A DNA stretch of 64,000 bases from Leisingera aquaemixtae (GTDB lineage: Bacteria; Pseudomonadota; Alphaproteobacteria; Rhodobacterales; Rhodobacteraceae), in NCBI RefSeq assembly GCF_001458395.1, contig NZ_CYSR01000027.1:62001-126000 (forward strand), in the 5' to 3' direction. Below, in pieces: positions 1 to 64,000 of the stretch. The translations under genes and the position numbers were made by a program. Under the pieces are notes generated by a model that saw only the letters and a program-made list of their open reading frames with translations, was not told the DNA's origin and ran no database searches. Within the stretch, counting starts at the first letter, position 1; each line of letters starts with the position of its first letter.

Positions 1-3000
1 ACACCCGCGCCGCCGATATACAACTCCCCCGGCGTTCCCGCGGGGACCGGCGCTTGATTTTCGTCCAGAACATAGACCTGCGTGTTGGCAACCGGCGTGC
101 CAATCCCGGCTGTCCCTGCGGGGACAGCGGAGATTTTCTCGACTGTGGACCAGATCGTGGTCTCGGTCGGGCCGTACATATTGCGGATCTCTGCCCGGGT
201 CGCGTCCTTCAATGCCTGCACCAGATCGCCGGGCAGCGCCTCGCCGCCGACCAGCAGATGCTGCAACTGGCCCAGGCAGGCGCTGGCGTCCGCGTCCGCG
301 GCTATCATCCGCGCCATCGACGGGGTGCATTGCATATGGCTGACCCCATGCCGCACGATCTGCGCCGCCAGCGAGAAGTCATCCGCCGCCAGTTCCTGCG
401 GCGCGTTCGACAGGCGCAGCACCTCGGCCAGCGGTTTCAGCCCCTCCAGCACCACGTCGGGCGCGATGCCATAGTCGATCAGGCAGGCAACCTCATCCAT
501 GCCGATGCGTTTCAGCTGCTCGACCCGCTGGCAGGCGTCCTGGATCGTGCCGAACAGGCCGGACTCTTCGAAATACCGCTCGAACGCGAAGTCGAGGATC
601 GCCTCCAGCTCTTCCTCGGACAGCATCCCCAGGTCCATCTCGAAGGGGTTGTTCACGCCCTCGGGTTTCTTGAAGGCGGGGAAGGCCCAGGCGTATTGCT
701 TGATCAGCCCGGCGGCGGAGCGCAGGTAGTCCTTCATCGGCTCGCGCGCTACCTTACGGGCCTCCTCGCGGGTTCCGGCCAGATAGCTGTGCAGCATCAG
801 CGTGACCCTGAAATCCGCGGGGTCATGGCCTGCGTCGCGCAGGGCGTCGTGGTAGATGCGGATCTTGCCTGCCACCTCCTCGATACTCTGCCCCAGGAGG
901 TGAGTCAGCACATTGGCCCCGATCGCACCGGCCACGCGCCAGGTCTCCGGGTTGCCCGCGGTGGTGACCCAGACCGGCAGCTCCTTGGAGACCGGGCGGG
1001 GCTGGGTGATGACGCTGTGCGCACCGCCGTCCTTGCGCGGGAAGGCCACTTCCTCGCCGCGCCACAGCTTGCGCACGGTTTCGATGGCGTCAAACATCGC
1101 GGCCTTATTGGCGGGCGGGGTGTTTTCGGGGCGCAGGATGAAATCATCCGGCTGCCAGCCGGAGGCAAAGCCGATGCCCGCACGCCCCGCGGTCAGGTTG
1201 TCGATTACCGCCCATTCCTCGGCAATCCGCGCCGGATGGTGCAAAGGCGCCACGCAAGAGCCGGAGCGCACGCCGATGTTCTGCGTCACCGCCGCAACCG
1301 CGGCGCCGGTGACCGACGGGTTCGGATAAGGCCCGCCAAAGGCGTGGAAGTGGCGCTCCGGCGTCCAGACCGCGTTGAAACCGTGCCGGTCAGCGAACTT
1401 GGCGCCTTCCAGCAGCAGATGGTATTTCTGCGGCCCCGGCCCGTCGTCATTGCCCCAGTAGAACAGGTTGAAATCCATCTTCCGGGTGCTGAGCGCCACG
1501 GGGCCCTTGGACAGCTCCAGCCGGCTTTCGTCGCTGGACAGAACCAGCTTTAAGCCGCGCGAGAGAGTCCAGAACAGCTCCAGCACTGAAATGTCGAAGC
1601 TGAGGCTGGTGACGGCCAGCCAGGCGTCGCCCTCCTGATGCGGGATGCGGGCGTCCATGCCGGTGAAGAAGTTCGACACATTGGCATGGGTGACCATCAC
1701 CCCCTTGGGCAGGCCGGTAGAGCCGGAGGTGTAGATGAGGTAGGCCAGATCGCTGCCGGTGGCGCCGCCGGAGGTGTTTTCCCCGGCTGTCCCCGCGGGG
1801 ACGGTTTCGATGTCCAGCACCTCAGCGTCCGAGGCCGGCAGGCTGCCCGCCAGCGCGCTTTGCGTCACGATGACCTGCGCCTGGCTGTCTGCGATGTAAT
1901 GCGCGACGCGGTCCGCGGGGTAGGCAGGATCCAGCGGCACATAGGCGCCGCCGGCCTTCATTACCCCAAGCGTGGCAAACACAAGGTCCGGCGCACGGCG
2001 GATGTAAATGCCGACATGGCTGCCCGGTTTCACGTTCATTTCACGCAGGCGGGCGGCCACCGCATTGGCGCGGGCGTTGACTTCGCCGTAGGTGAAGCTC
2101 TGGTCCTCGAACACCAGCGCGGTTACGTCGGGGGTCTTGGCGGCCTGCGCCTCAAACGCCGCGTGGATGGTCAGACCGGCGGGGTAGTCCGCGGCGGTCT
2201 GGTTCCAGTCCTCCAACAGCAGCTTGCGCTCGGCTTGCGGCAGGATGGGCAGCTCTGCAACCGGGCGGTTTGGGTCTTCCGCAATGGCAGCCAGCACCAG
2301 TTCCAGCCGGGCGGCGAGCAGTCCGGCGGATTTAGCGTCCAGCCGGGTGCTGTCGGTGTGCAGCCCCATTTTGCCGCCGCAGAAGGCGACGGTGGCGATG
2401 CAGCCGCCGACCGGCAGATCCTGGTCCAGAGACAGGCCGATTGCGGGCTGCGCCTGCGCCGGAATTGCCGGATCGCGGGCCACCAGGTCCTCAGGGAAAC
2501 CGCCGTATTTCCGGGCCTTTTCAATTTCTTCTGCCATGCGGCCGGTAAGATCCTGCAGCATCTGGCCGCGCCGGGCCTGTATCGGCACCCAAGGAGAGAT
2601 CAGGCCGGGCAGGGCCTCCGTGCTGCCAGCGGCGAGCGCCACATCGGCGGCGTTTTCCCCGCTGCTGAGCAGCGCCCAGGCCAGCACCCCAGCCGCCGCC
2701 TGGCTCTCACTGAGGGCGGCCGGCAAGGCGATCGCATAGCGGTCAAACCCGTCCCCCCCGGTATCCGAGGCCAGCGGCACCTGCACCGGCTGCATCACGG
2801 CAAGCCGCCGGCGCCAATGGCTTTCGCCGCCCTGGGCCGTCGCGAGGCGTGTGGTGAGCGTCTCTGCCTCAGCTGCAGTCAGGGAGGGCACCATGTCCCC
2901 CGCTTGGGCCAGTTTGGTGATGTCCAGCGGCTGGCCTGCGGGCGTGGTCAGGCGGGAAAGGGTCAGGGCGCCGTCGCCTGTGGCGATTGTTATGCTGGTT

Positions 3001-3761
3001 TTACGGGCTTCGAGCACCGTCCCCGGCGCGTCGCTGCCGTCCGCAACTTCGGCAGCGCCAGCCAGAACGACCGTGCCGCCGATGCGCAGCTTGGCGGCGC
3101 ACAGCGGGTTCCAGTAGCCGCCGGTATCCAGCGCGCGCACCAGCCGGGCCAGCTCCGCCGCGGGGCGGGTGAAATCGAGCATCCCGCCCGCTGCCGGGCG
3201 GTCGGATTTTTTGAACAGGCGGCGCTGGCTCAGATCCTGCTTCTGACGGGCCAGCTCACCGGTTTCCAGCTGCGTGACGACCTCGCCAAAACTGTCCATC
3301 GCCGCGGCGTAGCATTTGGAGTTGAGGCTGAAGGCGGATTCATCCGCCGCTACATCGAACAGGCGCTGGGCCAGGATATCGCCCTCGTCGACGCCGCCTT
3401 CGATCAGATGCCAGGTGATGCCATGCTGCGGCTCGCCGTTGATCAGCGCCCAGTTCGGGGTGTTGAGGCCCGCGTAATGGGGCAGGGGGCCGTCGTGGAA
3501 ATTGACCGCGCCCTTGGCGGCCAGGGCCAGCACCGCGTCCGGGATCACGGTCAGGTTGGCAACCGACAGCAGCCAGTCAAAACCGCCGGTCAGGTCGCCG
3601 GGTTTATCCAGCAGCGTCAGTCCCTTGTCCGCGGCCCAGGCACGGATGTCCGCGTCGTGGGAGACCACAGCCCGGATCTGGTGGCCGCGGGCCAGCAGCG
3701 CATCGGCGCAGCCGATCAGGAGGGATTCATTGCCGATCAGGGCACAGGTGAAAGCGGTCAT
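1..3761 (-). CDS. NRPS with N-terminal formyltransferase domain and a luciferase-like monooxygenase inserted in the adenylation domain (3' end outside window)
   Basis: Non-ribosomal peptide synthetase read from ATG at 3761 to the left edge (1253 codons, no stop). Residues 1-220 resemble a methionyl-tRNA-type formyltransferase: the Asn-His-Asp signature is visible as NFHDGPLP (about 82) and GVDEGDIL (about 124). Residues 230-500 resemble the C-terminal half of a condensation domain, without an HHxxxDG motif. An adenylation domain follows, with A3 YTSGSTGLPKG at about 675. A flavin-dependent luciferase-like monooxygenase of the MupA/Atu3671 type occupies about 750-1115 (MDFNLFYWGN onward). The adenylation domain then resumes with GGEAL and YGPTETT, ending at GELYIGG. 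N-terminal formyltransferase domains occur in initiation modules such as linear gramicidin LgrA. The start overlaps the upstream glycosyltransferase stop by 4 bp (ATGA), implying translational coupling. The amino-acid specificity and carrier domain are not visible. Confidence 0.93.
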   Translation of the reverse strand, partial: MTAFTCALIGNESLLIGCADALLARGHQIRAVVSHDADIRAWAADKGLTLLDKPGDLTGGFDWLLSVANLTVIPDAVLALAAKGAVNFHDGPLPHYAGLNTPNWALINGEPQHGITWHLIEGGVDEGDILAQRLFDVAADESAFSLNSKCYAAAMDSFGEVVTQLETGELARQKQDLSQRRLFKKSDRPAAGGMLDFTRPAAELARLVRALDTGGYWNPLCAAKLRIGGTVVLAGAAEVADGSDAPGTVLEARKTSITIATGDGALTLSRLTTPAGQPLDITKLAQAGDMVPSLTAAEAETLTTRLATAQGGESHWRRRLAVMQPVQVPLASDTGGDGFDRYAIALPAALSESQAAAGVLAWALLSSGENAADVALAAGSTEALPGLISPWVPIQARRGQMLQDLTGRMAEEIEKARKYGGFPEDLVARDPAIPAQAQPAIGLSLDQDLPVGGCIATVAFCGGKMGLHTDSTRLDAKSAGLLAARLELVLAAIAEDPNRPVAELPILPQAERKLLLEDWNQTAADYPAGLTIHAAFEAQAAKTPDVTALVFEDQSFTYGEVNARANAVAARLREMNVKPGSHVGIYIRRAPDLVFATLGVMKAGGAYVPLDPAYPADRVAHYIADSQAQVIVTQSALAGSLPASDAEVLDIETVPAGTAGENTSGGATGSDLAYLIYTSGSTGLPKGVMVTHANVSNFFTGMDARIPHQEGDAWLAVTSLSFDISVLELFWTLSRGLKLVLSSDESRLELSKGPVALSTRKMDFNLFYWGNDDGPGPQKYHLLLEGAKFADRHGFNAVWTPERHFHAFGGPYPNPSVTGAAVAAVTQNIGVRSGSCVAPLHHPARIAEEWAVIDNLTAGRAGIGFASGWQPDDFILRPENTPPANKAAMFDAIETVRKLWRGEEVAFPRKDGGAHSVITQPRPVSKELPVWVTTAGNPETWRVAGAIGANVLTHLLGQSIEEVAGKIRIYHDALRDAGHDPADFRVTLMLHSYLAGTREEARKVAREPMKDYLRSAAGLIKQYAWAFPAFKKPEGVNNPFEMDLGMLSEEELEAILDFAFERYFEESGLFGTIQDACQRVEQLKRIGMDEVACLIDYGIAPDVVLEGLKPLAEVLRLSNAPQELAADDFSLAAQIVRHGVSHMQCTPSMARMIAADADASACLGQLQHLLVGGEALPGDLVQALKDATRAEIRNMYGPTETTIWSTVEKISAVPAGTAGIGTPVANTQVYVLDENQAPVPAGTPGELYIGGAG

Positions 3762-4774
3762 TTCTGCTCCTTTGCAAGCGGAGAAGGGAGGCGCGTTTCC
3801 GAAGAGGGTGAGCGGCGCGGCGCTAGAAGCGCGCGCAGGCTGTGCAGGCACAGATCGCGCAGGAAATGCGGCGGATCCGCCTGCGGCTTGTTCTGGATCA
3901 GGCGGCGCAGGCCATAGATCAGGCTGCCGCTGATACGGGCCAGCGTGGCGGCGGCGGCATAGGCGCGGCCGTGGTTCTTGGTGAAGTAGTGCAGCCGCGA
4001 GTCGAACCAGTACTGCGGCGTGCGCTGCCAGCCCTTCATGCCGGTGGAGACAGAGCCGATGTGGGCCACCTCGCTGGCCGGCACATAGTGGGTGCGCCAA
4101 CCGGCGCGGGCGGCGCGGCGGCACAGGTCGGTTTCCTCGAAGTAGAGGAAAAAGGTCTCGTCAAAGCCGCCCGCGGCCTCAATCACCTCGCGGCGGATCA
4201 TCAGGCTGGCGCCGGCGGTCCAGTCCACCTGCACTTCGCCCTGCGGCATATCCATCGCCACCACCCAGGGCTTCAGGAGGCGGGTGAAGATGCCGGTGCG
4301 CACGCTGGCCTCGAACTCCCCCGCGATCGAGGGGAAGCGGAAGGCGGTGCGGTGCGGTTCGCCATCGGTGCCGCGCACGTAGGAGCCGGCCAGCCCGGCG
4401 CCGGGATGCTCCAGCAGGAAGTCGCGCAGGGTGCGGATGGTGCCGCCCTGCACAAAGGCGTCGGAATTCAGCAGGTAATAGAACTCCGGCGCGCTGCCGC
4501 CGGCCAGGCCCGCCTGGATGCCGATGTTCATGCCCGCGCCAAAGCCGCCGTTGACCGGCGAGGCCAGCAGCCTCAGCCGCCCGCTGTCCAGCCAGCCGCG
4601 GGCCTCTGCGCCGGCGCGGATCTGCTCAAAGGAGCCGTCGCCGGAGCCGTTGTCGATGATCAGCAGCTCGCCCGGCAGGTCCTCCATTTCGCGCAGCGCG
4701 GCCTCGGCCGCCTGCAGGGTCATCTCCGGCGTGCGGTAGTTGAGAAGGATGGTGAGGATACGCTGCTGGCTCAT
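3758..4774 (-). CDS. Family 2 glycosyltransferase (WbbL/rhamnosyltransferase-like)
   Basis: A 338-residue GT2 enzyme starting MSQQRILTILLNYRTPEM. The nucleotide-sugar-binding fold shows LLIIDNGSGDGS near residue 40 and a later DAF motif. The C-terminal half has ASLMIRREVIEAAGGFDE, then FLYFEETDLCRRA, typical of GT2 rhamnosyl- or related transferases. Such enzymes transfer a sugar from a nucleotide or dTDP donor in the cytoplasm. The ATG at 4774 lies 5 nt after the PKS stop, and its TGA overlaps the NRPS ATG, so it is almost certainly co-expressed with both megasynthases. That placement suggests glycosylation of the assembly-line product, or attachment of that product to a glycan. Donor and acceptor cannot be read from sequence. 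Confidence 0.9.
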   Translation of the reverse strand: MSQQRILTILLNYRTPEMTLQAAEAALREMEDLPGELLIIDNGSGDGSFEQIRAGAEARGWLDSGRLRLLASPVNGGFGAGMNIGIQAGLAGGSAPEFYYLLNSDAFVQGGTIRTLRDFLLEHPGAGLAGSYVRGTDGEPHRTAFRFPSIAGEFEASVRTGIFTRLLKPWVVAMDMPQGEVQVDWTAGASLMIRREVIEAAGGFDETFFLYFEETDLCRRAARAGWRTHYVPASEVAHIGSVSTGMKGWQRTPQYWFDSRLHYFTKNHGRAYAAAATLARISGSLIYGLRRLIQNKPQADPPHFLRDLCLHSLRALLAPRRSPSSETRLPSPLAKEQK

Positions 4775-4779
4775 CAGGG

Positions 4780-7700
4780 TCACTCCGCGGCCTGGTCGTA
4801 ACGGGGCCGCCCGGCGGCGGCGTCGGCGGCGTCCAGCCGCGCCTTCACGCCTGCCGCCAGCACGCTGACATTGGGCACCAGCACCATGCTGTCGTGATCG
4901 CCGGGCACCTCGGCCACCTCGGTGGCCGGGGCCCATTTGGTCCAGTCGTTGTCGTCAAAGACATATTCGCGCTCGCCACTGACCCAATGGCCGTTTGAGA
5001 CCTGCCATTTGCGGTCCAGCGGCGGCCTGAACAGGGTGAGCGGCCCGTCCCAAGGCCTGAGGCCATAGGTCCCGACCGCGGTGCGGAAGGCCAGTTCGAT
5101 CTTGCGGCTGTTGAATTCCGGCCGGGCGCCGGTCTCCGCCGGGCTGGCGCGGCGTTTCTCTAACTCCCACGCGATGCGGTTTCTGGCCCATTCGGCCAGG
5201 TAGCCCGGCCCCTTGCGGCGCAGTTCGGCGAGTTTAATCAGGGCCTTGTCGCGGCGGCTGAGAGGCGGGCGCACCGGCAGCGGCGTGTCCAGCAGGATCA
5301 GCGCGGCGGTGTCCTCGCCCTGGTCCTTCAGCTGCTGCGCCATCTCATAGGCGGTGATGCCGCCGCCGGAAAAACCGCCCAGCAGATAGGGGCCCTGGGG
5401 CTGGATCTGGCGGATTTCGGACAGGCAGCTGCGGGCGGCGTCCTCGATCCGGCTGTGCGGCGCGGCGTCGCCCACCAGCCCCTTGGCCTGCAGGCCGTAG
5501 ACCGGCCGGTCCTTGCCGACTTGCAGCGCCAGATGGCGCAGGTTCAGCACATTGCCGAACATGCCCGCCACCAGGAAGAAGGGCCGCCGCCCGGTGCCAT
5601 CACCCGGATGCAACTGAACCAGATGGGTGTATTGCGGCTGTTCCTCCGCAGTTTGGGGCGTGTCTCCCGGTTCCGCCACAACCCCGCCGCCGGTGCGGGC
5701 GATGATCCGCTCTGCCAGCGCGGCGACGCTGGGCGCCTCGAACAGCACCGACAGCGGGAACTCCACACCAAAGCTGCGTTTTACCTGTGCAAACAGCCGC
5801 ACCGCGATCAGCGAGTGGCCGCCAAGGTCAAAGAAACTGTCCTCGATCCCGACCTGGCTGACGCCCAAAAGCGCGGCAAAGAGCTTGGCCAGTTCCTCCT
5901 CCACCGGGTTGCGCGGGGCGATGTAATCGGTGTCGAGCTGCGGGCGGTCAAAGGTCTGCGCCTCTGCCGCGGCGGGCGCGGCGCTCTGCGACGCCTGTGT
6001 AATCAGCGCGGGCAGGTCGAGCGAGGAGACCACCACCTGCGGCAGCCCGGCTGCAAGCGCGCGGGCCAGCGCCTCGCCGCCGTCCTCGGCTTTGATACCG
6101 TTGGAAATGTTCAGCTGCAGACGGCGTTCCTCCGGTGACAGCGGCTGCGCGCTGCGGGCAGGCTCCAGACCCAGCTCTGCTGCGCTGGCGTCGGGCTCGG
6201 CCGTTGCGGCTGCCGCGTCAAAGCCGGAGGCGAGGCGCTGCATCCGGAAGCCTTCGATCTCGGCCAGAACGGTGCCCTCCGCATCCGTCAGGGTCACGTC
6301 GAACACGGCAGAGCCGCTGCCAGGCGCGCCGGCCAGCCGCACGTGGCTGAAGATGGTCGCGCTGAGCGGCGCGAAGACGCGGATGGTGCGGTAGGAGACC
6401 GGCACCCAAAGCGCATCTGCCCGATAACCGGGGATCAGCTTCATCGCCCAGCCGGTGGCAAGGTCCATCAGGCCGGGATGCAGCAGGGTGCCGTCCTGCG
6501 CCGCAGCCTCCGTCAGGGCCAGGCAGGCAACCCCTTCGCCATTCCCCAGGGCCGCACGCTCCAGCACATGCCAGCGCGGGCCAAAGCGCAGATGCGCCTC
6601 CTGCGGGGATTGCAGGCGCCCGCCGACAGGCGCCTGCTCCTCCGGGCATCGGGTGAAAATCTTCTGGAGGTTGAGTGCGGCGGGGCATTCTGCCACCGCC
6701 GCGGAGGCCAGCATTGCCTGACAGTTCAGAGAGTAACCATTTGTACATGCCGAGTAAACAAACAGTTCATAACCATTTTCTTTAGCTTCTAGCTTAACCA
6801 GAAGTTCTTTGGGGTCGCCGTCCTGCACAACCAGAGGGCGCAGGAAATAGAGGTCGCGGATTTCGAACGGCCCTTCGGCACCTGCTGCCGCCAGCGCCTC
6901 GGCGGCCATTTCGATGTAGCCGGTGCCCGGAACCAGAGCGGTGCCGTCTGCGGTGCGATGCTCATCCAGCAGCCAGTCTGCGGTGCTGAAGCGGGGCGTG
7001 AAGATGCGGTTGCCGGCGGCGTCGAACCGCTGCTGCTGCAGCAGCGGCTGCGGGCAGGGCTCTGGCGTGCTGGCGCCTGCGGCGCTGTTGCGGGCATTCA
7101 TGGCATCGGCGGCCATGCCGGTGTCCGCCCAGACACCCCAATCCACCGCCACGACACGGGTCTGCCCGCCGGCGCGGTGCTTGGCCCAGGCGTTCAGGTA
7201 TTCGTTGGCGGCGATGTAATCCACCTGGCCCGCGGGCCGGGTCACGGTGGAGGAGGAGGAAAACAGCACCATCAGCTCCAGGCTGCCGTCCGGAAACACC
7301 GTATCCAGCGCGCGCAGTCCGCTCACCTTGGGGGCCAGCACCTGGGCGATCCGGTCGTCGTCCTTGGCCAGCAGCGGGCCGTCGTTGATGACGCCGGCCG
7401 CGTGGATCACGCCGGTCAGCGGGCCGTTTGCGGCCTCGGCCTGCGCGCGCGCGGTGCGCAACTCGCCCGCGTGGCAGACGTCGGCGGCCAGCGGCAGCAC
7501 GGTGCCGTTGCAGGTCTCCTCCAGCGCCATCAGCGCGCGGATGCGCCGCGCGGTGCGGTTGGCCGGGCTGTGGCTGCTGAGATACCGGTCCCAGCTGTCG
7601 CGCGGCGGCAGGCCCTCGCGGGAGATCAGCGTGATCTTTGCACCGCGGTCCCGCATCAGATAACCCGCGATGGCCAGGCCGATGCCGCCATAGCCGCCGG

Positions 7701-10700
7701 TGATCAGGTAATGGCCGCCCTGCTTGAAGGGCGGTGTCTCCGGTTCGGGCAGCGGCTGCGGGCGCCAGGTGAGTTCGAACCGCTTTTCTCCGCGCCAGGC
7801 GGCGGAGGTGTTTGCGGGCTCCGCCATCAGCTCTTCCAGCAGCCGGGCGGTGATGTCCGTGTCCGCCGGGGTGCGGCGGGCAAACAGGCCCTGCGCCGCC
7901 GCTGGCAGCTCTATGTCCACGGTGGCGCAGGTCAGCCCCGGCAGCTCCCGCGGGATCACGCCGGCAGGGCCTGCGATCATCGCCTTTTCCGGATAGGGCA
8001 GGGCTTCGTCGCGGACCTGCGCGGCGCCGGTGGTAAAGACCGTGATGTGCAGCGGGCCGGGCAGATCGGCATTGCCCAGCTCCTGCGCCAGCGCGGTCAG
8101 GGAGTGGAAGCCCATCTCAAGGTTGCGGTCAAAGAAGGAGGAGCCGGGGCGGAAGGTTTCCCCCCCGGTCACCAGCCAGAAATGAGCGATCCGCTGCGGC
8201 AGAAGACCGGCCTCTGCCAGATCCGCCAGCAGCGCGCCATAGGCGGCGCGGCCCTGTTCGGGCGGCAGGATATATGCGTTCGGCGACAGCTGCGCATAGG
8301 TGTCGCCGGCGCGGACGCGCGCGACGGCATGGCCTGCGGCCTCCAGCCGGGCGGCGGCGCGGGCGGCATGGCCGGTTTCATCCTCGAAGATCAGCCAGGT
8401 TTGCGGATCCTGGCCCAGGTCCCGGTCCACGTCCCACGCGCAGTCTGCCAGCCGCGGACGCCAGGCCGGGCGGTAGCCCCAGTCGCTCAGATCCGCGTGG
8501 CGGGCCGGAGCCTCAGCGTCTTCCTCCACCACAGCTCTGCCGGGTTCGATAAAGTAGCGGCTGCGCTGGAAGGCGTATCCGGGCAGCGGCAGGCGGTTGC
8601 GCCGCGCCTCGCCCCAGATCTGCGGCCAGTCGGCCTCGACGCCGCAGGCCCACAGGCGGCCGATGACGCCGAAGAAATAGCTGTCGTCCATCACGTCCTG
8701 ATCCGGATGGCGCAGGGAGCTGAGCACCTGGCCCTGCTTTACCGCCGGCGACATCTGCGCCAGTGCGCTGAGGGCCTTGCCGGGGCCGACCTCCAGGAAC
8801 ACGCGGCTCGGGGTTTGGGCGAGGGTTTCGATGCAGCCGGCAAAAAGCACAGTGTTGCGCAGCTGACCCACCCAGTAGTCGGCGCTGGCGGCCTGTTCTG
8901 CGGTCAGGGCCGTGGCGGTGCGGTTGGAGATCACCGGCAGCTTCGGGGCGGACAGGGTCAGGGAGCGGATGAAGTCTCCGTACTCCTGCAGGATGCCGTC
9001 CAGCATCCGGGAATGGGCGGCAATGTCGATCTGGATGCGCTGGTGGTCCACCTCGCGGGCGCTCAGGTCTGCCGAAAGGCGGTCCAGCGCCTCCTGCGGG
9101 CCGGACACGGCGGTGAGCGATGGCGCGTTGACGCTGGCGATATCCAGGTCATCGCCGATGATGGCCTCGACTTCGGCCAGCGGCAGCGCAATCGACAGCA
9201 TCCCGCCTGCCGGCACGGTATCAAACAGCCGTCCGCGCAGCAGGACAAGGTCGATGCAGTCCTCAAAAGACAGCACACCGGCGAGGCAGGCGGCGGTATT
9301 TTCGCCCATGGAATGACCGACCAGCGCGGCGGGCTTCACGCCCCAGCTGATCCACAGCTGCGCCAGCGCGTATTCCACGATCATGATCAGCGGCAGCTGC
9401 ACCGAGGGCTGCTGCAGGCGCGCATTCGCCGCGTCCTCTTCGCCGTCTTCCGGCAGCCAGAGGGCGCGGATGTCGTAGTCCAGGCTCTTTTGCAGATGCT
9501 CCAGCCCGCGGTCCATCCACTCGGCGAAGACCGGTTCGGTCTCGTACAGGTCGCGCGCCACGCCCGCATATTGCGCGCCGCCGCCGGGGAACATGAATAC
9601 GACCTCCGGCGCGTCGCCCAGGCGGTCGTGGGTGAAGACCTTGCGCGGATCGTTTTCCTCAATCAGCCGGGCGGCTTCGGCAGCGGTCTCCGCCACCAGC
9701 ACCCGCCGTTTGGCAAAGCCGCGGCGGCCTTCCTTGAGGGTATAGGCCACGTCGGCAAGATCGGCCTCCGGGTTGGCCTTCAGATAGGCAGCCAGCGCCT
9801 GGGAGTTGGCCTCCAGCGCTGCCTTGGACTGTCCGGAAACGCAAAGGATCTGGAACGGGAAATCGCTTTCCTCCGAAGACGCGCGCTCCGGCGCTTCCTC
9901 CAGGATCACATGGGCATTGGTGCCGCCGACGCCCAGCGAGTTGATGCCCGCCCGCCGCGGACCCTTGTGCGGCACCCAGGGCGTCAGGGCGGCGTTCACC
10001 TTGAACGGCGAGGTGTCGAAATCTATCGCCGGGTTCGGTGCCTCATAGCCCAGCGAGGGCGGGATTTCCCGGTGGTGCAGCGCCAGCGCGGTCTTGGTCA
10101 GGCTGGCAACGCCCGCCGCGGTGTCCAGGTGGCCGATGTTGGTCTTGACCGAACCGATGCGGCAGTAACCGGTGTCCTGCGTGCTGGCGCGGTAAGCGTC
10201 GGTCAGCGCCGACACTTCGATCGGGTCGCCCAGATAGGTGCCGGTGCCGTGGCATTCGACATAGTCAATGGTCTCTGCCGGGGTGCCTGCCGCTGCCAGC
10301 GCCTTTTGCACCGCTGCTGACTGGCCGCCGACGGAAGGCGCCAGATAGCCCGCCTTGTCCGCGCCGTCGTTGTTGATGGCGGACCCCTTGATCACCGCCC
10401 AGATGTGGTCGCCGTCGGCAATCGCATCCTCAAGCCGCCGCAGCGCCACCGCACCGGCGCCGGAGCCGAAGACGGTGCCTTGCGCCCGGTGGTCGAAGGC
10501 GTGACAGTGGCCGTCCGGGCTGAGGATCTCGTTTTCCTTGTAAAGGTAGCCGCGGCCCTGCGGCATCTCGATGGTGACACCGCCCGCCAGCGCCATGCCG
10601 CACTCGCCCTCGCGCAGCGCTTTGCAGGCGTAATGCACCGCCACCAGCGAGGTGGAGCAGGCGGTCTGCACGTTGACCGACGGCCCCTTGAGGTCGAACA

Positions 10701-11229
10701 CATGGCTGACGCGGGTCGACAGGAAATCCTTGTCGTTGCCGGTATGGCGGAGCAGGAACATGCCCACGTCATCGACGAGGGCCGGGTTTGAGCAGATGTT
10801 GAAGTAGAAATAGCTGCCCATGCCGCAGCCCGCATAGACTCCAATTGGGCCGTTGATGCTTTCCGGCGGATGGCCCGCGTTTTCCATCGCGCCCCAGGCA
10901 ACTTCCAGAAACTTGCGGTGCTGCGGGTCGAGGATGGCGGCCTCTTTCGGGCTGAAGCCGAAGAATTCCGCATCAAACTCGTCAAACCCCTGCAGCCGGG
11001 CCGCGGCGGGCACATAGTTCGGGTTCGCCAAGGCTGAGGCGCGCTCGCCATGTGCCAGCAGCGTCTCGCGGTCCAGAACCTCAATCGATTCGATCCCTGC
11101 GCGCAGGTTTTGCCAGAACGCCTCGGCAGAGCCTGCGCCCGGCACCGTCACCGACAGCCCGACAATGGCAATATCACCGGGCGTATTCTGTTCAGCAGCG
11201 CCCGCCGCTGCGGAAATCCCATCTTGCAT
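4780..11229 (-). CDS. Type I polyketide synthase, single module KS-AT-KR-DH-ACP-TE
   Basis: A 2149-residue modular PKS starting MQDGISAAAG. Ketosynthase at about 18-450 has the active Cys in TACSTS (about 193), then HGTGT (about 328) and NIGH (about 365). Acyltransferase has GHSMG at about 639; its IAAHSRM segment matches neither the HAFH (malonyl) nor the YASH (methylmalonyl) signature cleanly. Ketoreductase has GGYGGIG at about 1178 and a SSSS...YIAANEY catalytic region near 1338. A dehydratase follows the KR, with HxxxGxxxxPG at about 1425 and HPGLMDL later. The carrier protein has DLGGHSL (Ser about 1805). A C-terminal thioesterase has GGFSGGG (about 1955) and a late GDHDSM His. DH after KR departs from the common DH-KR order. 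Upstream in-frame codons exist, but ATG 11229 precedes the conserved region sensibly. First gene of a PKS-GT-NRPS operon. Confidence 0.95.
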   Translation of the reverse strand: MQDGISAAAGAAEQNTPGDIAIVGLSVTVPGAGSAEAFWQNLRAGIESIEVLDRETLLAHGERASALANPNYVPAAARLQGFDEFDAEFFGFSPKEAAILDPQHRKFLEVAWGAMENAGHPPESINGPIGVYAGCGMGSYFYFNICSNPALVDDVGMFLLRHTGNDKDFLSTRVSHVFDLKGPSVNVQTACSTSLVAVHYACKALREGECGMALAGGVTIEMPQGRGYLYKENEILSPDGHCHAFDHRAQGTVFGSGAGAVALRRLEDAIADGDHIWAVIKGSAINNDGADKAGYLAPSVGGQSAAVQKALAAAGTPAETIDYVECHGTGTYLGDPIEVSALTDAYRASTQDTGYCRIGSVKTNIGHLDTAAGVASLTKTALALHHREIPPSLGYEAPNPAIDFDTSPFKVNAALTPWVPHKGPRRAGINSLGVGGTNAHVILEEAPERASSEESDFPFQILCVSGQSKAALEANSQALAAYLKANPEADLADVAYTLKEGRRGFAKRRVLVAETAAEAARLIEENDPRKVFTHDRLGDAPEVVFMFPGGGAQYAGVARDLYETEPVFAEWMDRGLEHLQKSLDYDIRALWLPEDGEEDAANARLQQPSVQLPLIMIVEYALAQLWISWGVKPAALVGHSMGENTAACLAGVLSFEDCIDLVLLRGRLFDTVPAGGMLSIALPLAEVEAIIGDDLDIASVNAPSLTAVSGPQEALDRLSADLSAREVDHQRIQIDIAAHSRMLDGILQEYGDFIRSLTLSAPKLPVISNRTATALTAEQAASADYWVGQLRNTVLFAGCIETLAQTPSRVFLEVGPGKALSALAQMSPAVKQGQVLSSLRHPDQDVMDDSYFFGVIGRLWACGVEADWPQIWGEARRNRLPLPGYAFQRSRYFIEPGRAVVEEDAEAPARHADLSDWGYRPAWRPRLADCAWDVDRDLGQDPQTWLIFEDETGHAARAAARLEAAGHAVARVRAGDTYAQLSPNAYILPPEQGRAAYGALLADLAEAGLLPQRIAHFWLVTGGETFRPGSSFFDRNLEMGFHSLTALAQELGNADLPGPLHITVFTTGAAQVRDEALPYPEKAMIAGPAGVIPRELPGLTCATVDIELPAAAQGLFARRTPADTDITARLLEELMAEPANTSAAWRGEKRFELTWRPQPLPEPETPPFKQGGHYLITGGYGGIGLAIAGYLMRDRGAKITLISREGLPPRDSWDRYLSSHSPANRTARRIRALMALEETCNGTVLPLAADVCHAGELRTARAQAEAANGPLTGVIHAAGVINDGPLLAKDDDRIAQVLAPKVSGLRALDTVFPDGSLELMVLFSSSSTVTRPAGQVDYIAANEYLNAWAKHRAGGQTRVVAVDWGVWADTGMAADAMNARNSAAGASTPEPCPQPLLQQQRFDAAGNRIFTPRFSTADWLLDEHRTADGTALVPGTGYIEMAAEALAAAGAEGPFEIRDLYFLRPLVVQDGDPKELLVKLEAKENGYELFVYSACTNGYSLNCQAMLASAAVAECPAALNLQKIFTRCPEEQAPVGGRLQSPQEAHLRFGPRWHVLERAALGNGEGVACLALTEAAAQDGTLLHPGLMDLATGWAMKLIPGYRADALWVPVSYRTIRVFAPLSATIFSHVRLAGAPGSGSAVFDVTLTDAEGTVLAEIEGFRMQRLASGFDAAAATAEPDASAAELGLEPARSAQPLSPEERRLQLNISNGIKAEDGGEALARALAAGLPQVVVSSLDLPALITQASQSAAPAAAEAQTFDRPQLDTDYIAPRNPVEEELAKLFAALLGVSQVGIEDSFFDLGGHSLIAVRLFAQVKRSFGVEFPLSVLFEAPSVAALAERIIARTGGGVVAEPGDTPQTAEEQPQYTHLVQLHPGDGTGRRPFFLVAGMFGNVLNLRHLALQVGKDRPVYGLQAKGLVGDAAPHSRIEDAARSCLSEIRQIQPQGPYLLGGFSGGGITAYEMAQQLKDQGEDTAALILLDTPLPVRPPLSRRDKALIKLAELRRKGPGYLAEWARNRIAWELEKRRASPAETGARPEFNSRKIELAFRTAVGTYGLRPWDGPLTLFRPPLDRKWQVSNGHWVSGEREYVFDDNDWTKWAPATEVAEVPGDHDSMVLVPNVSVLAAGVKARLDAADAAAGRPRYDQAAE

Positions 11230-11490
11230 CGTCAATACCTGACCCCACTGGCCCTTCGCAAACAGCCCGGCACGCCGCAGCCAGTCCGCTTTGCGAAAAT
11301 GGCAGGGCCCGCCGGACGGGTTTATTATCCGGTGCCGGGATTTTTCCCGGCGGCTGCTCCGGCCTGGCGGCATAGATCCCCATCTGCTCCGCGGGGCCGG
11401 ATGAATTCTTGTTTATCTTCGTCAATCCATGCGGCTGTCCTATGGACGCATTGTGTTGAATTGGGCCGGAAAAGCGGAAAGATTGCGGCA
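11230..11490. other. 261-nt gap between polymerase gene and PKS
   Basis: Non-coding stretch between two minus-strand genes. Read on the minus strand it contains TTGACG followed by A-rich sequence, but no convincing -10 at the right spacing. A separate promoter for the PKS operon is possible but not shown. No terminator hairpin with a T run was seen. Confidence 0.4.
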
Positions 11491-12954
11491 TCACAGGACG
11501 CTGCGCCGCTCAGCGCTGGCGGTGTCAGGCAGCATTGCCTGCGCGCCGCCGAACAGCGCAGGGCGCGGGCGGAACACATCCGGGTACAGCAGCCGCTCGG
11601 CATAGCCCAGAACCGATCCCGCGCACATCCAGGTGATCGGGATCAGCGTCGCGTTCAGCAGCATGTCCACCATGGTGGCCGCCAGAATCAGCGCAATCGG
11701 CGCGGCATAGGGCGAGACGCTGCCGGCAGGCGCCCGCCGCGCGGCAAAGGCCAGCAGCATCAGCGGCGCCGCCAGCAATCCCATCTCGGCGATATAACCT
11801 AGCCAGCCGAAGGTGCCGAAGACGATGATCCAGCGCCCGTCCGGGACCGACAGGATCTGCCCGGTCTCCTCGTGCCGCACCAGGTTGCGGCCCCAGCCGC
11901 CCCAGCCGAACCAGGGTTTCTCCGCAGCCCTGGCAAGCAGCTGCGCTTCGTTCTCGAACCGGTAGTTCAGCGAATGCGCCCGCTCGGCACTGATCACCTC
12001 GGCCTGCGCCACCAGCGCTTCGGTCGGCACCAGCCCGGTGTTGCGCAGCATCGGGTAGACCACCGCGATCACCGCCAGCAGCAGAGCCGCCCGCAGCTGC
12101 CAGCGCAAGGGCGCCAGCGCCACGACGGGCACAAACGCCAGCGCATAGGCGAGCGAGGCCAGGCTCTTGCACAGCACCAGCACCGCAAACAGATAGGCAG
12201 CGGCCAGCGCCAGGCGCAGCCGCTGCCGGCCGGCGGCTGCACGGGCCAGGGCGGTTGCCGCCAGCAGCGCCGACAGCATGAAGAACGCCAGCCACAAGGC
12301 ATGCGGCAGGAACACGATGGGCCGGAACCCGCCCTGACGCATCATCTGGCTGAAATCGTGCTGGAAGAAGCCATAGACCCAGACATTGACCTGCGGGCTG
12401 AGCCGGATCTCAACCAGCGACGGGATGGTATAGGCCAGCGCGCCGATCATCAGCGCCAGCAGCAGCTCGCGCTGGGCCTCGGGCGTGGACAGGTAGCGGC
12501 GCGCCAGCAGGAACGGCATCAGCACGATGATCTGGTTGATGATGACAGAGCCCAGATCGCGCCAGCGCAGCCCGGGCAGCTGATCGGTCAGGAAAACGAT
12601 CGGGTCGGAATTGGCGATCTTGCGGAACAGGATCGGCTCGCCATTGGTCAGCACCGTGGGAATGACGCCGAATACGAACAGCAGCGCCAGCAGCCGCACT
12701 GCCGGATGCCGCGGCAAGAGCGGCACCGGCTTGCGCAACAGCCCGGCGCACAGCACAAAGGCCATCACCGAGGGGATGGCGAATTTGTCCATATCCGGCA
12801 CCAGCGGCAGGTCGAACTCGGCCAGCGGCGGCAGCAGCAGATAGCCCGCAATCAGGCACCACAGGATCGCCCGCTCCAGCGGCAGGCGCCGGAACAGCAC
12901 CAGGCTGACCAGCGGCCAGGCCAGCAGCATCAGATAGGCCAAGGCATTGGGCAC
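11491..12954 (-). CDS. Wzy-like / O-antigen ligase family membrane polymerase
   Basis: A 487-residue polytopic membrane protein with about 10-12 hydrophobic segments and a large loop around PWFGWGGWGRNLVRHEETG. That loop resembles the periplasmic region of the O-antigen ligase/polymerase family (WaaL/Wzy), where a Trp/Gly-rich W-G-W-G patch and nearby charged residues are typical. Such proteins polymerise or ligate lipid-linked glycan repeat units at the periplasmic face of the inner membrane. The start is GTG at 12954, with GAGGAG about 11 nt upstream. It lies upstream of the PKS operon on the same strand and divergent from a WecG/TagA glycosyltransferase, so an exopolysaccharide role is likely. 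Ligase versus polymerase cannot be decided. Confidence 0.82.
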   Translation of the reverse strand: MPNALAYLMLLAWPLVSLVLFRRLPLERAILWCLIAGYLLLPPLAEFDLPLVPDMDKFAIPSVMAFVLCAGLLRKPVPLLPRHPAVRLLALLFVFGVIPTVLTNGEPILFRKIANSDPIVFLTDQLPGLRWRDLGSVIINQIIVLMPFLLARRYLSTPEAQRELLLALMIGALAYTIPSLVEIRLSPQVNVWVYGFFQHDFSQMMRQGGFRPIVFLPHALWLAFFMLSALLAATALARAAAGRQRLRLALAAAYLFAVLVLCKSLASLAYALAFVPVVALAPLRWQLRAALLLAVIAVVYPMLRNTGLVPTEALVAQAEVISAERAHSLNYRFENEAQLLARAAEKPWFGWGGWGRNLVRHEETGQILSVPDGRWIIVFGTFGWLGYIAEMGLLAAPLMLLAFAARRAPAGSVSPYAAPIALILAATMVDMLLNATLIPITWMCAGSVLGYAERLLYPDVFRPRPALFGGAQAMLPDTASAERRSVL

Positions 12955-12991
12955 AGGCCAGTTTCTCCTCGTTCCCCATTATTGGTTCAAA

Positions 12992-13043
12992 GTTTAACGG
13001 TTGCCGCGGGCGCTGTCGCGCGGATTTGCAAGAACCGGTAAAC
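12992..13043. promoter_or_regulatory. Imperfect inverted repeat in the divergent glycan-gene promoter
   Basis: GTTTAACGGTT (12992-13002) and AACCGGTAAAC (13033-13043) are inverted repeats with one mismatch in 11 positions. They sit between the divergent polymerase and WecG-like genes. Candidate operator; binding protein unknown. Confidence 0.35.
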
Positions 13044-13144
13044 GGTGTGCAGCGAAGCCACGCTGGCGGCAGGGGCCGGCGGGCTGCGCTGGCCTGACGC
13101 GGATGCCGGATGTATCAGGGAATTGTCTAAGACCTGGGGATGCA

Positions 13145-13897
13145 GTGTATTTCGATTTCAACGGCCGCCGGGTGGCGGTGAACATGCCCCGCCGGGCGCT
13201 ACTGGAGGCGGAGATCCGGGCGCGGTTCAAGGCGCGTCAGGGCTTTGCCCTGGCTACGGTCAACTTGGACCACTTGGTCAAACTGGCGCAGTCGCCGGAG
13301 TTCCTGGCTGCCTATCAGGCGCAGGATCTGGTGGTGGCGGACGGGCGCCCGATTGTCTGGCTGTCGCGGCTTGCGGGCCGCCCGGTGGAGCTGATGCCGG
13401 GCTCGGATCTGGTGCTGCCGCTGTGCCGCCTGGCGGCCGGGGCCGGGGTGCCGGTGGCGCTGGCCGGCAGCACCGAAGAGGCGCTGGCAGACGCCGCGGA
13501 GGCGCTGGCCGCCGAAGTGCCGGGGCTGGATATCGCCTGGTGCCACGCCCCCTCAGGCCGGTTCGACCCGGAGGGCGAGGAGGCCGACCGGATCCTGCAC
13601 CGGCTGGATGAGACAGGCGTGGGCCTGTGTTTCCTGGCGCTGGGTGCCCCCAAGCAGGAGCGCCTGGCGCAGCGCGGCCGCCGGCTGGCGCCGCGCACCG
13701 GCTTTGCCAGCATCGGCGCCGGGCTGGATTTCCTCGGCGGCCATCAGAAGCGCGCCCCTGCCTGGGTGCGGGCGATCGCGATGGAGTGGCTGTGGCGGGC
13801 GCTGTCCAGCCCGACCCGGCTGCTGCCGCGCTATGCCAGATGCCTGGCCATCCTGCCTGCCCAGATGCTCAAAGCCTGGCGGATCCGGACCCGTTGA
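13145..13897 (+). CDS. WecG/TagA/CpsF family glycosyltransferase
   Basis: GT26-family enzyme of about 250 residues that transfers an N-acetylhexosamine or similar sugar to an undecaprenyl-linked acceptor in EPS, teichoic-acid or ECA-type pathways. Family features: TVNLDHLVKLAQSPEF near residue 40, the VVADGRPIVWLSRL segment with the conserved Asp, PGSDLVLPL, LGAPKQERL and the late SIGAGLDFLGG motif. The start is uncertain. GTG 13145, with GGGGA just upstream, gives a family-like N terminus (VYFDFNGRRV); an in-frame ATG at 13103 and one at 13001 would add 14 or 48 residues. It is divergent from the Wzy-like gene and convergent with the next glycosyltransferase, consistent with surface-polysaccharide synthesis. 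Confidence 0.87.
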   Translation: MYFDFNGRRVAVNMPRRALLEAEIRARFKARQGFALATVNLDHLVKLAQSPEFLAAYQAQDLVVADGRPIVWLSRLAGRPVELMPGSDLVLPLCRLAAGAGVPVALAGSTEEALADAAEALAAEVPGLDIAWCHAPSGRFDPEGEEADRILHRLDETGVGLCFLALGAPKQERLAQRGRRLAPRTGFASIGAGLDFLGGHQKRAPAWVRAIAMEWLWRALSSPTRLLPRYARCLAILPAQMLKAWRIRTR

Positions 13898-13907
13898 GCA
13901 GCCTGAT

Positions 13908-14023
13908 GCGAGGCTCTGCCTCGCGCTCCGGGATATTTGCAGCCAGATGAAGACCGGATCCGTTATTCATCTGGCTGCAAATATCCTGGGGTGAATTGGC
14001 CGGAAGGCCAAGAGGGGCAAAGC
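13908..14023. repeat. Convergent 3'-end element pair with 21-bp inverted repeat
   Basis: After the WecG-like gene: hairpin GCGAGGC-TCT-GCCTCGC (13908-13924), then CTCCGGGATATTTGCAGCCAGATGAA. The 21-bp core at 13931-13951 is repeated inverted and perfect at 13966-13986. On the minus strand the second copy is preceded by a CCCGGC/GGGGCAAAGCCCC-type stem. So each of the two convergent genes has its own copy. Related copies occur near 28.6 and 52.1-52.2 kb. A termination or mRNA 3'-end role is inferred. Confidence 0.75.
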
Positions 14024-14034
14024 CCCCGGCAATG

Positions 14035-14985
14035 CTACTTGTACTCCAGAATGCCGCGCGCCGTGCCGCGCCGCCGCCGCCAGTGGTATTCCAGCGCGCC
14101 GGAGGCTTCGGCAAATTTGCCCAGTACCGAAAACAGCGCCCGTTCATAGCCCATGCGGCGGGACAGGCGCAGGACCTGGACCGGGTAGATCAGCGCCGCC
14201 AGCAGCAGGGGCGGGGAGACCAGCCCGGCGGCCGCGATGGCGGCGGGCAGCGCCGCGCCCCAGGTGAGCGCGCGGCGGGTCTCGGTGCGCCAATGGCGCT
14301 CCGGTCCCGCGCCATGCAGCGCAGCCCCCTCGGCAAAGGCGTGGCCTGCGCGGCGGCTGCGGTTCCACCACTGGCCAAAGCGCAGCATCTGCGCGTCATG
14401 CAGCGTCATCTCAGCGTCCAGCCGCCAGATCTGCCAGCCCGCCCGCCGCAGCCGCAGGCACAGTTCCGGCTCCTCGCCGGCAATCAGGCTCTCGCGGTAG
14501 CCGCCCGCGGTATAGACCGCCGCCACCCGCATCAGCGCATCGCCGCCGCAGGCCGCGGCCTCGCCAACGGGGGTGTCCCATTCGGCGTCGCACAGCCGGT
14601 TATAGACCGACGCCTGCGGAAACCGCTCCCGCCGCCGCCCGCAGGCCGCCGCGGCCCGGGGGCGGGTTTGCAGGAACGCCGCCGCGGCTGGGATCCAGCC
14701 CGGGTCCACCTCGCAGTCGCCGTCCACGAATTGCACCAGCTCGATCCCGCTCCTCAGGGCGGCCAGACCGGCATTGCGGGCGCGGGCGGCGGTGAAGGGG
14801 CGGCTGAGGTCCAGATCCACGACCTCAGCGCCCAGGCCCCGCGCCGCTTCCGCCGAGCCATCACTTGAGCCGCTGTCCACGTAGATCAGCTGCTGCACCT
14901 GCCCTTGCAGGGAGCGCAGGCAGCGGATCAGCCGCGCGCCTTCGTTGCGGCCGATCACCACCGCGCCGATGGACGCCGCACTCAT
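14035..14985 (-). CDS. Family 2 glycosyltransferase
   Basis: A 316-residue GT2 enzyme starting MSAASIGAVVIGRNEGARL. The GT-A fold motifs are visible: VDSGSSDGS near residue 38, FVDGDCEVDPGW near 92, and CGGDALMRV then GEEPELCLRLRRAGW around 160-190. The C terminus has hydrophobic segments (LPAAIAAAGLVSPPLLLAALIYP), suggesting membrane association. Its ATG overlaps the stop of the upstream glycosyltransferase (ATGA), so the two are translationally coupled. Likely builds the same surface glycan as the neighbouring polymer genes; donor sugar unknown. Confidence 0.88.
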   Translation of the reverse strand: MSAASIGAVVIGRNEGARLIRCLRSLQGQVQQLIYVDSGSSDGSAEAARGLGAEVVDLDLSRPFTAARARNAGLAALRSGIELVQFVDGDCEVDPGWIPAAAAFLQTRPRAAAACGRRRERFPQASVYNRLCDAEWDTPVGEAAACGGDALMRVAAVYTAGGYRESLIAGEEPELCLRLRRAGWQIWRLDAEMTLHDAQMLRFGQWWNRSRRAGHAFAEGAALHGAGPERHWRTETRRALTWGAALPAAIAAAGLVSPPLLLAALIYPVQVLRLSRRMGYERALFSVLGKFAEASGALEYHWRRRRGTARGILEYK

Positions 14986-16031
14986 GCGCCGTCTCCGGCA
15001 AGGTGGGCGCTGTACTCCGGCGCGCGGCGCAGGAAGCCCAGGCGCTGCAGACCGGCGATGCTTGCGTCTTCCAAGGCCGCATCGGACCACAGGCTCAGCT
15101 CCGGCTGCGCCTGCATTGCGTCGCTGCGCAGCCTGTCCTCGCCATGTTCGGAGACCGCCTCGGCCCGGGTCTGCAGATCGCGTGCCAGGCTGTCGCCGGC
15201 GAACTTGTAGTGGCGGATCAGCCCCTCGACGTCCGCCACCGCCACCCCGGCAGAGACATGCGGATGCACAGCCGCCTGCACGCCGGGGCCGTTGAACACC
15301 AGCGGGTGCTTGCTGAGGCAGCAGCGCTCGCCGAAGACCTTGCCGCGGACCCCGCCGAACAGTATCCGTGCCCCGCCCGGCGGCAGGCTGTTCTGGCGCA
15401 GGTAATAGGCCAGCCCGGTCTCCGCGGCGGCGTAATCCAGCGCCTGCACCGTGCTGATGTCGCAATAGCGGAAGGCCTTTACCGCGCCGGCATAGGACAG
15501 CCCGCGGGCCGCCGCCAGCGGGCCCTTGGGGAACATCTCCAGCATCTGCGCGTGCATGGCGGTGTAACCCTGCTCTGTCAGATAGGCGGTCAGCCCGGGC
15601 AGCCCGGCGGTGCCGCTGCCCTCGAATTCGAGCAGTTCGTCCATGTCGGCAAACAGACACCAGCGGTCCTGGCCATACCGGCTGGCGGCATAGGCGCGGA
15701 AAGTGTTCTCAAACTCCAGCCAGGGCAGGGCAGAGCGCAGCACCGCGGTGCCCGGCTCCTGCCGGATGCGCTCTACCGTGCCATCCGTCGAGCCATTGTC
15801 GATGAAGACAAAGCAGGAGACGCCAAGCCGCCGGTAATGCTCAAAAAACATGTCGAGGTAATAGGCCCCGTCCCGCACCAGCGCGATCAGCACCGCCTCC
15901 TGCGGGGCGGCAAACCGGCGGGCGGGGCCGTGCAGATGCTGCAGCGACCTGTGCAGGCTTGCGCGGTGCAGGGCGTCTTGCGCCATCCTCCCAGCGCGGG
16001 CCGCCAGCCTGTGGCCGAATGATTTGTGCAC
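14982..16031 (-). CDS. Glycosyltransferase family 2 / DUF23-like protein
   Basis: A roughly 349-residue protein with FVFIDNGSTDGTVERI near residue 70, FADMDELLEFEG near 125, and conserved late segments (KVFGERCCLSKHPLVF and LIRHYKF) typical of the Glyco_tranf_2_4/GT92-like bacterial glycosyltransferases. The most upstream in-frame ATG (16250) would add 73 residues of low-complexity sequence overlapping tamB. GTG at 16031 is preferred because ACGGAG lies 8 nt upstream and the protein then begins close to the homologous region. It overlaps the downstream GT2 gene by 4 bp. Probably part of the exopolysaccharide set. Confidence 0.8.
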   Translation of the reverse strand: MHKSFGHRLAARAGRMAQDALHRASLHRSLQHLHGPARRFAAPQEAVLIALVRDGAYYLDMFFEHYRRLGVSCFVFIDNGSTDGTVERIRQEPGTAVLRSALPWLEFENTFRAYAASRYGQDRWCLFADMDELLEFEGSGTAGLPGLTAYLTEQGYTAMHAQMLEMFPKGPLAAARGLSYAGAVKAFRYCDISTVQALDYAAAETGLAYYLRQNSLPPGGARILFGGVRGKVFGERCCLSKHPLVFNGPGVQAAVHPHVSAGVAVADVEGLIRHYKFAGDSLARDLQTRAEAVSEHGEDRLRSDAMQAQPELSLWSDAALEDASIAGLQRLGFLRRAPEYSAHLAGDGA

Positions 16032-16246
16032 GCGGGGCTCCGTTTTGCGCCTGCCGGGACTGTCGCTGTCAACCTGCAAGGTTCCGCCGGCGGCTGCAAG
16101 CGCTGCCTGCCGGCTCAACTGCAATTGCGGCGGGATTGCTGCAGTCCCAGGGGCGGCAGATGGCCGCAAACAGGCCCTCGGCGGATGGCGGCCCGGCGGC
16201 GCGGACCGGACGGCGGTGCGCCCTGTCCGCGGCCAGGCCGCCGCCG

Positions 16247-19200
16247 TCAATAGTCGCGTTTGAAGAACAGGCCGAACCCGGTCTCGCCTTCGCTGTCCAC
16301 CGTGCCTTGCACCGTCAGGCTTTTGGTCACATCCAGATTGATGCTCAGCTCGCTGTCGCCGCGGGTGTTGACGTTGAAATCGGTATAGACGTTCTCCGCC
16401 ACATAGCCGCCAAGGCCCAGCTGGCCAGCGCCCAGATTGTCGGCGCCGATATCGACCGTGTCGGCGCCGGTGGCCTGCCGCACCTTGCTTTGCGCCCCGC
16501 CGCCGCGCCCGCTGAGCGTCAGCGCGGAGCCGGCCAGCCGGGCCAGCGCCAGGGGCGAGATATCCTCAATATTGTCGCCGAACAGCAAGAGCGCCAGCGC
16601 CTCCTCCGACGGGCGCGGCGGCTCCGACGTCACCTTGATCTCCGGAGCATCGACCCGGCCGGAGATCTCCAGCGTGGCGGTGCCCTCGCCGGTGGCGGCG
16701 GTGGATTTGAACTCCAGATAGGGTTTCAGATCGCCCAGTAGGGTGATCCGCCCCTCATCCAGCTCCAGCCGCCGGCCCAGGATGTCGAAGGTGCCGCGGA
16801 TCAGGCTGATCTGGCCGGAGGGCGACAGCCGCGCGGTGGTGCCGCGCAGGCGGATTTCGCCGCCCAGCTCTGCGCGCAGGCCGCGGCCGCGGGCAAAGAC
16901 CCGCGAGGGGGCGCTGATCAGGATGTCCAGTTCGGTTCTGGCTGAGCCGCCCCCGCCGCCGCCATTGTTGCCCGTCAGCCCCGCCCGCGCCAGGGTCTGG
17001 CGCACATCGCGCGGTGCCCCCACATGGCTGATCGGCGGGATTGGCGCCGACGAGACCGAGCCGCCGGCGGTGTTGAGGTTGATATTGGTCTCGCCCACAT
17101 TGATCCGGCCGCCGATCCGCTTGTCGCCCGCCATTGCGCCGGACAAGGTGAGGTTGCCGTTCAGCAGGGTCTCGTAAGACAGGTTGTCGGTCACGACCAG
17201 ATCGCCGATGGCAATCTGCAGATTGCTGCTGAAGGGGGGGCGCATCGCCACCGGGCCGCTGATCTGCAGGGTGCCGCCGTCGCGGCCGCGGGCCGAGGCC
17301 TGCACCTGCGCGCTGGAACGGGCAAAGGAGACGGTGGCATTGATGTCATCCAGCCGCTGCGCCGCCGCCGGGATCGCCAGCGAGGCGCCGGGGACCGACA
17401 CGGTGCCACTCAAGGAGTCCAGCGCCGGCTCCCCCCGCATGGCCAAATCGAAATTCGCAGGCCCCTGCAGCAGGTTGGGAGAAATGAACGGGTTCATCCC
17501 CTCCAGCCGCAGGGTGCCCTTGGCGGTCACATCCGCGGTGCCCTCGGCCTCGTTCCAGCTGCCCGCAATGCGGCTGTCGATGCCGGCGGGGCCGCTGGCG
17601 GTGCTGTCGACCGTCCAGGTGCCGTCGCGGCGGGCGGCGGTGCCCTTGGCGGCCAGCCGCCCGGCCAGATCCGGCACCAGCTGCTGCAGCCGCCCGATGA
17701 CGGCGTCAAACCGCAGATCGGTGTCGCCATTGCTTTCGGCAAAGCGGCCCTCGGCCTTGACCGCAAGCTCCGCCGGGCCATCCGCGGTGGCGGCGATCTG
17801 CCATTCCCCGTTGCGCCGCTCCGCGGTGCCTTCGGCGGTCAGCCGGCCCGCCAGTTCGGGCACGAACCGCTCCAGCTCATTAAAGGCGGCGGCAAAGTCG
17901 AAATCGGCGTCGCCCTCCAAAGTGACAGACCCGTCCAGCCGGGCGCTGGAGGAATGCGGCCCGGTCAGCTCTGCCACGCCATCAAACCGCCTGCCGGTTC
18001 GGGTGAGGGTGGTGGCCAGCTCCAGCGTGCCGGGGGCCTGCGGCAGCAGCACCTCCACCCGGGTCAGCCGGGCGCTGATCTTCATCTGGCCGCTGTCATT
18101 GTTCAGCGTGCCCGCAGCGGAAGCGGCCAGCGCGCTGCCCTTCAGCTCGAATGTGTCGACGGTGATGCCGATCTCGTCCCGCGACGCCTTGAGCGCCACG
18201 GTGGTGGTGCCCGCCAGCAGCTCATCCGCCTTGGCAATTCCGGCAGAGAGGTTCTCGGCGGTGAGGTCCAGATCGGTGTCAAAGGCGCCGGACAGCGGCG
18301 TGAAGGAACCCTGGACGTCCGCCCGCACCGCGCCGCCCAGGGGCCGTCCGGCCAGCTCCGAGAAGCGCGCCAGCTCCGAGGCCTCCGCGGTCAGGTCCGC
18401 GGTGATTTTCAGCCCCTCTTCCAGCCCGTCCAGGGTCACATCACCCGCTGCCTGGTAATCGGTGCCGCGCAGTTCCATTTCGGTGATCCGCAGCGCACCG
18501 GGGCCTTCGGTGCTGAGGGTGCCCTCAAAGCGGATGTCGCTGCCGGTGGCTTTGGCCAGCGCCGGGTCGCGCGGCTGCAACCCGCTGAGCGCGGCCGACA
18601 GCCGCCCTTCCAGCGCAAGGCCGCTGCTTTGATCCAGCGTGCCGCGGCCGGTGACCTCTGCCTGATCCACCAGCGCGGCGGGATGGCTCAGCTGGTGCAG
18701 AACCCCGTCCAGGGTCCAGTTGCCGTCCGTCCGTTTCCGCAGCTGCAGATCCGCCGCCGCCAGCGTGGTCTGGCCGCCGCCCACGGGCAGGGTGACCGCG
18801 GCCTGGCCCGGCGGCGGGGTGATGGCAGCCTTCAGATTGGCGGTGTCCAGCCGGCCGCCCGCCGCCAGCGCTGCGTCGCCGCTCACCTGCAGCGCCCGGG
18901 TGCGCAGAACCAGCGTGTCCAGCGCCAGCGCGCCGCTGCCTTCACGGATGCCTTTCACGTTGAGCCGCAGGCCGGGGCCGAAGAAGGGCCGGTGCACCGG
19001 CGGCAGCAGCACGTCGATATTGCCGCCCAGATTGGCGGAAAAGCGGATGCCGCGCGGCGTCTCCGGCGCCGCATCCGCGGGCAGGGGCTGGGCCGCCAGC
19101 ACCACCTGGCCCGCCAGCCGCTCCGCGCCGTTGGCGCTGAAGCTGATGTCAGCGGTGAAATCCGTCACCGGCCCGCTGCCCTTGGCGGTCAGCTGCAGGT

Positions 19201-19876
19201 CGGGGCTGCCCGGCAGGTTGAGGCTGCGCGAGATCAGCCCGCCCGCAGCCTCATCCGCGGTCAGATCCAGGGTGATCTGCTGGGTTTCATCGGCATATCC
19301 CGCCTCCAGCCGCAGGTGGTCGCCGGGCTTGTCCAGCCGTACCGCCTCCAGCTTGGTGTCGAGCGCGCCGTCTGCCAGCCGCAGCGATCCCTCAACCCTG
19401 AGGCTGGCTTCGGTGCCGGCCAGGGCCGCGCCCAGTTCGATCCGCTCCGCCTTGATCAGGCCCAGCTCGATCGCCACCGGCAGCTCCGGCAGCGAGAAGG
19501 GCGTGGCCGCCGCCTCCGGCAGTTCCGGGTCCGGCGGCAGCGGCTCGGGCGCGCGCTCCACCGCGATGCGCTCCGCCGACAGCTCATTGACCGAGAACCG
19601 CCCGCGCAGCAGGTCCAGCCGGTTCCAGTCCAGCGCGGCGCCTTCGATGGTCAGCCAGATGCCTTTCTCGTCAGCCACCGTGATCTTCTGGATTGTGGCC
19701 TCAGAGGAAAACGCCCCCTGCAGCCCGCTGACGCTGATATAGCGGCTGTCGCCTGACAGCGTGTCCTCCAGGAAATCGACCAGCAGCCCGCCCGCGTCTT
19801 CTTCCGGAGTGTCCTGCGCCGCCAGCGGCGCCGCCGCGAGGCCCATGGCCAGGCTATAGGCAAGTATCTGTTTCAA
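16247..19876 (-). CDS. tamB: Translocation/assembly module protein TamB
   Basis: A 1209-residue AsmA-like/DUF490 protein, similar in length to E. coli TamB. It begins with a short hydrophobic signal/anchor (MKQILAYSLAMGLAAAPLAAQ). A long beta-rich repetitive region follows, and the DUF490 domain at the C terminus includes GQISLIRGTFDILGRRLELDEG and LALLLFGDNIEDISPLALARLAGS. It ends FFKRDY with an aromatic last residue, like outer-membrane-facing proteins. TamB spans the periplasm, works with TamA in outer-membrane protein assembly and is implicated in phospholipid transport. Its start overlaps the tamA stop by 4 bp. Confidence 0.93.
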   Translation of the reverse strand: MKQILAYSLAMGLAAAPLAAQDTPEEDAGGLLVDFLEDTLSGDSRYISVSGLQGAFSSEATIQKITVADEKGIWLTIEGAALDWNRLDLLRGRFSVNELSAERIAVERAPEPLPPDPELPEAAATPFSLPELPVAIELGLIKAERIELGAALAGTEASLRVEGSLRLADGALDTKLEAVRLDKPGDHLRLEAGYADETQQITLDLTADEAAGGLISRSLNLPGSPDLQLTAKGSGPVTDFTADISFSANGAERLAGQVVLAAQPLPADAAPETPRGIRFSANLGGNIDVLLPPVHRPFFGPGLRLNVKGIREGSGALALDTLVLRTRALQVSGDAALAAGGRLDTANLKAAITPPPGQAAVTLPVGGGQTTLAAADLQLRKRTDGNWTLDGVLHQLSHPAALVDQAEVTGRGTLDQSSGLALEGRLSAALSGLQPRDPALAKATGSDIRFEGTLSTEGPGALRITEMELRGTDYQAAGDVTLDGLEEGLKITADLTAEASELARFSELAGRPLGGAVRADVQGSFTPLSGAFDTDLDLTAENLSAGIAKADELLAGTTTVALKASRDEIGITVDTFELKGSALAASAAGTLNNDSGQMKISARLTRVEVLLPQAPGTLELATTLTRTGRRFDGVAELTGPHSSSARLDGSVTLEGDADFDFAAAFNELERFVPELAGRLTAEGTAERRNGEWQIAATADGPAELAVKAEGRFAESNGDTDLRFDAVIGRLQQLVPDLAGRLAAKGTAARRDGTWTVDSTASGPAGIDSRIAGSWNEAEGTADVTAKGTLRLEGMNPFISPNLLQGPANFDLAMRGEPALDSLSGTVSVPGASLAIPAAAQRLDDINATVSFARSSAQVQASARGRDGGTLQISGPVAMRPPFSSNLQIAIGDLVVTDNLSYETLLNGNLTLSGAMAGDKRIGGRINVGETNINLNTAGGSVSSAPIPPISHVGAPRDVRQTLARAGLTGNNGGGGGGSARTELDILISAPSRVFARGRGLRAELGGEIRLRGTTARLSPSGQISLIRGTFDILGRRLELDEGRITLLGDLKPYLEFKSTAATGEGTATLEISGRVDAPEIKVTSEPPRPSEEALALLLFGDNIEDISPLALARLAGSALTLSGRGGGAQSKVRQATGADTVDIGADNLGAGQLGLGGYVAENVYTDFNVNTRGDSELSINLDVTKSLTVQGTVDSEGETGFGLFFKRDY

Positions 19877-21675
19877 AACGCCTGTCCTATCCCGATATAA
19901 AATTGCAGCCCGTCCTCGGACCCGCCGTCCACCGGATAGGCAAGGTCAAGCCGGATCGGCCCGATCCCCGCCACATCATACCGCACCCCGATGCCGGCGC
20001 CGGCATGGCGCGCGGACGATCCCGACACAAAACTGTCCGCATCGACAAAACCGATGTCGTAGAAGCCGACCAGGGAAATTGTTTCGGTGACCTTTCCCCG
20101 CACTTCGCCCGACAGCGCCGCAAAGCTGCGCCCGCCGGCGGTGCCGCCGGCAACCGGCACGCCCAGCGACTGGAACTCATGCCCGCGCACCGTGCCCGCA
20201 CCGCCGGAGAAGAACAGCAGGGTGGGGGAGATCTCGCTCAGCGACGGGCCGGCGACCGAGCCCAGCTGCAGCCGCCCGGCCAGCACGATCCGGTCGTCCG
20301 CGCCCAAGCCGTAATAGGCGCGCCCGTCCGCTTCGATCTGCAGCCCGGACTTGCTGCCGCCAAAGCCGATGAAGGGCGTCGCCGTGCCTTGCAGGTAATA
20401 GCCGCTGGCCGGGTTCACCCGGCTGTCGCGCTCGTCGTATTCCGCGCGCAGGCGGCCCGCGATGTATTTGAACCGGCGCTGGCCGAACACGTCCTCGGCC
20501 AGGATCGAAGACACCCCCAGCGCAGCCTCGGCAAAGAACTTGTCGGAGAAGGTGCGCCGCACCCCGGCCGCGCCGAACACCTGGGTGGCCTTGTAATGCT
20601 CCTCGTCCAGCTGTTCGGCCTCGGCGAGGTAGAAGATCAGGTCATCCGGCCCCAGCGCCGCGGGCCGGTCCAGCCGCACTGCCACGCGCCCGTCGATGTC
20701 GTTGCTGCTGCCAATGCCGCTCAGCCGCGCCTCGATCCGCAGCTTTTCCGCAGCCCCGAACAGGTTGCGGTGCATCCAGCTGCCCGACAGCTCCACCCCG
20801 TCGGAGGAGCTGATCTCGGCCCCGAAAGTGAGGCGGCGCGGCGGCAGGTCCTCGACCACCGCGGTGTAATCGAGGGTGCCGTCCGGGTTCGGCTGCTCTG
20901 CCTCCCGCAGCACCACGCTGGAAAAGGTGCCGGTGCGGCGCAGCCGGCTGGCGGATTTGGCAATCAGGTCGGGGTGGAACGCCTCCCCCGCCGGAAAGCC
21001 CGCGATACTGCGGATAGCCTCCTCGCGCACCCTTGTGTCGCCGGTCACGGCCATCCGGCCGAAACGCAGGCGCGGGCCGGGGGCCAGCCGCAGCTGGGCA
21101 TCCAGGCGCGCCTGCAGGTGATTGGCGGTGATCCTCTGCTCTGCCACCGCGGCCTTGGCATGGCCGCTGCGCCGCCAGGCCCGCACCCCTGCAACTGCCG
21201 CATCCCGGATCGCGCCGGTGCTGGCGGGCTGGCCGGGAGCGTATTCCTCGGGAAACTCCACGTCACTCTGCCGCGGCAGCGGCGACAGCTCCGCCTTGCC
21301 GAAGGCAAACCGCGGGCCGGGCTGGACGGTGATCTCCACCGTGCGGACGCTTTGCGGCGGGTTCAGCGGCTGGATCAGCGCCGCCTCGCGCCCGTCCAGG
21401 CGGATATTGACCACCGGCGCGAAATGGCCCGCGTCATAAAGCACCTGCACCAGCGTCCGGTAGTCCGACAGCGCCGCCGCCAGAATCTCCTGCACATTGG
21501 TTTCGCCGCTGGCCGCAACGGAGGCCGAGGCGCCGCGCAGCCGGTCCGCAAGACCGGCATTGGCCCCGGGGGCCTGCAGCGTGGCGTCGGCGCCAAAGGC
21601 GGCAGGCGGCAGCAGGGTCAGGAAACTGAAGGCAAAGGCGCGCGCGGTCAGGCGCGGGCGGAATGGAAAATTCAT
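19873..21675 (-). CDS. tamA: Autotransporter assembly factor TamA (Omp85 family)
   Basis: A 600-residue Omp85-family outer-membrane protein. It has an N-terminal signal peptide ending near AFGAD, then POTRA-like domains (TVEITVQPGPRFAFGKAEL; RLRFGRMAVTGDTRVREEAI). The C-terminal 16-strand barrel includes the conserved VRGHEF motif (about residue 490) and the terminal GIGQAF. TamA inserts a subset of outer-membrane proteins together with TamB, encoded directly downstream with a 4-bp overlap. Start ATG 21675. The pair is conserved in proteobacteria and probably unrelated to the glycan genes beyond proximity. Confidence 0.93.
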   Translation of the reverse strand: MNFPFRPRLTARAFAFSFLTLLPPAAFGADATLQAPGANAGLADRLRGASASVAASGETNVQEILAAALSDYRTLVQVLYDAGHFAPVVNIRLDGREAALIQPLNPPQSVRTVEITVQPGPRFAFGKAELSPLPRQSDVEFPEEYAPGQPASTGAIRDAAVAGVRAWRRSGHAKAAVAEQRITANHLQARLDAQLRLAPGPRLRFGRMAVTGDTRVREEAIRSIAGFPAGEAFHPDLIAKSASRLRRTGTFSSVVLREAEQPNPDGTLDYTAVVEDLPPRRLTFGAEISSSDGVELSGSWMHRNLFGAAEKLRIEARLSGIGSSNDIDGRVAVRLDRPAALGPDDLIFYLAEAEQLDEEHYKATQVFGAAGVRRTFSDKFFAEAALGVSSILAEDVFGQRRFKYIAGRLRAEYDERDSRVNPASGYYLQGTATPFIGFGGSKSGLQIEADGRAYYGLGADDRIVLAGRLQLGSVAGPSLSEISPTLLFFSGGAGTVRGHEFQSLGVPVAGGTAGGRSFAALSGEVRGKVTETISLVGFYDIGFVDADSFVSGSSARHAGAGIGVRYDVAGIGPIRLDLAYPVDGGSEDGLQFYIGIGQAF

Positions 21676-22073
21676 GTTTGCTCCCGGTGGCGGGCGTAAA
21701 AAAATCCGGCCGTGCGGCCCGGCAGGGCGGCAGGCGTCAGCGCTGAGCCTAGCACGGGAAATTTACGCGATGGAACTGGCAAAGCAGCGGCATTCCGCCT
21801 GCCTCCGGCAGCGGCGGATTGCCGCGCATCCGGACGGCGGAGAGGGGCTGCGGCCCCGGCAGCCGCGGGAAAGAGGCGTCCGGCAAGGACATTTTTTCGC
21901 CGCTTTGGCGCGAATGCCGGAAAAATGACCGTAAAGGAGATTGGAAAGCGGAATTAAAACTGTACTATTCGGTTCAGCTCCGGCAGGTGGCCCTGCCGGA
22001 GCTGGCACTGATTAACAAAAACTACATCGGGTAACGCAGGCACAGCCACCACTCACATGCAGCTAGCCTGTCT
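21676..22073. other. Non-coding region upstream of tamA
   Basis: About 400 nt with no supported gene; open frames here are short and unlike known proteins. It holds the tamA promoter region and a strong hairpin (described separately). Confidence 0.5.
21975..22004. terminator. Perfect 13-bp GC-rich hairpin
   Basis: CAGCTCCGGCAGG, loop TGGC, CCTGCCGGAGCTG: a perfect 13-bp stem in non-coding DNA between tamA and the winged-helix gene. No T run follows on the plus strand; sequence beyond it is ATTAACAAAAA. Could be a terminator-like or regulatory hairpin. Confidence 0.45.
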
Positions 22074-22143
22074 GAAATGATACCATCTTGATTATGGCTG
22101 TCCATATAATTGTCACTCTGATAATTTAATGTGGTATCATTTC
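22074..22143. promoter_or_regulatory. Twin 12-bp inverted arms flanking the promoter of a winged-helix gene
   Basis: GAAATGATACCA (22074-22085) and its exact reverse complement TGGTATCATTTC (22132-22143) bracket 46 nt of AT-rich DNA, in sharp contrast with the GC-rich surroundings. The next gene downstream encodes a small winged-helix protein, so an autoregulatory operator or looping site is plausible. Confidence 0.55.
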
Positions 22144-22203
22144 GCCCTGCTCCAGCAGGGCCTGTGCTGAACCAGAAGGTTGAGTTTTCAAGGGGTAACA
22201 GTA

Positions 22204-22506
22204 TTGGATGCTTTGAAATCAGTTTTTGAACTGCGCGACATGCTGTTTCAGATGGAGCGCGATATCGGGCTGGACCGGCTCAGCCCGGCGGAGCGGGACG
22301 TGCTGCTGGCGGCCCATGCGCTGACCAGCGCGCCGGGCGCCGCGGTGCAATCCGACCAGATTCGCAGCCACCGGCTGGTGCAGGGGATTGCCCAGGCCAC
22401 CTATCACCGCACGCTGAAATCACTGCTGAGCATGGGTCTGCTGGAGCGGGCCGGCGGCAGCCGGGCCAAGCATTACGTGGTGCGCTTCGATCCCTCTGCC
22501 CAGTGA
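22204..22506 (+). CDS. Small MarR/winged-helix-like regulator
   Basis: Protein of about 100 residues with SPAERDVLLAAHAL, then a helix-turn-helix-like TYHRTLKSLLSMGLLERAGGSRAKHYVVRF segment: recognition helix followed by a wing, as in MarR-like proteins. No effector domain. The start is probably TTG at 22204, with AAGGGG about 8 nt upstream; another TTG at 22180 would add 8 residues but has its AGAAGG too close. The preceding symmetric inverted repeat fits autoregulation. The exact family was not recognised; target genes are unknown, though the downstream membrane protein is a candidate. Confidence 0.7.
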   Translation: MDALKSVFELRDMLFQMERDIGLDRLSPAERDVLLAAHALTSAPGAAVQSDQIRSHRLVQGIAQATYHRTLKSLLSMGLLERAGGSRAKHYVVRFDPSAQ

Positions 22507-22570
22507 TGGTTTGCCGCCGGCGGCGCTGCATGTGATTGCAGCTTCTGCGTCCTCTGGATAAACGGGCGGC

Positions 22571-23179
22571 ATGAGTCGATTTTACCAGTTGCTGTCCTCG
22601 GTACAGGGGTTTGCGGTGATCACCGCTGTCTATGTCATCTGCCACGGCCTGACCGCCTTGGTGGTCACACCTGTGCAGAACCTGTTTCTGCCGGAAATCA
22701 CCGTTTTCGCCAGTCTGGCCTACCTGCCGCACGGGGTGCGGGTGCTGTGCATCTGGCTGTTCGGCTGGAAAGCCGTGCTGCCGCTCGCCGCGGGCGCGCT
22801 GCTGTCGGAGCTGCTGTTCACCACGTCCGGCGTGCGGGAACTGATGGAGCCGGTCTTGCTGCAATCCATCGGCGTCGGGGCCTTCTCGGTGTTCGCGGCC
22901 TTCGAGATCGCCTGGCTGTTCGGCTGGGATCTGTATGCCGGCCAGTCGCGGCGGATTGCCTGGACCGGGCTGCTGGCCATCGGCGGGCTGGCGTCGGTGA
23001 TCAACTCGCTGGGGCAGACGGTGGTGTTCTCAGGCCTGATTTTCCCCGACGACCAGCTGCCGGTGATGACGGTTTACGCAGTGGGCGACCTGATCGGCCT
23101 TGCGGTCTGCATGTTTGCCCTGATGCTGATTTTCCGCTGGCTGCGGCTGGCAGGACAGGGGCGAAGCCCGCAGGGATAG
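22571..23179 (+). CDS. Polytopic membrane protein of unknown function
   Basis: A 202-residue protein with five to six hydrophobic segments (for example FAVITAVYVICHGLTALVV, VLPLAAGALLSELLF, LLAIGGLASVINSLGQTVVF, AVGDLIGLAVCMFALMLIF). The layout loosely resembles MASE-type sensory membrane domains without an output domain. This is not an assignment, as no diagnostic motif was recognised. It lies 64 nt after the winged-helix gene on the same strand and convergent with gap. A start at ATG 22571 gives a sensible N terminus (MSRFYQLLSS). Confidence 0.75.
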   Translation: MSRFYQLLSSVQGFAVITAVYVICHGLTALVVTPVQNLFLPEITVFASLAYLPHGVRVLCIWLFGWKAVLPLAAGALLSELLFTTSGVRELMEPVLLQSIGVGAFSVFAAFEIAWLFGWDLYAGQSRRIAWTGLLAIGGLASVINSLGQTVVFSGLIFPDDQLPVMTVYAVGDLIGLAVCMFALMLIFRWLRLAGQGRSPQG

Positions 23180-23202
23180 CCGCCACCAACGGCGGGCGGC
23201 TG

Positions 23203-24186
23203 TCAGCCGGCCATCAGCCGGGCCGCGTCCAGCATCCGGGCGGAAAAGCCCCATTCATTGTCATACCAGCCGAACACCCGCACCTGGGCGGTCCCGGCCA
23301 TGCGGGTTTCCGGCCCGGCAATCACCAGCGACTCGGTCCGCGCCCGCAGGTCGGAGGACACCAGCGGCATATCGGTCCAGCCCATCACCTGCGAGGCCGC
23401 CACCCCTTCGCGCAGGGCGGCGGTGAACTCTGCCTCGCTCATCGGGGTCTTCAGCTGCGCCACCAGATCCACCGCCGACACGCTGGCCGTCGGCACCCGC
23501 ACCGCGGCGCCGCTGACACGGCCCTTCAGATGCGGCAGCACCTCGTCGATCAGATGCATCGCCGAGGTCGTCGTCGGCACCATCGACTGCGCGCCGCCGC
23601 GCGAGCGGGCGAAATCGCCCCGCGGCGCGTCCACCATCGGCTGCGAGTTGGTGTAGCAGTGGATCGTGGTCATATGCGCGGTGTCGATGCCGGCAATCTC
23701 GTCCAGCAGCTTGACCAGCGGCGTCAGCGCATTGGTGGTGCAGGAGGCGTTGGAGACGATCCGGGCGTCGCCCAGTGTCTCCTCGTTGGCGCCCAGAACC
23801 ATGGTCAGCTCAGCCGCGGGTGAGGGGCCGGAGATCAGCACCTTGCCAGCCCCCGCCTTCAGCCCGCGCTCCGCCACGTCGGAGGTGCGGGCGATGCCGG
23901 TGCACTCCAGCACCAGGTCGACGCCGCTCAGGCCGACCTTGGTCAGGTCGGGCTCATGGCTCACCGGAATGCTGCGGCCCATTACCTGCAGCGCGCCGCC
24001 GCCATGCTCCACCGGATGGGCAAAGGGGCCGAAGGTGCTGTCGTACTGGAACAAATAGGCGCACATGTCCAAGGGCGCGATATCGTTGATCCGCACCACC
24101 TCGATGCCGTCTCCGCGCGATGTGGTCAGAATCTGGCGCAGGATGGCGCGGCCGATGCGGCCGAATCCGTTGATAGCAAGTTTCAT
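23203..24186 (-). CDS. gap: Glyceraldehyde-3-phosphate dehydrogenase, type I
   Basis: A 327-residue NAD-dependent GAPDH that oxidises glyceraldehyde 3-phosphate with phosphate to 1,3-bisphosphoglycerate. Visible motifs: NAD-binding INGFGRIGR at the N terminus, an Asp (INDI) at the strand-2 end typical of NAD preference, the catalytic Cys in SNASCTTNAL (about 148), the later His region, and the C-terminal WYDNEWGFSARMLD. ATG 24186 is preferred; an in-frame TTG two codons upstream is possible. Roseobacters often have more than one gap paralogue, so this may be the main or an accessory copy. Convergent with the membrane-protein gene. Confidence 0.92.
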   Translation of the reverse strand: MKLAINGFGRIGRAILRQILTTSRGDGIEVVRINDIAPLDMCAYLFQYDSTFGPFAHPVEHGGGALQVMGRSIPVSHEPDLTKVGLSGVDLVLECTGIARTSDVAERGLKAGAGKVLISGPSPAAELTMVLGANEETLGDARIVSNASCTTNALTPLVKLLDEIAGIDTAHMTTIHCYTNSQPMVDAPRGDFARSRGGAQSMVPTTTSAMHLIDEVLPHLKGRVSGAAVRVPTASVSAVDLVAQLKTPMSEAEFTAALREGVAASQVMGWTDMPLVSSDLRARTESLVIAGPETRMAGTAQVRVFGWYDNEWGFSARMLDAARLMAG

Positions 24187-24307
24187 GGGCAATCTATGGC
24201 AGGCGCGCTTGGGCCGCTCAATCCATGGCCCCCGGGAAAATGATCACATTTCCCAAGAGGATGTTTCAGAAAAAGACCGCAAAACCTCACAACCGTCAAA
24301 GGCGCTT

Positions 24308-24622
24308 CTATTTGCGGCAGATGACCTGCGCGTAATAGATGCCGGTGATCGTGCGCACCATCGTATCCAGATTGACGCTGCAGCCAGTGGCCGCCTGCAT
24401 GGCCCGCACCGCCTGCCGGGCGGTCAGCACCGCAGGCGGGCGGAAGGCCAAGTGTTCCAGGTTCATCCGCGTGGCGCTGTAGCGGCCCGCTGTGCCCTCG
24501 ACCGGCACCACCAGCCAGTCGCGGCCCAGAACGCTGACCTTGATGCCTTCCACGCCTTTTGCGGATACGGCGGGCGCAAGCGCGGCGCACAGGGCCGCCG
24601 CCAGTGCAGTCTGTTTCATCAT
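24308..24622 (-). CDS. Small secreted protein of unknown function
   Basis: A 104-residue protein with a clear signal peptide (MMKQTALAAALCAALAPAVSA, cleavage likely after AVSA). The mature part has GRYSATRMNLEHLAFRPP and two Cys residues (ATGCSV and the near-terminal VICRK) that could form a disulphide in the periplasm. An AGGAG site 7 nt before ATG 24622 supports the start. It lies between gap and the IclR regulator on the same strand as both. No family recognised. Confidence 0.75.
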   Translation of the reverse strand: MMKQTALAAALCAALAPAVSAKGVEGIKVSVLGRDWLVVPVEGTAGRYSATRMNLEHLAFRPPAVLTARQAVRAMQAATGCSVNLDTMVRTITGIYYAQVICRK

Positions 24623-24690
24623 CGAAATGCTCCTGCGGGGAAATGCCTGCGCCCAGCCTAGCGCCGCCCCGGCACAAAGCAAGACGCGCC

Positions 24691-25467
24691 TTACAGGTGG
24701 TCCACCGCCTCAGCCTGGCGCAGCTCTGCCGCGCACAGCTGCAGCCCGCGCAACAGCCGCTCGGCATCGGCTTGCGGCTGCCGCCCGCGCGGGGCGGAGC
24801 AGCCCGCCACGATCGGCGTCTGGCCCGGGCGCGACACCGGCACCGCATAGCCGGTGATTCCGGCCTCGAACTCGCTGTCGGTCAGGCAGTAGCCCTGTTC
24901 GCGGGCTTGGGCGACCCGCTCCAGAATGGCGGCAGGATCGGTCAGCGACTGGCTGGTGTGGCAGGGGATCCCAGTTTCTGCCAGCACCGCCGCCGCCTCC
25001 TCCTCCGGCAGCCCGGCCAGCAGCATCCGCCCCAGGCTGGTATGGGCCAGCGGGATATGCGAACCGGCGGTGAAGCCATAGGTGATGTGGCCATGATCGA
25101 CTGTGGATTGCGCCAGCAGCAGCACCCGGCCCTGGTCCAGCATCGCCAGCGTCACCTCGATCTCCATCTGCCGCGCATGGCGGTTCAGCACCGGCTGCAC
25201 CCGGCGGCCGAACTGGTTGGCCTGAAGGAAGCCGCCCGCCAGCGCCAGCACCCGCGGCGTCAGGGACAGCATCCGCCCGTCCTGGCGCAGATAGCCCGCC
25301 TGCACCAGCGTCAGCGCGCCGCGCCGGGCAGTGGCGCGGTCCTGCCCGGTGCGCCGGGCGATCTCGGCCAGAGTCATGCTGGGGGCGGCCGCATCAAACA
25401 CCGCGAGAACCGCCAGCCCCTTGGCAAAGCTCGACGAAATATTCCTGTCCTGTTCCACCGCTGTCAT
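24691..25467 (-). CDS. IclR family transcriptional regulator
   Basis: A 258-residue regulator. The N-terminal winged helix includes FAKGLAVLAVFDAAAPSMTLAEIARRTGQDRATARR, and the C-terminal IclR effector domain includes IPLAHTSLGRMLLAGL and GYCLTDSEFEAGITGYAVPV. ATG 25467 is preferred; an upstream in-frame GTG would add 22 residues but enter the divergent promoter. Its divergence from a glutamine-synthetase-like gene 216 nt away strongly suggests that gene is its target. IclR proteins usually bind small aromatic or carboxylic effectors; the ligand here is not evident. Confidence 0.9.
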   Translation of the reverse strand: MTAVEQDRNISSSFAKGLAVLAVFDAAAPSMTLAEIARRTGQDRATARRGALTLVQAGYLRQDGRMLSLTPRVLALAGGFLQANQFGRRVQPVLNRHARQMEIEVTLAMLDQGRVLLLAQSTVDHGHITYGFTAGSHIPLAHTSLGRMLLAGLPEEEAAAVLAETGIPCHTSQSLTDPAAILERVAQAREQGYCLTDSEFEAGITGYAVPVSRPGQTPIVAGCSAPRGRQPQADAERLLRGLQLCAAELRQAEAVDHL

Positions 25468-25682
25468 CTGCGCCGCCCAACCTGTTCTTGAAATGCTGCC
25501 GCCGGTTCCGGCGGGTCTGTGCGAATGCTGCACACAATGTTCGCCTGCTGAACTCTGTCAAGCCGCAAAACCTCCGTAATATCCGGATTACGCAACGGGT
25601 TACCGGGAAACCTGGCCACGGACTGGACGCTGGGGGCAGTTCCGGTGCAATTTCAATCAGCTCACTCGCCAAGAGGCCGCCC

Positions 25683-27131
25683 ATGGCACAAGATTTCACA
25701 TCCGGCAAACTGGCCCGCCTGGGACTGCTCAGCGCAGAGGACTGCCGCAAGGCGGCAGAGATCACCTCCCGCGCGCAGTTCGACGGGATCGAGACGGTGC
25801 GGGTGCTGTTCCCGGACCAGCACGGGCTGTTGCGCGGCAAGACAGTGATGGCAGAAGCCTTTACCAGCGTTTTCGAACGCGGCCTCAACGTGCCCGCAAC
25901 CCTGCTGCTCAAGGACACCTCCCACCGCAATGCCTTTCCGGTGTGGGAGGGCGGCACCGGGCTGGCCGGGCCGATGCAGGGGGCGGGCGACGTGCTGCTG
26001 GTGCCGCGCCCGGACACCTTCCGCGCGCTGCCCTGGTCCGGCCATTCCGCCTGGATTTTCTGCGCGCCGGTCTACCCGGATGGCCAGCGGATCCCCTTTG
26101 CCTCCTGCAGCGTGCTGCAGCATGCGGTGGACCGGCTGGCGGGGCAGGGGATGGCGGCCACCTTCGGGCTGGAGGTGGAGTTTCACATCTTGGAACTGGC
26201 GGACCCATCTGCCGCCCACGAGCAGGCAGGCCGCCCCGGCGTCCCGGTGCAGACTCGCAACCTGACGCAAGGCTATCAGTACCTCACCGAAACCCGCTAC
26301 GGCGAGGTCGAGGGCATCCTGGACCTGTTGCGCCGCAACGCCCAGAAACTGGGCCTGCCGGTGCGGTCCGTGGAAATCGAGATGGGCCCCAGCCAGGTCG
26401 AATTCACCTTTGCCCCCGACAGCGCCATGGCGCAGGCGGATGCGATGGTGATGTTCCGCACCATGGTCAAGGAGGTCTGCGCCCGCAAAGGCCTGCACGC
26501 CAGCTTCATGGCCAAGCCGCGGCTGGCGGGTGCCATGGCCAACGGCTGGCACGTCCACCAGTCGCTGCAGGATCTGGCCATGGGGCGCAACCTGTTCATG
26601 CCCGAAGCCGCCGGGATGCTGACCCCGCCTGCCAGCGGCTGGATGGCGGGCCTGTTGAAATACGCGGCTGAGACCTCGCTGCTGATCGCGCCCACGGTGA
26701 ACAGCTACAAGCGGTATCTGCCGTTCCAGCTGGCCCCCAGCCGGATCGGCTGGGGCGTGGATAACCGCGGCGCCATGCTGCGCGCGCTGATGCAGCCGGG
26801 CGATGCGGCCAGCCGGATCGAGAACCGCGCCCCCGATAGTTCCGCCAACCCCTATTACGCGCTCGCCGCCCAGATCATCGCGGGCGCTGCCGGGATCCGA
26901 GAGGGGTTGGAGGCCCCGAAACCCACCCTGTCGCCCTACAGCGAGGAGGCCGCGCGCCTGCCGCGCTCGCTCGGCCAGGCGCTGGAGGGCTTCGCAGGCT
27001 CAACCTTGTGCCGCGAGGCGCTGGGGGCGGACACCGCGGATTACCTGCTGCAGCTCAAGCAGTTCGAGTGGGAGCGCTATCTGGACACCGTCAGCGAGTG
27101 GGAGCAGGCGGAGTATTTCAACCTGTTCTGA
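25683..27131 (+). CDS. Glutamine synthetase family protein (GlnA-like/PuuA-type ligase)
   Basis: A 482-residue member of the glutamine synthetase fold, which couples ATP to join glutamate (or a similar acid) with an amine. Motifs include LFPDQHGLLRGK near residue 40, GLEVEFHIL near 165 (metal-binding Glu), EMGPSQVEF near 240, NGWHVHQSL near 287, NSYKRYLPFQ near 340 and RIENRAPDSSANPYYALA near 378. The sequence looks more like the gamma-glutamylpolyamine/GlnT-type paralogues than housekeeping GlnA, and no glnB is nearby. ATG 25683 follows AGAGG. Divergent from an IclR regulator, suggesting inducible catabolism of an amine. Substrate unknown. Confidence 0.88.
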   Translation: MAQDFTSGKLARLGLLSAEDCRKAAEITSRAQFDGIETVRVLFPDQHGLLRGKTVMAEAFTSVFERGLNVPATLLLKDTSHRNAFPVWEGGTGLAGPMQGAGDVLLVPRPDTFRALPWSGHSAWIFCAPVYPDGQRIPFASCSVLQHAVDRLAGQGMAATFGLEVEFHILELADPSAAHEQAGRPGVPVQTRNLTQGYQYLTETRYGEVEGILDLLRRNAQKLGLPVRSVEIEMGPSQVEFTFAPDSAMAQADAMVMFRTMVKEVCARKGLHASFMAKPRLAGAMANGWHVHQSLQDLAMGRNLFMPEAAGMLTPPASGWMAGLLKYAAETSLLIAPTVNSYKRYLPFQLAPSRIGWGVDNRGAMLRALMQPGDAASRIENRAPDSSANPYYALAAQIIAGAAGIREGLEAPKPTLSPYSEEAARLPRSLGQALEGFAGSTLCREALGADTADYLLQLKQFEWERYLDTVSEWEQAEYFNLF

Positions 27132-27330
27132 GGCGCCGCGCGGGCCGCCGGGCGATGCGTAAAAATTCCTATTCAATGCGGCTTTGCCGTCTTGATCGCC
27201 AGCCCCGCCCATTGATAGCGTATACCCGCGTATGCAGGGGCCGGCCGCGCCGGCCTTTACCATCCGCGGCGCCATTTCCGGCAGCCTCAACCCATTCAAA
27301 CCCCACGCCTCTTCGAAGGATAAAACCCCC

Positions 27331-27690
27331 ATGAAATACACCGAGGAACACGAGTGGCTGCTGCCCGAGGACGACCTGATCACCGTCGGCATCACCGCCC
27401 ACGCCGCCGAACAGCTGGGCGAAGTGGTCTATGTCGAGCTGCCGGAGCCGGGCACCGAAGTCTCCAAGGACGACGAGATCGTGGTGATTGAATCGGTCAA
27501 GGCGGCGTCCGACATCCTCGCCCCGCTCGACGGCGAGATCGTCGAGGTGAACGAGTCCCTGGCTGACGACCCCGGCAAGGTGAACGACGACCCCGAAGGC
27601 GCGGCCTGGTTCTTCAAGATCAAGCCCTCGGACCTGTCGCCGATGGACGATTACATGGATGAAGCCGGCTACAAGGACTTCATCTCCTGA
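27331..27690 (+). CDS. gcvH: Glycine cleavage system H protein
   Basis: A 119-residue lipoyl carrier: MKYTEEHEWLL at the start, VGITAHAAEQLGEVVYVELPEPG, and the lipoylated Lys in IESVKAASDI (about residue 62). It shuttles the aminomethyl group between P, T and L proteins of glycine cleavage. ATG 27331 follows a GAAGGAT site. Oddly, gcvT and gcvP are not adjacent; the neighbours are a glutamine-synthetase-like gene and a flavodoxin-like gene. It may serve a system encoded elsewhere or a lipoyl-relay role. No glycine riboswitch was seen in the 199-nt upstream gap. Confidence 0.93.
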   Translation: MKYTEEHEWLLPEDDLITVGITAHAAEQLGEVVYVELPEPGTEVSKDDEIVVIESVKAASDILAPLDGEIVEVNESLADDPGKVNDDPEGAAWFFKIKPSDLSPMDDYMDEAGYKDFIS

Positions 27691-27828
27691 TATCTCCCGC
27701 CTGCTGCGGCCACCGCAGCAGGGTGCGGGCGGCGGTGATCACGATCCCGCCAGCCCCCTATGCACCTGCCGGTTGCGGGCTACTATCCGGTCATCGCCAA
27801 AACACCCATGCCCGGCAGGAGGTGCGCA

Positions 27829-28545
27829 ATGACCGGATTTTCAGGGCTCAAAGCCCTTTTCATCAACACATCGCTGAAAAAGGACGGCAGCAAAAGCCAC
27901 ACCCGCCTGCTGATGGGGGCGTCCTCCGCCATCATGGAAAAGAACGGTGTCGCGGTGGAGCATCTGCACATGCTGGATCACCAGGTGCCGCCCGGCGTCT
28001 ACCCGGACATGACCGGACAGGGCTGGGACCGCGACGACTGGCCCAGGATCTGGGAAAAGGTGAAGGCGGCGCAGATCCTGGTGATCGGCACCCCGCTCTG
28101 GCTGGGCGAGGAAAGCTCTGTCTGCCGCGTCCTGATCGAGCGGCTCTATGGCATGAGCGGCGAACTGAACGATAAGGGGCAGTCGATCTTCTATGGCAAG
28201 ACGGGCGGCACTGTCATCACCGGCAACGAGGACGGCATCAAGCACACCGCGATGACGATCTGCTATGCGCTCAGCCACCTGGGATTCACCATCCCGCCGC
28301 AGGCCGATTGCGGCTGGATCGGAGAGGCCGGGCCAGGGCCGTCTTACGGCGACGAGGTGGAGGGCAAGCCTGCGGGCTTCGAGAACGAGTTCACCCAGCG
28401 CAACACAACCATCATGACCTGGAACCTGATGCATCTGGCCGCCATGCTGCGCGATGCGGGCGGCTACCCGAACGAGGGCAACGACCGCAACGCCTGGTCG
28501 GCGGGCTGCCGGTTCGACTATGAGAACCCCGATTACCGCTCATAG
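27829..28545 (+). CDS. Flavodoxin-like / NADPH-dependent FMN reductase family protein
   Basis: A 238-residue flavoprotein-like fold. The N-terminal phosphate-binding loop FINTSLKKDGSKSHTRLLM, the central ILVIGTPLWLGEESSVCRVLIERL and the FYGKTGGTVITGNEDG segment match the NADPH-dependent FMN reductase/flavodoxin-fold family. An AGGAGG ribosome-binding site lies 6 nt before ATG 27829. It is probably monocistronic after gcvH (138-nt gap) and convergent with the GhrA-like gene. A redox function with FMN is likely; the substrate is not evident. Confidence 0.85.
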   Translation: MTGFSGLKALFINTSLKKDGSKSHTRLLMGASSAIMEKNGVAVEHLHMLDHQVPPGVYPDMTGQGWDRDDWPRIWEKVKAAQILVIGTPLWLGEESSVCRVLIERLYGMSGELNDKGQSIFYGKTGGTVITGNEDGIKHTAMTICYALSHLGFTIPPQADCGWIGEAGPGPSYGDEVEGKPAGFENEFTQRNTTIMTWNLMHLAAMLRDAGGYPNEGNDRNAWSAGCRFDYENPDYRS

Positions 28546-28578
28546 ACGGACGGTCGCGTCCGGGGCTGGCGCGGGATT

Positions 28579-28641
28579 CCGCCTTGTTTCCTTGAGGAAA
28601 CAAGGCGGTGCCTCCGGCGGGGATATTTTTAGCCAGAAGAA
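28579..28641 (+). repeat. 3'-end element with perfect 14-bp hairpin
   Basis: CCGCCTTGTTTCCT-TG-AGGAAACAAGGCGG (28579-28608), then CCTCCGGCGGGGATATTTTTAGCCAGAAGAA. It matches the elements near 13.9 and 52.1 kb in architecture and in the GGATATTT and GCCAGA.GAA blocks. It sits between convergent genes, oriented with the plus-strand gene. Confidence 0.7.
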
Positions 28642-28658
28642 GCAGGGGGCGTTGCCGC

Positions 28659-29594
28659 TCAATAACCGCGCTGACGGTCCACCTCATGCAGCAGCGGCTC
28701 GCCTGCGTGCAGGCGGCGGTAATTCTCCACCACGTCCCGCAGTGCGCCGCCCAGATGCCAGCCTGACACATGCGGGGTGATGGTGACGCGCGGGTGCGTC
28801 CACAGCGGGCTGTCCGCGTGCAGCGGCTCCTGGCGGACCACATCCAGCACCGCCTGACCGGGCGTGCCCGCGTTCAGCGCTGCCAGCAGCGCCGGTTCAT
28901 CTACCAGATCGCCGCGGCCGGCATTGATCAGCGTGGCACCCGGCTTCATCGCGGCAAGCTTTTCCGCATTCATCAGCCCGCGGGTGGCGGGGGTCGAGGG
29001 CAGGATCGAACAGACATAATCGCATTCGCTCAGCAGCTGCGTCAGCGCCGCTTCGCCGTGGCGGCAGCCGACGCCCTCGATCTCCTTGGGCGAGCGGCTC
29101 CAGCCCAGCACCCGGAACCGCATGTCCCGCATCAGCCGCGCCGTCCTGCCGCCGATGTGGCCCAGCCCCAGCACCCCGACGGTGGTGTCCGCCGGGCGCT
29201 TCGGTGCCAGCGGCTGCCAAGCGCAGCGGGCCTGCGCCGCCGCATGCGCCGCCATGTTGCGCTGGCCGCGCAGCACATAGCCCAGGCAGTATTCGGCAAT
29301 CTCCTGCGCGGGTTCCTGCGGTTTCAGCCGCGCGATGCGCACATGCGGCGCCAGGCCGGGATGCGCCACGATGGTCTCCACCCCGGCCCCCAGTTTCTGC
29401 ACCAGCTGTAGGTTCGGCAGCCGTGCCGGCAGGTCGCCCTTCAGCGCTGAGACCGCCAGCATCGTGACTTCCTCCAGATTGCCGGGGGCAGACAGGGGGC
29501 GGATGTCGGCACCGGGGTCAACCGCCCGCAGCTCCTCAGCCAACTGGTCTTCGGTGTACCAGCCGTCGTGGCCGATGCTGATCAGAACTGCCAT
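28659..29594 (-). CDS. D-2-hydroxyacid dehydrogenase, GhrA-like (glyoxylate/hydroxypyruvate reductase A)
   Basis: A 311-residue NAD(P)-dependent reductase of the D-2-hydroxyacid family, which reduces glyoxylate or hydroxypyruvate. It shows the Rossmann motif VGVLGLGHIGGRTA near residue 140 and the catalytic Arg in LINAGRGDLVDEPAL near 230. QEPLHADSPLW and the His in ITPHVSGWHLG follow near 280. The sequence follows the GhrA subfamily layout with a shorter N-terminal domain. Start ATG 29594. Convergent with the flavodoxin-like gene. Confidence 0.9.
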   Translation of the reverse strand: MAVLISIGHDGWYTEDQLAEELRAVDPGADIRPLSAPGNLEEVTMLAVSALKGDLPARLPNLQLVQKLGAGVETIVAHPGLAPHVRIARLKPQEPAQEIAEYCLGYVLRGQRNMAAHAAAQARCAWQPLAPKRPADTTVGVLGLGHIGGRTARLMRDMRFRVLGWSRSPKEIEGVGCRHGEAALTQLLSECDYVCSILPSTPATRGLMNAEKLAAMKPGATLINAGRGDLVDEPALLAALNAGTPGQAVLDVVRQEPLHADSPLWTHPRVTITPHVSGWHLGGALRDVVENYRRLHAGEPLLHEVDRQRGY

Positions 29595-29694
29595 CGGGGC
29601 CTCCTGCTTGCCGCATGCGTGATTGTGCCGGGTCAGGCTTCGGTCCGGGGCAAAGCGAGCACCGGATTTGCCCGCCGCTGCCGGTTTTAGGGCG

Positions 29695-30432
29695 TCAGTC
29701 CAGCCGCCGCACCAGGATCTGGTTGCCCTCGCCGCGTTTGGTTTCGAACAGCTTGAGCGAGGCGATCAGGTCGCTCAGCTTGCGCTTGCCATAGCTGCGG
29801 GTGTCGAAATCCGGCGAGGCGGCGGTGATGTACTGGCCGATCTGGCCCAGGGTGAACCACTCGTCGTCCTGGTCGATCGCATCCATCGCCCGCACCACCA
29901 GTTTGGTCGGATCCACCAGCTCTGCCGGCGCGTCATCTTTGGTCTCTTCCGCTTTCTTCGGCTTGGGCTTGCTCTTGCCCGGGTCCTCCAGCAGGTTCTC
30001 CACATAGATGAACCGCTTGCAGGCTTTGACAAAGGCCGCGGGCGTCTTGCGCATCCCCATGCCGTAGACATCCAGCCCCTGTTCGCGGATACGGCTGGCC
30101 AGCCGGGTGAAATCGCTGTCCGAGGAGATCAGCACAAAGCCGTCAAAGCGGCCCGAATGCAGGATGTCCATCGCGTCGATCACCAGCGCGATGTCAGAGG
30201 CGTTCTTGCCAGTGGTATTGGCAAACTGCTGATGAGGGACAATTGCCAGCGCCGCCAGCTTCTCCTTGTTCCAGCCCTGCGGGCTGCCACCGGCAAAATC
30301 GCCGTAGATGCGCCGGATGCTGGCTTCGCCGAAGGAGGCGATCTCCTCGAACATCGCCTCCGCATATTTGGCCGAGATATTGTCGGCGTCGATCAGGACG
30401 GCCAGAAGCGGCGGTTTTGTGGTGTTTGCCAT
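29695..30432 (-). CDS. NYN-domain protein with C-terminal OST-HTH/LOTUS domain
   Basis: A 245-residue protein. The N-terminal NYN (LabA/DUF88, PIN-like nuclease fold) has acidic residues in AVLIDADNIS, SDIALVIDAMDIL and VLISSDSDFTRL. A Lys/Glu-rich linker (about 155-175) is followed by a LOTUS-like domain (AMDAIDQDDEWFTLGQIGQYI; SYGKRKLSDLIASL). NYN-LOTUS proteins are thought to act on RNA, but the bacterial substrate is generally unknown. Start ATG 30432, with GCAAAAGGC upstream. Lies upstream of the GhrA-like gene on the same strand. Confidence 0.88.
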   Translation of the reverse strand: MANTTKPPLLAVLIDADNISAKYAEAMFEEIASFGEASIRRIYGDFAGGSPQGWNKEKLAALAIVPHQQFANTTGKNASDIALVIDAMDILHSGRFDGFVLISSDSDFTRLASRIREQGLDVYGMGMRKTPAAFVKACKRFIYVENLLEDPGKSKPKPKKAEETKDDAPAELVDPTKLVVRAMDAIDQDDEWFTLGQIGQYITAASPDFDTRSYGKRKLSDLIASLKLFETKRGEGNQILVRRLD

Positions 30433-30586
30433 TGCGGGTTATGCCTTTTGCAAATCTGAGTGGGGCAGGGCGGCAGCGCATTTGCCTGCCGTTGCCTGGT
30501 GCCGGAATGTCCGGGTCGAGTATGGGCCGCGGCTGCCAGGATGCAAGAGCGGCTTGCGGGGGGGGGCGGCCCCCGGCCGCGTGTGC

Positions 30587-30623
30587 CGGGAGGTGCACAG
30601 GGGGTGTACGGGAGGTGCACAGG
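30587..30623. repeat. Two 15-bp direct repeats
   Basis: CGGGAGGTGCACAGG occurs at 30587-30601 and again at 30609-30623, near a G9 run, in the 223-nt non-coding gap between truA and the NYN gene. Function unknown. Confidence 0.5.
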
Positions 30624-30655
30624 CTGTGCCGCGGGGGTTCTGCCGCGCTTTGATC

Positions 30656-31423
30656 TCAGGCGAAGAGGTCTTCCGGGTAGCTCACCCGCGCCAGATACAG
30701 CCCGTGGCCAGGGCAGACCGGCCCGCAGGCGGCGCGGTCGCGGGCCTCCAGCGCGGTCTTCACATCCGCCGGCTCCCAGGCGCCGGCGCCAACCCGCTCC
30801 AGCGTGCCGACAAAGCTCCTGACCTGATTGTGCAGGAAGCTGCGGGCGCGGACGTGGAAATGGATCTCCGGGCCGGAGAAACCCTGCACCCGCTCCACCG
30901 TCAGCTGGTCCAGCGTCTTGACCGGGCTTGCCGACTGGCAGATCGACGAGCGGAAAGTGGTGAAATCGTGGTTTCCGATCAGATATTTGGCCGCTTCCTG
31001 CATGGCGTCCGCGTCCAAGTCATGGCTTAGCTGCCAGACCTGCCCGGCGTCATGAGTGGCCGGCGCGCGGCGGATCAGGATGCGGAACAGATACTGCCGC
31101 TCCACCGCGGAGAACCGCGCGTGCCAGTCATCGTCCACCCGGGCACAGTCCACGATGGCGACCGGATCGGGCTTCAGGTGGTAATTAAGCGCCTCCGACA
31201 GGCGGAACGGGTCCCAGTCCTTGGCCATATCGCAATGGGCCACCTGTCCCAGCGCATGCACGCCGGTATCGGTGCGCCCGGCGGCGGCGATGGTGTGTTC
31301 CCCCGGTTCCAGCCGCGCCAGCGCAGCCTCGATTGCGCCCTGCACGGACGGCAGATCCTTCTGCCTTTGCCAGCCGGCAAAAGGCTTCCCGTGGTATTCG
31401 ACTTTCAAAGCAAAGCGCGGCAT
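30656..31423 (-). CDS. truA: tRNA pseudouridine(38-40) synthase TruA
   Basis: A 255-residue pseudouridine synthase acting on U38-40 of tRNA anticodon arms. It starts [21 protein letters not shown]. The catalytic Asp is in [18 protein letters not shown] (about 52). [10 protein letters not shown], the [12 protein letters not shown] segment and the C-terminal [16 protein letters not shown] are typical. ATG 31423 is preferred over the further upstream in-frame start, which adds 12 residues. Confidence 0.94.
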
Positions 31424-31626
31424 GGCCGCGCAACTAGCAACAGGGCCGGGCCGGGGCAAGCCCTGCGTGCGGAGATGCTCCGTCCTGCTTAAGGCACGAC
31501 GCCCCGTTGTGGACCACCGGCACCAGCAAGGCGGGAACTCAACCGCATTCAGCGGCAGCGGCTGGTATCCTCAAACCATGCTGCCTATCTTGTCAGCAGC
31601 AAGAACAGAGCAGGATCAGGGCCTTG

Positions 31627-33039
31627 GTGATAACCTCCCTTGCAGACGGGGTGATGAGCGGGGTGGAGAGCGTGACCAGCGGCCTCTCCTCGGCGTTGTT
31701 TGACCGGCCTTTGCGGCTGGGGGTCACCGGGCTGGCGCGCTCCGGAAAGACGGTGTTCATCACCTCTCTGGTTGCCAATCTGATGGACCGGGGCCGGATG
31801 CTGCAGCTGAACGCCGCGCGCGAGGGGCGGGTCGAGGCCGCCTTTCTGCAGCCGCAGCCCGACGACACCGTGCCGCGCTTCGATTTTGAGTCCCACCTCG
31901 CGGCGTTGACCGGGCCGTCACCCCATTGGCCGGACAGCACCCGCGCGGTGTCAGAGCTGCGTCTCAGCCTGAAGGTGCGGCCCGCCGGCCTTCTGTCCGG
32001 CCTGCAGGGGCTGCGCACACTGCATCTGGATATCGTCGACTACCCGGGCGAATGGCTGCTGGACCTGGCGCTGCTGGACAAGAGCTATGCCGAGTGGTCC
32101 TCGGATGTCCTCTCCCGCATCGCCGCACGCCCGCAGGCGGAACACTTCCTGGCGGAGAAAGCCAAAGCGGCCCCCGCCGGGGCACATGACGAGCCGCAGG
32201 CCCAGGCCCTTGCCGCCGCATTCACCGGCTACCTGCACGCCGCCCGCGCCGCCGGCTTTTACGATTGCACCCCGGGCCGCTTCCTGCTGCCGGGCGACCT
32301 GGAGGGCTCGCCGGTGCTGACCTTCGCGCCGCTGCCGCCGGAAGCCGGCGCCCCCCGCGGCAGCCTCTGGCGGGAGATGGAGCGGCGGTATGAGGCCTAT
32401 AAGTCCAAAGTCGTCAAACCCTTTTTCCGCGACCATTTTGCCCGGATTGACCGCCAGGTGGTGCTGGTCGATGCGCTCTCCGCCATCCACTCCGGCCCGC
32501 AGGCGGTGGAGGATCTGCGCCACGCGATGGCGGATATCCTCAGCGCCTTCAAACCGGGCCGCAACCGTTTCCTGACCCGGCTCTTGGGCGGCAAGCGGGT
32601 GGAAAAGATCCTGTTCGCCGCCACCAAGGCCGACCATCTGCACCACGCTCAGCACGGCCGCATGACCGCCATCATCGAGGCGCTGACCCGCGAGGCGCAG
32701 GACCGCGCCCGCTTTGCCGGGGCGCACACCGCGGCGCTGGCCATGGCCTCGCTGCGCACCACCACCGAGGAGATGCGCCTCCACAACGGCACTGAGTTGC
32801 CCTGCGTCCGCGGCACCTTGCTGGAGACCGGCAAGCAGGCGGCCTATTATCCCGGCGCGCTGCCCGAAGACCCGGCGCAATTGCTCACGCCTGCCCGCCA
32901 AGGCGCCGCGCGCTGGCTGGAGGGGGATTATCAGGCGATGGCCTTTGCGCCCGCACCGCTGACCCTCAAACATGGCAGCGGCCCGCCGCATATCCGCCTC
33001 GATCGCGCCGCCGAATTCCTGATCGGAGATGCCCTGTGA
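31627..33039 (+). CDS. ycjX: YcjX family P-loop protein
   Basis: A 470-residue P-loop NTPase-like protein of the YcjX/DUF463 family. It shows LRLGVTGLARSGKTVFITSLVANL (Walker A, about residue 45-55), DIVDYPGEWLLDL near 140 and ATKADHL near 330 (specificity motif). E. coli YcjX is in a phage-shock/membrane-stress operon, and its exact role is unknown. The start is GTG 31627, with CAGGATCAGG upstream and the family-typical SLADGVMSGVES N terminus. It overlaps the next gene (GTGA) and belongs with the YcjF-like gene two downstream. Confidence 0.88.
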   Translation: MITSLADGVMSGVESVTSGLSSALFDRPLRLGVTGLARSGKTVFITSLVANLMDRGRMLQLNAAREGRVEAAFLQPQPDDTVPRFDFESHLAALTGPSPHWPDSTRAVSELRLSLKVRPAGLLSGLQGLRTLHLDIVDYPGEWLLDLALLDKSYAEWSSDVLSRIAARPQAEHFLAEKAKAAPAGAHDEPQAQALAAAFTGYLHAARAAGFYDCTPGRFLLPGDLEGSPVLTFAPLPPEAGAPRGSLWREMERRYEAYKSKVVKPFFRDHFARIDRQVVLVDALSAIHSGPQAVEDLRHAMADILSAFKPGRNRFLTRLLGGKRVEKILFAATKADHLHHAQHGRMTAIIEALTREAQDRARFAGAHTAALAMASLRTTTEEMRLHNGTELPCVRGTLLETGKQAAYYPGALPEDPAQLLTPARQGAARWLEGDYQAMAFAPAPLTLKHGSGPPHIRLDRAAEFLIGDAL

Positions 33040-33491
33040 CGCTCTGCCTGCGACCTGCCGTTCCTCTGGATGCCGGGGCAGCCGGCGATATTCTATACCG
33101 TTTCCAAAAGGATACGGATTGGATGCCCAAGCTTTATACTTGGGCAGAGGCGATCTCCTTCTGCGGCACGATGATCGACCGCGGCTGGGTCACCGTGGCG
33201 GAGCGCCAGGGTGGTGTGCTGGGTTTTCTGGCCCGCGACGGGGCCGAGGTCTGCGCGCTCTATCTCGCGCCCGGCGCCTGCGGGCAGGGCGCGGGCAAGG
33301 CGCTCTTGGACGCGGCCAAGGCGGCCGCGCCGCGGCTGATCCTGCGCACGTTTGCCGCCAACACGCGTGCGCAGAAGTTTTACCGGCGCGAGGGCTTTGC
33401 CGAGACCGGCCGCGGCGGCGGGGCGGGCAATGAGGAAGGCCTGCCCGACATCGCCTATGAATGGCGCGCCATCCGGGAGGCGGCAGCATGA
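33036..33491 (+). CDS. GNAT family N-acetyltransferase
   Basis: A 151-residue acetyltransferase with the GNAT acetyl-CoA-binding pattern LYLAPGACGQGAGKALLDAAK (about residue 77-97), then LRTFAANTRAQKFYRREGF. It starts with GTG 33036, overlapping the ycjX stop, and its own stop overlaps the ycjF start (ATGA). It is therefore locked inside a ycjX-ycjF operon, an unusual insertion. Substrate unknown. Confidence 0.88.
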   Translation: MTLCLRPAVPLDAGAAGDILYRFQKDTDWMPKLYTWAEAISFCGTMIDRGWVTVAERQGGVLGFLARDGAEVCALYLAPGACGQGAGKALLDAAKAAAPRLILRTFAANTRAQKFYRREGFAETGRGGGAGNEEGLPDIAYEWRAIREAAA

Positions 33492-34480
33492 GCAAGAAGC
33501 CGGTTCTGTTCGATCTGGAGGAAGAGGCCGGGGCGCCGCCGGTTGCGGACGCCCCGCCGGTGCCGGAGCCTGCGGCGCCGGGGCTTCCGCCGCCGCCGGC
33601 AATGGAACAGGCGGCCCGGATTGCCGCCCGCAAGCCGTCGCGGCTGGCACGCTGGTTCTGGGCGCTGCTGGTTGCGGTGGTTGGCGCCATGGCCTCGGTC
33701 GCGGCCTGGGATTTTGCCGCCGGGCTGATCGCCCGGGTGCCGGTGCTGGGCTGGGCGGTCAGCACCGGTCTGGCGGTTCTGGTGCTGCTCGCGCTTGCGA
33801 TGGGCTTGCGCGAGCTGGCGGCGCTGTCGCGGCTGCGCCGGGTCGATACCTTGCGGCACCAGGCGGCAGAGGTCTCTGACCTGACCGCGGCCCGCGCCTT
33901 CTCCAGCCGGCTGGAGGGGTTTTACAAGGACCGCGAGGATCTCAGCTGGCACCAGGCCCGGCTGGCAGAGCGCAAGGCGGACATCATGGATGGCGACGCC
34001 CTGTTGCTGCTGGCGGAGGAGGAGCTGCTGGTGCCGCTCGACGCCCTGGCCCTGCGGGAAGTGGAGGCCGCCGCCCGGCAGGTCGCCACGGTGACGGCGA
34101 TCGTGCCGATGGCGCTGGCGGATATCCTGACGGCGCTGGTCTCCTCGCTGCGGATGATCCGCCGGGTCGCCGGGATCTACGGCGGCCGGCCTGGAGTTTT
34201 CAGCTCCTGGCGGCTGACCCGCGCGGTGCTGGCGCATCTGGCTGCAACCGGCGCGGTGGCGGCGGGCGATGATCTATTGGAGCCGGTGCTGGGCGGCTCG
34301 GTGCTTTCCAAGCTCTCCCGCCGCTTCGGCGAGGGGCTGGTGAACGGCGCGCTGTCGGCACGGGTCGGCATCGCCGCGATGGAGGTCTGCCGCCCGATGC
34401 CGTTTTCGGACCGGCGCAAGCCCAGCACCCGCAAAGTGGTGCAGCGGGCGCTGACCGGCCTGTTCTCCAGAGACAAGTAA
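33488..34480 (+). CDS. ycjF: YcjF / TIGR01620 family membrane protein
   Basis: A 330-residue protein. The N terminus is Pro-rich and acidic, followed by two transmembrane segments around 60-115 (FWALLVAVVGAMASVAAW; AVSTGLAVLVLLALAMG). The C-terminal YcjF/DUF697-like domain includes ATVTAIVPMALADILTALVSSLRMIRRVAGIYGGRPG. It pairs with YcjX in proteobacteria; the exact role is unknown. ATG 33488 overlaps the GNAT stop. Confidence 0.85.
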   Translation: MSKKPVLFDLEEEAGAPPVADAPPVPEPAAPGLPPPPAMEQAARIAARKPSRLARWFWALLVAVVGAMASVAAWDFAAGLIARVPVLGWAVSTGLAVLVLLALAMGLRELAALSRLRRVDTLRHQAAEVSDLTAARAFSSRLEGFYKDREDLSWHQARLAERKADIMDGDALLLLAEEELLVPLDALALREVEAAARQVATVTAIVPMALADILTALVSSLRMIRRVAGIYGGRPGVFSSWRLTRAVLAHLAATGAVAAGDDLLEPVLGGSVLSKLSRRFGEGLVNGALSARVGIAAMEVCRPMPFSDRRKPSTRKVVQRALTGLFSRDK

Positions 34481-34489
34481 TGCGCGCGC

Positions 34490-34580
34490 CCAGGCTCATG
34501 CGCAGCATGAGCCGCGCCCAAGGCTGCTGATGCGGGCTGGCGCAGCCAGACCGCCGGCAGGTGCGGGAGCGCTGCGGTGG
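34490..34580. repeat. GC-rich dispersed repeat with GCA-loop hairpins (copy C)
   Basis: Hairpin GGCTCATGC-GCA-GCATGAGCC (34493-34513), then GCGCCCAAGGCTGCTG, a CTGGC-GCA-GCCAG hairpin and GGCAGGTGCGGGAGCG. Matches the longer copies near 48.9 and 59.4 kb. Lies between the convergent ycjF-like and truncated-haemoglobin genes. Confidence 0.65.
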
Positions 34581-34587
34581 GGCGGGG

Positions 34588-35010
34588 TCAGAACAGTTTC
34601 GGCGGCTGGTCCTTGGGCTGGCGCATCGCCACGATACCGGTGCGGAAGCCCTCGCCGATGCGGTCGGCCAGGGCCCCCCATTGCAGCGCGGTCTGCGCTG
34701 GCAGCTCGGCCCGCAGCACCTCGTGGAACAGGCCCAGCCACAGCGGGAAATGCTCCGCCTTCACGTCGGGGCGGCTGACATGCACCCGCATCGGATTGCC
34801 GCTGTAGCTGCGCTCGCGCAGGATCGCATTGCGCCAGAAGTTTGCGATCTTCTCCTCATGCTCCGGCCAGTTGGAGACATGCGCGGCAAAGACCGGCCCC
34901 AGCACATCGTGCGTGCGCACGCGGGCGTAGAACACTGCGACCACCCGGGAGATTTCCTCAGCAGTGATCTCAAACCGCGCCAGCGGGTTTTGCGTTTCGG
35001 TGTCGGTCAT
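34588..35010 (-). CDS. Group III truncated haemoglobin
   Basis: A 140-residue 2-on-2 globin with ISRVVAVFYARVRTHDVLGPVFAAHV, NFWRNAILRERSYSG and the proximal His region AEHFPLWLGLFHEVL. It binds oxygen or nitric oxide via haem; group III members are suspected in NO or redox stress. Start ATG 35010. Divergent from the SDR-DoxX-like gene across a 159-nt gap; no FNR box was seen there. Confidence 0.9.
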   Translation of the reverse strand: MTDTETQNPLARFEITAEEISRVVAVFYARVRTHDVLGPVFAAHVSNWPEHEEKIANFWRNAILRERSYSGNPMRVHVSRPDVKAEHFPLWLGLFHEVLRAELPAQTALQWGALADRIGEGFRTGIVAMRQPKDQPPKLF

Positions 35011-35169
35011 TGTGTGCTCCGGCCTGCTTTTGCCCGCTAGATATGCCGAAGCCGGGACCAGCGGAAGGGGGAAGGCGCATCTGCCGCAGCGCTCGTTCGC
35101 GGCACCGCTGGTGCCTGAGGATCCTGCCGTTATGGTGAGCGGGAGATTATTTCAAAAAGGCATTCATTG

Positions 35170-36477
35170 ATGGCGGGGAACACTATGCGGCTGCTGGTTC
35201 TGGGCGCCTACGGGTTTATCGGTGCCGAGGTGGTCCGGGCCGTGCGAGCCGCCGGGTTCGATGTTGCCGGTCTGGGCCGCAGCGCCGCGCAGGCGGCGCG
35301 GGTATTGCCGGGTGTGCCGTTTGTGAAGGGCGACCTGCTGCAGCTTCTGCGGGCTGAGGACTGGGCGCCTCTGCTGCAGGGGGTGGATGGCGTAGTGAAC
35401 TGCGCAGGCGTCCTGCAGGACATGGCGCCGGGAGAGCTGGAGGCCGTGCACCATACCGCCATCGCGGCGCTGGGTGCGGCCTGCGCGGCGCGTGGTATCC
35501 CGGTTGTGCAAGTGTCGGCAGCAGGCGCGAGGCCTGAGGCCGGGACGGAGTTCATGCGCAGCAAGGGACGGGGCGACGCGGCCTTGCGGGCCTCCGGCGC
35601 AGCTGTGTGGATCCTGAAGCCGGGACTGGTGATCGGGCAGGACGCCTATGGCGGCACAAGGCTGCTGCGGATGCTGGCGGCCGTGCCGCTGGTGCAGCCC
35701 GTGGCGTTGGCCGAGGCGCCGGTGCAATGCATCGGAATGGCGGATCTGGCGGCGGCGGTGGTTGCCGCACTGAAGGGCGGCCTGCCGCAAGGCACCTATG
35801 ATCTGGTGGAGGATCAGCCGCACACTCTGGAGGAGGTCCTGGCAGTGACGCGCGCTTGGCTGGGGTTCCCGCCTGCCCGGATGACGGTGCGGTTCCCGTC
35901 GTGGCTGCTGCCGCCGGTGGCGGGGTGTGCCGATGCTTTGGGGCGCCTGGGCTGGCGTTCGCCGCTGCGCACGACCGCAATTGCCGAAATCCAGAGCGGC
36001 GTGCGCGGCGATCCTGCCGCGTACCGGGCTGCCACGGGGCAGGGGGTGGCGCCGCTGAACAAACTCTGTCACGCGCTGCCTTCGGGGCGTGCCCAGCGCT
36101 TGGACGCGCGGATGGCCCTTGTTATGCCAATCGCTGCCGCCGTGCTGAGCGTGTTCTGGCTGGCCTCGGGGCTGATCGGATTGTGGCAGCTGGAGGCTGC
36201 GGCAAACGTGCTGACGGATGCCGGCTGGAGCGGCCTGCTGGCCAAAACCAGCGTTGTGTTCTGGTCGCTGGCTGACATTGCCTTGGGGCTGGCAATCCTC
36301 TGGCGGCCTTGGGCGGCACGCGCTTGCCTAGGCATGGCGGCGGTCTCCCTGTTCTATCTGGCCGCGGCCACCGCGGTCACGCCGCAGATGTGGGCCGACC
36401 CGCTGGGGCCGCTGGTCAAGGTGGTGCCGGGGGTTCTGCTGGCGCTGATCACCCATCAACTGCTGCAGGAGCGCTGA
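35170..36477 (+). CDS. SDR-family epimerase/dehydratase fused to DoxX-like membrane domain
   Basis: A 435-residue protein. The N-terminal extended Rossmann SDR (LLVLGAYGFIGAEVVRA; NCAGVLQD; ILKPGLVIG) resembles NmrA/complex-I-assembly-like SDRs rather than classical YxxxK reductases. The C-terminal 130 residues form four hydrophobic segments of DoxX-like type (LVMPIAAAVLSVFWLASGL onward). It may act on a quinone- or lipid-like substrate at the membrane; this is inference. ATG 35170 has AAAAAGG upstream; ATG 35185, after GGGGA, is an equal alternative. Followed after 1 nt by a DUF2269 gene. Confidence 0.84.
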   Translation: MAGNTMRLLVLGAYGFIGAEVVRAVRAAGFDVAGLGRSAAQAARVLPGVPFVKGDLLQLLRAEDWAPLLQGVDGVVNCAGVLQDMAPGELEAVHHTAIAALGAACAARGIPVVQVSAAGARPEAGTEFMRSKGRGDAALRASGAAVWILKPGLVIGQDAYGGTRLLRMLAAVPLVQPVALAEAPVQCIGMADLAAAVVAALKGGLPQGTYDLVEDQPHTLEEVLAVTRAWLGFPPARMTVRFPSWLLPPVAGCADALGRLGWRSPLRTTAIAEIQSGVRGDPAAYRAATGQGVAPLNKLCHALPSGRAQRLDARMALVMPIAAAVLSVFWLASGLIGLWQLEAAANVLTDAGWSGLLAKTSVVFWSLADIALGLAILWRPWAARACLGMAAVSLFYLAAATAVTPQMWADPLGPLVKVVPGVLLALITHQLLQER

Positions 36478-36478
36478 A

Positions 36479-36967
36479 ATGGACCTAGACCTTGTGCTTC
36501 GCTGGCTGCATGTGACCGGTGCCTGCGTGCTTTTGGGCACCGGCGCCGGTATCGCCTTCTTCATGCTGATGGCGCACCGCACAAAAGACGCGGTGCTTGT
36601 TGCCCATACGGCTTCTGTGGTGGTGCTGGCGGACTTGTTGTTCACCGCCACGGCGGTCATCGCTCAGCCGGTCACTGGCGGGCTGCTGGCCTGGCGGCTG
36701 GGCTGGCCGCTCGGCGAAGGCTGGCTGGCGCTGTCGCTGGGGCTTTATGTGCTGACCGGGGCGTTCTGGCTGCCGGTGGTCTGGATCCAGCTGCGGCTGC
36801 GCGACCTGGCGCGGGCGGCGGCGGAGGCGGGTCAGGCGCTGCCCGCGCGTTACCATCGCCTGTTCGCCATCTGGTTTGCCTGCGGCATTCCCGCCTTTGC
36901 CGCGGTGCTGGCAATCCTCTGGCTGATGCTGGCGCGGCCTGATCTGGGCGTCTGGCTGGCGCGCTGA
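36479..36967 (+). CDS. DUF2269 family membrane protein
   Basis: A 162-residue protein with four transmembrane segments, starting MDLDLVLRWLHVTGACVLLGTGAGIAFFM. The LRWLHV segment and the central FTATAVIAQPVTG are typical of DUF2269. The stop of the SDR-DoxX-like gene lies 1 nt upstream, so the two form an operon. Function unknown; pairing with an SDR suggests a membrane redox or transport helper. Confidence 0.86.
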   Translation: MDLDLVLRWLHVTGACVLLGTGAGIAFFMLMAHRTKDAVLVAHTASVVVLADLLFTATAVIAQPVTGGLLAWRLGWPLGEGWLALSLGLYVLTGAFWLPVVWIQLRLRDLARAAAEAGQALPARYHRLFAIWFACGIPAFAAVLAILWLMLARPDLGVWLAR

Positions 36968-37201
36968 GCAGGGCGGGTGCCTCCGCCCGCTGCCATCCTC
37001 ACCAAACTGCGGCGCATCTGCCGCTTTACCCGCCCGCGGGACCGCCCTATAAGGCCCGCATGTCCCTATTCGCGGCCATCATTATTCGAATTATATCCCC
37101 GGCGCTCTGAAACCATTGAGCCGCCGGGCAAAGGCGCTTGAGCCATCGCGCCGAACCGAATATCCCAATTTCCGACCTTGATCATCCAAAGGACGCCCCC
37201 G

Positions 37202-40200
37202 ATGTGCGCCGACACGCCCCAGACGCCTGACTACAAAGACACTCTCAATCTGCCGAAAACCGATTTCCCGATGCGCGCGGGCCTGCCCAAGCGCGAGCCT
37301 GCCTGGCTGGAGCGCTGGGCGCAGATCGGCGTCTACGACAAACTCCGCGAGAAGGCCGCCGCGGCCAAGGGCTCGGACGCGGAGCGCAAACCCTTCACCC
37401 TGCATGACGGCCCCCCCTACGCCAACGGCCACCTGCACATCGGCCACGCGCTGAACAAGACCATCAAGGACATGATCGTGCGCTCGCACCAGATGATGGG
37501 GTTTGACGCGCGTTATGTGCCGGGCTGGGACTGCCACGGCCTGCCGATCGAATGGAAGATCGAGGAGCAGTACCGCAAGAAGGGCAAGAACAAGGACGCG
37601 GTGCCGGTGGTCGAATTCCGCCAGGAATGCCGCGCCTTTGCCGACAGCTGGGTCGAAATCCAGCGCGAGGAGTTCAAGCGGCTGGGCATCACCGGCAACT
37701 GGGACGATCCGTATCTGACCATGAACTACCACGCCGAGGCGGTGATCGCGGATGAGTTCATGAAGTTCCTGATGAACGGCACACTCTACCAAGGCTCCAA
37801 GCCGGTGATGTGGTCGCCTGTCGAGAAAACCGCCCTGGCCGAGGCCGAGGTCGAGTATCACGACAAGGAAAGCTTCACCATCTGGGTGAAGTTCAAGGTG
37901 GCCGAGGCCGGCGGCTTCGTGGCTGCTGACGGCGAGGATGCCGATTATGCCGGCGCCGACTCGGCGATCGTTGCGCAGGATCTGGAAGGCGCCCATGTGG
38001 TGATCTGGACCACCACCCCCTGGACCATCCCGTCGAACAAGGCAGTGGTTTACGGTGCGGACATTGCCTATGGCCTTTATGAAGTCACGGGCACCCCGGA
38101 CGAATGCTGGGCCGCGGCGGGCGACCGTTTCCTGCTGGCGGACAACCTGGCCGCGGATGTATTCAAACGCGCGCGTCTGAGCGAGGACCAGTATACCCGC
38201 ATGCGCGGGGTTTCCGCCGAGGAACTGTCCAGCTTGTCGCTGAAGCACCCGCTGGCTGGCGCCGAAGGCTCCAACGGCGAATGGGACGGCATCCGCGACT
38301 TCCGCGCCGCGCCTTTTGTGACCGACACCGAAGGCACCGGCTTTGTCCACTGCGCGCCGAGCCACGGTATGGAGGAGTTCGAGCTCTACCGTGATCTGAA
38401 CATGCTGGAGCAGATGATCACCTATAACGTCATGGACGACGGCGGCTTCAGGGCTGACCTGCCGTTCTTCGGCGGCACCTACATCCTCAACCGCAAGGGC
38501 GGCGAGGGCGATGCCAACAAGACCGTCATCGACAAGCTGGTCGAGGCCGGCGGCCTGCTGGCGCGCGGCAAGATCAAGCACAGCTACCCGCATTCCTGGC
38601 GCTCCAAGGCGCCGATCATCTACCGCAACACGCCGCAGTGGTTCGCCTCCGTCGACCGCAAGCTGGACGACGGCATGGGCGAGATGGGCGACAGCATCCG
38701 CGAGCGCGCGCTGCGCTCCATCGACGAGCTGGTGAAATGGTGGCCGCAGACCGGCCGCAACCGCCTGCATTCGATGATCGAAAGCCGCCCCGACTGGGTG
38801 CTGAGCCGCCAGCGCGCCTGGGGCGTTCCGCTTACCTGCTTTACCAGGAAGGGCGCGCTGCCGACCGATGCGGATTTCCTGCTGCGCAACGAGGACGTGA
38901 ACAAGCGCATAGTGGCCGAGTTCGAGGAGCACGGCGCCGATGTCTGGTACGAGGACGGCTTCAAGGCGCGGGTGCTGGGGAACAGCGTGGACCCGGACGA
39001 TTACGACCAGGTGTTCGACGTGCTGGACGTGTGGTTCGACTCCGGTTCGACCCATGCCTTTGTGCTGCGCGACCGCGAAGACGGCACCGAGGACGGCATC
39101 GCCGACGTCTACATGGAAGGCACCGACCAGCACCGCGGCTGGTTCCACTCCTCGCTGCTGCAGGCCTGCGGCACCAAGGGCCGCGCGCCCTACCGCAACG
39201 TGGTGACCCACGGCTTCACGCTGGACGAGAAGGGCATGAAAATGTCCAAGTCGCTCGGCAACACCATCGTGCCCGATGAAGTGGTCAAGCAATACGGCGC
39301 CGACATCCTGCGCCTGTGGGTGGCCCAGACCGACTATACCGCCGACCAGCGGATCGGTCCGGAGATCCTGAAGGGCACCGCCGACAGCTACCGCCGCCTG
39401 CGCAACACCATGCGGTTCCTGCTGGGCTCGCTGGGCGACTTCCGCGAAGAGCAGCGGGTGGCGCCGGAGGATATGCCGGAGCTGGAACGCTGGGTGCTGC
39501 ACCGTCTTGCGGAACTCGACCAGAAGGTGCGCAGCGGCTACCAGTCGTTTGACTTCCAGGGCGTGTTCTCGTCGGTCTTCAACTTTGCCACCGTGGATCT
39601 GTCGGCCTTCTACTTCGACATCCGCAAGGATGCGCTCTACTGCGACGGCGACACCCTGAACGCCCGCGCCGCGCGCACCGTGCTGGACATCCTGTTCCAC
39701 CGCCTGACCACCTGGCTGGCGCCGATCCTGGTCTTCACCATGGAAGAGGTCTGGCTGGAGAAATACCCGGGCGAGGGCAGCTCTGTTCACCTGCAGGACA
39801 TCCCGGAAACCCCGGCCGGCTGGCTGAACCCGCCGCTGGCCGATAAATGGTCCAAGATCCGCCAGGCCCGCCGGGTGGTGACCGCGGCGCTGGAGGTGCA
39901 GCGCACCGACAAGGTGATCGGTGCCTCGCTGGAGGCCGCGCCGGTGGTGCATGTGCGCGACAAGGAGGCGCTGGCGGCGCTGAAATCGGTCAACTTCGCC
40001 GATATCTGCATCACTTCGGATATCATGCTGACCAATGATCCGGCCCCGGCCGAAGCCTTCCGGATGCCGGAGGTGGATGGCGTCTCGGTGGTGTTTGAGA
40101 AGGCCGATGGCGATAAGTGCCAGCGCTGCTGGAAGATCCTGCCCGATGTGGGCCGCCACAGCCACGCAGGCGTCTGCGGCCGCTGCGACGGCGCGCTGAG

Positions 40201-40204
40201 CTGA
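37202..40204 (+). CDS. ileS: Isoleucyl-tRNA synthetase
   Basis: A 1000-residue class I aminoacyl-tRNA synthetase. The HIGH motif is in [13 protein letters not shown] (about 75) and the KMSKS motif in [10 protein letters not shown] (about 680). The CP1 editing domain lies between, and the C-terminal zinc site is CQRCW...CGRC (about 975-995). It charges tRNA-Ile with isoleucine. ATG 37202 follows AAAGGA; a TTG at 37178 is less likely. A rho-independent terminator follows, consistent with a monocistronic gene. A very long antisense frame across it is a high-GC shadow. Confidence 0.97.
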
Positions 40205-40230
40205 CCCGCCGCTCACCCCGTAATTGAGTG

Positions 40231-40266
40231 CAGCGCCCGGCCCGATGGCCGGGCGCTGTCGTTTTT
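40231..40266 (+). terminator. Rho-independent terminator after ileS
   Basis: CAGCGCCCGGCC, loop CGAT, GGCCGGGCGCTG: a perfect 12-bp stem followed by TCGTTTTT, 27 nt after the ileS stop. Confidence 0.88.
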
Positions 40267-40364
40267 GCGATGCTATTACGCAACTCCCTGCACTTTTCCC
40301 GGGTGCTGCCTTGTGTCCAAGGGTTTTGGATTCCTCTAGATGTTGACCGGTTTTCCACAACTGG

Positions 40365-40379
40365 TTAAGAATTCGTTAA
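40365..40379. promoter_or_regulatory. CtrA-binding site TTAA-N7-TTAA
   Basis: TTAA (40365-40368), seven bases, TTAA (40376-40379), 63 nt before the Ala-rich membrane-protein gene. Matches the alphaproteobacterial CtrA consensus at all eight key positions. Confidence 0.65.
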
Positions 40380-40441
40380 TTCCATGAAGATTTTCAGCCA
40401 TTCATTCAAAAACATGGCATGGGGCAGGGGGGCAGTTTTCA

Positions 40442-41257
40442 ATGCTGAAGCTGAAAGCGGACGCGCAACCGGCAGTCGAGCTTGGCACGCCGCGCAAAAT
40501 GGCGGTCCGGATTGACGGGATCTCTGCGCCGAAAAACATGAAAATCGGGCTGGTGGCTGGCGGTGCGGGCCCAACGGCAAGCAGCGTGACGGACCCGGTC
40601 AAGACGCCCGGACCCGTTGTGACAAGCGCAGCGAAGGCAGCACATATACCTGCGCCCGCCGCACAGCAGGCGCTTGGCCGAACCCTAAAAGTTTTGAAGG
40701 CGGCAAAAGCCGTAAAGGCGGCCTTTGCCGCCCGGGCGGCGCGGGCAGAACGGCAGCCCTTTGCCGCTGCTGAAACCGGAAGCCCCCTGCCGAAACTGGG
40801 CCTGGCCGCTGCCGGGCTGGCGGTGGCTTCTGCCATGCTGCTTTATTTCCAGTTCGGCGGTGGCACCACGCCTGCGGACATTGACCAGGCCAGCCTGGCG
40901 CCGGACGCGGTTCTTCCCGCCGGGGCGGCTTCGGCTGCGGGCTTGGCCGAGGGCGCAGGCAGCGGCGAGGACGCTTTGGTTGCCCGTATCACCGCCGGCA
41001 CGCTGGCCGCGCTGCGCAGCAAGCAATCTGAGCCCGGCCCTGCAACGCCGGCCGCCGCCCCCGCGGCGCTGGCCGAAGGCACCGCGCTGTTCAAAATGGT
41101 GATGACCGCCGCCGCCCAGGGCCAGTCGGAGGCCTACATTGACCAGATGGTGAACGGCGCCTATGCGCGCCGGGAAATCACCGTGCCCGCCAGCCTGATT
41201 GACGCCGGCGGGCGGGTCGACACCGCCACGCTGCTGGCGCTATTCGTCGGCAATTGA
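40442..41257 (+). CDS. Ala-rich single-pass membrane protein of unknown function
   Basis: A 271-residue protein: basic N-terminal half rich in Ala/Lys/Arg (AAKAVKAAFAARAARAERQ), one transmembrane segment at about 120-140 (LGLAAAGLAVASAMLLYFQF), then an Ala/Pro-rich periplasmic part. The conserved-looking C terminus is FKMVMTAAAQGQSEAYIDQMVNGAYARREITVPASLID. No family recognised. A CtrA box lies just upstream. It precedes two LysM/solute-binding proteins on the same strand and may form an operon with them across a 151-nt gap. Confidence 0.75.
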   Translation: MLKLKADAQPAVELGTPRKMAVRIDGISAPKNMKIGLVAGGAGPTASSVTDPVKTPGPVVTSAAKAAHIPAPAAQQALGRTLKVLKAAKAVKAAFAARAARAERQPFAAAETGSPLPKLGLAAAGLAVASAMLLYFQFGGGTTPADIDQASLAPDAVLPAGAASAAGLAEGAGSGEDALVARITAGTLAALRSKQSEPGPATPAAAPAALAEGTALFKMVMTAAAQGQSEAYIDQMVNGAYARREITVPASLIDAGGRVDTATLLALFVGN

Positions 41258-41408
41258 CCTTTGCTCCGGCGGCTGCGCCGGAGCTGCCACTGGGATGCCC
41301 GCACAGGCTTTGGTGCTGTTAGGCCGGCGGCTTTTCACAACAAAAACAACACAGACCCGCGCCGCAGGCCGAAAACGGCCGCGGTGCACAAGACTTCCGG
41401 GGGGGACC

Positions 41409-42488
41409 ATGAAGACCTTTTTCGCTGCCGCAGCCATGGGGCTGTTTGCGCTTGCCGCCAACTCCGCAGCCGCAGAGACCTGCGGCGGGGTGTATACCGT
41501 GCAGTCCGGCGACAGCCTGTCGGTGATTGCCGACAAGATGTACAAGGACGCGGGCAAGTGGAGCGCCATCCACAACCGCAACATCGACCAGATCGGCCCC
41601 AAGCCGAACGCGATCCGGGTCGGCATGAAGCTGTCGCTGGCCTGCCTGGAAGGGCTGCCGCTGGGCCTGCCGGGCGGCAAGGAGATCAGCGCCGCCGCCC
41701 CGGCCGCTGCGGTGCCTGTCAAGGTGGCGCCGGGCAATGCCGCGGTGCGCAAGAAGATCAATCTGCTGACCGGCGACGACTATGCGCCGTTCACCTCCAA
41801 GGCCGCGCATAACGGCGGCCTGATCACCGAGGTGGTGAATGCCGCCATGGCCAAGGCGGCGCCGGCCGAAGGCTATGCCATCCACTGGGTGAACGACTGG
41901 GCCTCGCACTTCGACCCGCTGCTGTCCAACGCTCTCCTGGACCTGGGCTTCCCCTGGTACAAGCCTGACTGCGAAACCATGCCGGACAGCTACCGCTGCC
42001 AGAACTTCCACTTCTCGGAGCCGATGTTCGAAACCCTGATGCTGCTGTTTGCCGACAGCAGCCGGCCCTTCGCCTTTGAGCAGGACAGTGACATCGAGGG
42101 CAAGACCCTGTGCCGCCCCGCGGGCTATCTGACCTTCGATCTGGATGAGCGCGGCCGCAACTGGATTGCGGAGAAGAAGATCACCCTGAAGCAGCCGCAC
42201 AAGGTGAAGGACTGTTTCGACATGGTGGCCGCGGGCGAGGCCGATGCGGTGGCAATCAACGAATTTACCGGCCGCAGCGTGATGAAGGAGCACGGGCTGG
42301 AGGACCGGTTCACCGTCCTGCCGCAGCCCTTGTCGGTGCTGGGCATCTATGTGGTGGTTCACAAGACCCATCCGCGCGCGGATCAGATGCTGTCGATGGT
42401 CAACACCGGCCTGCGCAGCATCCAGGAGGACGGCAGCTATCAGGCGATTGTCGAAGACCACATGGCCCGGATCTGGGCCGGTTTCTGA
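41409..42488 (+). CDS. LysM domain fused to a periplasmic solute-binding domain
   Basis: A 359-residue exported protein. It has a signal peptide (MKTFFAAAAMGLFALAANSAAAE), then a LysM domain (CGGVYTVQSGDSLSVIADKMYKDAGKWSAIH), a linker, and a type-3 solute-binding-like domain (NLLTGDDYAPFTS; LDLGFPWYKPDC; GKTLCRPAGYLTFDL; ADAVAINEFTGR). LysM binds peptidoglycan, so this would tether a ligand-binding domain to the cell wall. Cysteine pairs suggest disulphides. No ABC permease is nearby. A paralogue follows 13 nt downstream. Confidence 0.85.
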   Translation: MKTFFAAAAMGLFALAANSAAAETCGGVYTVQSGDSLSVIADKMYKDAGKWSAIHNRNIDQIGPKPNAIRVGMKLSLACLEGLPLGLPGGKEISAAAPAAAVPVKVAPGNAAVRKKINLLTGDDYAPFTSKAAHNGGLITEVVNAAMAKAAPAEGYAIHWVNDWASHFDPLLSNALLDLGFPWYKPDCETMPDSYRCQNFHFSEPMFETLMLLFADSSRPFAFEQDSDIEGKTLCRPAGYLTFDLDERGRNWIAEKKITLKQPHKVKDCFDMVAAGEADAVAINEFTGRSVMKEHGLEDRFTVLPQPLSVLGIYVVVHKTHPRADQMLSMVNTGLRSIQEDGSYQAIVEDHMARIWAGF

Positions 42489-42501
42489 GGGGGATGCCAT
42501 C

Positions 42502-43524
42502 ATGAAACGGCTGTTCTCCCGCCTTCTTCAGCTGGCCGCCTTCTTCAGCTTGGCGCCGGCTGCCGCCTGGGCGATCTGCGATGTCGACTATGTGGCGCAG
42601 CCCGGCGACACGCTGTTCTCCATCGCCGAGACCCATTATGGCGACCGCGAGCGCTGGACGCTGGTCTATTACCGCAACCAGAAACTGCTGGCGGGCGCGA
42701 CGGTGCTGCCGGGCCGCAAGCTGTTCATTCCCTGCATCACCGGCGCCACCGCCCCGGATGCAACGCCGCTGCGCCAGGAAAAGGCAGAGCTGACGCTGCT
42801 GACCGGCGGCGGCTATGCGCCCTTCACCGGCCGCGGCCTGCCGGGGCAGGGAATGGTGACCGAACTGGTCAACGCCGCGCTGGAGCTGGCGCCTGCGCCA
42901 GTCAGCTATTCGGTGAGCTGGGAGGATGACTGGTCCAAGCACCTGTTCCCGATGCTGGACCAGAAGGAATTCGATATGGGCTTCCCTTGGCTCAAGCCCG
43001 ACTGCGCGGCTGAGCCGGACAATGAGCGCTGCGCCAGCTTCCATTTCTCGGACCCGGTGATGACCTTGCCGATCATGCTGTTTGCCCGCGCCGGCAGCGG
43101 CTTTGACTACCGCGAGGACGCCGACGTCGAGGGCAAGACTTTGTGCCGCCCGGCCGGTTATTTCACCCACGATCTGAACCGTCCCGGTCGCCGCTGGCTG
43201 GACGGCGGCAAAATCACTCTGGTGCAGCCGAAGACCCCCGCCGATTGCTTCCGCATGGTGGCAGAGGGCAAGGTGGATGCGGCTGCCGTCAACCTGTTCC
43301 TGGGCGCCAGCACAATCGTTGGGGAAGGGCTGCGCGACACCGTCGTGCCGCTGGAAAAACCGCTGTCGGAAGAGGGCCTGCATGTGGTGATTTCCAAGCG
43401 CCACTGGCGCGGCACCACCCATCTTTACCGGATCAATGCGGGCCTGCAAAAGTTGCGCGGCAGCGGCCGGTTCGAAGAGATCATGTCGCGCCACCTGGAG
43501 CTGTTTTGGGCGCAGCTGCAATAA
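42502..43524 (+). CDS. LysM plus solute-binding-domain protein (paralogue)
   Basis: A 340-residue paralogue of the preceding gene: signal peptide (ending PAAAWAI), LysM (CDVDYVAQPGDTLFSIAETHYGDRERW), then the binding-protein-like domain (LLTGGGYAPFTGRGL; MGFPWLKPDC; GKTLCRPAGYFTHDLN; VDAAAVNLFLGAS). The start is ATG 42502, only 13 nt after the previous stop. Together the tandem pair looks like a duplicated, wall-anchored binding or sensing module rather than an ABC uptake system. Confidence 0.85.
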   Translation: MKRLFSRLLQLAAFFSLAPAAAWAICDVDYVAQPGDTLFSIAETHYGDRERWTLVYYRNQKLLAGATVLPGRKLFIPCITGATAPDATPLRQEKAELTLLTGGGYAPFTGRGLPGQGMVTELVNAALELAPAPVSYSVSWEDDWSKHLFPMLDQKEFDMGFPWLKPDCAAEPDNERCASFHFSDPVMTLPIMLFARAGSGFDYREDADVEGKTLCRPAGYFTHDLNRPGRRWLDGGKITLVQPKTPADCFRMVAEGKVDAAAVNLFLGASTIVGEGLRDTVVPLEKPLSEEGLHVVISKRHWRGTTHLYRINAGLQKLRGSGRFEEIMSRHLELFWAQLQ

Positions 43525-43551
43525 GGGGCGGCGCACAAAGGGGCGGCTGCG

Positions 43552-43908
43552 TCAGGCTGACAGGGTTTTGACCGCCTTGTAGGCGTGGCAGGCCGCCTCG
43601 CATTCGGCCTCGCTGCCCGGGTCCTGATGTTCGGCGCGCTGCAGCAGAAGGTGCTCTGCCAGGACCGGGTTTTCCTGCGGCAGGCCGGACGCCGGTCCGG
43701 TGCCCTGCTGGGCGGCGGCGGCGGGACGGCTGCGGCGGTCATCGCGGCCGGACGGATCCTGCGGATGGCCATGCGGTTCCTGCTCCCGCGGGCTGGTGCT
43801 TGCGGATTCGCTGCGGTCCGGGTCATCTGAGCGCACAACCGGACGGGCGGTCAGATGGCCGCGGTTCGGTTTGACAGGATCTACCCTTCCTGAAACTGGC
43901 AAAAACAT
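43552..43908 (-). CDS. Small hypothetical protein with CtrA-type promoter
   Basis: A 118-residue polar protein (MFLPVSGRVDPVKPNRGHL...; later LAEHLLLQRAEHQDPGSEAECEAACHAY), rich in Arg/Ser/Glu, with no family recognised. Low-complexity composition makes it less certain than neighbours. Two perfect TTAA-N7-TTAA sites lie 35-75 nt upstream of its start, which supports a real, regulated gene. Convergent with the LysM pair. Confidence 0.6.
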   Translation of the reverse strand: MFLPVSGRVDPVKPNRGHLTARPVVRSDDPDRSESASTSPREQEPHGHPQDPSGRDDRRSRPAAAAQQGTGPASGLPQENPVLAEHLLLQRAEHQDPGSEAECEAACHAYKAVKTLSA

Positions 43909-43942
43909 AGAGCGGGTCCTTCGCGTTGGCTGTGAACCGGTC

Positions 43943-43957
43943 TTAAGCGAAGGTTAA
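43943..43957. promoter_or_regulatory. CtrA-binding site (TTAA-N7-TTAAC)
   Basis: TTAAGCGAAGGTTAAC: full consensus including the trailing C. Lies 35 nt upstream of the minus-strand small gene's start. Confidence 0.7.
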
Positions 43958-43967
43958 CATAAGACGC

Positions 43968-43982
43968 TTAACAGCAGGTTAA
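43968..43982. promoter_or_regulatory. Second CtrA-binding site in tandem
   Basis: TTAACAGCAGGTTAA, 25 bp from the first site (start to start, about two and a half helical turns). Confidence 0.65.
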
Positions 43983-44056
43983 TGCGGTTCCGAAGGGCGC
44001 TGCGGCCGGGCGGGCGGCCCGCAAATGGGCCTGAAAAACCAGCCTGGAAGCCGGCC

Positions 44057-44446
44057 TTATGAGCCGGTGATAAGCCGGGCCTTGATATAGCTGGCTTCCG
44101 CCTGAAGCGCACTGACCGGTTTGGGGCCGGCCTGGCAGCCATTCATCAGGTCCTGATAGAACGCGGCCATGCCGATGTCGTTCACCTGCTTCAGGTGCAG
44201 CGCACCGGTGCGGGCCGCGTCGCGGGCCGAGCCGATATACTGCGCAGTCAGCGCCTCCGTGCGGGCGTCGCTCAGCACCTGCTGCCGCTGCAGGCTGCGG
44301 CCGATGCCCCGGGTGGTACCGTCGATCAGCGGCGTATCCACCGGCTGGCCGCCTGCCTCCGCGATCATTGGCTGCTTGCCGTACGCAGCCTGCATCTGCT
44401 TCATGCCATTATAGAGGCTGGCGGTGCCGGAAACTGCAGACAGCAT
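44057..44446 (-). CDS. Small hypothetical protein
   Basis: A 129-residue protein starting MLSAVSGTASLYNGMKQMQAAYG, with conserved-looking QRQQVLSDARTEALTAQYIGSARDAARTG and NDIGMAAFYQDLMNGC. GAAGGG lies about 8 nt before ATG 44446. No family recognised. A consensus CtrA site (44525-44539) lies 80 nt upstream, between this gene and divergent ogt. Confidence 0.75.
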   Translation of the reverse strand: MLSAVSGTASLYNGMKQMQAAYGKQPMIAEAGGQPVDTPLIDGTTRGIGRSLQRQQVLSDARTEALTAQYIGSARDAARTGALHLKQVNDIGMAAFYQDLMNGCQAGPKPVSALQAEASYIKARLITGS

Positions 44447-44524
44447 TTGATTACCCTTCGCTTCGTTCTTGAAACTCACTTTATGATAATTTGATGTAAT
44501 TGGGTGAGGAACTCTTAGCATTGG

Positions 44525-44539
44525 TTAACACGGCATTAA
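44525..44539. promoter_or_regulatory. CtrA-binding site (TTAA-N7-TTAAC)
   Basis: TTAACACGGCATTAAC, full consensus, between a small minus-strand gene and plus-strand ogt; could serve either or both. Confidence 0.7.
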
Positions 44540-44628
44540 CCGCGCTTGCGGCAGCCGGGCGCAGGCCGCCTTGCCAGCAGGGAAATTCCCGGGGATGATG
44601 GCGCCTGTGGCAGAGCCGGGGAGACGGG

Positions 44629-45081
44629 ATGATTTCAGCCAGCCTTGAAACACCTGTCGGCGCGCTCAGCGTGACAGAACGGGACGGTGCCATTGTGCGG
44701 CTGGACTGGTCTGCGGCGGCAACGGGGCGGTCGGCCTTGCTGGACCGGGCAGTGGCGCAGCTGCGCGCCTATTTCGCCGGGGAGCTGACGGAATTCGATC
44801 TGCCGCTGCATGTGGAGGGTTCTGATTTCCAAAAGGCGGTTTGCGAGGCGATGCAGGCGATCCCTTTTGGCGAAACCCGCACCTATGGGGAGATTGCCAA
44901 GGATCTCGGCGCCCCGCCCCAGCCGGTGGGCAATGCCTGCGGCGGCAATCCGATCCCTGTGATCATCCCCTGCCACCGCGTGCTCAGCGCCACGGGGCTG
45001 GGCGGGTTTTCCGGCCAAGGCGGGGTGGAAACCAAGGTTGCCCTGCTGAAACACGAAGGCGCCGCGGGCCTGCTGATCTGA
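44629..45081 (+). CDS. ogt: Methylated-DNA-protein cysteine S-methyltransferase
   Basis: A 150-residue O6-alkylguanine-DNA alkyltransferase. It removes alkyl groups from O6-guanine onto its Cys in a suicide reaction. The active-site motif PVIIPCHRVLS is near residue 110, the DNA-binding helix ETRTYGEIAKDLGAPPQPVGNACGGNP precedes it, and GGFSGQGGVETKVALLKHE ends the domain. ATG 44629. A CtrA site lies 90 nt upstream. Confidence 0.93.
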   Translation: MISASLETPVGALSVTERDGAIVRLDWSAAATGRSALLDRAVAQLRAYFAGELTEFDLPLHVEGSDFQKAVCEAMQAIPFGETRTYGEIAKDLGAPPQPVGNACGGNPIPVIIPCHRVLSATGLGGFSGQGGVETKVALLKHEGAAGLLI

Positions 45082-45216
45082 CCTTGCAGGCTGGCCGCTG
45101 TGTCTTGCGGGGCTTCAATTGCGCTGAATAAGAAACAGGGGTTCCAGGCCCGCAGGGCACAGCGGGGCAGCGTCCCCGCGGGAGCAAACCGCGCCGCGGG
45201 GCGGCACGGAAAGGGG

Positions 45217-45576
45217 TCAGGCAAACAGGGCCTTCACCTGGTCATACAGCGGTGCGGTGTCCGCGCCGGAAGTTTCGGAAAAATCGCTGATCAGCGCCAG
45301 GATCACCGATTCCATATCAGCTTCGGACGGAGCCTCAGAGACGGGTGCGGCGACGGCTTCTGCGGCGCTGTCTGCCGGGGCTGCGCCGCCGGTCTCCGCG
45401 GTCCCGGAGGTGCCGCCCGCCGGCGGCTCTGCGGCCTCGGCGGAGTCGGCCTGCTTGGCGCGCCAGCCCCAGGCCTTGGCATGGTCGGGCGGCCCCGGCT
45501 GTTTGCTGCCGGTCACTGCGTTCAGGGCGTTGCTCAGCCCGCTTGGGGCGAGGGCAGGGGCGGATACGGAATGCAT
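45217..45576 (-). CDS. Small hypothetical protein
   Basis: A 119-residue Ala/Glu/Pro-rich acidic protein starting MHSVSAPALAPSGLSNALN. The C terminus (SEADMESVILALISDFSE...YDQVKALFA) looks helical and more conserved than the middle. AGGAGA lies 6 nt before ATG 45576. Upstream is a near-CtrA site (TTAA-N7-TTAC at 45638-45652). No family recognised. Confidence 0.65.
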   Translation of the reverse strand: MHSVSAPALAPSGLSNALNAVTGSKQPGPPDHAKAWGWRAKQADSAEAAEPPAGGTSGTAETGGAAPADSAAEAVAAPVSEAPSEADMESVILALISDFSETSGADTAPLYDQVKALFA

Positions 45577-45770
45577 GGCGGTCTCCTGTGATCGCTGCCG
45601 CGAGGGCAAAGTCCCGGTCAGTGTCCGCAGTTGCCCGTTAAATCCGGCTTACCGGCGCGGCCGCTTTCTAATGCAAAACCCATTCAAACTTTCGGCGGTT
45701 TGCTAAAGCCCTGGGGCGCCTGCGAAGATGCGCGGCCGGTGCAGGGCCGCGCGTTCGGGCCGCGGCAGGA

Positions 45771-46481
45771 TCAGGGATGCGAGGGCGCGCGGCGGCGTTC
45801 GGGAATGATCTGCTGGGCGATGCCGACAAACAGCAGGTAGACCGAGGTGACTACCAGACCCCAATGAGCCCAGCTGGACGGGTGGAAATCGACCCAGGCG
45901 GCCCAGCCGGCAAAGAACGTCCAGGCCAGCGCCATCGGCAGCGAGACCTTGCGCCAGCGGGCCGTGCGCACCGGATGGATGAATTTCAGCGGCAGGAACA
46001 TGGCAATGGACAGCAGCGTCACCAGCACCAGGCTGGTCCAATGGCTGGGCTCCAGCGCAAAGATCACCAGAACCAGCATATTCCAGCAGCCCGGAAACCC
46101 GGAAAAGGAATTGTCCTTGGTCTTCATCCGCGTGTCGGCGAAATACATCGCGCTGCCGAAGGTGATCACGATGATCGCGAACCAGCCGGTCCAGCCCGCC
46201 ATCAGCCCCGATTGGAACAGCGCAAAGGCGGGGATGAACACATAGGTCAGATAGTCGATGATCAGGTCCAGCAGGACCCCGTCGAACTCAGGCGAATAGC
46301 GCTTGACGTGGTAATGCCGCGCCAGCGGGCCGTCGATGCCGTCCACCGCAAAGGCGACCACCAGCCAGACGAACATCAGGCTCCACTTGCCCTCCGCCGC
46401 CGCCAGCATCGACAGCATGGCGAAGACGGCGCCGGTTGCGGTGAGCAGGTGAACGGAGAGGGCGCGGATCTGTGGTGTCAT
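45771..46481 (-). CDS. pcs: Phosphatidylcholine synthase
   Basis: A 236-residue CDP-alcohol phosphatidyltransferase with about eight membrane segments. The catalytic motif is DGIDGPLARHYHVKRYSPEFDGVLLDLIIDY (about 48-78), including the extra residues between the DG-AR and D-D halves seen in bacterial Pcs. It condenses CDP-diacylglycerol with choline to phosphatidylcholine in the inner membrane. Start ATG 46481. Confidence 0.9.
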   Translation of the reverse strand: MTPQIRALSVHLLTATGAVFAMLSMLAAAEGKWSLMFVWLVVAFAVDGIDGPLARHYHVKRYSPEFDGVLLDLIIDYLTYVFIPAFALFQSGLMAGWTGWFAIIVITFGSAMYFADTRMKTKDNSFSGFPGCWNMLVLVIFALEPSHWTSLVLVTLLSIAMFLPLKFIHPVRTARWRKVSLPMALAWTFFAGWAAWVDFHPSSWAHWGLVVTSVYLLFVGIAQQIIPERRRAPSHP

Positions 46482-46520
46482 GGGTCCCTGATGGCGAATT
46501 TGCCCCGGTCCCGCAACCGT

Positions 46521-46733
46521 TCAATGCAGCTTTGAGCGGAATTCCGTGCCGGCAAAAAACTGGATGCGGGCCATGCGGCGGCCAAAGGGGACGGGGTCGG
46601 TGATATCGGGGGAGGAGAACGGCGCCCCGCACGGCAGATCGCCCATCCGCTCCCGCGGCTGGCCGCCGGGCGGCGGGGCGGGGGCGGCAGGGGCGCCATC
46701 GGCATAGAGGGCGGCAGAACCGGGAATGGTCAT
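46521..46733 (-). CDS. Small hypothetical protein
   Basis: A 70-residue protein, MTIPGSAALYADGAPAAPAPPPGG, then DLPCGAPFSSPDITDPVPFGRRMARIQFF. GAAAGGATTCC precedes ATG 46733. Pro/Ala-rich with a basic C terminus; no family recognised. Could be spurious, but the start signal is good. Confidence 0.5.
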   Translation of the reverse strand: MTIPGSAALYADGAPAAPAPPPGGQPRERMGDLPCGAPFSSPDITDPVPFGRRMARIQFFAGTEFRSKLH

Positions 46734-46864
46734 AGCGGAATCCTTTCTGGATCGGTTTCCGCCATAAAGCCGCAGCGGCCTTAACACCGTCTTGCCGCGG
46801 CGTGCAAAAATAGCGCGCATTTTAGCTAATCGGGCTCAGGCCGGCCGATCCGGCGCCGGCGGGC

Positions 46865-47092
46865 TCAGCCGCAGCAGCCGCGTCCTGTTTGCACCGGCGG
46901 GCAGGGCACGGTGCCATAGGAGCAGAACACGCAGCAGTCGCCGGGCCGGGGCCGCAGCAGGGTGCGGCAGCCCGGGCATTCGTGGAACCATTGGCAGGCG
47001 TCTTGCGGCATCCTTTCCGTCGCCTGATGCCCGCAGGACGGGCAGGTGAGCGTGCTGGTCAGGATGAGATCTTCAGGCTGTGAGACTGGCAT
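46865..47092 (-). CDS. GDCCVxC domain-containing protein
   Basis: A 75-residue Cys-rich protein with the signature GDCCVFCSYGTVPCPP near residue 51 and zinc-ribbon-like CPSCGH and CPGC pairs. It belongs to a family annotated as GDCCVxC (seleno)proteins, some members of which carry selenocysteine in place of a Cys. All positions are Cys here. Function unknown; probable metal or redox role. Start ATG 47092. Confidence 0.85.
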   Translation of the reverse strand: MPVSQPEDLILTSTLTCPSCGHQATERMPQDACQWFHECPGCRTLLRPRPGDCCVFCSYGTVPCPPVQTGRGCCG

Positions 47093-47142
47093 GGGCAGGC
47101 CTCCCTGGTGCCAGCAAAGGCCGGAAACCGCGCCGGGTCAAG

Positions 47143-48063
47143 TCACGCCTTGGGGTGGGCGCGCATGTAGACATCCATCAGATGAGTGGTGTCCACCGCC
47201 GTATAGGCTTGGGTGGTCGACAGCGACGCATGGCCCAAAAGCTCTTGAATGGCGCGCAGATCGCCGCCCGCCTCCAGCAGGTGGGTGGCAAAGCTGTGGC
47301 GCAGCGCATGCGGGGTTGCGGTGGCGGGCAGCCCCAGCTGGGCACGGGTCTTGGCCATCACCCCCTGGATCTGGCGCGGGTTCAGCGCGCCGCCGCGCAC
47401 ACCGCGGAACAGCGGCGCCGCGCGTTCCTGCGGGTGCGGGCACAGCGCCAGATAGCGGTCCACCGCGGCGCGGGCGGCGGGCAGCACCGGCACCACGCGC
47501 TCCTTCCGGCCCTTGCCCAGAATGCGCAGCACCTGCGGCAGCGGCGCGTCAGCGCCCTTCAGCCCCAGCGCCTCGGAAATCCGCAGGCCGCAGCCATAGA
47601 GCAGCGTGACCACTGCCACGTCGCGGGCGGCCACCCAGTCCGTGTCGGATTGCAGCTCCACCGTCTCCAGCACTGCCTTGGCAGCCTCCGGCGCCAGCGG
47701 GCGCGGCAGTTTCTTCTGAAACTTGGGCGCGCGCGCCAGCAGCACCGCGGCGGGCTCAAACCCCTCGCGCTTGGCCAGCCAGCGGTAGAAGGTCTTGACC
47801 GCCGACAGCTTGCGCGCCAGCGACCGCGCGCCGGTGCCGGAGTTGCGCTCCGACGCCATCCAGGCCCGCATGTCGGCGGTGGTGATCCGCGCCAGCGCGC
47901 CCAGTCCCTGCGGGCCGCCAAAGTGCTGCGTCATGAAGGCCAGGAAGGCGGTCACATCGCCGCGGTAGGCCGCCAGCGTGTTGGCCGAGGCATCCTCCAG
48001 CCCGCCCAGCCGCTCCAGCCAGAGCTGCAGCGCATCGCGGCAGGCCGGGGAGATCAGGGTCAT
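47143..48063 (-). CDS. xerC: Tyrosine recombinase XerC
   Basis: A 306-residue chromosome-dimer resolvase. The N-terminal SAM-like domain is followed by a catalytic domain with Arg in GLRISEAL (about 170), Lys in GKGRKERVVPV, HALRHSFATHLL, LGHASLSTTQAYT and the Tyr. Its start overlaps the DUF484 stop by 4 bp, the classical DUF484-xerC arrangement. Acts with XerD at dif. Confidence 0.92.
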   Translation of the reverse strand: MTLISPACRDALQLWLERLGGLEDASANTLAAYRGDVTAFLAFMTQHFGGPQGLGALARITTADMRAWMASERNSGTGARSLARKLSAVKTFYRWLAKREGFEPAAVLLARAPKFQKKLPRPLAPEAAKAVLETVELQSDTDWVAARDVAVVTLLYGCGLRISEALGLKGADAPLPQVLRILGKGRKERVVPVLPAARAAVDRYLALCPHPQERAAPLFRGVRGGALNPRQIQGVMAKTRAQLGLPATATPHALRHSFATHLLEAGGDLRAIQELLGHASLSTTQAYTAVDTTHLMDVYMRAHPKA

Positions 48064-48767
48064 GACAGCCAGCAGCGCATCGAACGTTCAAAAACGCCGC
48101 TGAAAAAGCCCAGCAGATCAGCGCCTTGCATCGGCGAGAACTGATGCGGGTCTTCCGACCCCAGCACCAGCATCCCGGGCAGGCGGCCTTCGCCCAGATC
48201 CAGCATCAGGCAGGCCTCGGAGCGGATCCATTCGGCATTTTGCCCATAGACCCGCGGGCTGCCGCCCTGGGTCTGGCGCAGGGTCACGGTGCGCTGGCTG
48301 CCGGGCTGGCCGGCATAGCTTTCGGTGAAGCCGGGGCCTGCCAGTTTCAGGGCGCCCGACTTGCGCTCCACCGCGGCGCCGCCGGGCTGCGCGGTTTCCA
48401 GCACCAGCGCCAGGGCATCGACACGCAGGATCTCCGGCATGTCCTGTTCCAGGCAGGCGAGGAAGGCGGTGAAATCGCGCGGCTCCAGCAGCCGCAGCAC
48501 GGCGCGGTGTATGAGGTTGGTGCCGGCCAGGTTGTCGTAAGCCGCGGCGATGACCGAGCGGTGGGTGTCCTCCAGCCGGTCGAGCCGCGCCGCCATCCGC
48601 TCCATCGCGATGCCGCGCAGGTCGACGACGTTGGAGCCCATCGCCCGCTCATTGGCGGCAACCAGGGCGTTCATCAGGTGCTGGTCTTCCAGCACCGCGT
48701 CGGGTTTGGCGAGGATCGCCTCGCGCAGCTGGTCTTCCAGGCTGACTGAAGGGCTTGTACTGCTCAT
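48060..48767 (-). CDS. DUF484 family protein
   Basis: A 235-residue GAF-like DUF484 protein starting MSSTSPSVSLEDQLREAILAKPDAVLEDQHLMNAL, typical for the family encoded before xerC. It has a coiled N-terminal helix and a GAF-like core (LIHRAVLRLLEPRDFTAFLACLEQDMPEILRVDALALVLE). No catalytic motif known. ATG 48767 is preferred over upstream starts that enter the repeat region. Confidence 0.85.
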   Translation of the reverse strand: MSSTSPSVSLEDQLREAILAKPDAVLEDQHLMNALVAANERAMGSNVVDLRGIAMERMAARLDRLEDTHRSVIAAAYDNLAGTNLIHRAVLRLLEPRDFTAFLACLEQDMPEILRVDALALVLETAQPGGAAVERKSGALKLAGPGFTESYAGQPGSQRTVTLRQTQGGSPRVYGQNAEWIRSEACLMLDLGEGRLPGMLVLGSEDPHQFSPMQGADLLGFFSGVFERSMRCWLS

Positions 48768-49122
48768 GGGTGAACTCTTACGGCTCCGGACCTCTGACGG
48801 GTTTGGTGACGTGTATAACACGGGATTCGCGCAATGCTGCGGAAAAATTCCGGACCGGCAGAAATTGCCGCGCGCAGGCAGGCTCCCGCCCGTCGCCGGT
48901 GCATCGCAATGCCCCGCTCCCGTTGGGCCGGGCGCCAGGCAGATGCCCGGCGCAGCGGCGCAACAGCGCCGCGGCAGCGCGCTGGCAGGCGCGCTGCCGG
49001 GCCCAAGCCGCTTCAGGCGGCCCGGCGTCAGCCGGGGGGCTTGGCGGCGCGGGAGCGCTTGGCCCGCAGCGGCCAAAGCAACACATTCCGAAGCAACACC
49101 TGCCAAAGAAGCACTGGCCAAA
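48768..49122. repeat. Non-coding region with GC-rich dispersed repeat (copy A)
   Basis: About 355 nt upstream of DUF484 and downstream of fsa, without a supported gene. From about 48881 to 49070 it matches copy B near 59.4 kb (CTCCCGCCCG.CGCCGG.GCATCGCA, CCCGTTGGGC.GGGCGCC, GGGCCCAAG and a GCGCGGGAGCG end), though diverged. Confidence 0.6.
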
Positions 49123-49150
49123 GAAAAAGGCGCCCGCAGCGGGGCGCCTT
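49123..49150 (-). terminator. Rho-independent terminator after fsa
   Basis: On the minus strand: AAGGCGCCCCGCTGCGGGCGCC then TTTTTC, beginning 27 nt beyond the fsa stop. Confidence 0.82.
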
Positions 49151-49176
49151 GTGTTGCATCCGGTCCGGCAGGAAGA

Positions 49177-49830
49177 TCAGAGGATTTTGATCTCTGCCGC
49201 CTTGATGTCGGCGAGGAAGGCATCCAGGCCCTTGTCGGTCAGGGGGTGGTTCACCATTGCCTTGATGACCGCGGGCGGCGCGGTGATCACGTCGGCGCCG
49301 ATGCGGGCCGAATCCAGCACGTGGTTCACCGAACGGATCGAGGCCGCCAGGATCTGGGTCTCAAAGCCGTAGTTGTCATAGATGGTGCGGATGTCCTCGA
49401 TCAGCTCCATGCCGTCCAGGTTGATGTCATCCAGACGCCCGATGAAGGGAGAGATGAAGGTTGCGCCCGCCTTGGCCGCCAGCAGCGCCTGGTTGGCGGA
49501 GAAGCACAGGGTCACGTTCACCATGTGGCCGTCATCCGACAGGGTTTTGCAGGCCTTCAGGCCGTCCCAGGTCAGCGGCACCTTCACGGCGATGTTTTCG
49601 GCGATTTCCACCAGCTTGCGGCCTTCGGCGATCATGGTTTCTGCATCGGTTGCGGTCACTTCCGCCGACACCGGCCCGTCGACCAGATCGCAGATCTCCT
49701 TGGTGACCTCGATGATGTCACGGCCGGATTTCTTGATCAGCGACGGGTTGGTGGTGACACCGTCCACCATGCCCAGATCGTTCAGCTCGGCAATCGCGTC
49801 GATCTCGGCGGTATCTACGAAGAATTTCAT
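49177..49830 (-). CDS. fsa: Fructose-6-phosphate aldolase / transaldolase
   Basis: A 217-residue member of the short transaldolase/FSA family. It starts [32 protein letters not shown]. The Schiff-base Lys is in [13 protein letters not shown] (about 86), and [11 protein letters not shown] is present. Transaldolase links pentose phosphate and glycolytic intermediates. Transaldolase or aldolase specificity cannot be separated by sight. ATG 49830; a terminator follows. Confidence 0.92.
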
Positions 49831-49899
49831 GGGGCAGTCCTTTGGATGGGTTGGCCTCGGTCGCCTCAGCCTTTACCTCATGGGATTACGGGCGGCAAC

Positions 49900-52107
49900 A
49901 TGGGCAGCAGCATGAGCGGGCAGGAGTTCTTTCAGGCAGGCGAAAGGGTCGGGGTTCTGACCACGCAACCCCTTGACCGGCTGCTGGATTACCGCGCGCC
50001 GGAGGGCGGCTGTTACCTCGGCGCCTATGTCGAGGTGCCGCTGGGCCCGCGCAAGGTGCTGGGCGTGGTCTGGGGGCCGGGTGCGGGCGGCTTCGATTCG
50101 GCCAAGCTGCGCTCGGTGATCCGGGTGCTGGATGTCGCGCCGATGCGCAGCGAGATGCGCCAGTTCCTTGGAAAGGCCGCCGATTACACCCTGACACCTA
50201 TGCCCGCGATGCTGCGGCTGGCGACCCGCGCGCCGGGGCTTTCCGATCCGCCCTCAATGCGCAAGATCCTGCGCCGCGGCGACGGCGTGCCGGACCGGAT
50301 GACCGAGGCCCGCACCCGCGTGCTGGAGGTGCTGGAGGAGTTCGGCGGCCTCGCCTTCACTCCGCGTGAGCTGGCGGATATGGCCGATGTCACGCCTTCG
50401 GTGGTGAAGGGGCTGGTGAAACAGGGTGCCCTGCGCGAGGAGGAAGCGCCCCGCGACACCCCCTATCCGCATCTGGACCCGGAACTGCCTTCCAAGCAAT
50501 TGACCGACGACCAGGCCAACGCGGCAGCTGCGCTTGCAGATGCCGTGCACAGCGGGCGCTACGGGACAACCTTGCTGAAGGGCGTCACCGGCTCCGGCAA
50601 GACCGAGGTCTACCTGGAGGCCGTTGCCGCCGCCCTGCGCGCCGGGCGGCAGGCGCTGGTGCTGCTGCCGGAGATTGCGCTGACCGCCGAATTCCTGACC
50701 CGCGTCGAGGCCCGGTTCGGTGCCAAACCGGCCGAGTGGCACTCCGGCGCCACCACGACCGAACGCCGCCGGGTCTGGAAGATGGTCGGGCAGGGGGCGG
50801 CGCAGCTGGTGATCGGCGCCCGTTCCGCCCTGTTTCTGCCGTTCCGCGACCTTGGCCTGATCATCGTAGATGAGGAGCACGACACTTCCTACAAGCAGGA
50901 GGACGGGGTGCTCTACAACGCGCGCGACATGGCGGTGCTGCGCGCGGCGATGTGTTCGGCGCAGGTGGTGCTGGCCTCCGCCACGCCCTCGCTGGAGACC
51001 TGGGCCAATGCCGAGGCGGGCAAGTACAAGCGGCTGAACCTCACCTCCCGCTTCGGCGCCTCGGTGCTGCCGGAGATGCGCGCGGTGGACATGCGGTCAG
51101 AAGACCTGCTGCCCGCCACCTGGATTTCGCCCACCCTGAAGCAGGCGATGACCCTCAGAATGGAACGCGGCGAGCAGTCGCTCCTGTTCCTGAACCGCCG
51201 CGGCTTTGCCCCGGTCACCATCTGCCGCGCCTGCGGCGCGCAGGTGGCCTGCGACCATTGCGACGCGCGGATGGTCGAGCACCGTTTCATGAAACGGCTG
51301 ATGTGCCACCAGTGCGGCGAAACCAAACCGGTTCCCGAGGCCTGCCCCTCCTGCGAGGTGGAGGGCAAGATGGCGCCGGTCGGCCCCGGCATCGAGCGGC
51401 TGGCGGAGGAAGCCACCGCCCTGTTCCCGGAGGCGCGGATTGCGGTTCTGAGTTCCGATCTGTTCGGCTCCGCCCGCGCGCTGAAACAGAGGATCGAGGA
51501 GATCGCAGCAGGCGAGGCCGACATCATCCTCGGCACCCAGCTGGTCGCCAAGGGCCACAACTTCCCGCTTCTGACGCTGGTGGGGGTGATCGACGCGGAC
51601 CTCGGCCTGCAGGGTTCCGACCTGCGCGCGGCAGAGCGGACCTTCCAGCTGATGCGCCAGGTGGCGGGCCGGGCAGGGCGCGCCGAACGGCCGGGCGAGG
51701 CCTTGATGCAGACCTTTCAGCCCGAACACCCGGTGATCCGGGCGATCCTGTCGGGGGATGAGGAAAACTTCTGGAAGGCGGAAGCCGCCGAACGCCAGGC
51801 CGCCGGCGTGCCGCCGTACGGGCGGATGGCGGGGATCATCCTGTCGGGGCCGGATCTGGCGGCGGTGTTTGACCTCGGCAATGCGATGGCGCGCAACGAT
51901 GGTCCCCTGCGCCAGATCGGCGCCCAGCTGTTTGGCCCGGCCCCGGCCCCCATTGCCCGGGTGCGCGGCCGCCACCGGGTGCGGCTGCTGGTCAAGGCGG
52001 CCAAGGGCGTGCCGCTGCAGGACGCCATCGCCCGCTGGATCGCGCCGCTGCGGCTGAAGGGCGACTTGCGGCTGAGCGTCGACATCGACCCGCAGAGTTT
52101 CTTTTAG
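49900..52107 (+). CDS. priA: Primosomal protein N' (replication restart helicase)
   Basis: A 735-residue superfamily 2 helicase that reloads the replisome at stalled forks. Motifs: Walker A LKGVTGSGKTEVYLEA (about 225), the DEEH box IIVDEEHDTSYKQ (about 325), eight zinc-binding Cys in CRACGAQVACDHC...CHQCG...CPSC (about 440-485), and LGTQLVAKGHNFPLLTLVGVIDAD. The start could be ATG 49900 or 49912. Much longer frames start upstream but cross the fsa gene. Confidence 0.95.
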   Translation: MGSSMSGQEFFQAGERVGVLTTQPLDRLLDYRAPEGGCYLGAYVEVPLGPRKVLGVVWGPGAGGFDSAKLRSVIRVLDVAPMRSEMRQFLGKAADYTLTPMPAMLRLATRAPGLSDPPSMRKILRRGDGVPDRMTEARTRVLEVLEEFGGLAFTPRELADMADVTPSVVKGLVKQGALREEEAPRDTPYPHLDPELPSKQLTDDQANAAAALADAVHSGRYGTTLLKGVTGSGKTEVYLEAVAAALRAGRQALVLLPEIALTAEFLTRVEARFGAKPAEWHSGATTTERRRVWKMVGQGAAQLVIGARSALFLPFRDLGLIIVDEEHDTSYKQEDGVLYNARDMAVLRAAMCSAQVVLASATPSLETWANAEAGKYKRLNLTSRFGASVLPEMRAVDMRSEDLLPATWISPTLKQAMTLRMERGEQSLLFLNRRGFAPVTICRACGAQVACDHCDARMVEHRFMKRLMCHQCGETKPVPEACPSCEVEGKMAPVGPGIERLAEEATALFPEARIAVLSSDLFGSARALKQRIEEIAAGEADIILGTQLVAKGHNFPLLTLVGVIDADLGLQGSDLRAAERTFQLMRQVAGRAGRAERPGEALMQTFQPEHPVIRAILSGDEENFWKAEAAERQAAGVPPYGRMAGIILSGPDLAAVFDLGNAMARNDGPLRQIGAQLFGPAPAPIARVRGRHRVRLLVKAAKGVPLQDAIARWIAPLRLKGDLRLSVDIDPQSFF

Positions 52108-52120
52108 GTCTGCGGCAGAC

Positions 52121-52235
52121 GGGGGCTCTGCCCCCGGCCCCTGCGGGCCTCCCCCGGGATATTTGGGGCCAGATGAAGTGTGGATTCTTCATTCATCTGG
52201 CTGAAAATATCCCGGAGCGCGAGGCAGAGCCTCGC
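52121..52235. repeat. Two convergent 3'-end elements
   Basis: Plus copy: GGGGGC-TCT-GCCCCC (52121-52135), then CCGGGATATTT...GCCAGATGAA (52154-52177). Minus copy, inverted, at 52192-52235: TTCATCTGGC...AATATCCCGGAGC, then GCGAGGC-AGA-GCCTCGC. One copy follows priA (plus), the other the YeeE-like gene (minus). Confidence 0.75.
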
Positions 52236-52248
52236 CTGAAACACCGGC

Positions 52249-53310
52249 TCAGGCCGTTGCGGTTTCAGCTGCAGCGCCGGTCAGGATGCTGGTGGCCATC
52301 GCCCCGATCCACATGAAGAACAGCGCCGCCCAGGCGGTGCCTGCAAAGATCGAGCCGCCGGTGACGCCCGCGCCAATGGCGCAGCCGCCGGCCAGCATGC
52401 CGCCGAAGCCCATCAGCGCAGCGCCGGTCATCGCCTTGCGCATGGTGGCGGCGTCATCGAAGGCCTGCAGCTTCATCTCCCCGGCAAAAGCGGCGGCCAG
52501 CATCGCGCCGAGGAACACGCCGGGCACCAGGCCGATGTCGAATTCCAGCACCGCGCCCCGGTCCAGGAAGAACATCAGCGTGTGGGCGGAGGGGCCGGTG
52601 AAGGTCGCGCTTTCGATCTGCACCGGGTCAAAGGCCACCTGGCTCAGCGCATAGGTCAGCACCCAGCCTAGCGCGACGGCGAACCCGACGCCGGAGGCAA
52701 AGACCAGCCGCGCCGCGCCGATGCGGTTGCGGCGCGCCAGCACCAGGGCCAGCGCTGCCGTGGCCAGCCCCAGGATCACCCCGCCTGCTTGCGGGATGCC
52801 CAGGGCCGCCAGCAGGTCCAGATTGCGCCCGCCCCCGGTGATCCACTGCCGGGCCAGCCAGTCCCGCGTGGGCGACAGAAGGCCCGAAAGGCTCATCTGC
52901 GCCACCACCGCAAAGATCAGCCCCGACACCACCGAGCGCAGGTTACCGGTGGCTGCCAGCACCAGGAGCCGCCCCGAGCAGCCGCGCGCCAGCACCATGC
53001 CGCAGCCGAACATCAGCCCGCCGAGGATGGCGCCGGACCAGCTGCCAGGCACCGCCATCATCCGGGCATCGGCGCTTTCCATCAGCCCCAGCATCTGCGC
53101 CGCCTGTACCCAGACCACCGCTGTGGAGAAGGTCAGCAGCCAGACCGCCACCTTGTCGCCCAGCCGGCCGCCCGCGAACTCCACCGTGGCGGCCCGCAGG
53201 CAGAACCGCGACCGCTGCGCGGCGATGCCAAAGACAACGCCGGTCAAAAGGCCCAGCAAGGCCGCTGCCGGCGCCTCGCCGATACGCTCAACCAGGGGAA
53301 CCAGATCCAT
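52249..53310 (-). CDS. YeeE/YedE family membrane transporter
   Basis: A 353-residue polytopic protein with the YeeE/YedE fold. Two halves contain conserved Cys motifs: GCGMVLARGCSGRLLVL (about 105) and MLAGGCAIGAGVTGGS (about 320). The GLLTGVVFGIAAQRSRFCLRAA start is typical. Relatives import thiosulfate or similar sulfur compounds. ATG 53310 has GGAGG 6 nt upstream. It is divergent from an MFS gene. Regulatory sites in the gap are described separately. Confidence 0.88.
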   Translation of the reverse strand: MDLVPLVERIGEAPAAALLGLLTGVVFGIAAQRSRFCLRAATVEFAGGRLGDKVAVWLLTFSTAVVWVQAAQMLGLMESADARMMAVPGSWSGAILGGLMFGCGMVLARGCSGRLLVLAATGNLRSVVSGLIFAVVAQMSLSGLLSPTRDWLARQWITGGGRNLDLLAALGIPQAGGVILGLATAALALVLARRNRIGAARLVFASGVGFAVALGWVLTYALSQVAFDPVQIESATFTGPSAHTLMFFLDRGAVLEFDIGLVPGVFLGAMLAAAFAGEMKLQAFDDAATMRKAMTGAALMGFGGMLAGGCAIGAGVTGGSIFAGTAWAALFFMWIGAMATSILTGAAAETATA

Positions 53311-53326
53311 CACACACCTCCAAATT

Positions 53327-53376
53327 CACATGTTTGCATATGTGGTCCTGCAGGCGGACGCTTTGATGCAGATCAG
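53327..53376. promoter_or_regulatory. Candidate operators between YeeE-like and MFS genes
   Basis: CACAT-N8-ATGTG (53327-53344) is a short palindrome. TTGAT-GCAG-ATCAG (53363-53376) differs from the FNR consensus TTGAT-N4-ATCAA at one base. Both lie in the divergent gap. Confidence 0.35.
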
Positions 53377-53474
53377 GGACGGGGGCGGTATGCTTCTGCG
53401 CGCTGGCGCAAAGGTTGATGTGCAGCCGCCTGTTGCCTCTCGCCAAACCGGGCGCAGAGGCGTACATCCGGTGC

Positions 53475-54710
53475 ATGTTCAAACCGATGCCCCTGCATGA
53501 GGCGCAAGGCCTCCCGTTCTGGCGCCGTCCCGTGACGCTCCTGTTCCTGATGGCGCTGGCGATGCCGATAGCCTTCAACGCCTGGAGCGCGCTGCTCAAC
53601 AACTTCGTGATCGAGGCGGCGCAGTTCGACGGGGCCGACATCGGCCTCTTGCACACGGTGCGGGAGATCCCGGGCTTTCTGGCGGTGGGGGTGATCGCCG
53701 TCATCCTGTTCGTCCGCGAGCAGGTGCTGGGGATGATCTCATTGGTGCTGTTGGGGGTGGCGACAGCGGTCACCGCCTGGTTCCCGTCGCTGGGCGGCCT
53801 GTTGATGGTGACGCTGCTGAGTTCGATCGGCTTTCACTATTACGAGACAGTAAACCAGTCGCTGCAGCTGCAATGGCTGTCCAAGGAAAAGGCGCCGCAG
53901 ACGCTGGGCTGGCTGGTGGCGGCAGGCTCCGCCGCGACTCTGGTGGTCTATGGACTGATTGTGCTGACCTGGGACCGGTTCGATCTGGCCTACAACACCG
54001 TGTTCATGGCGGCGGGCGGGGCCACGGCGCTGATCGCGCTGTTTGCGCTGTTCGCCTATCCGCAGTTCGACGCGCCGCACCCGCAGACCAAGAAACTGAT
54101 CCTGCGCAAACGCTACTGGCTTTACTATGCGCTGCAGTTCATGGCCGGCGCGCGGCGGCAGATCTTTGTGGTGTTTGCCGGCTTCATGATGGTGGAGAAA
54201 TTCGGTTTCGATGTGCATGAGCTGACCGGGCTGTACCTGATCAACCTGGTGATCAACATGACCGCCGCGCCGATGCTGGGCAAGGCGGTGGCCATGTTCG
54301 GCGAGCGGCGCACGCTGATCTTCGAATACGCAGGCCTCGCCGCCGTCTTTGCCGCTTACGGCGGTATCTACTGGTTCGGCTGGGGCGTGGTGGTTGCCGC
54401 GGTGCTCTATGTGGTGGACCATGTGCTGTTTGCGCTGGCGCTGGCGCTCAAGACCTATTTCCAGAAGATCGCCGATCCGGGCGACATTGCCCCCACCGCT
54501 GCCGTGGCTTTTACCATCAACCACATCGCCGCGGTGTTCCTGCCGGTGCTGCTGGGGCTGTTGTGGGTCTATTCGCCAGGCATGGTGTTTACACTGGCGG
54601 CGGGCATGGCGCTGGTGTCGCTGTCCCTGTCGCTGCTGATCCCGCGCCATCCGGAGCCGGGCAACGAGACCATTTTCAGCAAATACGCCCGTCCCGCGCC
54701 GGCCGAATGA
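53475..54710 (+). CDS. MFS transporter
   Basis: A 411-residue major facilitator superfamily protein with 12 predicted hydrophobic segments (VTLLFLMALAMPIAFNAWSALL onward). No diagnostic substrate motif was seen. ATG 53475 (MFKPMPLHE) is preferred; an in-frame ATG at 53415 would add 20 residues. Divergent from the YeeE-like transporter, possibly with a related sulfur or stress role. Confidence 0.85.
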   Translation: MFKPMPLHEAQGLPFWRRPVTLLFLMALAMPIAFNAWSALLNNFVIEAAQFDGADIGLLHTVREIPGFLAVGVIAVILFVREQVLGMISLVLLGVATAVTAWFPSLGGLLMVTLLSSIGFHYYETVNQSLQLQWLSKEKAPQTLGWLVAAGSAATLVVYGLIVLTWDRFDLAYNTVFMAAGGATALIALFALFAYPQFDAPHPQTKKLILRKRYWLYYALQFMAGARRQIFVVFAGFMMVEKFGFDVHELTGLYLINLVINMTAAPMLGKAVAMFGERRTLIFEYAGLAAVFAAYGGIYWFGWGVVVAAVLYVVDHVLFALALALKTYFQKIADPGDIAPTAAVAFTINHIAAVFLPVLLGLLWVYSPGMVFTLAAGMALVSLSLSLLIPRHPEPGNETIFSKYARPAPAE

Positions 54711-54839
54711 CCGGACAGCCCCGTGGCGCCCGCGCTCTTGATGTGCTCGGGCGCTGCCCGGTCTGCAGCCAGGCGGGCGGCGCTTGACGCGGGGCGCGCG
54801 GCAGCCTAGGCGCTTGCCAACAGCTTCAGGAGAGACGCT

Positions 54840-55712
54840 ATGACCACCTTCACCGCCCTCACGACCCTTCCAGGAAAAGCCCAGGCCGAAGCACTGGGTG
54901 ACGCGATGGAGCGGCTGAACCCCGAGCCCACCGGCATCGGCGTCTTTGAGGTGGAGGACGGCTCTGGCCTGTGGGAAGTCGGCGGCTATTTCACCGAAGC
55001 CCCGGATGAGGCGGGCCTTGCCCTGCTGGCCGCGATGCATGACGCCAAACCCTTTGTCGTCTCCGAAGTGCCGGAAACCGACTGGGTCGCCCATGTCCGC
55101 CGCGAGCTGGCGCCGGTTGAGGCGGGCCGCTTCTTTGTCTACGGCAGCCACGACGCGGACAAGCTGCCCGCAGGCCGCATTCCGCTGCTGATCGAGGCCG
55201 CCATGGCGTTCGGCACCGGCCACCACGGCACCACCCTTGGCTGCCTCAAGGCACTGGATCACCTGCTGGACCAAGGCTTTCGGGGCGAAAAAGTGGCAGA
55301 TATCGGCTGCGGCACCGCGGTTCTGGCGATGGCCGCCGCGCGGGTCTGGGACGGCGCCATTCTGGCCAGCGACATCGACGAGGTGGCGGTGGACGTCGCC
55401 GAGGCGAACCTGAAGGCCAACGGCATGGAAGGCCAGGTCATCTGCCTCGAAGCGGCCGGGTTCGATCATCCGGACTTGCAGGCGCAGGCGCCCTACGATC
55501 TCATCTTCGCCAATATTCTGAAGGGGCCGCTGGTGGCCCTGGCCCCCGATCTGGCGGCGAATCTGCGCCCCGGCGGCTATGCGATTCTCTCCGGCATCCT
55601 GAACGAGCAGGCCGACGGCGTGGTCGCCGTTTATGCACAGAACGGCGTCGATCTTGAACGCCGGGACGAAATTGGTGAATGGACAACGTTACTTCTGCGC
55701 AAAGCGGGGTGA
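54840..55712 (+). CDS. prmA: Ribosomal protein L11 methyltransferase
   Basis: A 290-residue SAM-dependent methyltransferase that trimethylates L11 on the ribosome. The N-terminal substrate domain is followed by AMAFGTGHHGTTLGCLKAL, the SAM motif VADIGCGTAVLAMAAARVW (about 160), ILASDIDEVAVDVAEAN and FANILKGPLVALAPDL. ATG 54840 follows AGGAGA. Monocistronic in appearance. Confidence 0.94.
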   Translation: MTTFTALTTLPGKAQAEALGDAMERLNPEPTGIGVFEVEDGSGLWEVGGYFTEAPDEAGLALLAAMHDAKPFVVSEVPETDWVAHVRRELAPVEAGRFFVYGSHDADKLPAGRIPLLIEAAMAFGTGHHGTTLGCLKALDHLLDQGFRGEKVADIGCGTAVLAMAAARVWDGAILASDIDEVAVDVAEANLKANGMEGQVICLEAAGFDHPDLQAQAPYDLIFANILKGPLVALAPDLAANLRPGGYAILSGILNEQADGVVAVYAQNGVDLERRDEIGEWTTLLLRKAG

Positions 55713-55815
55713 TTGATTTAAGTTTGCGGTGAATTTTAAGGGTTTGCCGCATTTTCGCCTCATTTCGAGCCAAGAATGAGCCATCCGCTGGTGGGGGCCA
55801 GTTCGGAGGCTCGTA

Positions 55816-56160
55816 ATGGGCGAACATCATGATCAGTTCCAGGCGCGTTTGAAGCAGATCAACCGCAAACATGAAGCCATGGCCGGGGGCTACTCGGCAA
55901 AGCTGCGGCCGGACGGGCTGCTGGTGATCAAGCCGGGCAGCGTGCAATCCCGGATTTCCGCCCGCACGCTGGTTTTCTTCGCTGCGGCGTTTCTGCTGTT
56001 CAAGGGCTTCCTGATGGCCGCGCTGGGCTTTGGCAGCTATGACCAGCGGGTGCGGACGCTTGCGGGCGGCAGCGCAGTGGAGCGCGCCGGGGCCTTTATC
56101 ATGCAGGCCGATCCGGTCTCCGTCTTTTTCGCCCAGAAGATCGGGCCCGTGCTGCGCTGA
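55816..56160 (+). CDS. Small single-pass membrane protein
   Basis: A 114-residue protein: charged N terminus (MGEHHDQFQARLKQINRKHE), then VIKPGSVQSRISARTLVFFAAAFLLFKGFLMAALGFGSYD with one transmembrane segment at about 50-70, and a C-terminal YDQRVRTLAGGSAVERAGAFIMQADPVSVFFAQKIGP. Unknown function. ATG 55816; a terminator follows. Confidence 0.8.
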   Translation: MGEHHDQFQARLKQINRKHEAMAGGYSAKLRPDGLLVIKPGSVQSRISARTLVFFAAAFLLFKGFLMAALGFGSYDQRVRTLAGGSAVERAGAFIMQADPVSVFFAQKIGPVLR

Positions 56161-56186
56161 CCGCCAGGTCAGCTGCGGGGCCGCAG

Positions 56187-56223
56187 AAAGGCCGCCGGCA
56201 GGGGGAGCTGGCGGCCTTTTTTC
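56187..56223 (+). terminator. Rho-independent terminator
   Basis: AAAGGCCGCC ... GGCGGCC followed by TTTTTT, after the small membrane-protein gene. Confidence 0.85.
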
Positions 56224-56264
56224 ATGCCCGGACAGCGTGCCTTGGTAGGGGAGGCGTCCAGACA

Positions 56265-56303
56265 ACAAAAAACGCCGCGGCCCGGTGCGGGTCCGCGGCG
56301 TTT
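56265..56303 (-). terminator. Terminator of the DUF1127 gene
   Basis: On the minus strand AAACGCCGCGG ... CCGCGGCGTTTTTTG, 57 nt after the DUF1127 stop. Confidence 0.75.
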
Positions 56304-56359
56304 CCCTATTCGCCCCGCCTATTCGCCCCGAGGGAGGCGGCAGGGCTGAAGAAAGGATT

Positions 56360-56578
56360 TCAGAATACGGGTTTGCCAGCCGCGACAGTGTCGATGTCGC
56401 CGCGGCACAGGCCGATGTCGGCCAGTTCACGGTCGGTCAGGCCCGACAGCACGTTGCGGGTTGCGCGGGCGTCGTTCCAGGCAGCAAAAGCGCCGGCAGC
56501 GCTGGCAGCCAGGGCGCCGATGCGGCCAAACAGGCCGGTGGACCCATAGGTGGTGCGGGTGGTGTCGAAAGCGGCCAT
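56360..56578 (-). CDS. DUF1127 domain protein
   Basis: A 72-residue protein whose C-terminal half is the DUF1127 motif: WNDARATRNVLSGLTDRELADIGLCRGDI. Small DUF1127 proteins are common in alphaproteobacteria and have been linked to RNA and phosphate or stress responses. GAGGACAAGGAC precedes ATG 56578. Divergent from ruvC with about 327 nt between. Confidence 0.88.
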   Translation of the reverse strand: MAAFDTTRTTYGSTGLFGRIGALAASAAGAFAAWNDARATRNVLSGLTDRELADIGLCRGDIDTVAAGKPVF

Positions 56579-56839
56579 GTCCTTGTCCTCTGATCTGGTG
56601 TTGGCGATCGTCTCTGTGGTGCGATGGCGGGCATCTAGTGGTGAACTTTCAGCGCGGCAAGATCCGAAATTGCATGTGTCATATGCAGTCTGTGCATAGC
56701 TTAAACCCTTATAAACAAGGGCTTTCCGCGCGGCGGGGAAATCGGCCGGAAAATGTCGCTCCCGCCTCTGCAAGGGGTCGGTTTCAGACCTCCGCCGCGC
56801 CGCTTCGCGGCTGCGGGCAGCCGGAAAGCAATTGGACAT

Positions 56840-56854
56840 GTTCGCGTTTTGTGC
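56840..56854. promoter_or_regulatory. LexA-like box upstream of ruvC
   Basis: GTTC-GCGTTTT-GTGC. The alphaproteobacterial LexA consensus is GTTC-N7-GTTC; one mismatch in the second half. Located 52 nt before ruvC, a typical SOS target. Confidence 0.4.
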
Positions 56855-56905
56855 TAGCGGTGGGAAAAATAAATTTCTGACAAGCAGGCAGGGACCGGGC
56901 ACATC

Positions 56906-57403
56906 ATGCGGATTTTGGGAATTGATCCGGGGTTGCGGAACCTCGGATGGGGCGTGATCGAATCGCGCGGCACCCGGCTGAGCCATGTCGCCAATGGCGT
57001 CTGCACCTCCGATGGCGATGATCTGGGCGAGCGGCTCTTGTCGCTGCACAATCAGGTCACCGAGATCATCGAGGCCTTTGCCCCGGACCAGGCGGCGATC
57101 GAACAGACCTTCGTGAACAAGGACGGCGCCGGCACGCTGAAGCTGGGCCAGGCGCGGGGCGTTGCGCTGCTGACACTGGCCAAGGCCGGGCTGCCGGTGG
57201 GGGAATACGCCCCGAACCGGGTCAAGAAAACGGTGGTGGGCGTGGGCCACGCCGAGAAGGAGCAGGTGATGCATATGGTCAAGCTGCAGCTGCCGGGCTG
57301 CCTGCCGAAAAACGCCGATGCCGCAGACGCGCTGGCGATTGCCATTTGCCACGCCTATTACAGGGGCACGCAGCAGCGGCAGCTGAAGGAGAAACGCGCA
57401 TGA
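56906..57403 (+). CDS. ruvC: Holliday junction endodeoxyribonuclease RuvC
   Basis: A 165-residue resolvase. Catalytic acidic residues are visible in [15 protein letters not shown] (Asp7), [11 protein letters not shown] (Glu about 68) and [14 protein letters not shown] (two C-terminal Asp). It cleaves Holliday junctions with RuvAB. ATG 56906; ruvA starts 13 nt after its stop, forming ruvCAB. Confidence 0.96.
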
Positions 57404-57416
57404 CCGGACCGCTGGC

Positions 57417-58106
57417 ATGATTGGAAAACTGACGGGCCGCCTCGACTACCGGGCGCAGGATCATGTGCTGATCGACGTGCGCGGCGTCGGCTATATCGTC
57501 TATTGCTCCGACCGCACCATGGCGGCGCTGCCGGGCGCGGGGGAGCCCGTCGCGCTGTACACCGATCTGGTGGTGCGCGAGGACCTGATGCAGCTTTACG
57601 GCTTCACCTCGCTGGTAGAGAAGGAATGGCACCGGCTGCTGACCTCGGTGCAGGGGGTTGGGGCCAAGGTGTCGCTGGCCATTCTCGGCGCGCTGGGGCC
57701 GGACGGGGTCAGCCGGGCGATTGCTTTGGGCGACTGGGCCACGGTCAAGGCGGCCAAGGGGGTCGGCCCCAAGACCGCGCAGCGGATCGTGCTGGATCTG
57801 AAGGACAAGGCGCCCGGCGTGATGGCGATGGGCGGCACGGTGGTGGACGCAATGGACGGACCCGGGCTGGAGCTGGTCGAGACGGCAGATCCGGCACCCG
57901 CCGCCAGACCGGCCCGCAAAGCGCCGCCGAAAAAGCCGAGCGGTGCGGCTGCCGCCTCCGCCGGGGCGCTGTCGGCTTTGGGAAATCTTGGTTATGGTCC
58001 CTCGGATGCCGCCGCTGCGGTGGCGGAAGCCGCGGCCACCTGGCCGGATGCCGATGAGCCGGAACTGATCCGCGCCGCACTGCGCCTGCTGGCGCCGAAG
58101 GGATGA
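57417..58106 (+). CDS. ruvA: Holliday junction branch migration protein RuvA
   Basis: A 229-residue protein starting [26 protein letters not shown] (OB fold), with tandem helix-hairpin-helix segments ([36 protein letters not shown]) and the C-terminal RuvB-contacting domain. The linker ([15 protein letters not shown]) makes it about 25 residues longer than E. coli RuvA. Confidence 0.96.
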
Positions 58107-58229
58107 TGGACTTGGGCGTGAAATCTCAATGTACCGCCGGGCCGACAGGCCGGGCAGCGCCCGACCGCCCCCAGGGGCGGGCGCTTCGCTTCCGCCCGCG
58201 GCCGGGCGCTGCCCTTTGTATCAGGGGAA
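58107..58229. other. Large hairpin inside the ruvA-ruvB gap
   Basis: GGGCAGCGCCCG (58152-58163) and its exact complement CGGGCGCTGCCC (58203-58214) enclose a second GC-rich stem (CGCCCCC/GGGGCGG). This could reduce or stage ruvB expression, or be an intergenic repeat. Confidence 0.6.
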
Positions 58230-59267
58230 ATGCCTATGATTGACGCCGACCCCGCCCTGCGCCCCGAACCGCTGCCGGAAGACAGTGCTGCGGAAAACGA
58301 CCGCGCCCTGCGCCCGCAGGGGCTTGGCGAGTTCATCGGCCAGGCCGAGGCCCGCGCCAACTTGCGTGTTTTCATCGAAAGCGCCCGCCGCCGCGGCGAG
58401 GCGATGGACCACACGCTGTTCCACGGCCCGCCCGGCCTCGGCAAGACCACGCTGGCGCAGATCGTTGCGCGAGAGCTGGGCGTGAACTTCCGCATGACCT
58501 CCGGCCCGGTGCTGGCCAAGGCGGGGGATCTGGCGGCGATCCTCACCAACCTCGAATCCCGCGACGTGCTGTTCATCGACGAGATCCACCGTCTGAACCC
58601 GGCGGTGGAGGAGGTGCTGTACCCGGCGATGGAGGATTTCGAGCTGGACCTGGTGATCGGCGAAGGGCCGGCGGCGCGCACCGTGCGGATCGAGCTGCAG
58701 CCCTTCACCCTGGTGGGGGCCACCACCCGCATGGGCCTTCTGACCACGCCGCTGCGGGACCGCTTCGGCATCCCGACCCGGCTGCAGTTCTACACCATTG
58801 ATGAACTGTTTGAGATCGTCAGCCGCAACGCCCGCAAGCTGGGCGCGCCGGCCGATGACGCAGGCGCTCGCGAGATCGCGCGGCGCGCGCGCGGCACCCC
58901 CAGGATCGCCGGGCGGCTCCTGCGCCGCGTGGTGGACTTTGCGGTGGTCGAGGGCGATGGAACCATCACCCGGGAGCTGGCCGATGGCGCATTGACGCGG
59001 CTGGGCGTGGATCAGCTGGGGCTCGACGGGGCTGACCGCCGCTATTTGAAACTGATCGCCGAAAACTACGGCGGCGGTCCGGTGGGGATCGAGACGATCT
59101 CGGCCGCCTTGTCAGAGAGCCGCGACGCGCTAGAGGAGGTAATTGAACCCTATCTCTTGCAGCAGGGCTTGATCCAGCGCACGCCGCGCGGGCGGATGCT
59201 GGCGCAAAAGGCCTGGACGCACCTCGGAATGCCACCGCCGCGCAGCCAGAACGACCTGTTCGGGTAA
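58230..59267 (+). CDS. ruvB: Holliday junction branch migration ATPase RuvB
   Basis: A 345-residue AAA+ motor. Walker A is in [14 protein letters not shown] (about 65), Walker B in [11 protein letters not shown] (about 115), sensor 1 in [10 protein letters not shown] and the arginine finger in PLRDRFG. The C-terminal winged helix includes [19 protein letters not shown] 58230 (58236 possible). Confidence 0.96.
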
Positions 59268-59302
59268 AAGCAGGGCGCACCACCATAAGTTGTGTCAGTG
59301 TT

Positions 59303-59345
59303 GCTGTCCAAATGTTTCGCGCGCGAAACATTGCGGCAGGACAGC
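59303..59345. promoter_or_regulatory. Nested perfect palindrome downstream of ruvB
   Basis: Perfect 22-bp palindrome AATGTTTCGCGCGCGAAACATT (positions 59311-59332) inside outer arms GCTGTCC (59303-59309) and GGACAGC (59339-59345). It contains TGTTTC...GAAACA, as in parS, but with a 6-bp rather than 4-bp centre. Confidence 0.6.
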
Positions 59346-59380
59346 TGACCTATTTGCGAGGGGTCATTTTCTCTTCCAGG

Positions 59381-59575
59381 GAGGCGCTCCCGCCCGCCGC
59401 CGGCGCATCGCAGATGCGCCTGCACCCGTTGGGCGGGGCGCCGCGCTGACGCACGGCGCGGCTGCGCTCAATCCAGGCCTGCGCCGCGCCAGCGGCGCCG
59501 GGCCCAAGGCTGCTGCCGGCGGCCTGGCGCAGCCAGGAGGCCGGGCAGGCGCGGGAGCCGCCCCCTTGCCGACCC
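59381..59575. repeat. GC-rich dispersed repeat with GCA-loop hairpins (copy B)
   Basis: Contains GGCGCATC-GCA-GATGCGCC (59402-59420), CCCGTTGGGCGGGGCGCCG, GGGCCCAAGGCTGCTG, a CCTGGC-GCA-GCCAGG hairpin and a GGCAGGCGCGGGAGCCG end. Related to copies near 34.5 and 48.9 kb. Fills most of the gap between ruvB and the next gene. Confidence 0.65.
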
Positions 59576-59629
59576 CTTGCCGCCGCGCGGCGCAGACGGC
59601 ATAGACGGGGCAAGACGAAGGAGACGCCC

Positions 59630-60298
59630 ATGACCGCCCAGCTGCGAGACCTGACACCGGAGCAGATCGAAGCCCTGTTCACCCGCAACGACGGTGCCTA
59701 TGCCTTTGCCCGCTGGGGGCGGCCAGTGGCGCCGATCGTGTTCGGGGTGCAGGACGAGACCCTCAAGACCCTCAAGGGCGCGCTGGAGGCGGTGATGACG
59801 CTGGCGGGCCACCAGATGGCCGAGACCGACCCGGAGCTGGGCTCGAACCTGATGTTCTTCTTCTTCCGCGACTGGGACGAACTGCTGGAGGTGCCGGATC
59901 TGGACCGGCTGATCCCGGGCCTGCAGCCGCTGGTCGCGCGGCTGAAGGAGGCGGACGCCAGCCAGTACCGCGCCTTCCGTTTTGACGACCACGGCGGCAT
60001 CAAGGCGGGCTTCGTGTTCCTGCGGATGAAGGGCGCGATGGCGCAGATCCCGGCCGAGACCCTGGCGCTGACCCAGGCAGTGCAGGTGGCGCTGTTGTGG
60101 GGCGATGCGGCCTTTGCCGAGGCTTCGCCGCTGGCGGTGCTGCCAGAGACCGGGGCCACCATCCTGCGCCCGGAGATCGCGGGCGTGATTGCCGCGGCTT
60201 ATGACCGGATGATGCCGGTGGCGGCAGACGACAAATCCCACGCCCTGCGCCTGTTTGCCCGCCTGCAGGCCCCGGCGGCGGCTCAGCCGCAGTCCTGA
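59630..60298 (+). CDS. Conserved-looking hypothetical protein
   Basis: A 222-residue soluble protein (MTAQLRDLTPEQIEALFTRNDGAYAFARWGRPVAPIVFG...NLMFFFFRDWDELLEVPDL...AFRFDDHGGIKAGFVFLRM). No transmembrane segments and no family recognised. AGGAGA precedes ATG 59630. Its stop overlaps the thpR start by 1 nt (TGATG), so they are co-transcribed. Confidence 0.82.
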   Translation: MTAQLRDLTPEQIEALFTRNDGAYAFARWGRPVAPIVFGVQDETLKTLKGALEAVMTLAGHQMAETDPELGSNLMFFFFRDWDELLEVPDLDRLIPGLQPLVARLKEADASQYRAFRFDDHGGIKAGFVFLRMKGAMAQIPAETLALTQAVQVALLWGDAAFAEASPLAVLPETGATILRPEIAGVIAAAYDRMMPVAADDKSHALRLFARLQAPAAAQPQS

Positions 60299-60840
60299 TG
60301 CGCGCTTTCGTGGGCCTGCCGCTGCCGGATGCAGCCCTCGACGCGCTGGAGCGCCTGCAGGAGGGGCTGACGGTGGGGCGGCATGTGTCTGCTGACAACA
60401 TGCACCTGACACTCGCCTTCCTGGACGACCAGCCGGAGGCAGTGCTTGAGACGCTGCACCAATCGCTGGCAGAGATCAGCGCGCCGCCGTTGACGCTTTC
60501 TTTCCGCGGGCTGGACACCTTTGGCGGCAAGCTGCCGCGGGTGCTGGCGGCAGAAGTGCAGAAAACGCCCGAGCTGAGCCATCTGCGCGACCGCATCCGC
60601 AGCGCCTGCCGCTCGTCCGGGATTGAACTGCCCCGCGAACGGTTCCGCCCGCATGTGACGCTGGCGCGCTTTCCCCGGCATCTGGAGGAAGGCCAAGTGG
60701 CGAAAATCGCCCGCTTCCTGGCCGCGGAAGCGGATTTCCGGCTGGAGAGCGAGGCGGACAGTTTCGCGCTGTTCCAGTCCACGCTTGCGCCGGAAGGGGC
60801 GCGGTATGACGTGCTGGCGGAGTATGAGCTGAGAGGCTGA
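60298..60840 (+). CDS. thpR: RNA 2',3'-cyclic phosphodiesterase
   Basis: A 180-residue 2H phosphoesterase with two HxTx motifs: NMHLTLAFLDD (about 41) and RPHVTLARFPR (about 120). It opens 2',3'-cyclic phosphates in RNA (LigT/ThpR family). Start ATG 60298 overlaps the preceding stop. The 173 nt after it contain a GC-rich hairpin (60869-60892) but no gene. Confidence 0.92.
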   Translation: MRAFVGLPLPDAALDALERLQEGLTVGRHVSADNMHLTLAFLDDQPEAVLETLHQSLAEISAPPLTLSFRGLDTFGGKLPRVLAAEVQKTPELSHLRDRIRSACRSSGIELPRERFRPHVTLARFPRHLEEGQVAKIARFLAAEADFRLESEADSFALFQSTLAPEGARYDVLAEYELRG

Positions 60841-61013
60841 TTGCCTGACTAGGGCCGCATAGTCCCGCGGGGTGGCGCAAACGCGCCGCCCCATGGGGGC
60901 GGGACGGCGCGGCCCGGCTTGCGACCGGGCGGCTGCTGGCGCGCAAACTATAAACTGCTGTAGGTTTTCTGCCTGGTGCAATAAGTTCCCGCCGGACAAT
61001 AGGAGCGCAGGTA

Positions 61014-61397
61014 ATGAACCACCACTTCCCCGTCCGGGTCTATTACGAGGACACCGACATGGGCGGGATCGTCTATCACGCCAATTACCTGCGCTTCATC
61101 GAACGCGCCCGCAGCGACTGGGTGCGCGGCATCGGCGTCGATCAGAACGCCATGCGCGAGGCTGGGCTGATCTATGTGGTGCGCCGGATCGAGGCGGATT
61201 ACCTGGCGCCTGCCAAATTCGACGAGGAGCTGCTGGTCACCACGTCGATGCACGCTGTGACCCCCGCCCGGATGACCCTGATCCAGGAAGTCACCCGCGA
61301 CGGCCAGCCGCTGTTCCGGGCCCAGGTCACCATCGTCTGCATCACCACGGGCGGCAAACCGGCGCGGCTGCCGGCAGAGATTCGCGCATTGCGGTAA
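61014..61397 (+). CDS. ybgC: Tol-Pal system-associated acyl-CoA thioesterase
   Basis: A 127-residue hotdog-fold thioesterase starting MNHHFPVRVYYEDTDMGGIVYHANYLRFIERARSDW. It has the YEDTDxxGxVYHxxYL motif with the catalytic Asp. It lies just upstream of tolQ, as in most proteobacteria. ATG 61014 follows AGGAGCGCAGGTA. Confidence 0.93.
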   Translation: MNHHFPVRVYYEDTDMGGIVYHANYLRFIERARSDWVRGIGVDQNAMREAGLIYVVRRIEADYLAPAKFDEELLVTTSMHAVTPARMTLIQEVTRDGQPLFRAQVTIVCITTGGKPARLPAEIRALR

Positions 61398-61504
61398 CAT
61401 TTGGCACACTGCCGCCTGTTTTGATGGTCTTTGCCATTGAACTGCGCTAGCGTCTTGCCAAATAAGGCCGGATAAACGGCCGGGAAAAACCATAGAGCAG
61501 GCGA

Positions 61505-62200
61505 ATGGAAGCAGAAACTCTGGCGCTGGCGCAGGAGATTGATTTCTCCATGTGGGGCCTATTTGCGCGGGCCACCGTGACCGTGAAACTGGTGATGCTG
61601 ATGCTGGTCGGGGCCTCGATCTGGTCCTGGGGCATCATCATTCAGAAGATGATCAACTACCGCAAGGCGCGGCAGGAGGCGGAAGCCTTCGACCGGGCGT
61701 TCTGGTCCGGCAACCCGCTGGATTCGCTGTTTGACCAGATCGGCGCTGAGCCTCCCGGCCAGGCAGCACGGATCTTTTCCGCAGGGATGACCGAATGGCG
61801 CCGCAGTCACCGCAGCGACGGCGGGCTGATCCCCGGCGCGCAGGCGCGCATCGACCGGTCGATGGATGTCGCCATCGCCAAGGAGACCGAGGGGCTGCAG
61901 GGCGGCCTGTCGGTGCTGGCCACCGTCGGCTCCACCGCGCCGTTTGTGGGGCTTTTCGGCACAGTCTGGGGCATCATGACCGCCTTTATCGAAATTGCGG
62001 AGCAGCAGAACACCAACCTGGCCGTCGTCGCGCCCGGCATTGCCGAGGCGCTGATGGCGACCGGTCTGGGCCTGCTGGCGGCCATTCCGGCGGTTGTGTT
62101 CTACAACAAGTTGAGCGCGGACAGCGACCGCATCATCGGCGGCTACGAGGCCTTTGCCGACGAGTTCGCCACCATCCTCAGCCGCCAGCTGGATTCCTGA
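61505..62200 (+). CDS. tolQ: TolQ inner-membrane protein
   Basis: A 231-residue MotA/TolQ/ExbB-family proton-channel subunit with three transmembrane regions. Segments include LMLVGASIWSWGIIIQK near 40, STAPFVGLFGTVWGIMTAF near 145 and GIAEALMATGLGLLAAIPAVVFYNK near 185. It drives the Tol-Pal system with TolR. Start ATG 61505; tolR follows after 4 nt. Confidence 0.95.
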   Translation: MEAETLALAQEIDFSMWGLFARATVTVKLVMLMLVGASIWSWGIIIQKMINYRKARQEAEAFDRAFWSGNPLDSLFDQIGAEPPGQAARIFSAGMTEWRRSHRSDGGLIPGAQARIDRSMDVAIAKETEGLQGGLSVLATVGSTAPFVGLFGTVWGIMTAFIEIAEQQNTNLAVVAPGIAEALMATGLGLLAAIPAVVFYNKLSADSDRIIGGYEAFADEFATILSRQLDS

Positions 62201-62204
62201 GGCG

Positions 62205-62696
<492 letters not shown>

Positions 62697-62711
62697 GCGG
62701 GGACGCACGGG

Positions 62712-63863
62712 GTGCAGACCGGAACCAAAATCTCGCTGGCAGGCCATGGGCTGTTGATGACATGGGTCATCTTCGGCGCTTGGTTCCCGTCCGAACCCCT
62801 GCCGTCCAATGTCCAGCAGGTGGCGCTGATCTCCGCGGAGGAATTCGAGAAACTGAGCCAGCAGCGCAAGGCGCCGCAGGTCGCGCCGGAGCCCGCACCG
62901 CTGAACGAGCCTGCCGAGGTGCAGCCCGCGCCGGAACCCGCTCCGCAGCCGGACCCGGAGCCCGAGGTGTCCCGGCCCGAGCCGGTCGCGCGGGCAGAGC
63001 CTGACCCGCAGGTGGCAGAGCTGCCCGATGCGCAGCCCGAGCCGGAGGTGCCTGATGCGCCGCCGCCGGCGGCGGAAGAGCCGGAGATCGCGGCGCTGGT
63101 GCCGCGGGTGAGGCCGGAGGCCGCGCCGCGCCCGGTGGACCGGGTGGCGCCGGAACCCGTTGCACCGCCGGAGCCGGACACCCGGATCGACGATGTCGTT
63201 CAGCCCGAGGTCGCGCCGGACGAGGGGGCCGAGACCGAGCAGGAGGTTCAGGAAGCCACTGCGCGCGAGGCCGCCAGCGACCGGATCGTCACAGAGGAGA
63301 ACGAGGGCGAGGACATTGCGGCCTCTGCGGCGCCGGCTGTTTCCAAACGCCCCGTGACCCGGCCGTCGCGGCCGAAGCCGCAGCCGGCACCGGACACGCA
63401 GGTTACCGAAGCGGCCCAGCCGGCAAAGCCTGAAGAGCCGGCAGAGCCGGAGCCGTCCGGCACGTCCTCGGCCGTGGCGGACGCCCTGGCCGAAGCGCTG
63501 GCGGGCGGCGCCGATGTGGAAGATCCGGAACCGTCCGGCCCGCCGCTGACCTTGGGGGAAAAGGACGCCCTGCGGGTGGCGGTGTCGCAGTGCTGGAACG
63601 TGGGCTCGCTGTCCACCGACGCGCTGAAGACAACCGTGGTTGTTGCGGTGTCGCTGGCGCAGGACGGCAGGCCTGACTCCGGGTCGATCCGGATGCTGTC
63701 CAGCACCGGCGGCGCGTCTTCGGCGGCGCAGCAAGCCTTTGATGCGGCGCGGCGGGCGATTATCCGCTGCGGTGCCAGTGGATTTCAGCTTCCGGCTGAA
63801 AAATACGCGCAATGGCGTGATATTGAGATGACATTCAATCCGGAAAGGATGCGGATCAAATGA
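62712..63863 (+). CDS. tolA: TolA
   Basis: A 383-residue protein bridging inner and outer membrane in Tol-Pal. One N-terminal transmembrane segment ([20 protein letters not shown]), a long Pro/Glu/Ala-rich spacer (about 60-270) and a C-terminal TolA-like domain ([33 protein letters not shown]...). It starts with GTG 62712. The stop overlaps the tolB start. Confidence 0.9.
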
Positions 63864-64000
63864 GGAATATTCTGGCAGCACTCCTGATCGGCGCTTCGGC
63901 ACTGGCCGGAGCAGGCGCAGCCGCGGCGCAGACCGGGCCGCTCCGCATCGAAATCGACCAGGGTGTGATCGAGCCGTTGCCCTACGCGGTGCCGGATTTC
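63860..64000 (+). CDS. tolB: TolB (5' part; continues beyond window)
   Basis: First 47 codons: signal peptide [24 protein letters not shown], then [23 protein letters not shown], the typical mature N terminus of TolB. The ATG overlaps the tolA TGA (ATGA). The rest lies outside the window. Confidence 0.9.

Follow-up and report, generated by a model that had tools for sequence, protein, structure and literature searches.

A putative NRPS starter module joining a formyltransferase, a condensation lobe and a monooxygenase-split adenylation domain in Leisingera aquaemixtae

Introduction

Among the closest described counterparts of the non-ribosomal peptide synthetase (NRPS) analysed here are, by description, the C-A(MOx)-PCP modules of myxothiazol and melithiazol biosynthesis (the myxothiazol module presumably being the one named MtaG), which end their assembly lines with amide release and a TE, whereas ours starts one. 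As in our protein, the monooxygenase of these modules sits within a glycine adenylation (A) domain between motifs a4 and a5, and the available accounts describe alpha-hydroxylation of an N-acylated glycine (PMC11342130, PMC10204066). They possess a complete condensation domain, in contrast to the formyltransferase that precedes a bare C-terminal condensation lobe in our case. The solved structure nearest to our monooxygenase is that of the PuwE Ox domain (6KET; 45% identity, TM 0.91 by 6KET chain length); in the available text of PMC4219810 this domain is flanked by an aminotransferase region on one side and an NRPS module on the other, its proposed product is a 3-amino-2-hydroxy acyl chain, and it is not proposed to act on glycine.

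Formyltransferases, too, have precedents at the start of assembly lines. LgrA of linear gramicidin biosynthesis, which starts with valine, carries an N-terminal formyltransferase on an A-PCP module as our protein does, and the best-matching PDB sequence for the latter is its chain 9be3. LgrA has neither an insert nor a condensation lobe, for which it has no room, since its A-domain match begins at about residue 198; our protein has both and Formyl_trans_C in addition. The succession of Formyl_trans_C and a condensation lobe rules out an LgrA-type starter. Conglobatin synthesis is proposed to begin with formylation of carrier-bound glycine ahead of a PKS, and the conglobatin protein CongA and the oxazolomycin protein OzmO likewise join a formyltransferase, a glycine A domain and a carrier protein feeding a PKS (PMC4504003, in the parts available). 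The corresponding F-A(Gly)-PCP features of our protein are the N-terminal formyltransferase with its Asn-His-Asp residues, the glycine-code A domain and the carrier serine; the likeness is one of description, and the same text mentions no monooxygenase in CongA or OzmO, whose products contain oxazole.

The literature already describes a PKS/NRPS cluster that is conserved in roseobacters and has no assigned product (Martens et al. 2007, cited in PMC5014874; PMC4337385). It consists of the same four genes as found here (PKS, glycosyltransferase, NRPS and PPTase), was counted in 28 of 57 roseobacter genomes (PMC4337385), and its product was still called unknown in 2015 and 2016 (PMC4337385, PMC5014874); the available portions of these papers do not name the NRPS domains, the substrate or the polysaccharide surroundings. 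Leisingera strains ANG-Vp, ANG-M1, ANG-M7, ANG1 and JC1, which feature in the papers on this cluster, carry orthologues of our protein at 85-87% identity. Within the accessible text of the open literature searched, including PMC8949500, PMC10127204, PMC9396620 and PMC4062626, we found no product of the cluster or of any line with the same architecture, and no exopolysaccharide link; nor did we find the glycine assignment, the condensation-lobe/formyltransferase chimera or the polysaccharide association with its Deinococcus version.

Results

We analysed a window of 64,000 nucleotides from the marine bacterium Leisingera aquaemixtae (Table 1). The NRPS gene begins at window position 3761 with an ATG that is preceded by AGGAG and shares a 4-base ATGA overlap with the preceding gene, and it runs past the left edge of the window for 804 bases, to contig position C27:61196, the whole protein comprising 1,521 aa. 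The preliminary description had pointed leftwards for the rest of the synthetase: the gene is completed there by the remainder of the A domain, a single carrier protein and a tail, but not by further NRPS modules, and a large NRPS running on in this direction is ruled out by the end of the gene. The C terminus lies about 80 residues past the carrier serine, which leaves no space for a TE on the module. Pfam and NCBIfam searches recover, on the minus strand, all the parts that had been listed, in the order formyltransferase, condensation C-terminal lobe, A domain split by a MupA/Atu3671-type monooxygenase, and carrier protein; none of the Formyl_trans_N, Formyl_trans_C, AMP-binding and TIGR04020 matches arises by chance.

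Table 1. Coordinates of the NRPS gene, its domains and neighbouring genes in the window
Feature	Position	Strand	Remarks
NRPS starter module gene	1..3761	minus	5' 3,761 of 4,566 bases
Adenylation domain resumes	1..398	minus	A-domain remainder and carrier protein (Ser1443) left of window
Inserted MupA/Atu3671-family FMN monooxygenase, TIGR04020	420..1472	minus	residues 764-1114
Adenylation domain, N-terminal part up to motif a4	1518..2156	minus	residues 536-748
Condensation domain C-terminal lobe	2175..2876	minus	residues 296-529; without HHxxxDG
Formyltransferase domain	2907..3761	minus	residues 1-285; N87, H89, D125 present
Family-2 glycosyltransferase between PKS and NRPS	3758..4774	minus	end overlaps NRPS start by 4 bases
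Type I PKS, KS-AT-KR-DH-ACP-TE	4780..11229	minus	2,149 aa from likely start; catalytic residues intact
Wzy/O-antigen-ligase-like membrane protein	11491..12954	minus	weak: 24 bits, below cut-off 31.7 (Wzy_C)
WecG/TagA/CpsF glycosyltransferase	13001..13897	plus	PF03808, 153 bits
Family-2 glycosyltransferase	14982..16250	minus	-

The N-terminal formyltransferase is recognised by both Formyl_trans_N (2.9e-15, residues 67-153) and Formyl_trans_C (3.3e-10, residues 193-285), and it retains N87, H89 and D125, which we take to be catalytic from their role in Fmt. This Asn-His-Asp set, the luciferase-like monooxygenase (LLM) and the carrier serine are each conserved in 88 of 90 aligned rows, after L119, L115, L122, L123 and L084, which have no full-length orthologue or are cut by contig ends, were left out. 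Could the formyltransferase nonetheless be a relic or a structural part, perhaps together with the condensation lobe, that adds no formyl group? Its residues are changed in L121, L130 and the outside relative L158. L121, however, has also lost the LLM and the carrier serine, and the genome that contributes L130 also encodes L131, a second copy in which the three residues are intact, so L121 and L130 look like decayed copies; the near-uniform conservation and the full, Fmt/ArnA-like fold in a model of residues 1-530 likewise speak against a relic, and we consider it very improbable. Neither modification is universal, given the altered formyltransferase residues of L121, L130 and L158 and the lack of an LLM in the family members L120 and L121.

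The region behind the formyltransferase gave no Pfam condensation match even when E values as high as 1 were admitted, and when full condensation domains, with 488 columns, are aligned to a profile of 34 orthologues, only columns 194-462 match (hhalign probability 97.0, E 9.2e-11). This rules out a complete condensation domain and bears out the proposal that only its C-terminal half is present; the protein lacks the N-terminal part, where HHxxxDG would lie. The absence of the motif proves little by itself, because the exact HHxxxDG is missing as well from L163, whose condensation domain is matched in full by Pfam. Every one of the 50 best Foldseek matches to the residue 1-530 model has a formyltransferase fold, and the assignment of the lobe thus rests on the profile comparison rather than on a fold match.

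The A domain is matched by AMP-binding in two stretches (4.5e-87). A luciferase-like monooxygenase of about 360 residues had been described inside it, and TIGR04020 indeed matches 351 residues at 1.5e-140 and 468.1 bits, against a cut-off of 244.45; 14 control genomes gave 10 weak matches, none above the cut-off. The insert had been placed between A3 and A4/A5, with GGEAL read as A4. Using the motif names a3, a4 and a5 as we understand them to apply, we find it ahead of a5 (NMYGPTET, 1194-1201) as described, but downstream rather than upstream of a4, which is SFDISVLEL (721-729) and not GGEAL. The specificity code reads DILQLGMIWK, with Q at position 278 in a numbering based on a GrsA stretch, and DILQ is present in 94 of 94 rows. 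As the code is identical to that of four glycine domains with MOX (PMC12283262, available part), glycine as the predicted substrate of the split A domain is well supported.

The code and the insert site, both matching myxothiazol/melithiazol-type modules, also raise the possibility of a glyoxylyl starter. Formylation would then merely supply an N-acylglycine; hydroxylation and loss of formamide would yield a glyoxylyl thioester, which the PKS would turn into a 4-oxobut-2-enoyl group. Collapse of the alpha-hydroxyglycyl unit of this kind is described in the available parts of PMC11342130 and PMC10204066 for myxothiazol and melithiazol, and here it would discard the formyl group, which counts against a product that keeps it. 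Conversely, the carbinolamide of solanimycin, whose insert lies at a8/a9, is said to survive (PMC10204066, in part), and it would be costly to conserve a formyltransferase for a group that is thrown away. We regard the glyoxylyl starter as somewhat unlikely.

In an A-domain tree of 65 rows, a single group (98/96), free of plain A domains, takes in 33 of 33 FT-A(LLM) modules, five of six other A(LLM) rows and two LLM-less family members; the tool warned of long branches, and L181 (Burkholderia), an A(LLM) row, falls outside. The other LLM-less formyltransferase modules are placed elsewhere, L165 and L166 (both G753) and L176 (Sinorhizobium) beside plain A domains from their own genomes, and L159 (G503) with one from G841. 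On this placement we reject a common origin for the A domains of formyltransferase modules with and without the LLM. Inside the group, L121 is nested (100/99) and L120 stands in an unresolved fork, so that a second LLM loss there is likely.

The gene belongs to a seven-gene operon with five 4-base overlaps, and its PKS partner is a single module. A PKS lies near the NRPS in 102 of 103 distinct neighbourhoods, with catalytic residues conserved in the 94 neighbours whose PKS ORF has at least 1,900 aa and in our own. PKS, glycosyltransferase, NRPS and PPTase occur together in the window and at L009, and tblastn finds the first three in 20 of the first 20 neighbourhoods and the PPTase in 19; ORF calling undercounts PPTases (71 of 103). 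The two downstream proteins that we label SGNH-like, presumptively from the motifs GHSL and DxIHxN, lack a Pfam family (312 aa) or have only a DUF match at 0.04 and no PDB match at E 1 (834 aa). The conservation of the formyltransferase residues, LLM and carrier serine, the reduction of the condensation domain to its C-terminal lobe and the intact PKS nearby support, as the best reading after testing, a starter module within an NRPS-PKS line of two proteins. They also lend support to the earlier idea of an initiation module for an N-formylated, oxidised starter unit, the chemistry being predicted from sequence.

The architecture is not a rarity: it was matched in 73 of 198 family genomes, our own included. 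Close to the pair we find a flippase (Polysacc_synt_3, 139.6 bits) and an initiating sugar-phosphate transferase (Bac_transf, 193.8 bits), both above cut-off; the matches to the Wzz chain-length protein (20.2 bits vs cut-off 25.5) and to Wzy_C (Table 1) fall below theirs. At least one of six polysaccharide hallmarks is detected by BLAST in 92 of the 103 neighbourhoods and none in the remaining 11; the set, obtained from 107 loci no shorter than 14 kb by removing 4 near-identical ones, includes L163, which has no formyltransferase, and the LLM-less L120 and L121. Five of six annotated plasmid loci inspected show such a context.

These surroundings bear on another possibility, namely that the product is an ordinary small secreted metabolite (a signal, antibiotic or metal binder) whose locus is merely shared with polysaccharide genes. 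The roseobacter papers class the cluster as secondary metabolism in their available text (PMC5014874, PMC4337385), and no polysaccharide genes were seen close to the pair in Aliiroseovarius M344, G537 and G853. Against this stands a comparison of 37 genomes, 31 drawn from the 73 matching family genomes and 6 from outside, including G878, which has no formyltransferase: 26 of them have Bac_transf within 30 kb of the pair, compared with 1.8 expected when shared descent is ignored, and the other 11 lack such a gene at this distance on the contig that carries the pair. Common descent inflates such neighbourhood links. The association persists where the genes are ordered differently, in Shinella and in Aminobacter, and in another phylum: in Deinococcus actinosclerus a separate formyltransferase gene with the motifs stands just ahead of A(LLM)-PCP and PKS, and the locus contains polysaccharide genes, the condensation lobe not being recognised in the Deinococcus protein. 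The operon, moreover, has no exporter or regulator gene. A free metabolite therefore seems unlikely to us, and the product may instead decorate an outer sugar polymer, because many relatives keep the NRPS-PKS pair near genes for one.

Discussion

What could such an assembly line make? We propose that the split A domain activates glycine and loads it onto the carrier protein of the module, presumably primed by the neighbouring PPTase. The formyltransferase, at the position of the condensation N-lobe, would formylate the glycyl amine, a step taking the place of the amide bond made by C-A(MOx) modules. The inserted flavin monooxygenase would then hydroxylate the alpha carbon of N-formylglycyl-S-carrier, whereupon the KS of the adjacent PKS might accept the C2 unit, add one malonyl and, after the action of KR and DH, give a C4 acyl group such as 4-formamido-4-hydroxybut-2-enoyl for the TE to release or transfer. 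Judging from the gene neighbourhood, this group could serve a Wzx/Wzy-type exopolysaccharide, decorating the polymer or the lipid-linked repeat unit; no acyltransferase moving the product onto a sugar was identified. The whole proposal, from glycine loading through formylation, alpha-hydroxylation and a single malonyl extension to an exopolysaccharide destination, has in our judgement an even chance of being right.

A more far-reaching version is possible though doubtful: that this is a dedicated NRPS-PKS line whose sole job is to provide an N-formyl-alpha-hydroxyglycine-derived C4 acyl group for exopolysaccharide, and that it represents a widespread class spanning the roseobacter family, Shinella, Aminobacter and, with a split formyltransferase, Deinococcus. 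If true, this would be a class of assembly lines decorating a surface polymer rather than making a free natural product.

The module also offers an evolutionary case of a formyltransferase occupying the place of half a condensation domain. Our reading makes the question of the product testable by naming glycine, two modifications and a single extension, with exopolysaccharide as the place to look. Roseobacters are colonisers of algae and marine surfaces, and the proposal, if right, would add an assembly-line route to the ways in which bacteria modify their surface polymers.

Domain organization of the starter module

The window corresponds to contig C27:62001-126000. The NRPS starter module of Leisingera aquaemixtae opens with a formyltransferase (FT) and passes into a stretch without any Pfam match. 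The half condensation domain noted there in the preliminary description is borne out by a profile of 34 orthologues: this stretch aligns with columns 194-462 of 488 of condensation domains, their C-terminal portion (probability 97.0, E 9.2e-11), and the N-terminal portion is absent from the protein. For an AlphaFold2 model of residues 1-530 (mean pLDDT 95.3), the best 50 Foldseek matches are all of formyltransferase fold, including ArnA, Fmt and the hydrolase domain of 10-formyltetrahydrofolate dehydrogenase. NRPS structures are the top matches of the model of residues 521-1487 (pLDDT 88.5), which shares 45% identity with PuwE (6KET) over 358 alignment columns.

Features of the starter module and its gene row
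Feature	Position	Strand	Remarks
NRPS starter-module gene	start window 3761, end contig position 61196 (804 bases left of window)	minus	1,521 residues
Formyltransferase	Formyl_trans_N residues 67-153, Formyl_trans_C 193-285	minus	domain matches in NRPS
Stretch before adenylation domain	NRPS residues 296-529	minus	profile comparison with condensation domains
TIGR04020 monooxygenase	NRPS residues 764-1114	minus	between two adenylation-domain parts
Carrier protein	Ser1443 of NRPS	minus	after adenylation domain
Two proteins, 312 and 834 aa	contig C27:57074-60513 (L009:15074-18513), left of window		same gene row; without Pfam family above cut-off

The formyltransferase Asn-His-Asp, which we take to be catalytic from the roles of these residues in Fmt, is intact in 88 of 90 rows (four near-duplicates taken out), and the inserted monooxygenase (LLM) and the carrier serine are likewise each kept in 88, one row (L132) ending before the carrier protein. 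L121 (genome G097) has lost the whole Asn-His-Asp triad together with the LLM and the carrier serine, and this copy may be decaying or have been repurposed; the LLM is the only loss in L120 (G085). L130 (G126) has lost the formyltransferase His and Asp, and a second copy in that genome, L131, retains these residues intact. L120 and L121 are natural variants without the monooxygenase, and the PKS of L121 is split over two ORFs. In one set of 12 FT-bearing proteins the triad is found in 11, L158 having Phe instead of His.

Substrate code

Aligned to a stretch of the GrsA adenylation (A) domain, which was checked by GrsA's own code, the ten specificity positions read DILQLGMIWK. DILQ is common to all 94 rows (the query and 93 relatives, four near-duplicates included). 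Site 299 is L in 58 rows, M in 30, F in four and Y in two; the other variation is V at 330 in two rows and L at 322 in one, position 517 being absent from a truncated row. Gln at 278 recurs in all 18 further A domains with an inserted LLM (Rhodobacterales, Hyphomicrobiales, Streptomyces, Nostoc, Deinococcus, Burkholderia and other genomes), 17 of which start with DILQ, the exception being Streptomyces with DMVQ. PMC12283262 gives DILQLGMIWK as the shared code of four A domains that activate glycine and carry a MOX domain.

Polyketide partner and gene row

The adjacent PKS has the order KS-AT-KR-DH-ACP-TE, unusual in placing DH behind KR and retained in all three relatives scanned (L158, L160, L163). 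The KS Cys-His-His, AT Ser, KR Tyr-Asn, DH His and Asp, and ACP Ser are invariant in 95 of 95 rows; the TE Ser and His are each present in 93 and the TE Asp in 94. The PKS, a glycosyltransferase and the NRPS, followed left of the window by a PPTase, two more proteins and a second glycosyltransferase, form a seven-gene same-strand row whose junctions, with starts as chosen here, are five 4-base overlaps and one 5-base gap. The two proteins share a GHSL...DxIHxN pattern resembling that of SGNH esterases; BLAST finds their relatives in 54 and 66 of 103 neighbourhoods.

Polysaccharide surroundings and distribution

The PKS is present in 102 of 103 distinct neighbourhoods, the exception (L075) being cut by its contig. 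Scored by BLAST against the window genome's own proteins, at least one of six polysaccharide hallmarks occurs in 92 neighbourhoods and at least two in 77; genomes G537 and G853 have no hallmark in this search and no Bac_transf nearby in the PF02397 mapping. In a control mapping, 26 of 37 genomes, hand-picked among matching ones, have a PF02397 sugar-phosphate transferase no more than 30 kb away from the NRPS or its relative, against 1.75 expected from PF02397 number per genome and genome size (23/31 inside the family, 3/6 outside). This excess is inflated by common descent, but Shinella and Aminobacter have their genes in another order, with the PKS divergent, and Deinococcus belongs to another phylum. 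Among eight fetched FT-A(LLM) plasmid loci, five are in polysaccharide loci, one is outside (Aliiroseovarius M344) and two are without annotation. TamB and TamA-like genes (TamB and Omp85 families) follow the polysaccharide genes at window 16247-21675, and Aliiroseovarius M344 has a TamB-domain gene about 10 kb from its NRPS-PKS pair.

At E 1e-100 or better, the NRPS has a match in 73 of 198 same-family genomes (one per genus, own genome included; some matches are contig-end pieces). Class and phylum samples, which overlap the family sample and include matches that are partial or without FT, gave 8/385 and 18/398 genomes at 1e-90. Named genome contigs yielded 58 loci, including Leisingera, Phaeobacter, Tritonibacter, Roseovarius and Sulfitobacter; one, L119 (Brevibacillus), matches in the A domain only. 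The closest named records are Leisingera (84-87%), in a comparison from which the window's own genome was perhaps excluded. Query coverage of at least 80% is reached in 14 of 136 matching plasmid records, with carriers including Parasedimentitalea, Ruegeria, Shinella, Aminobacter, Rhizobium grahamii, Neorhizobium, Paracoccus and Aliiroseovarius. A Leisingera-like cluster (77% identity) appears in L070 (JAHVJD010000005.1), titled Nocardioides marinus, an actinobacterium; this record is probably mislabelled or a mixed assembly. Two divergent relatives, L124:3-6200 (G144) and L182:16441-25725 (Aliiroseovarius M344), have another large A-domain protein near the module, and the starter may lead to longer products in them.

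Origin of the module

A full condensation domain precedes A(LLM) in L163 (G878), which adjoins a PKS of the same domain order, and in L164 (G841), Streptomyces L178 and Nostoc L180. FT and the condensation lobe occur without LLM in L165, L166 (G753), L159 (G503) and L176 (Sinorhizobium). A 65-row A-domain tree gathers every one of the 33 FT-A(LLM) modules, five of the six remaining A(LLM) domains and the two family members lacking LLM into a single group (98/96), the main forks of which stay open in this tree; the FT modules L165, L166, L159 and L176 fall outside it, together with Burkholderia L181. On the simplest account the module would be a chimera in which a formyltransferase, replacing the N-lobe of the condensation domain, was joined to a myxothiazol-type A(MOx) module, whatever the sequence of steps. 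On Sinorhizobium meliloti pSymA (CP140947.1), the formyltransferase (L176:18004-18861) lies upstream of and outside the annotated NRPS/PKS, which starts at locus position 19075; it belongs to the same open frame from 17881, and the annotation probably sets the start too far downstream.

A Deinococcus actinosclerus plasmid carries a gene for a 304-aa formyltransferase (Formyl_trans_N 2.1e-24, motifs NLHPGPLP and GIDTGD) directly before an A(LLM)-PCP gene and a PKS, and the genes on either side have annotations that include polysaccharide biosynthesis, CapK, UDP-glucose 6-dehydrogenase and sugar transferases. Over its first 360 residues, the A(LLM) protein of this plasmid gives no clear match to a condensation lobe (best 2.4 bits). 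One phylum has the activities in a single protein and another has them in neighbouring genes, which makes it likely that they work together.

Proposed role

The cluster itself is already known: excerpts of PMC4337385 describe a four-gene cluster with uncharacterised product, present in 28 of the 57 roseobacter genomes sequenced earlier, and excerpts of PMC5014874, citing Martens et al. 2007, state that the product was not identified. The excerpts of the literature searched, which did not extend to Martens et al. 2007, contain no account of the architecture of the module, its substrate, its origin or the link to polysaccharide. The sequence itself shows the order of the domains, the intact residues, the code, the gene row and the conservation.

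Excerpts of PMC11342130 and PMC10204066 describe hydroxylation at the alpha carbon by MOx domains that sit in glycine A domains; the hydroxylated glycyl unit collapses in myxothiazol and melithiazol and does not in solanimycin, which may have a domain of the TIGR04020 type. For conglobatin, excerpts of PMC4504003 propose formylation of carrier-bound glycine as the start. We favour a starter unit that would be N-formyl-alpha-hydroxyglycyl, to which the PKS would add a single malonyl extension followed by reduction and dehydration; the chances that the formamide is retained are about even, and a glyoxylyl variant of the starter is rather less likely. The resulting C4 acyl unit would be released and may be handed to the polysaccharide. 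The 312- and 834-aa proteins are candidate enzymes for placing acyl groups on the polymer or taking them off.
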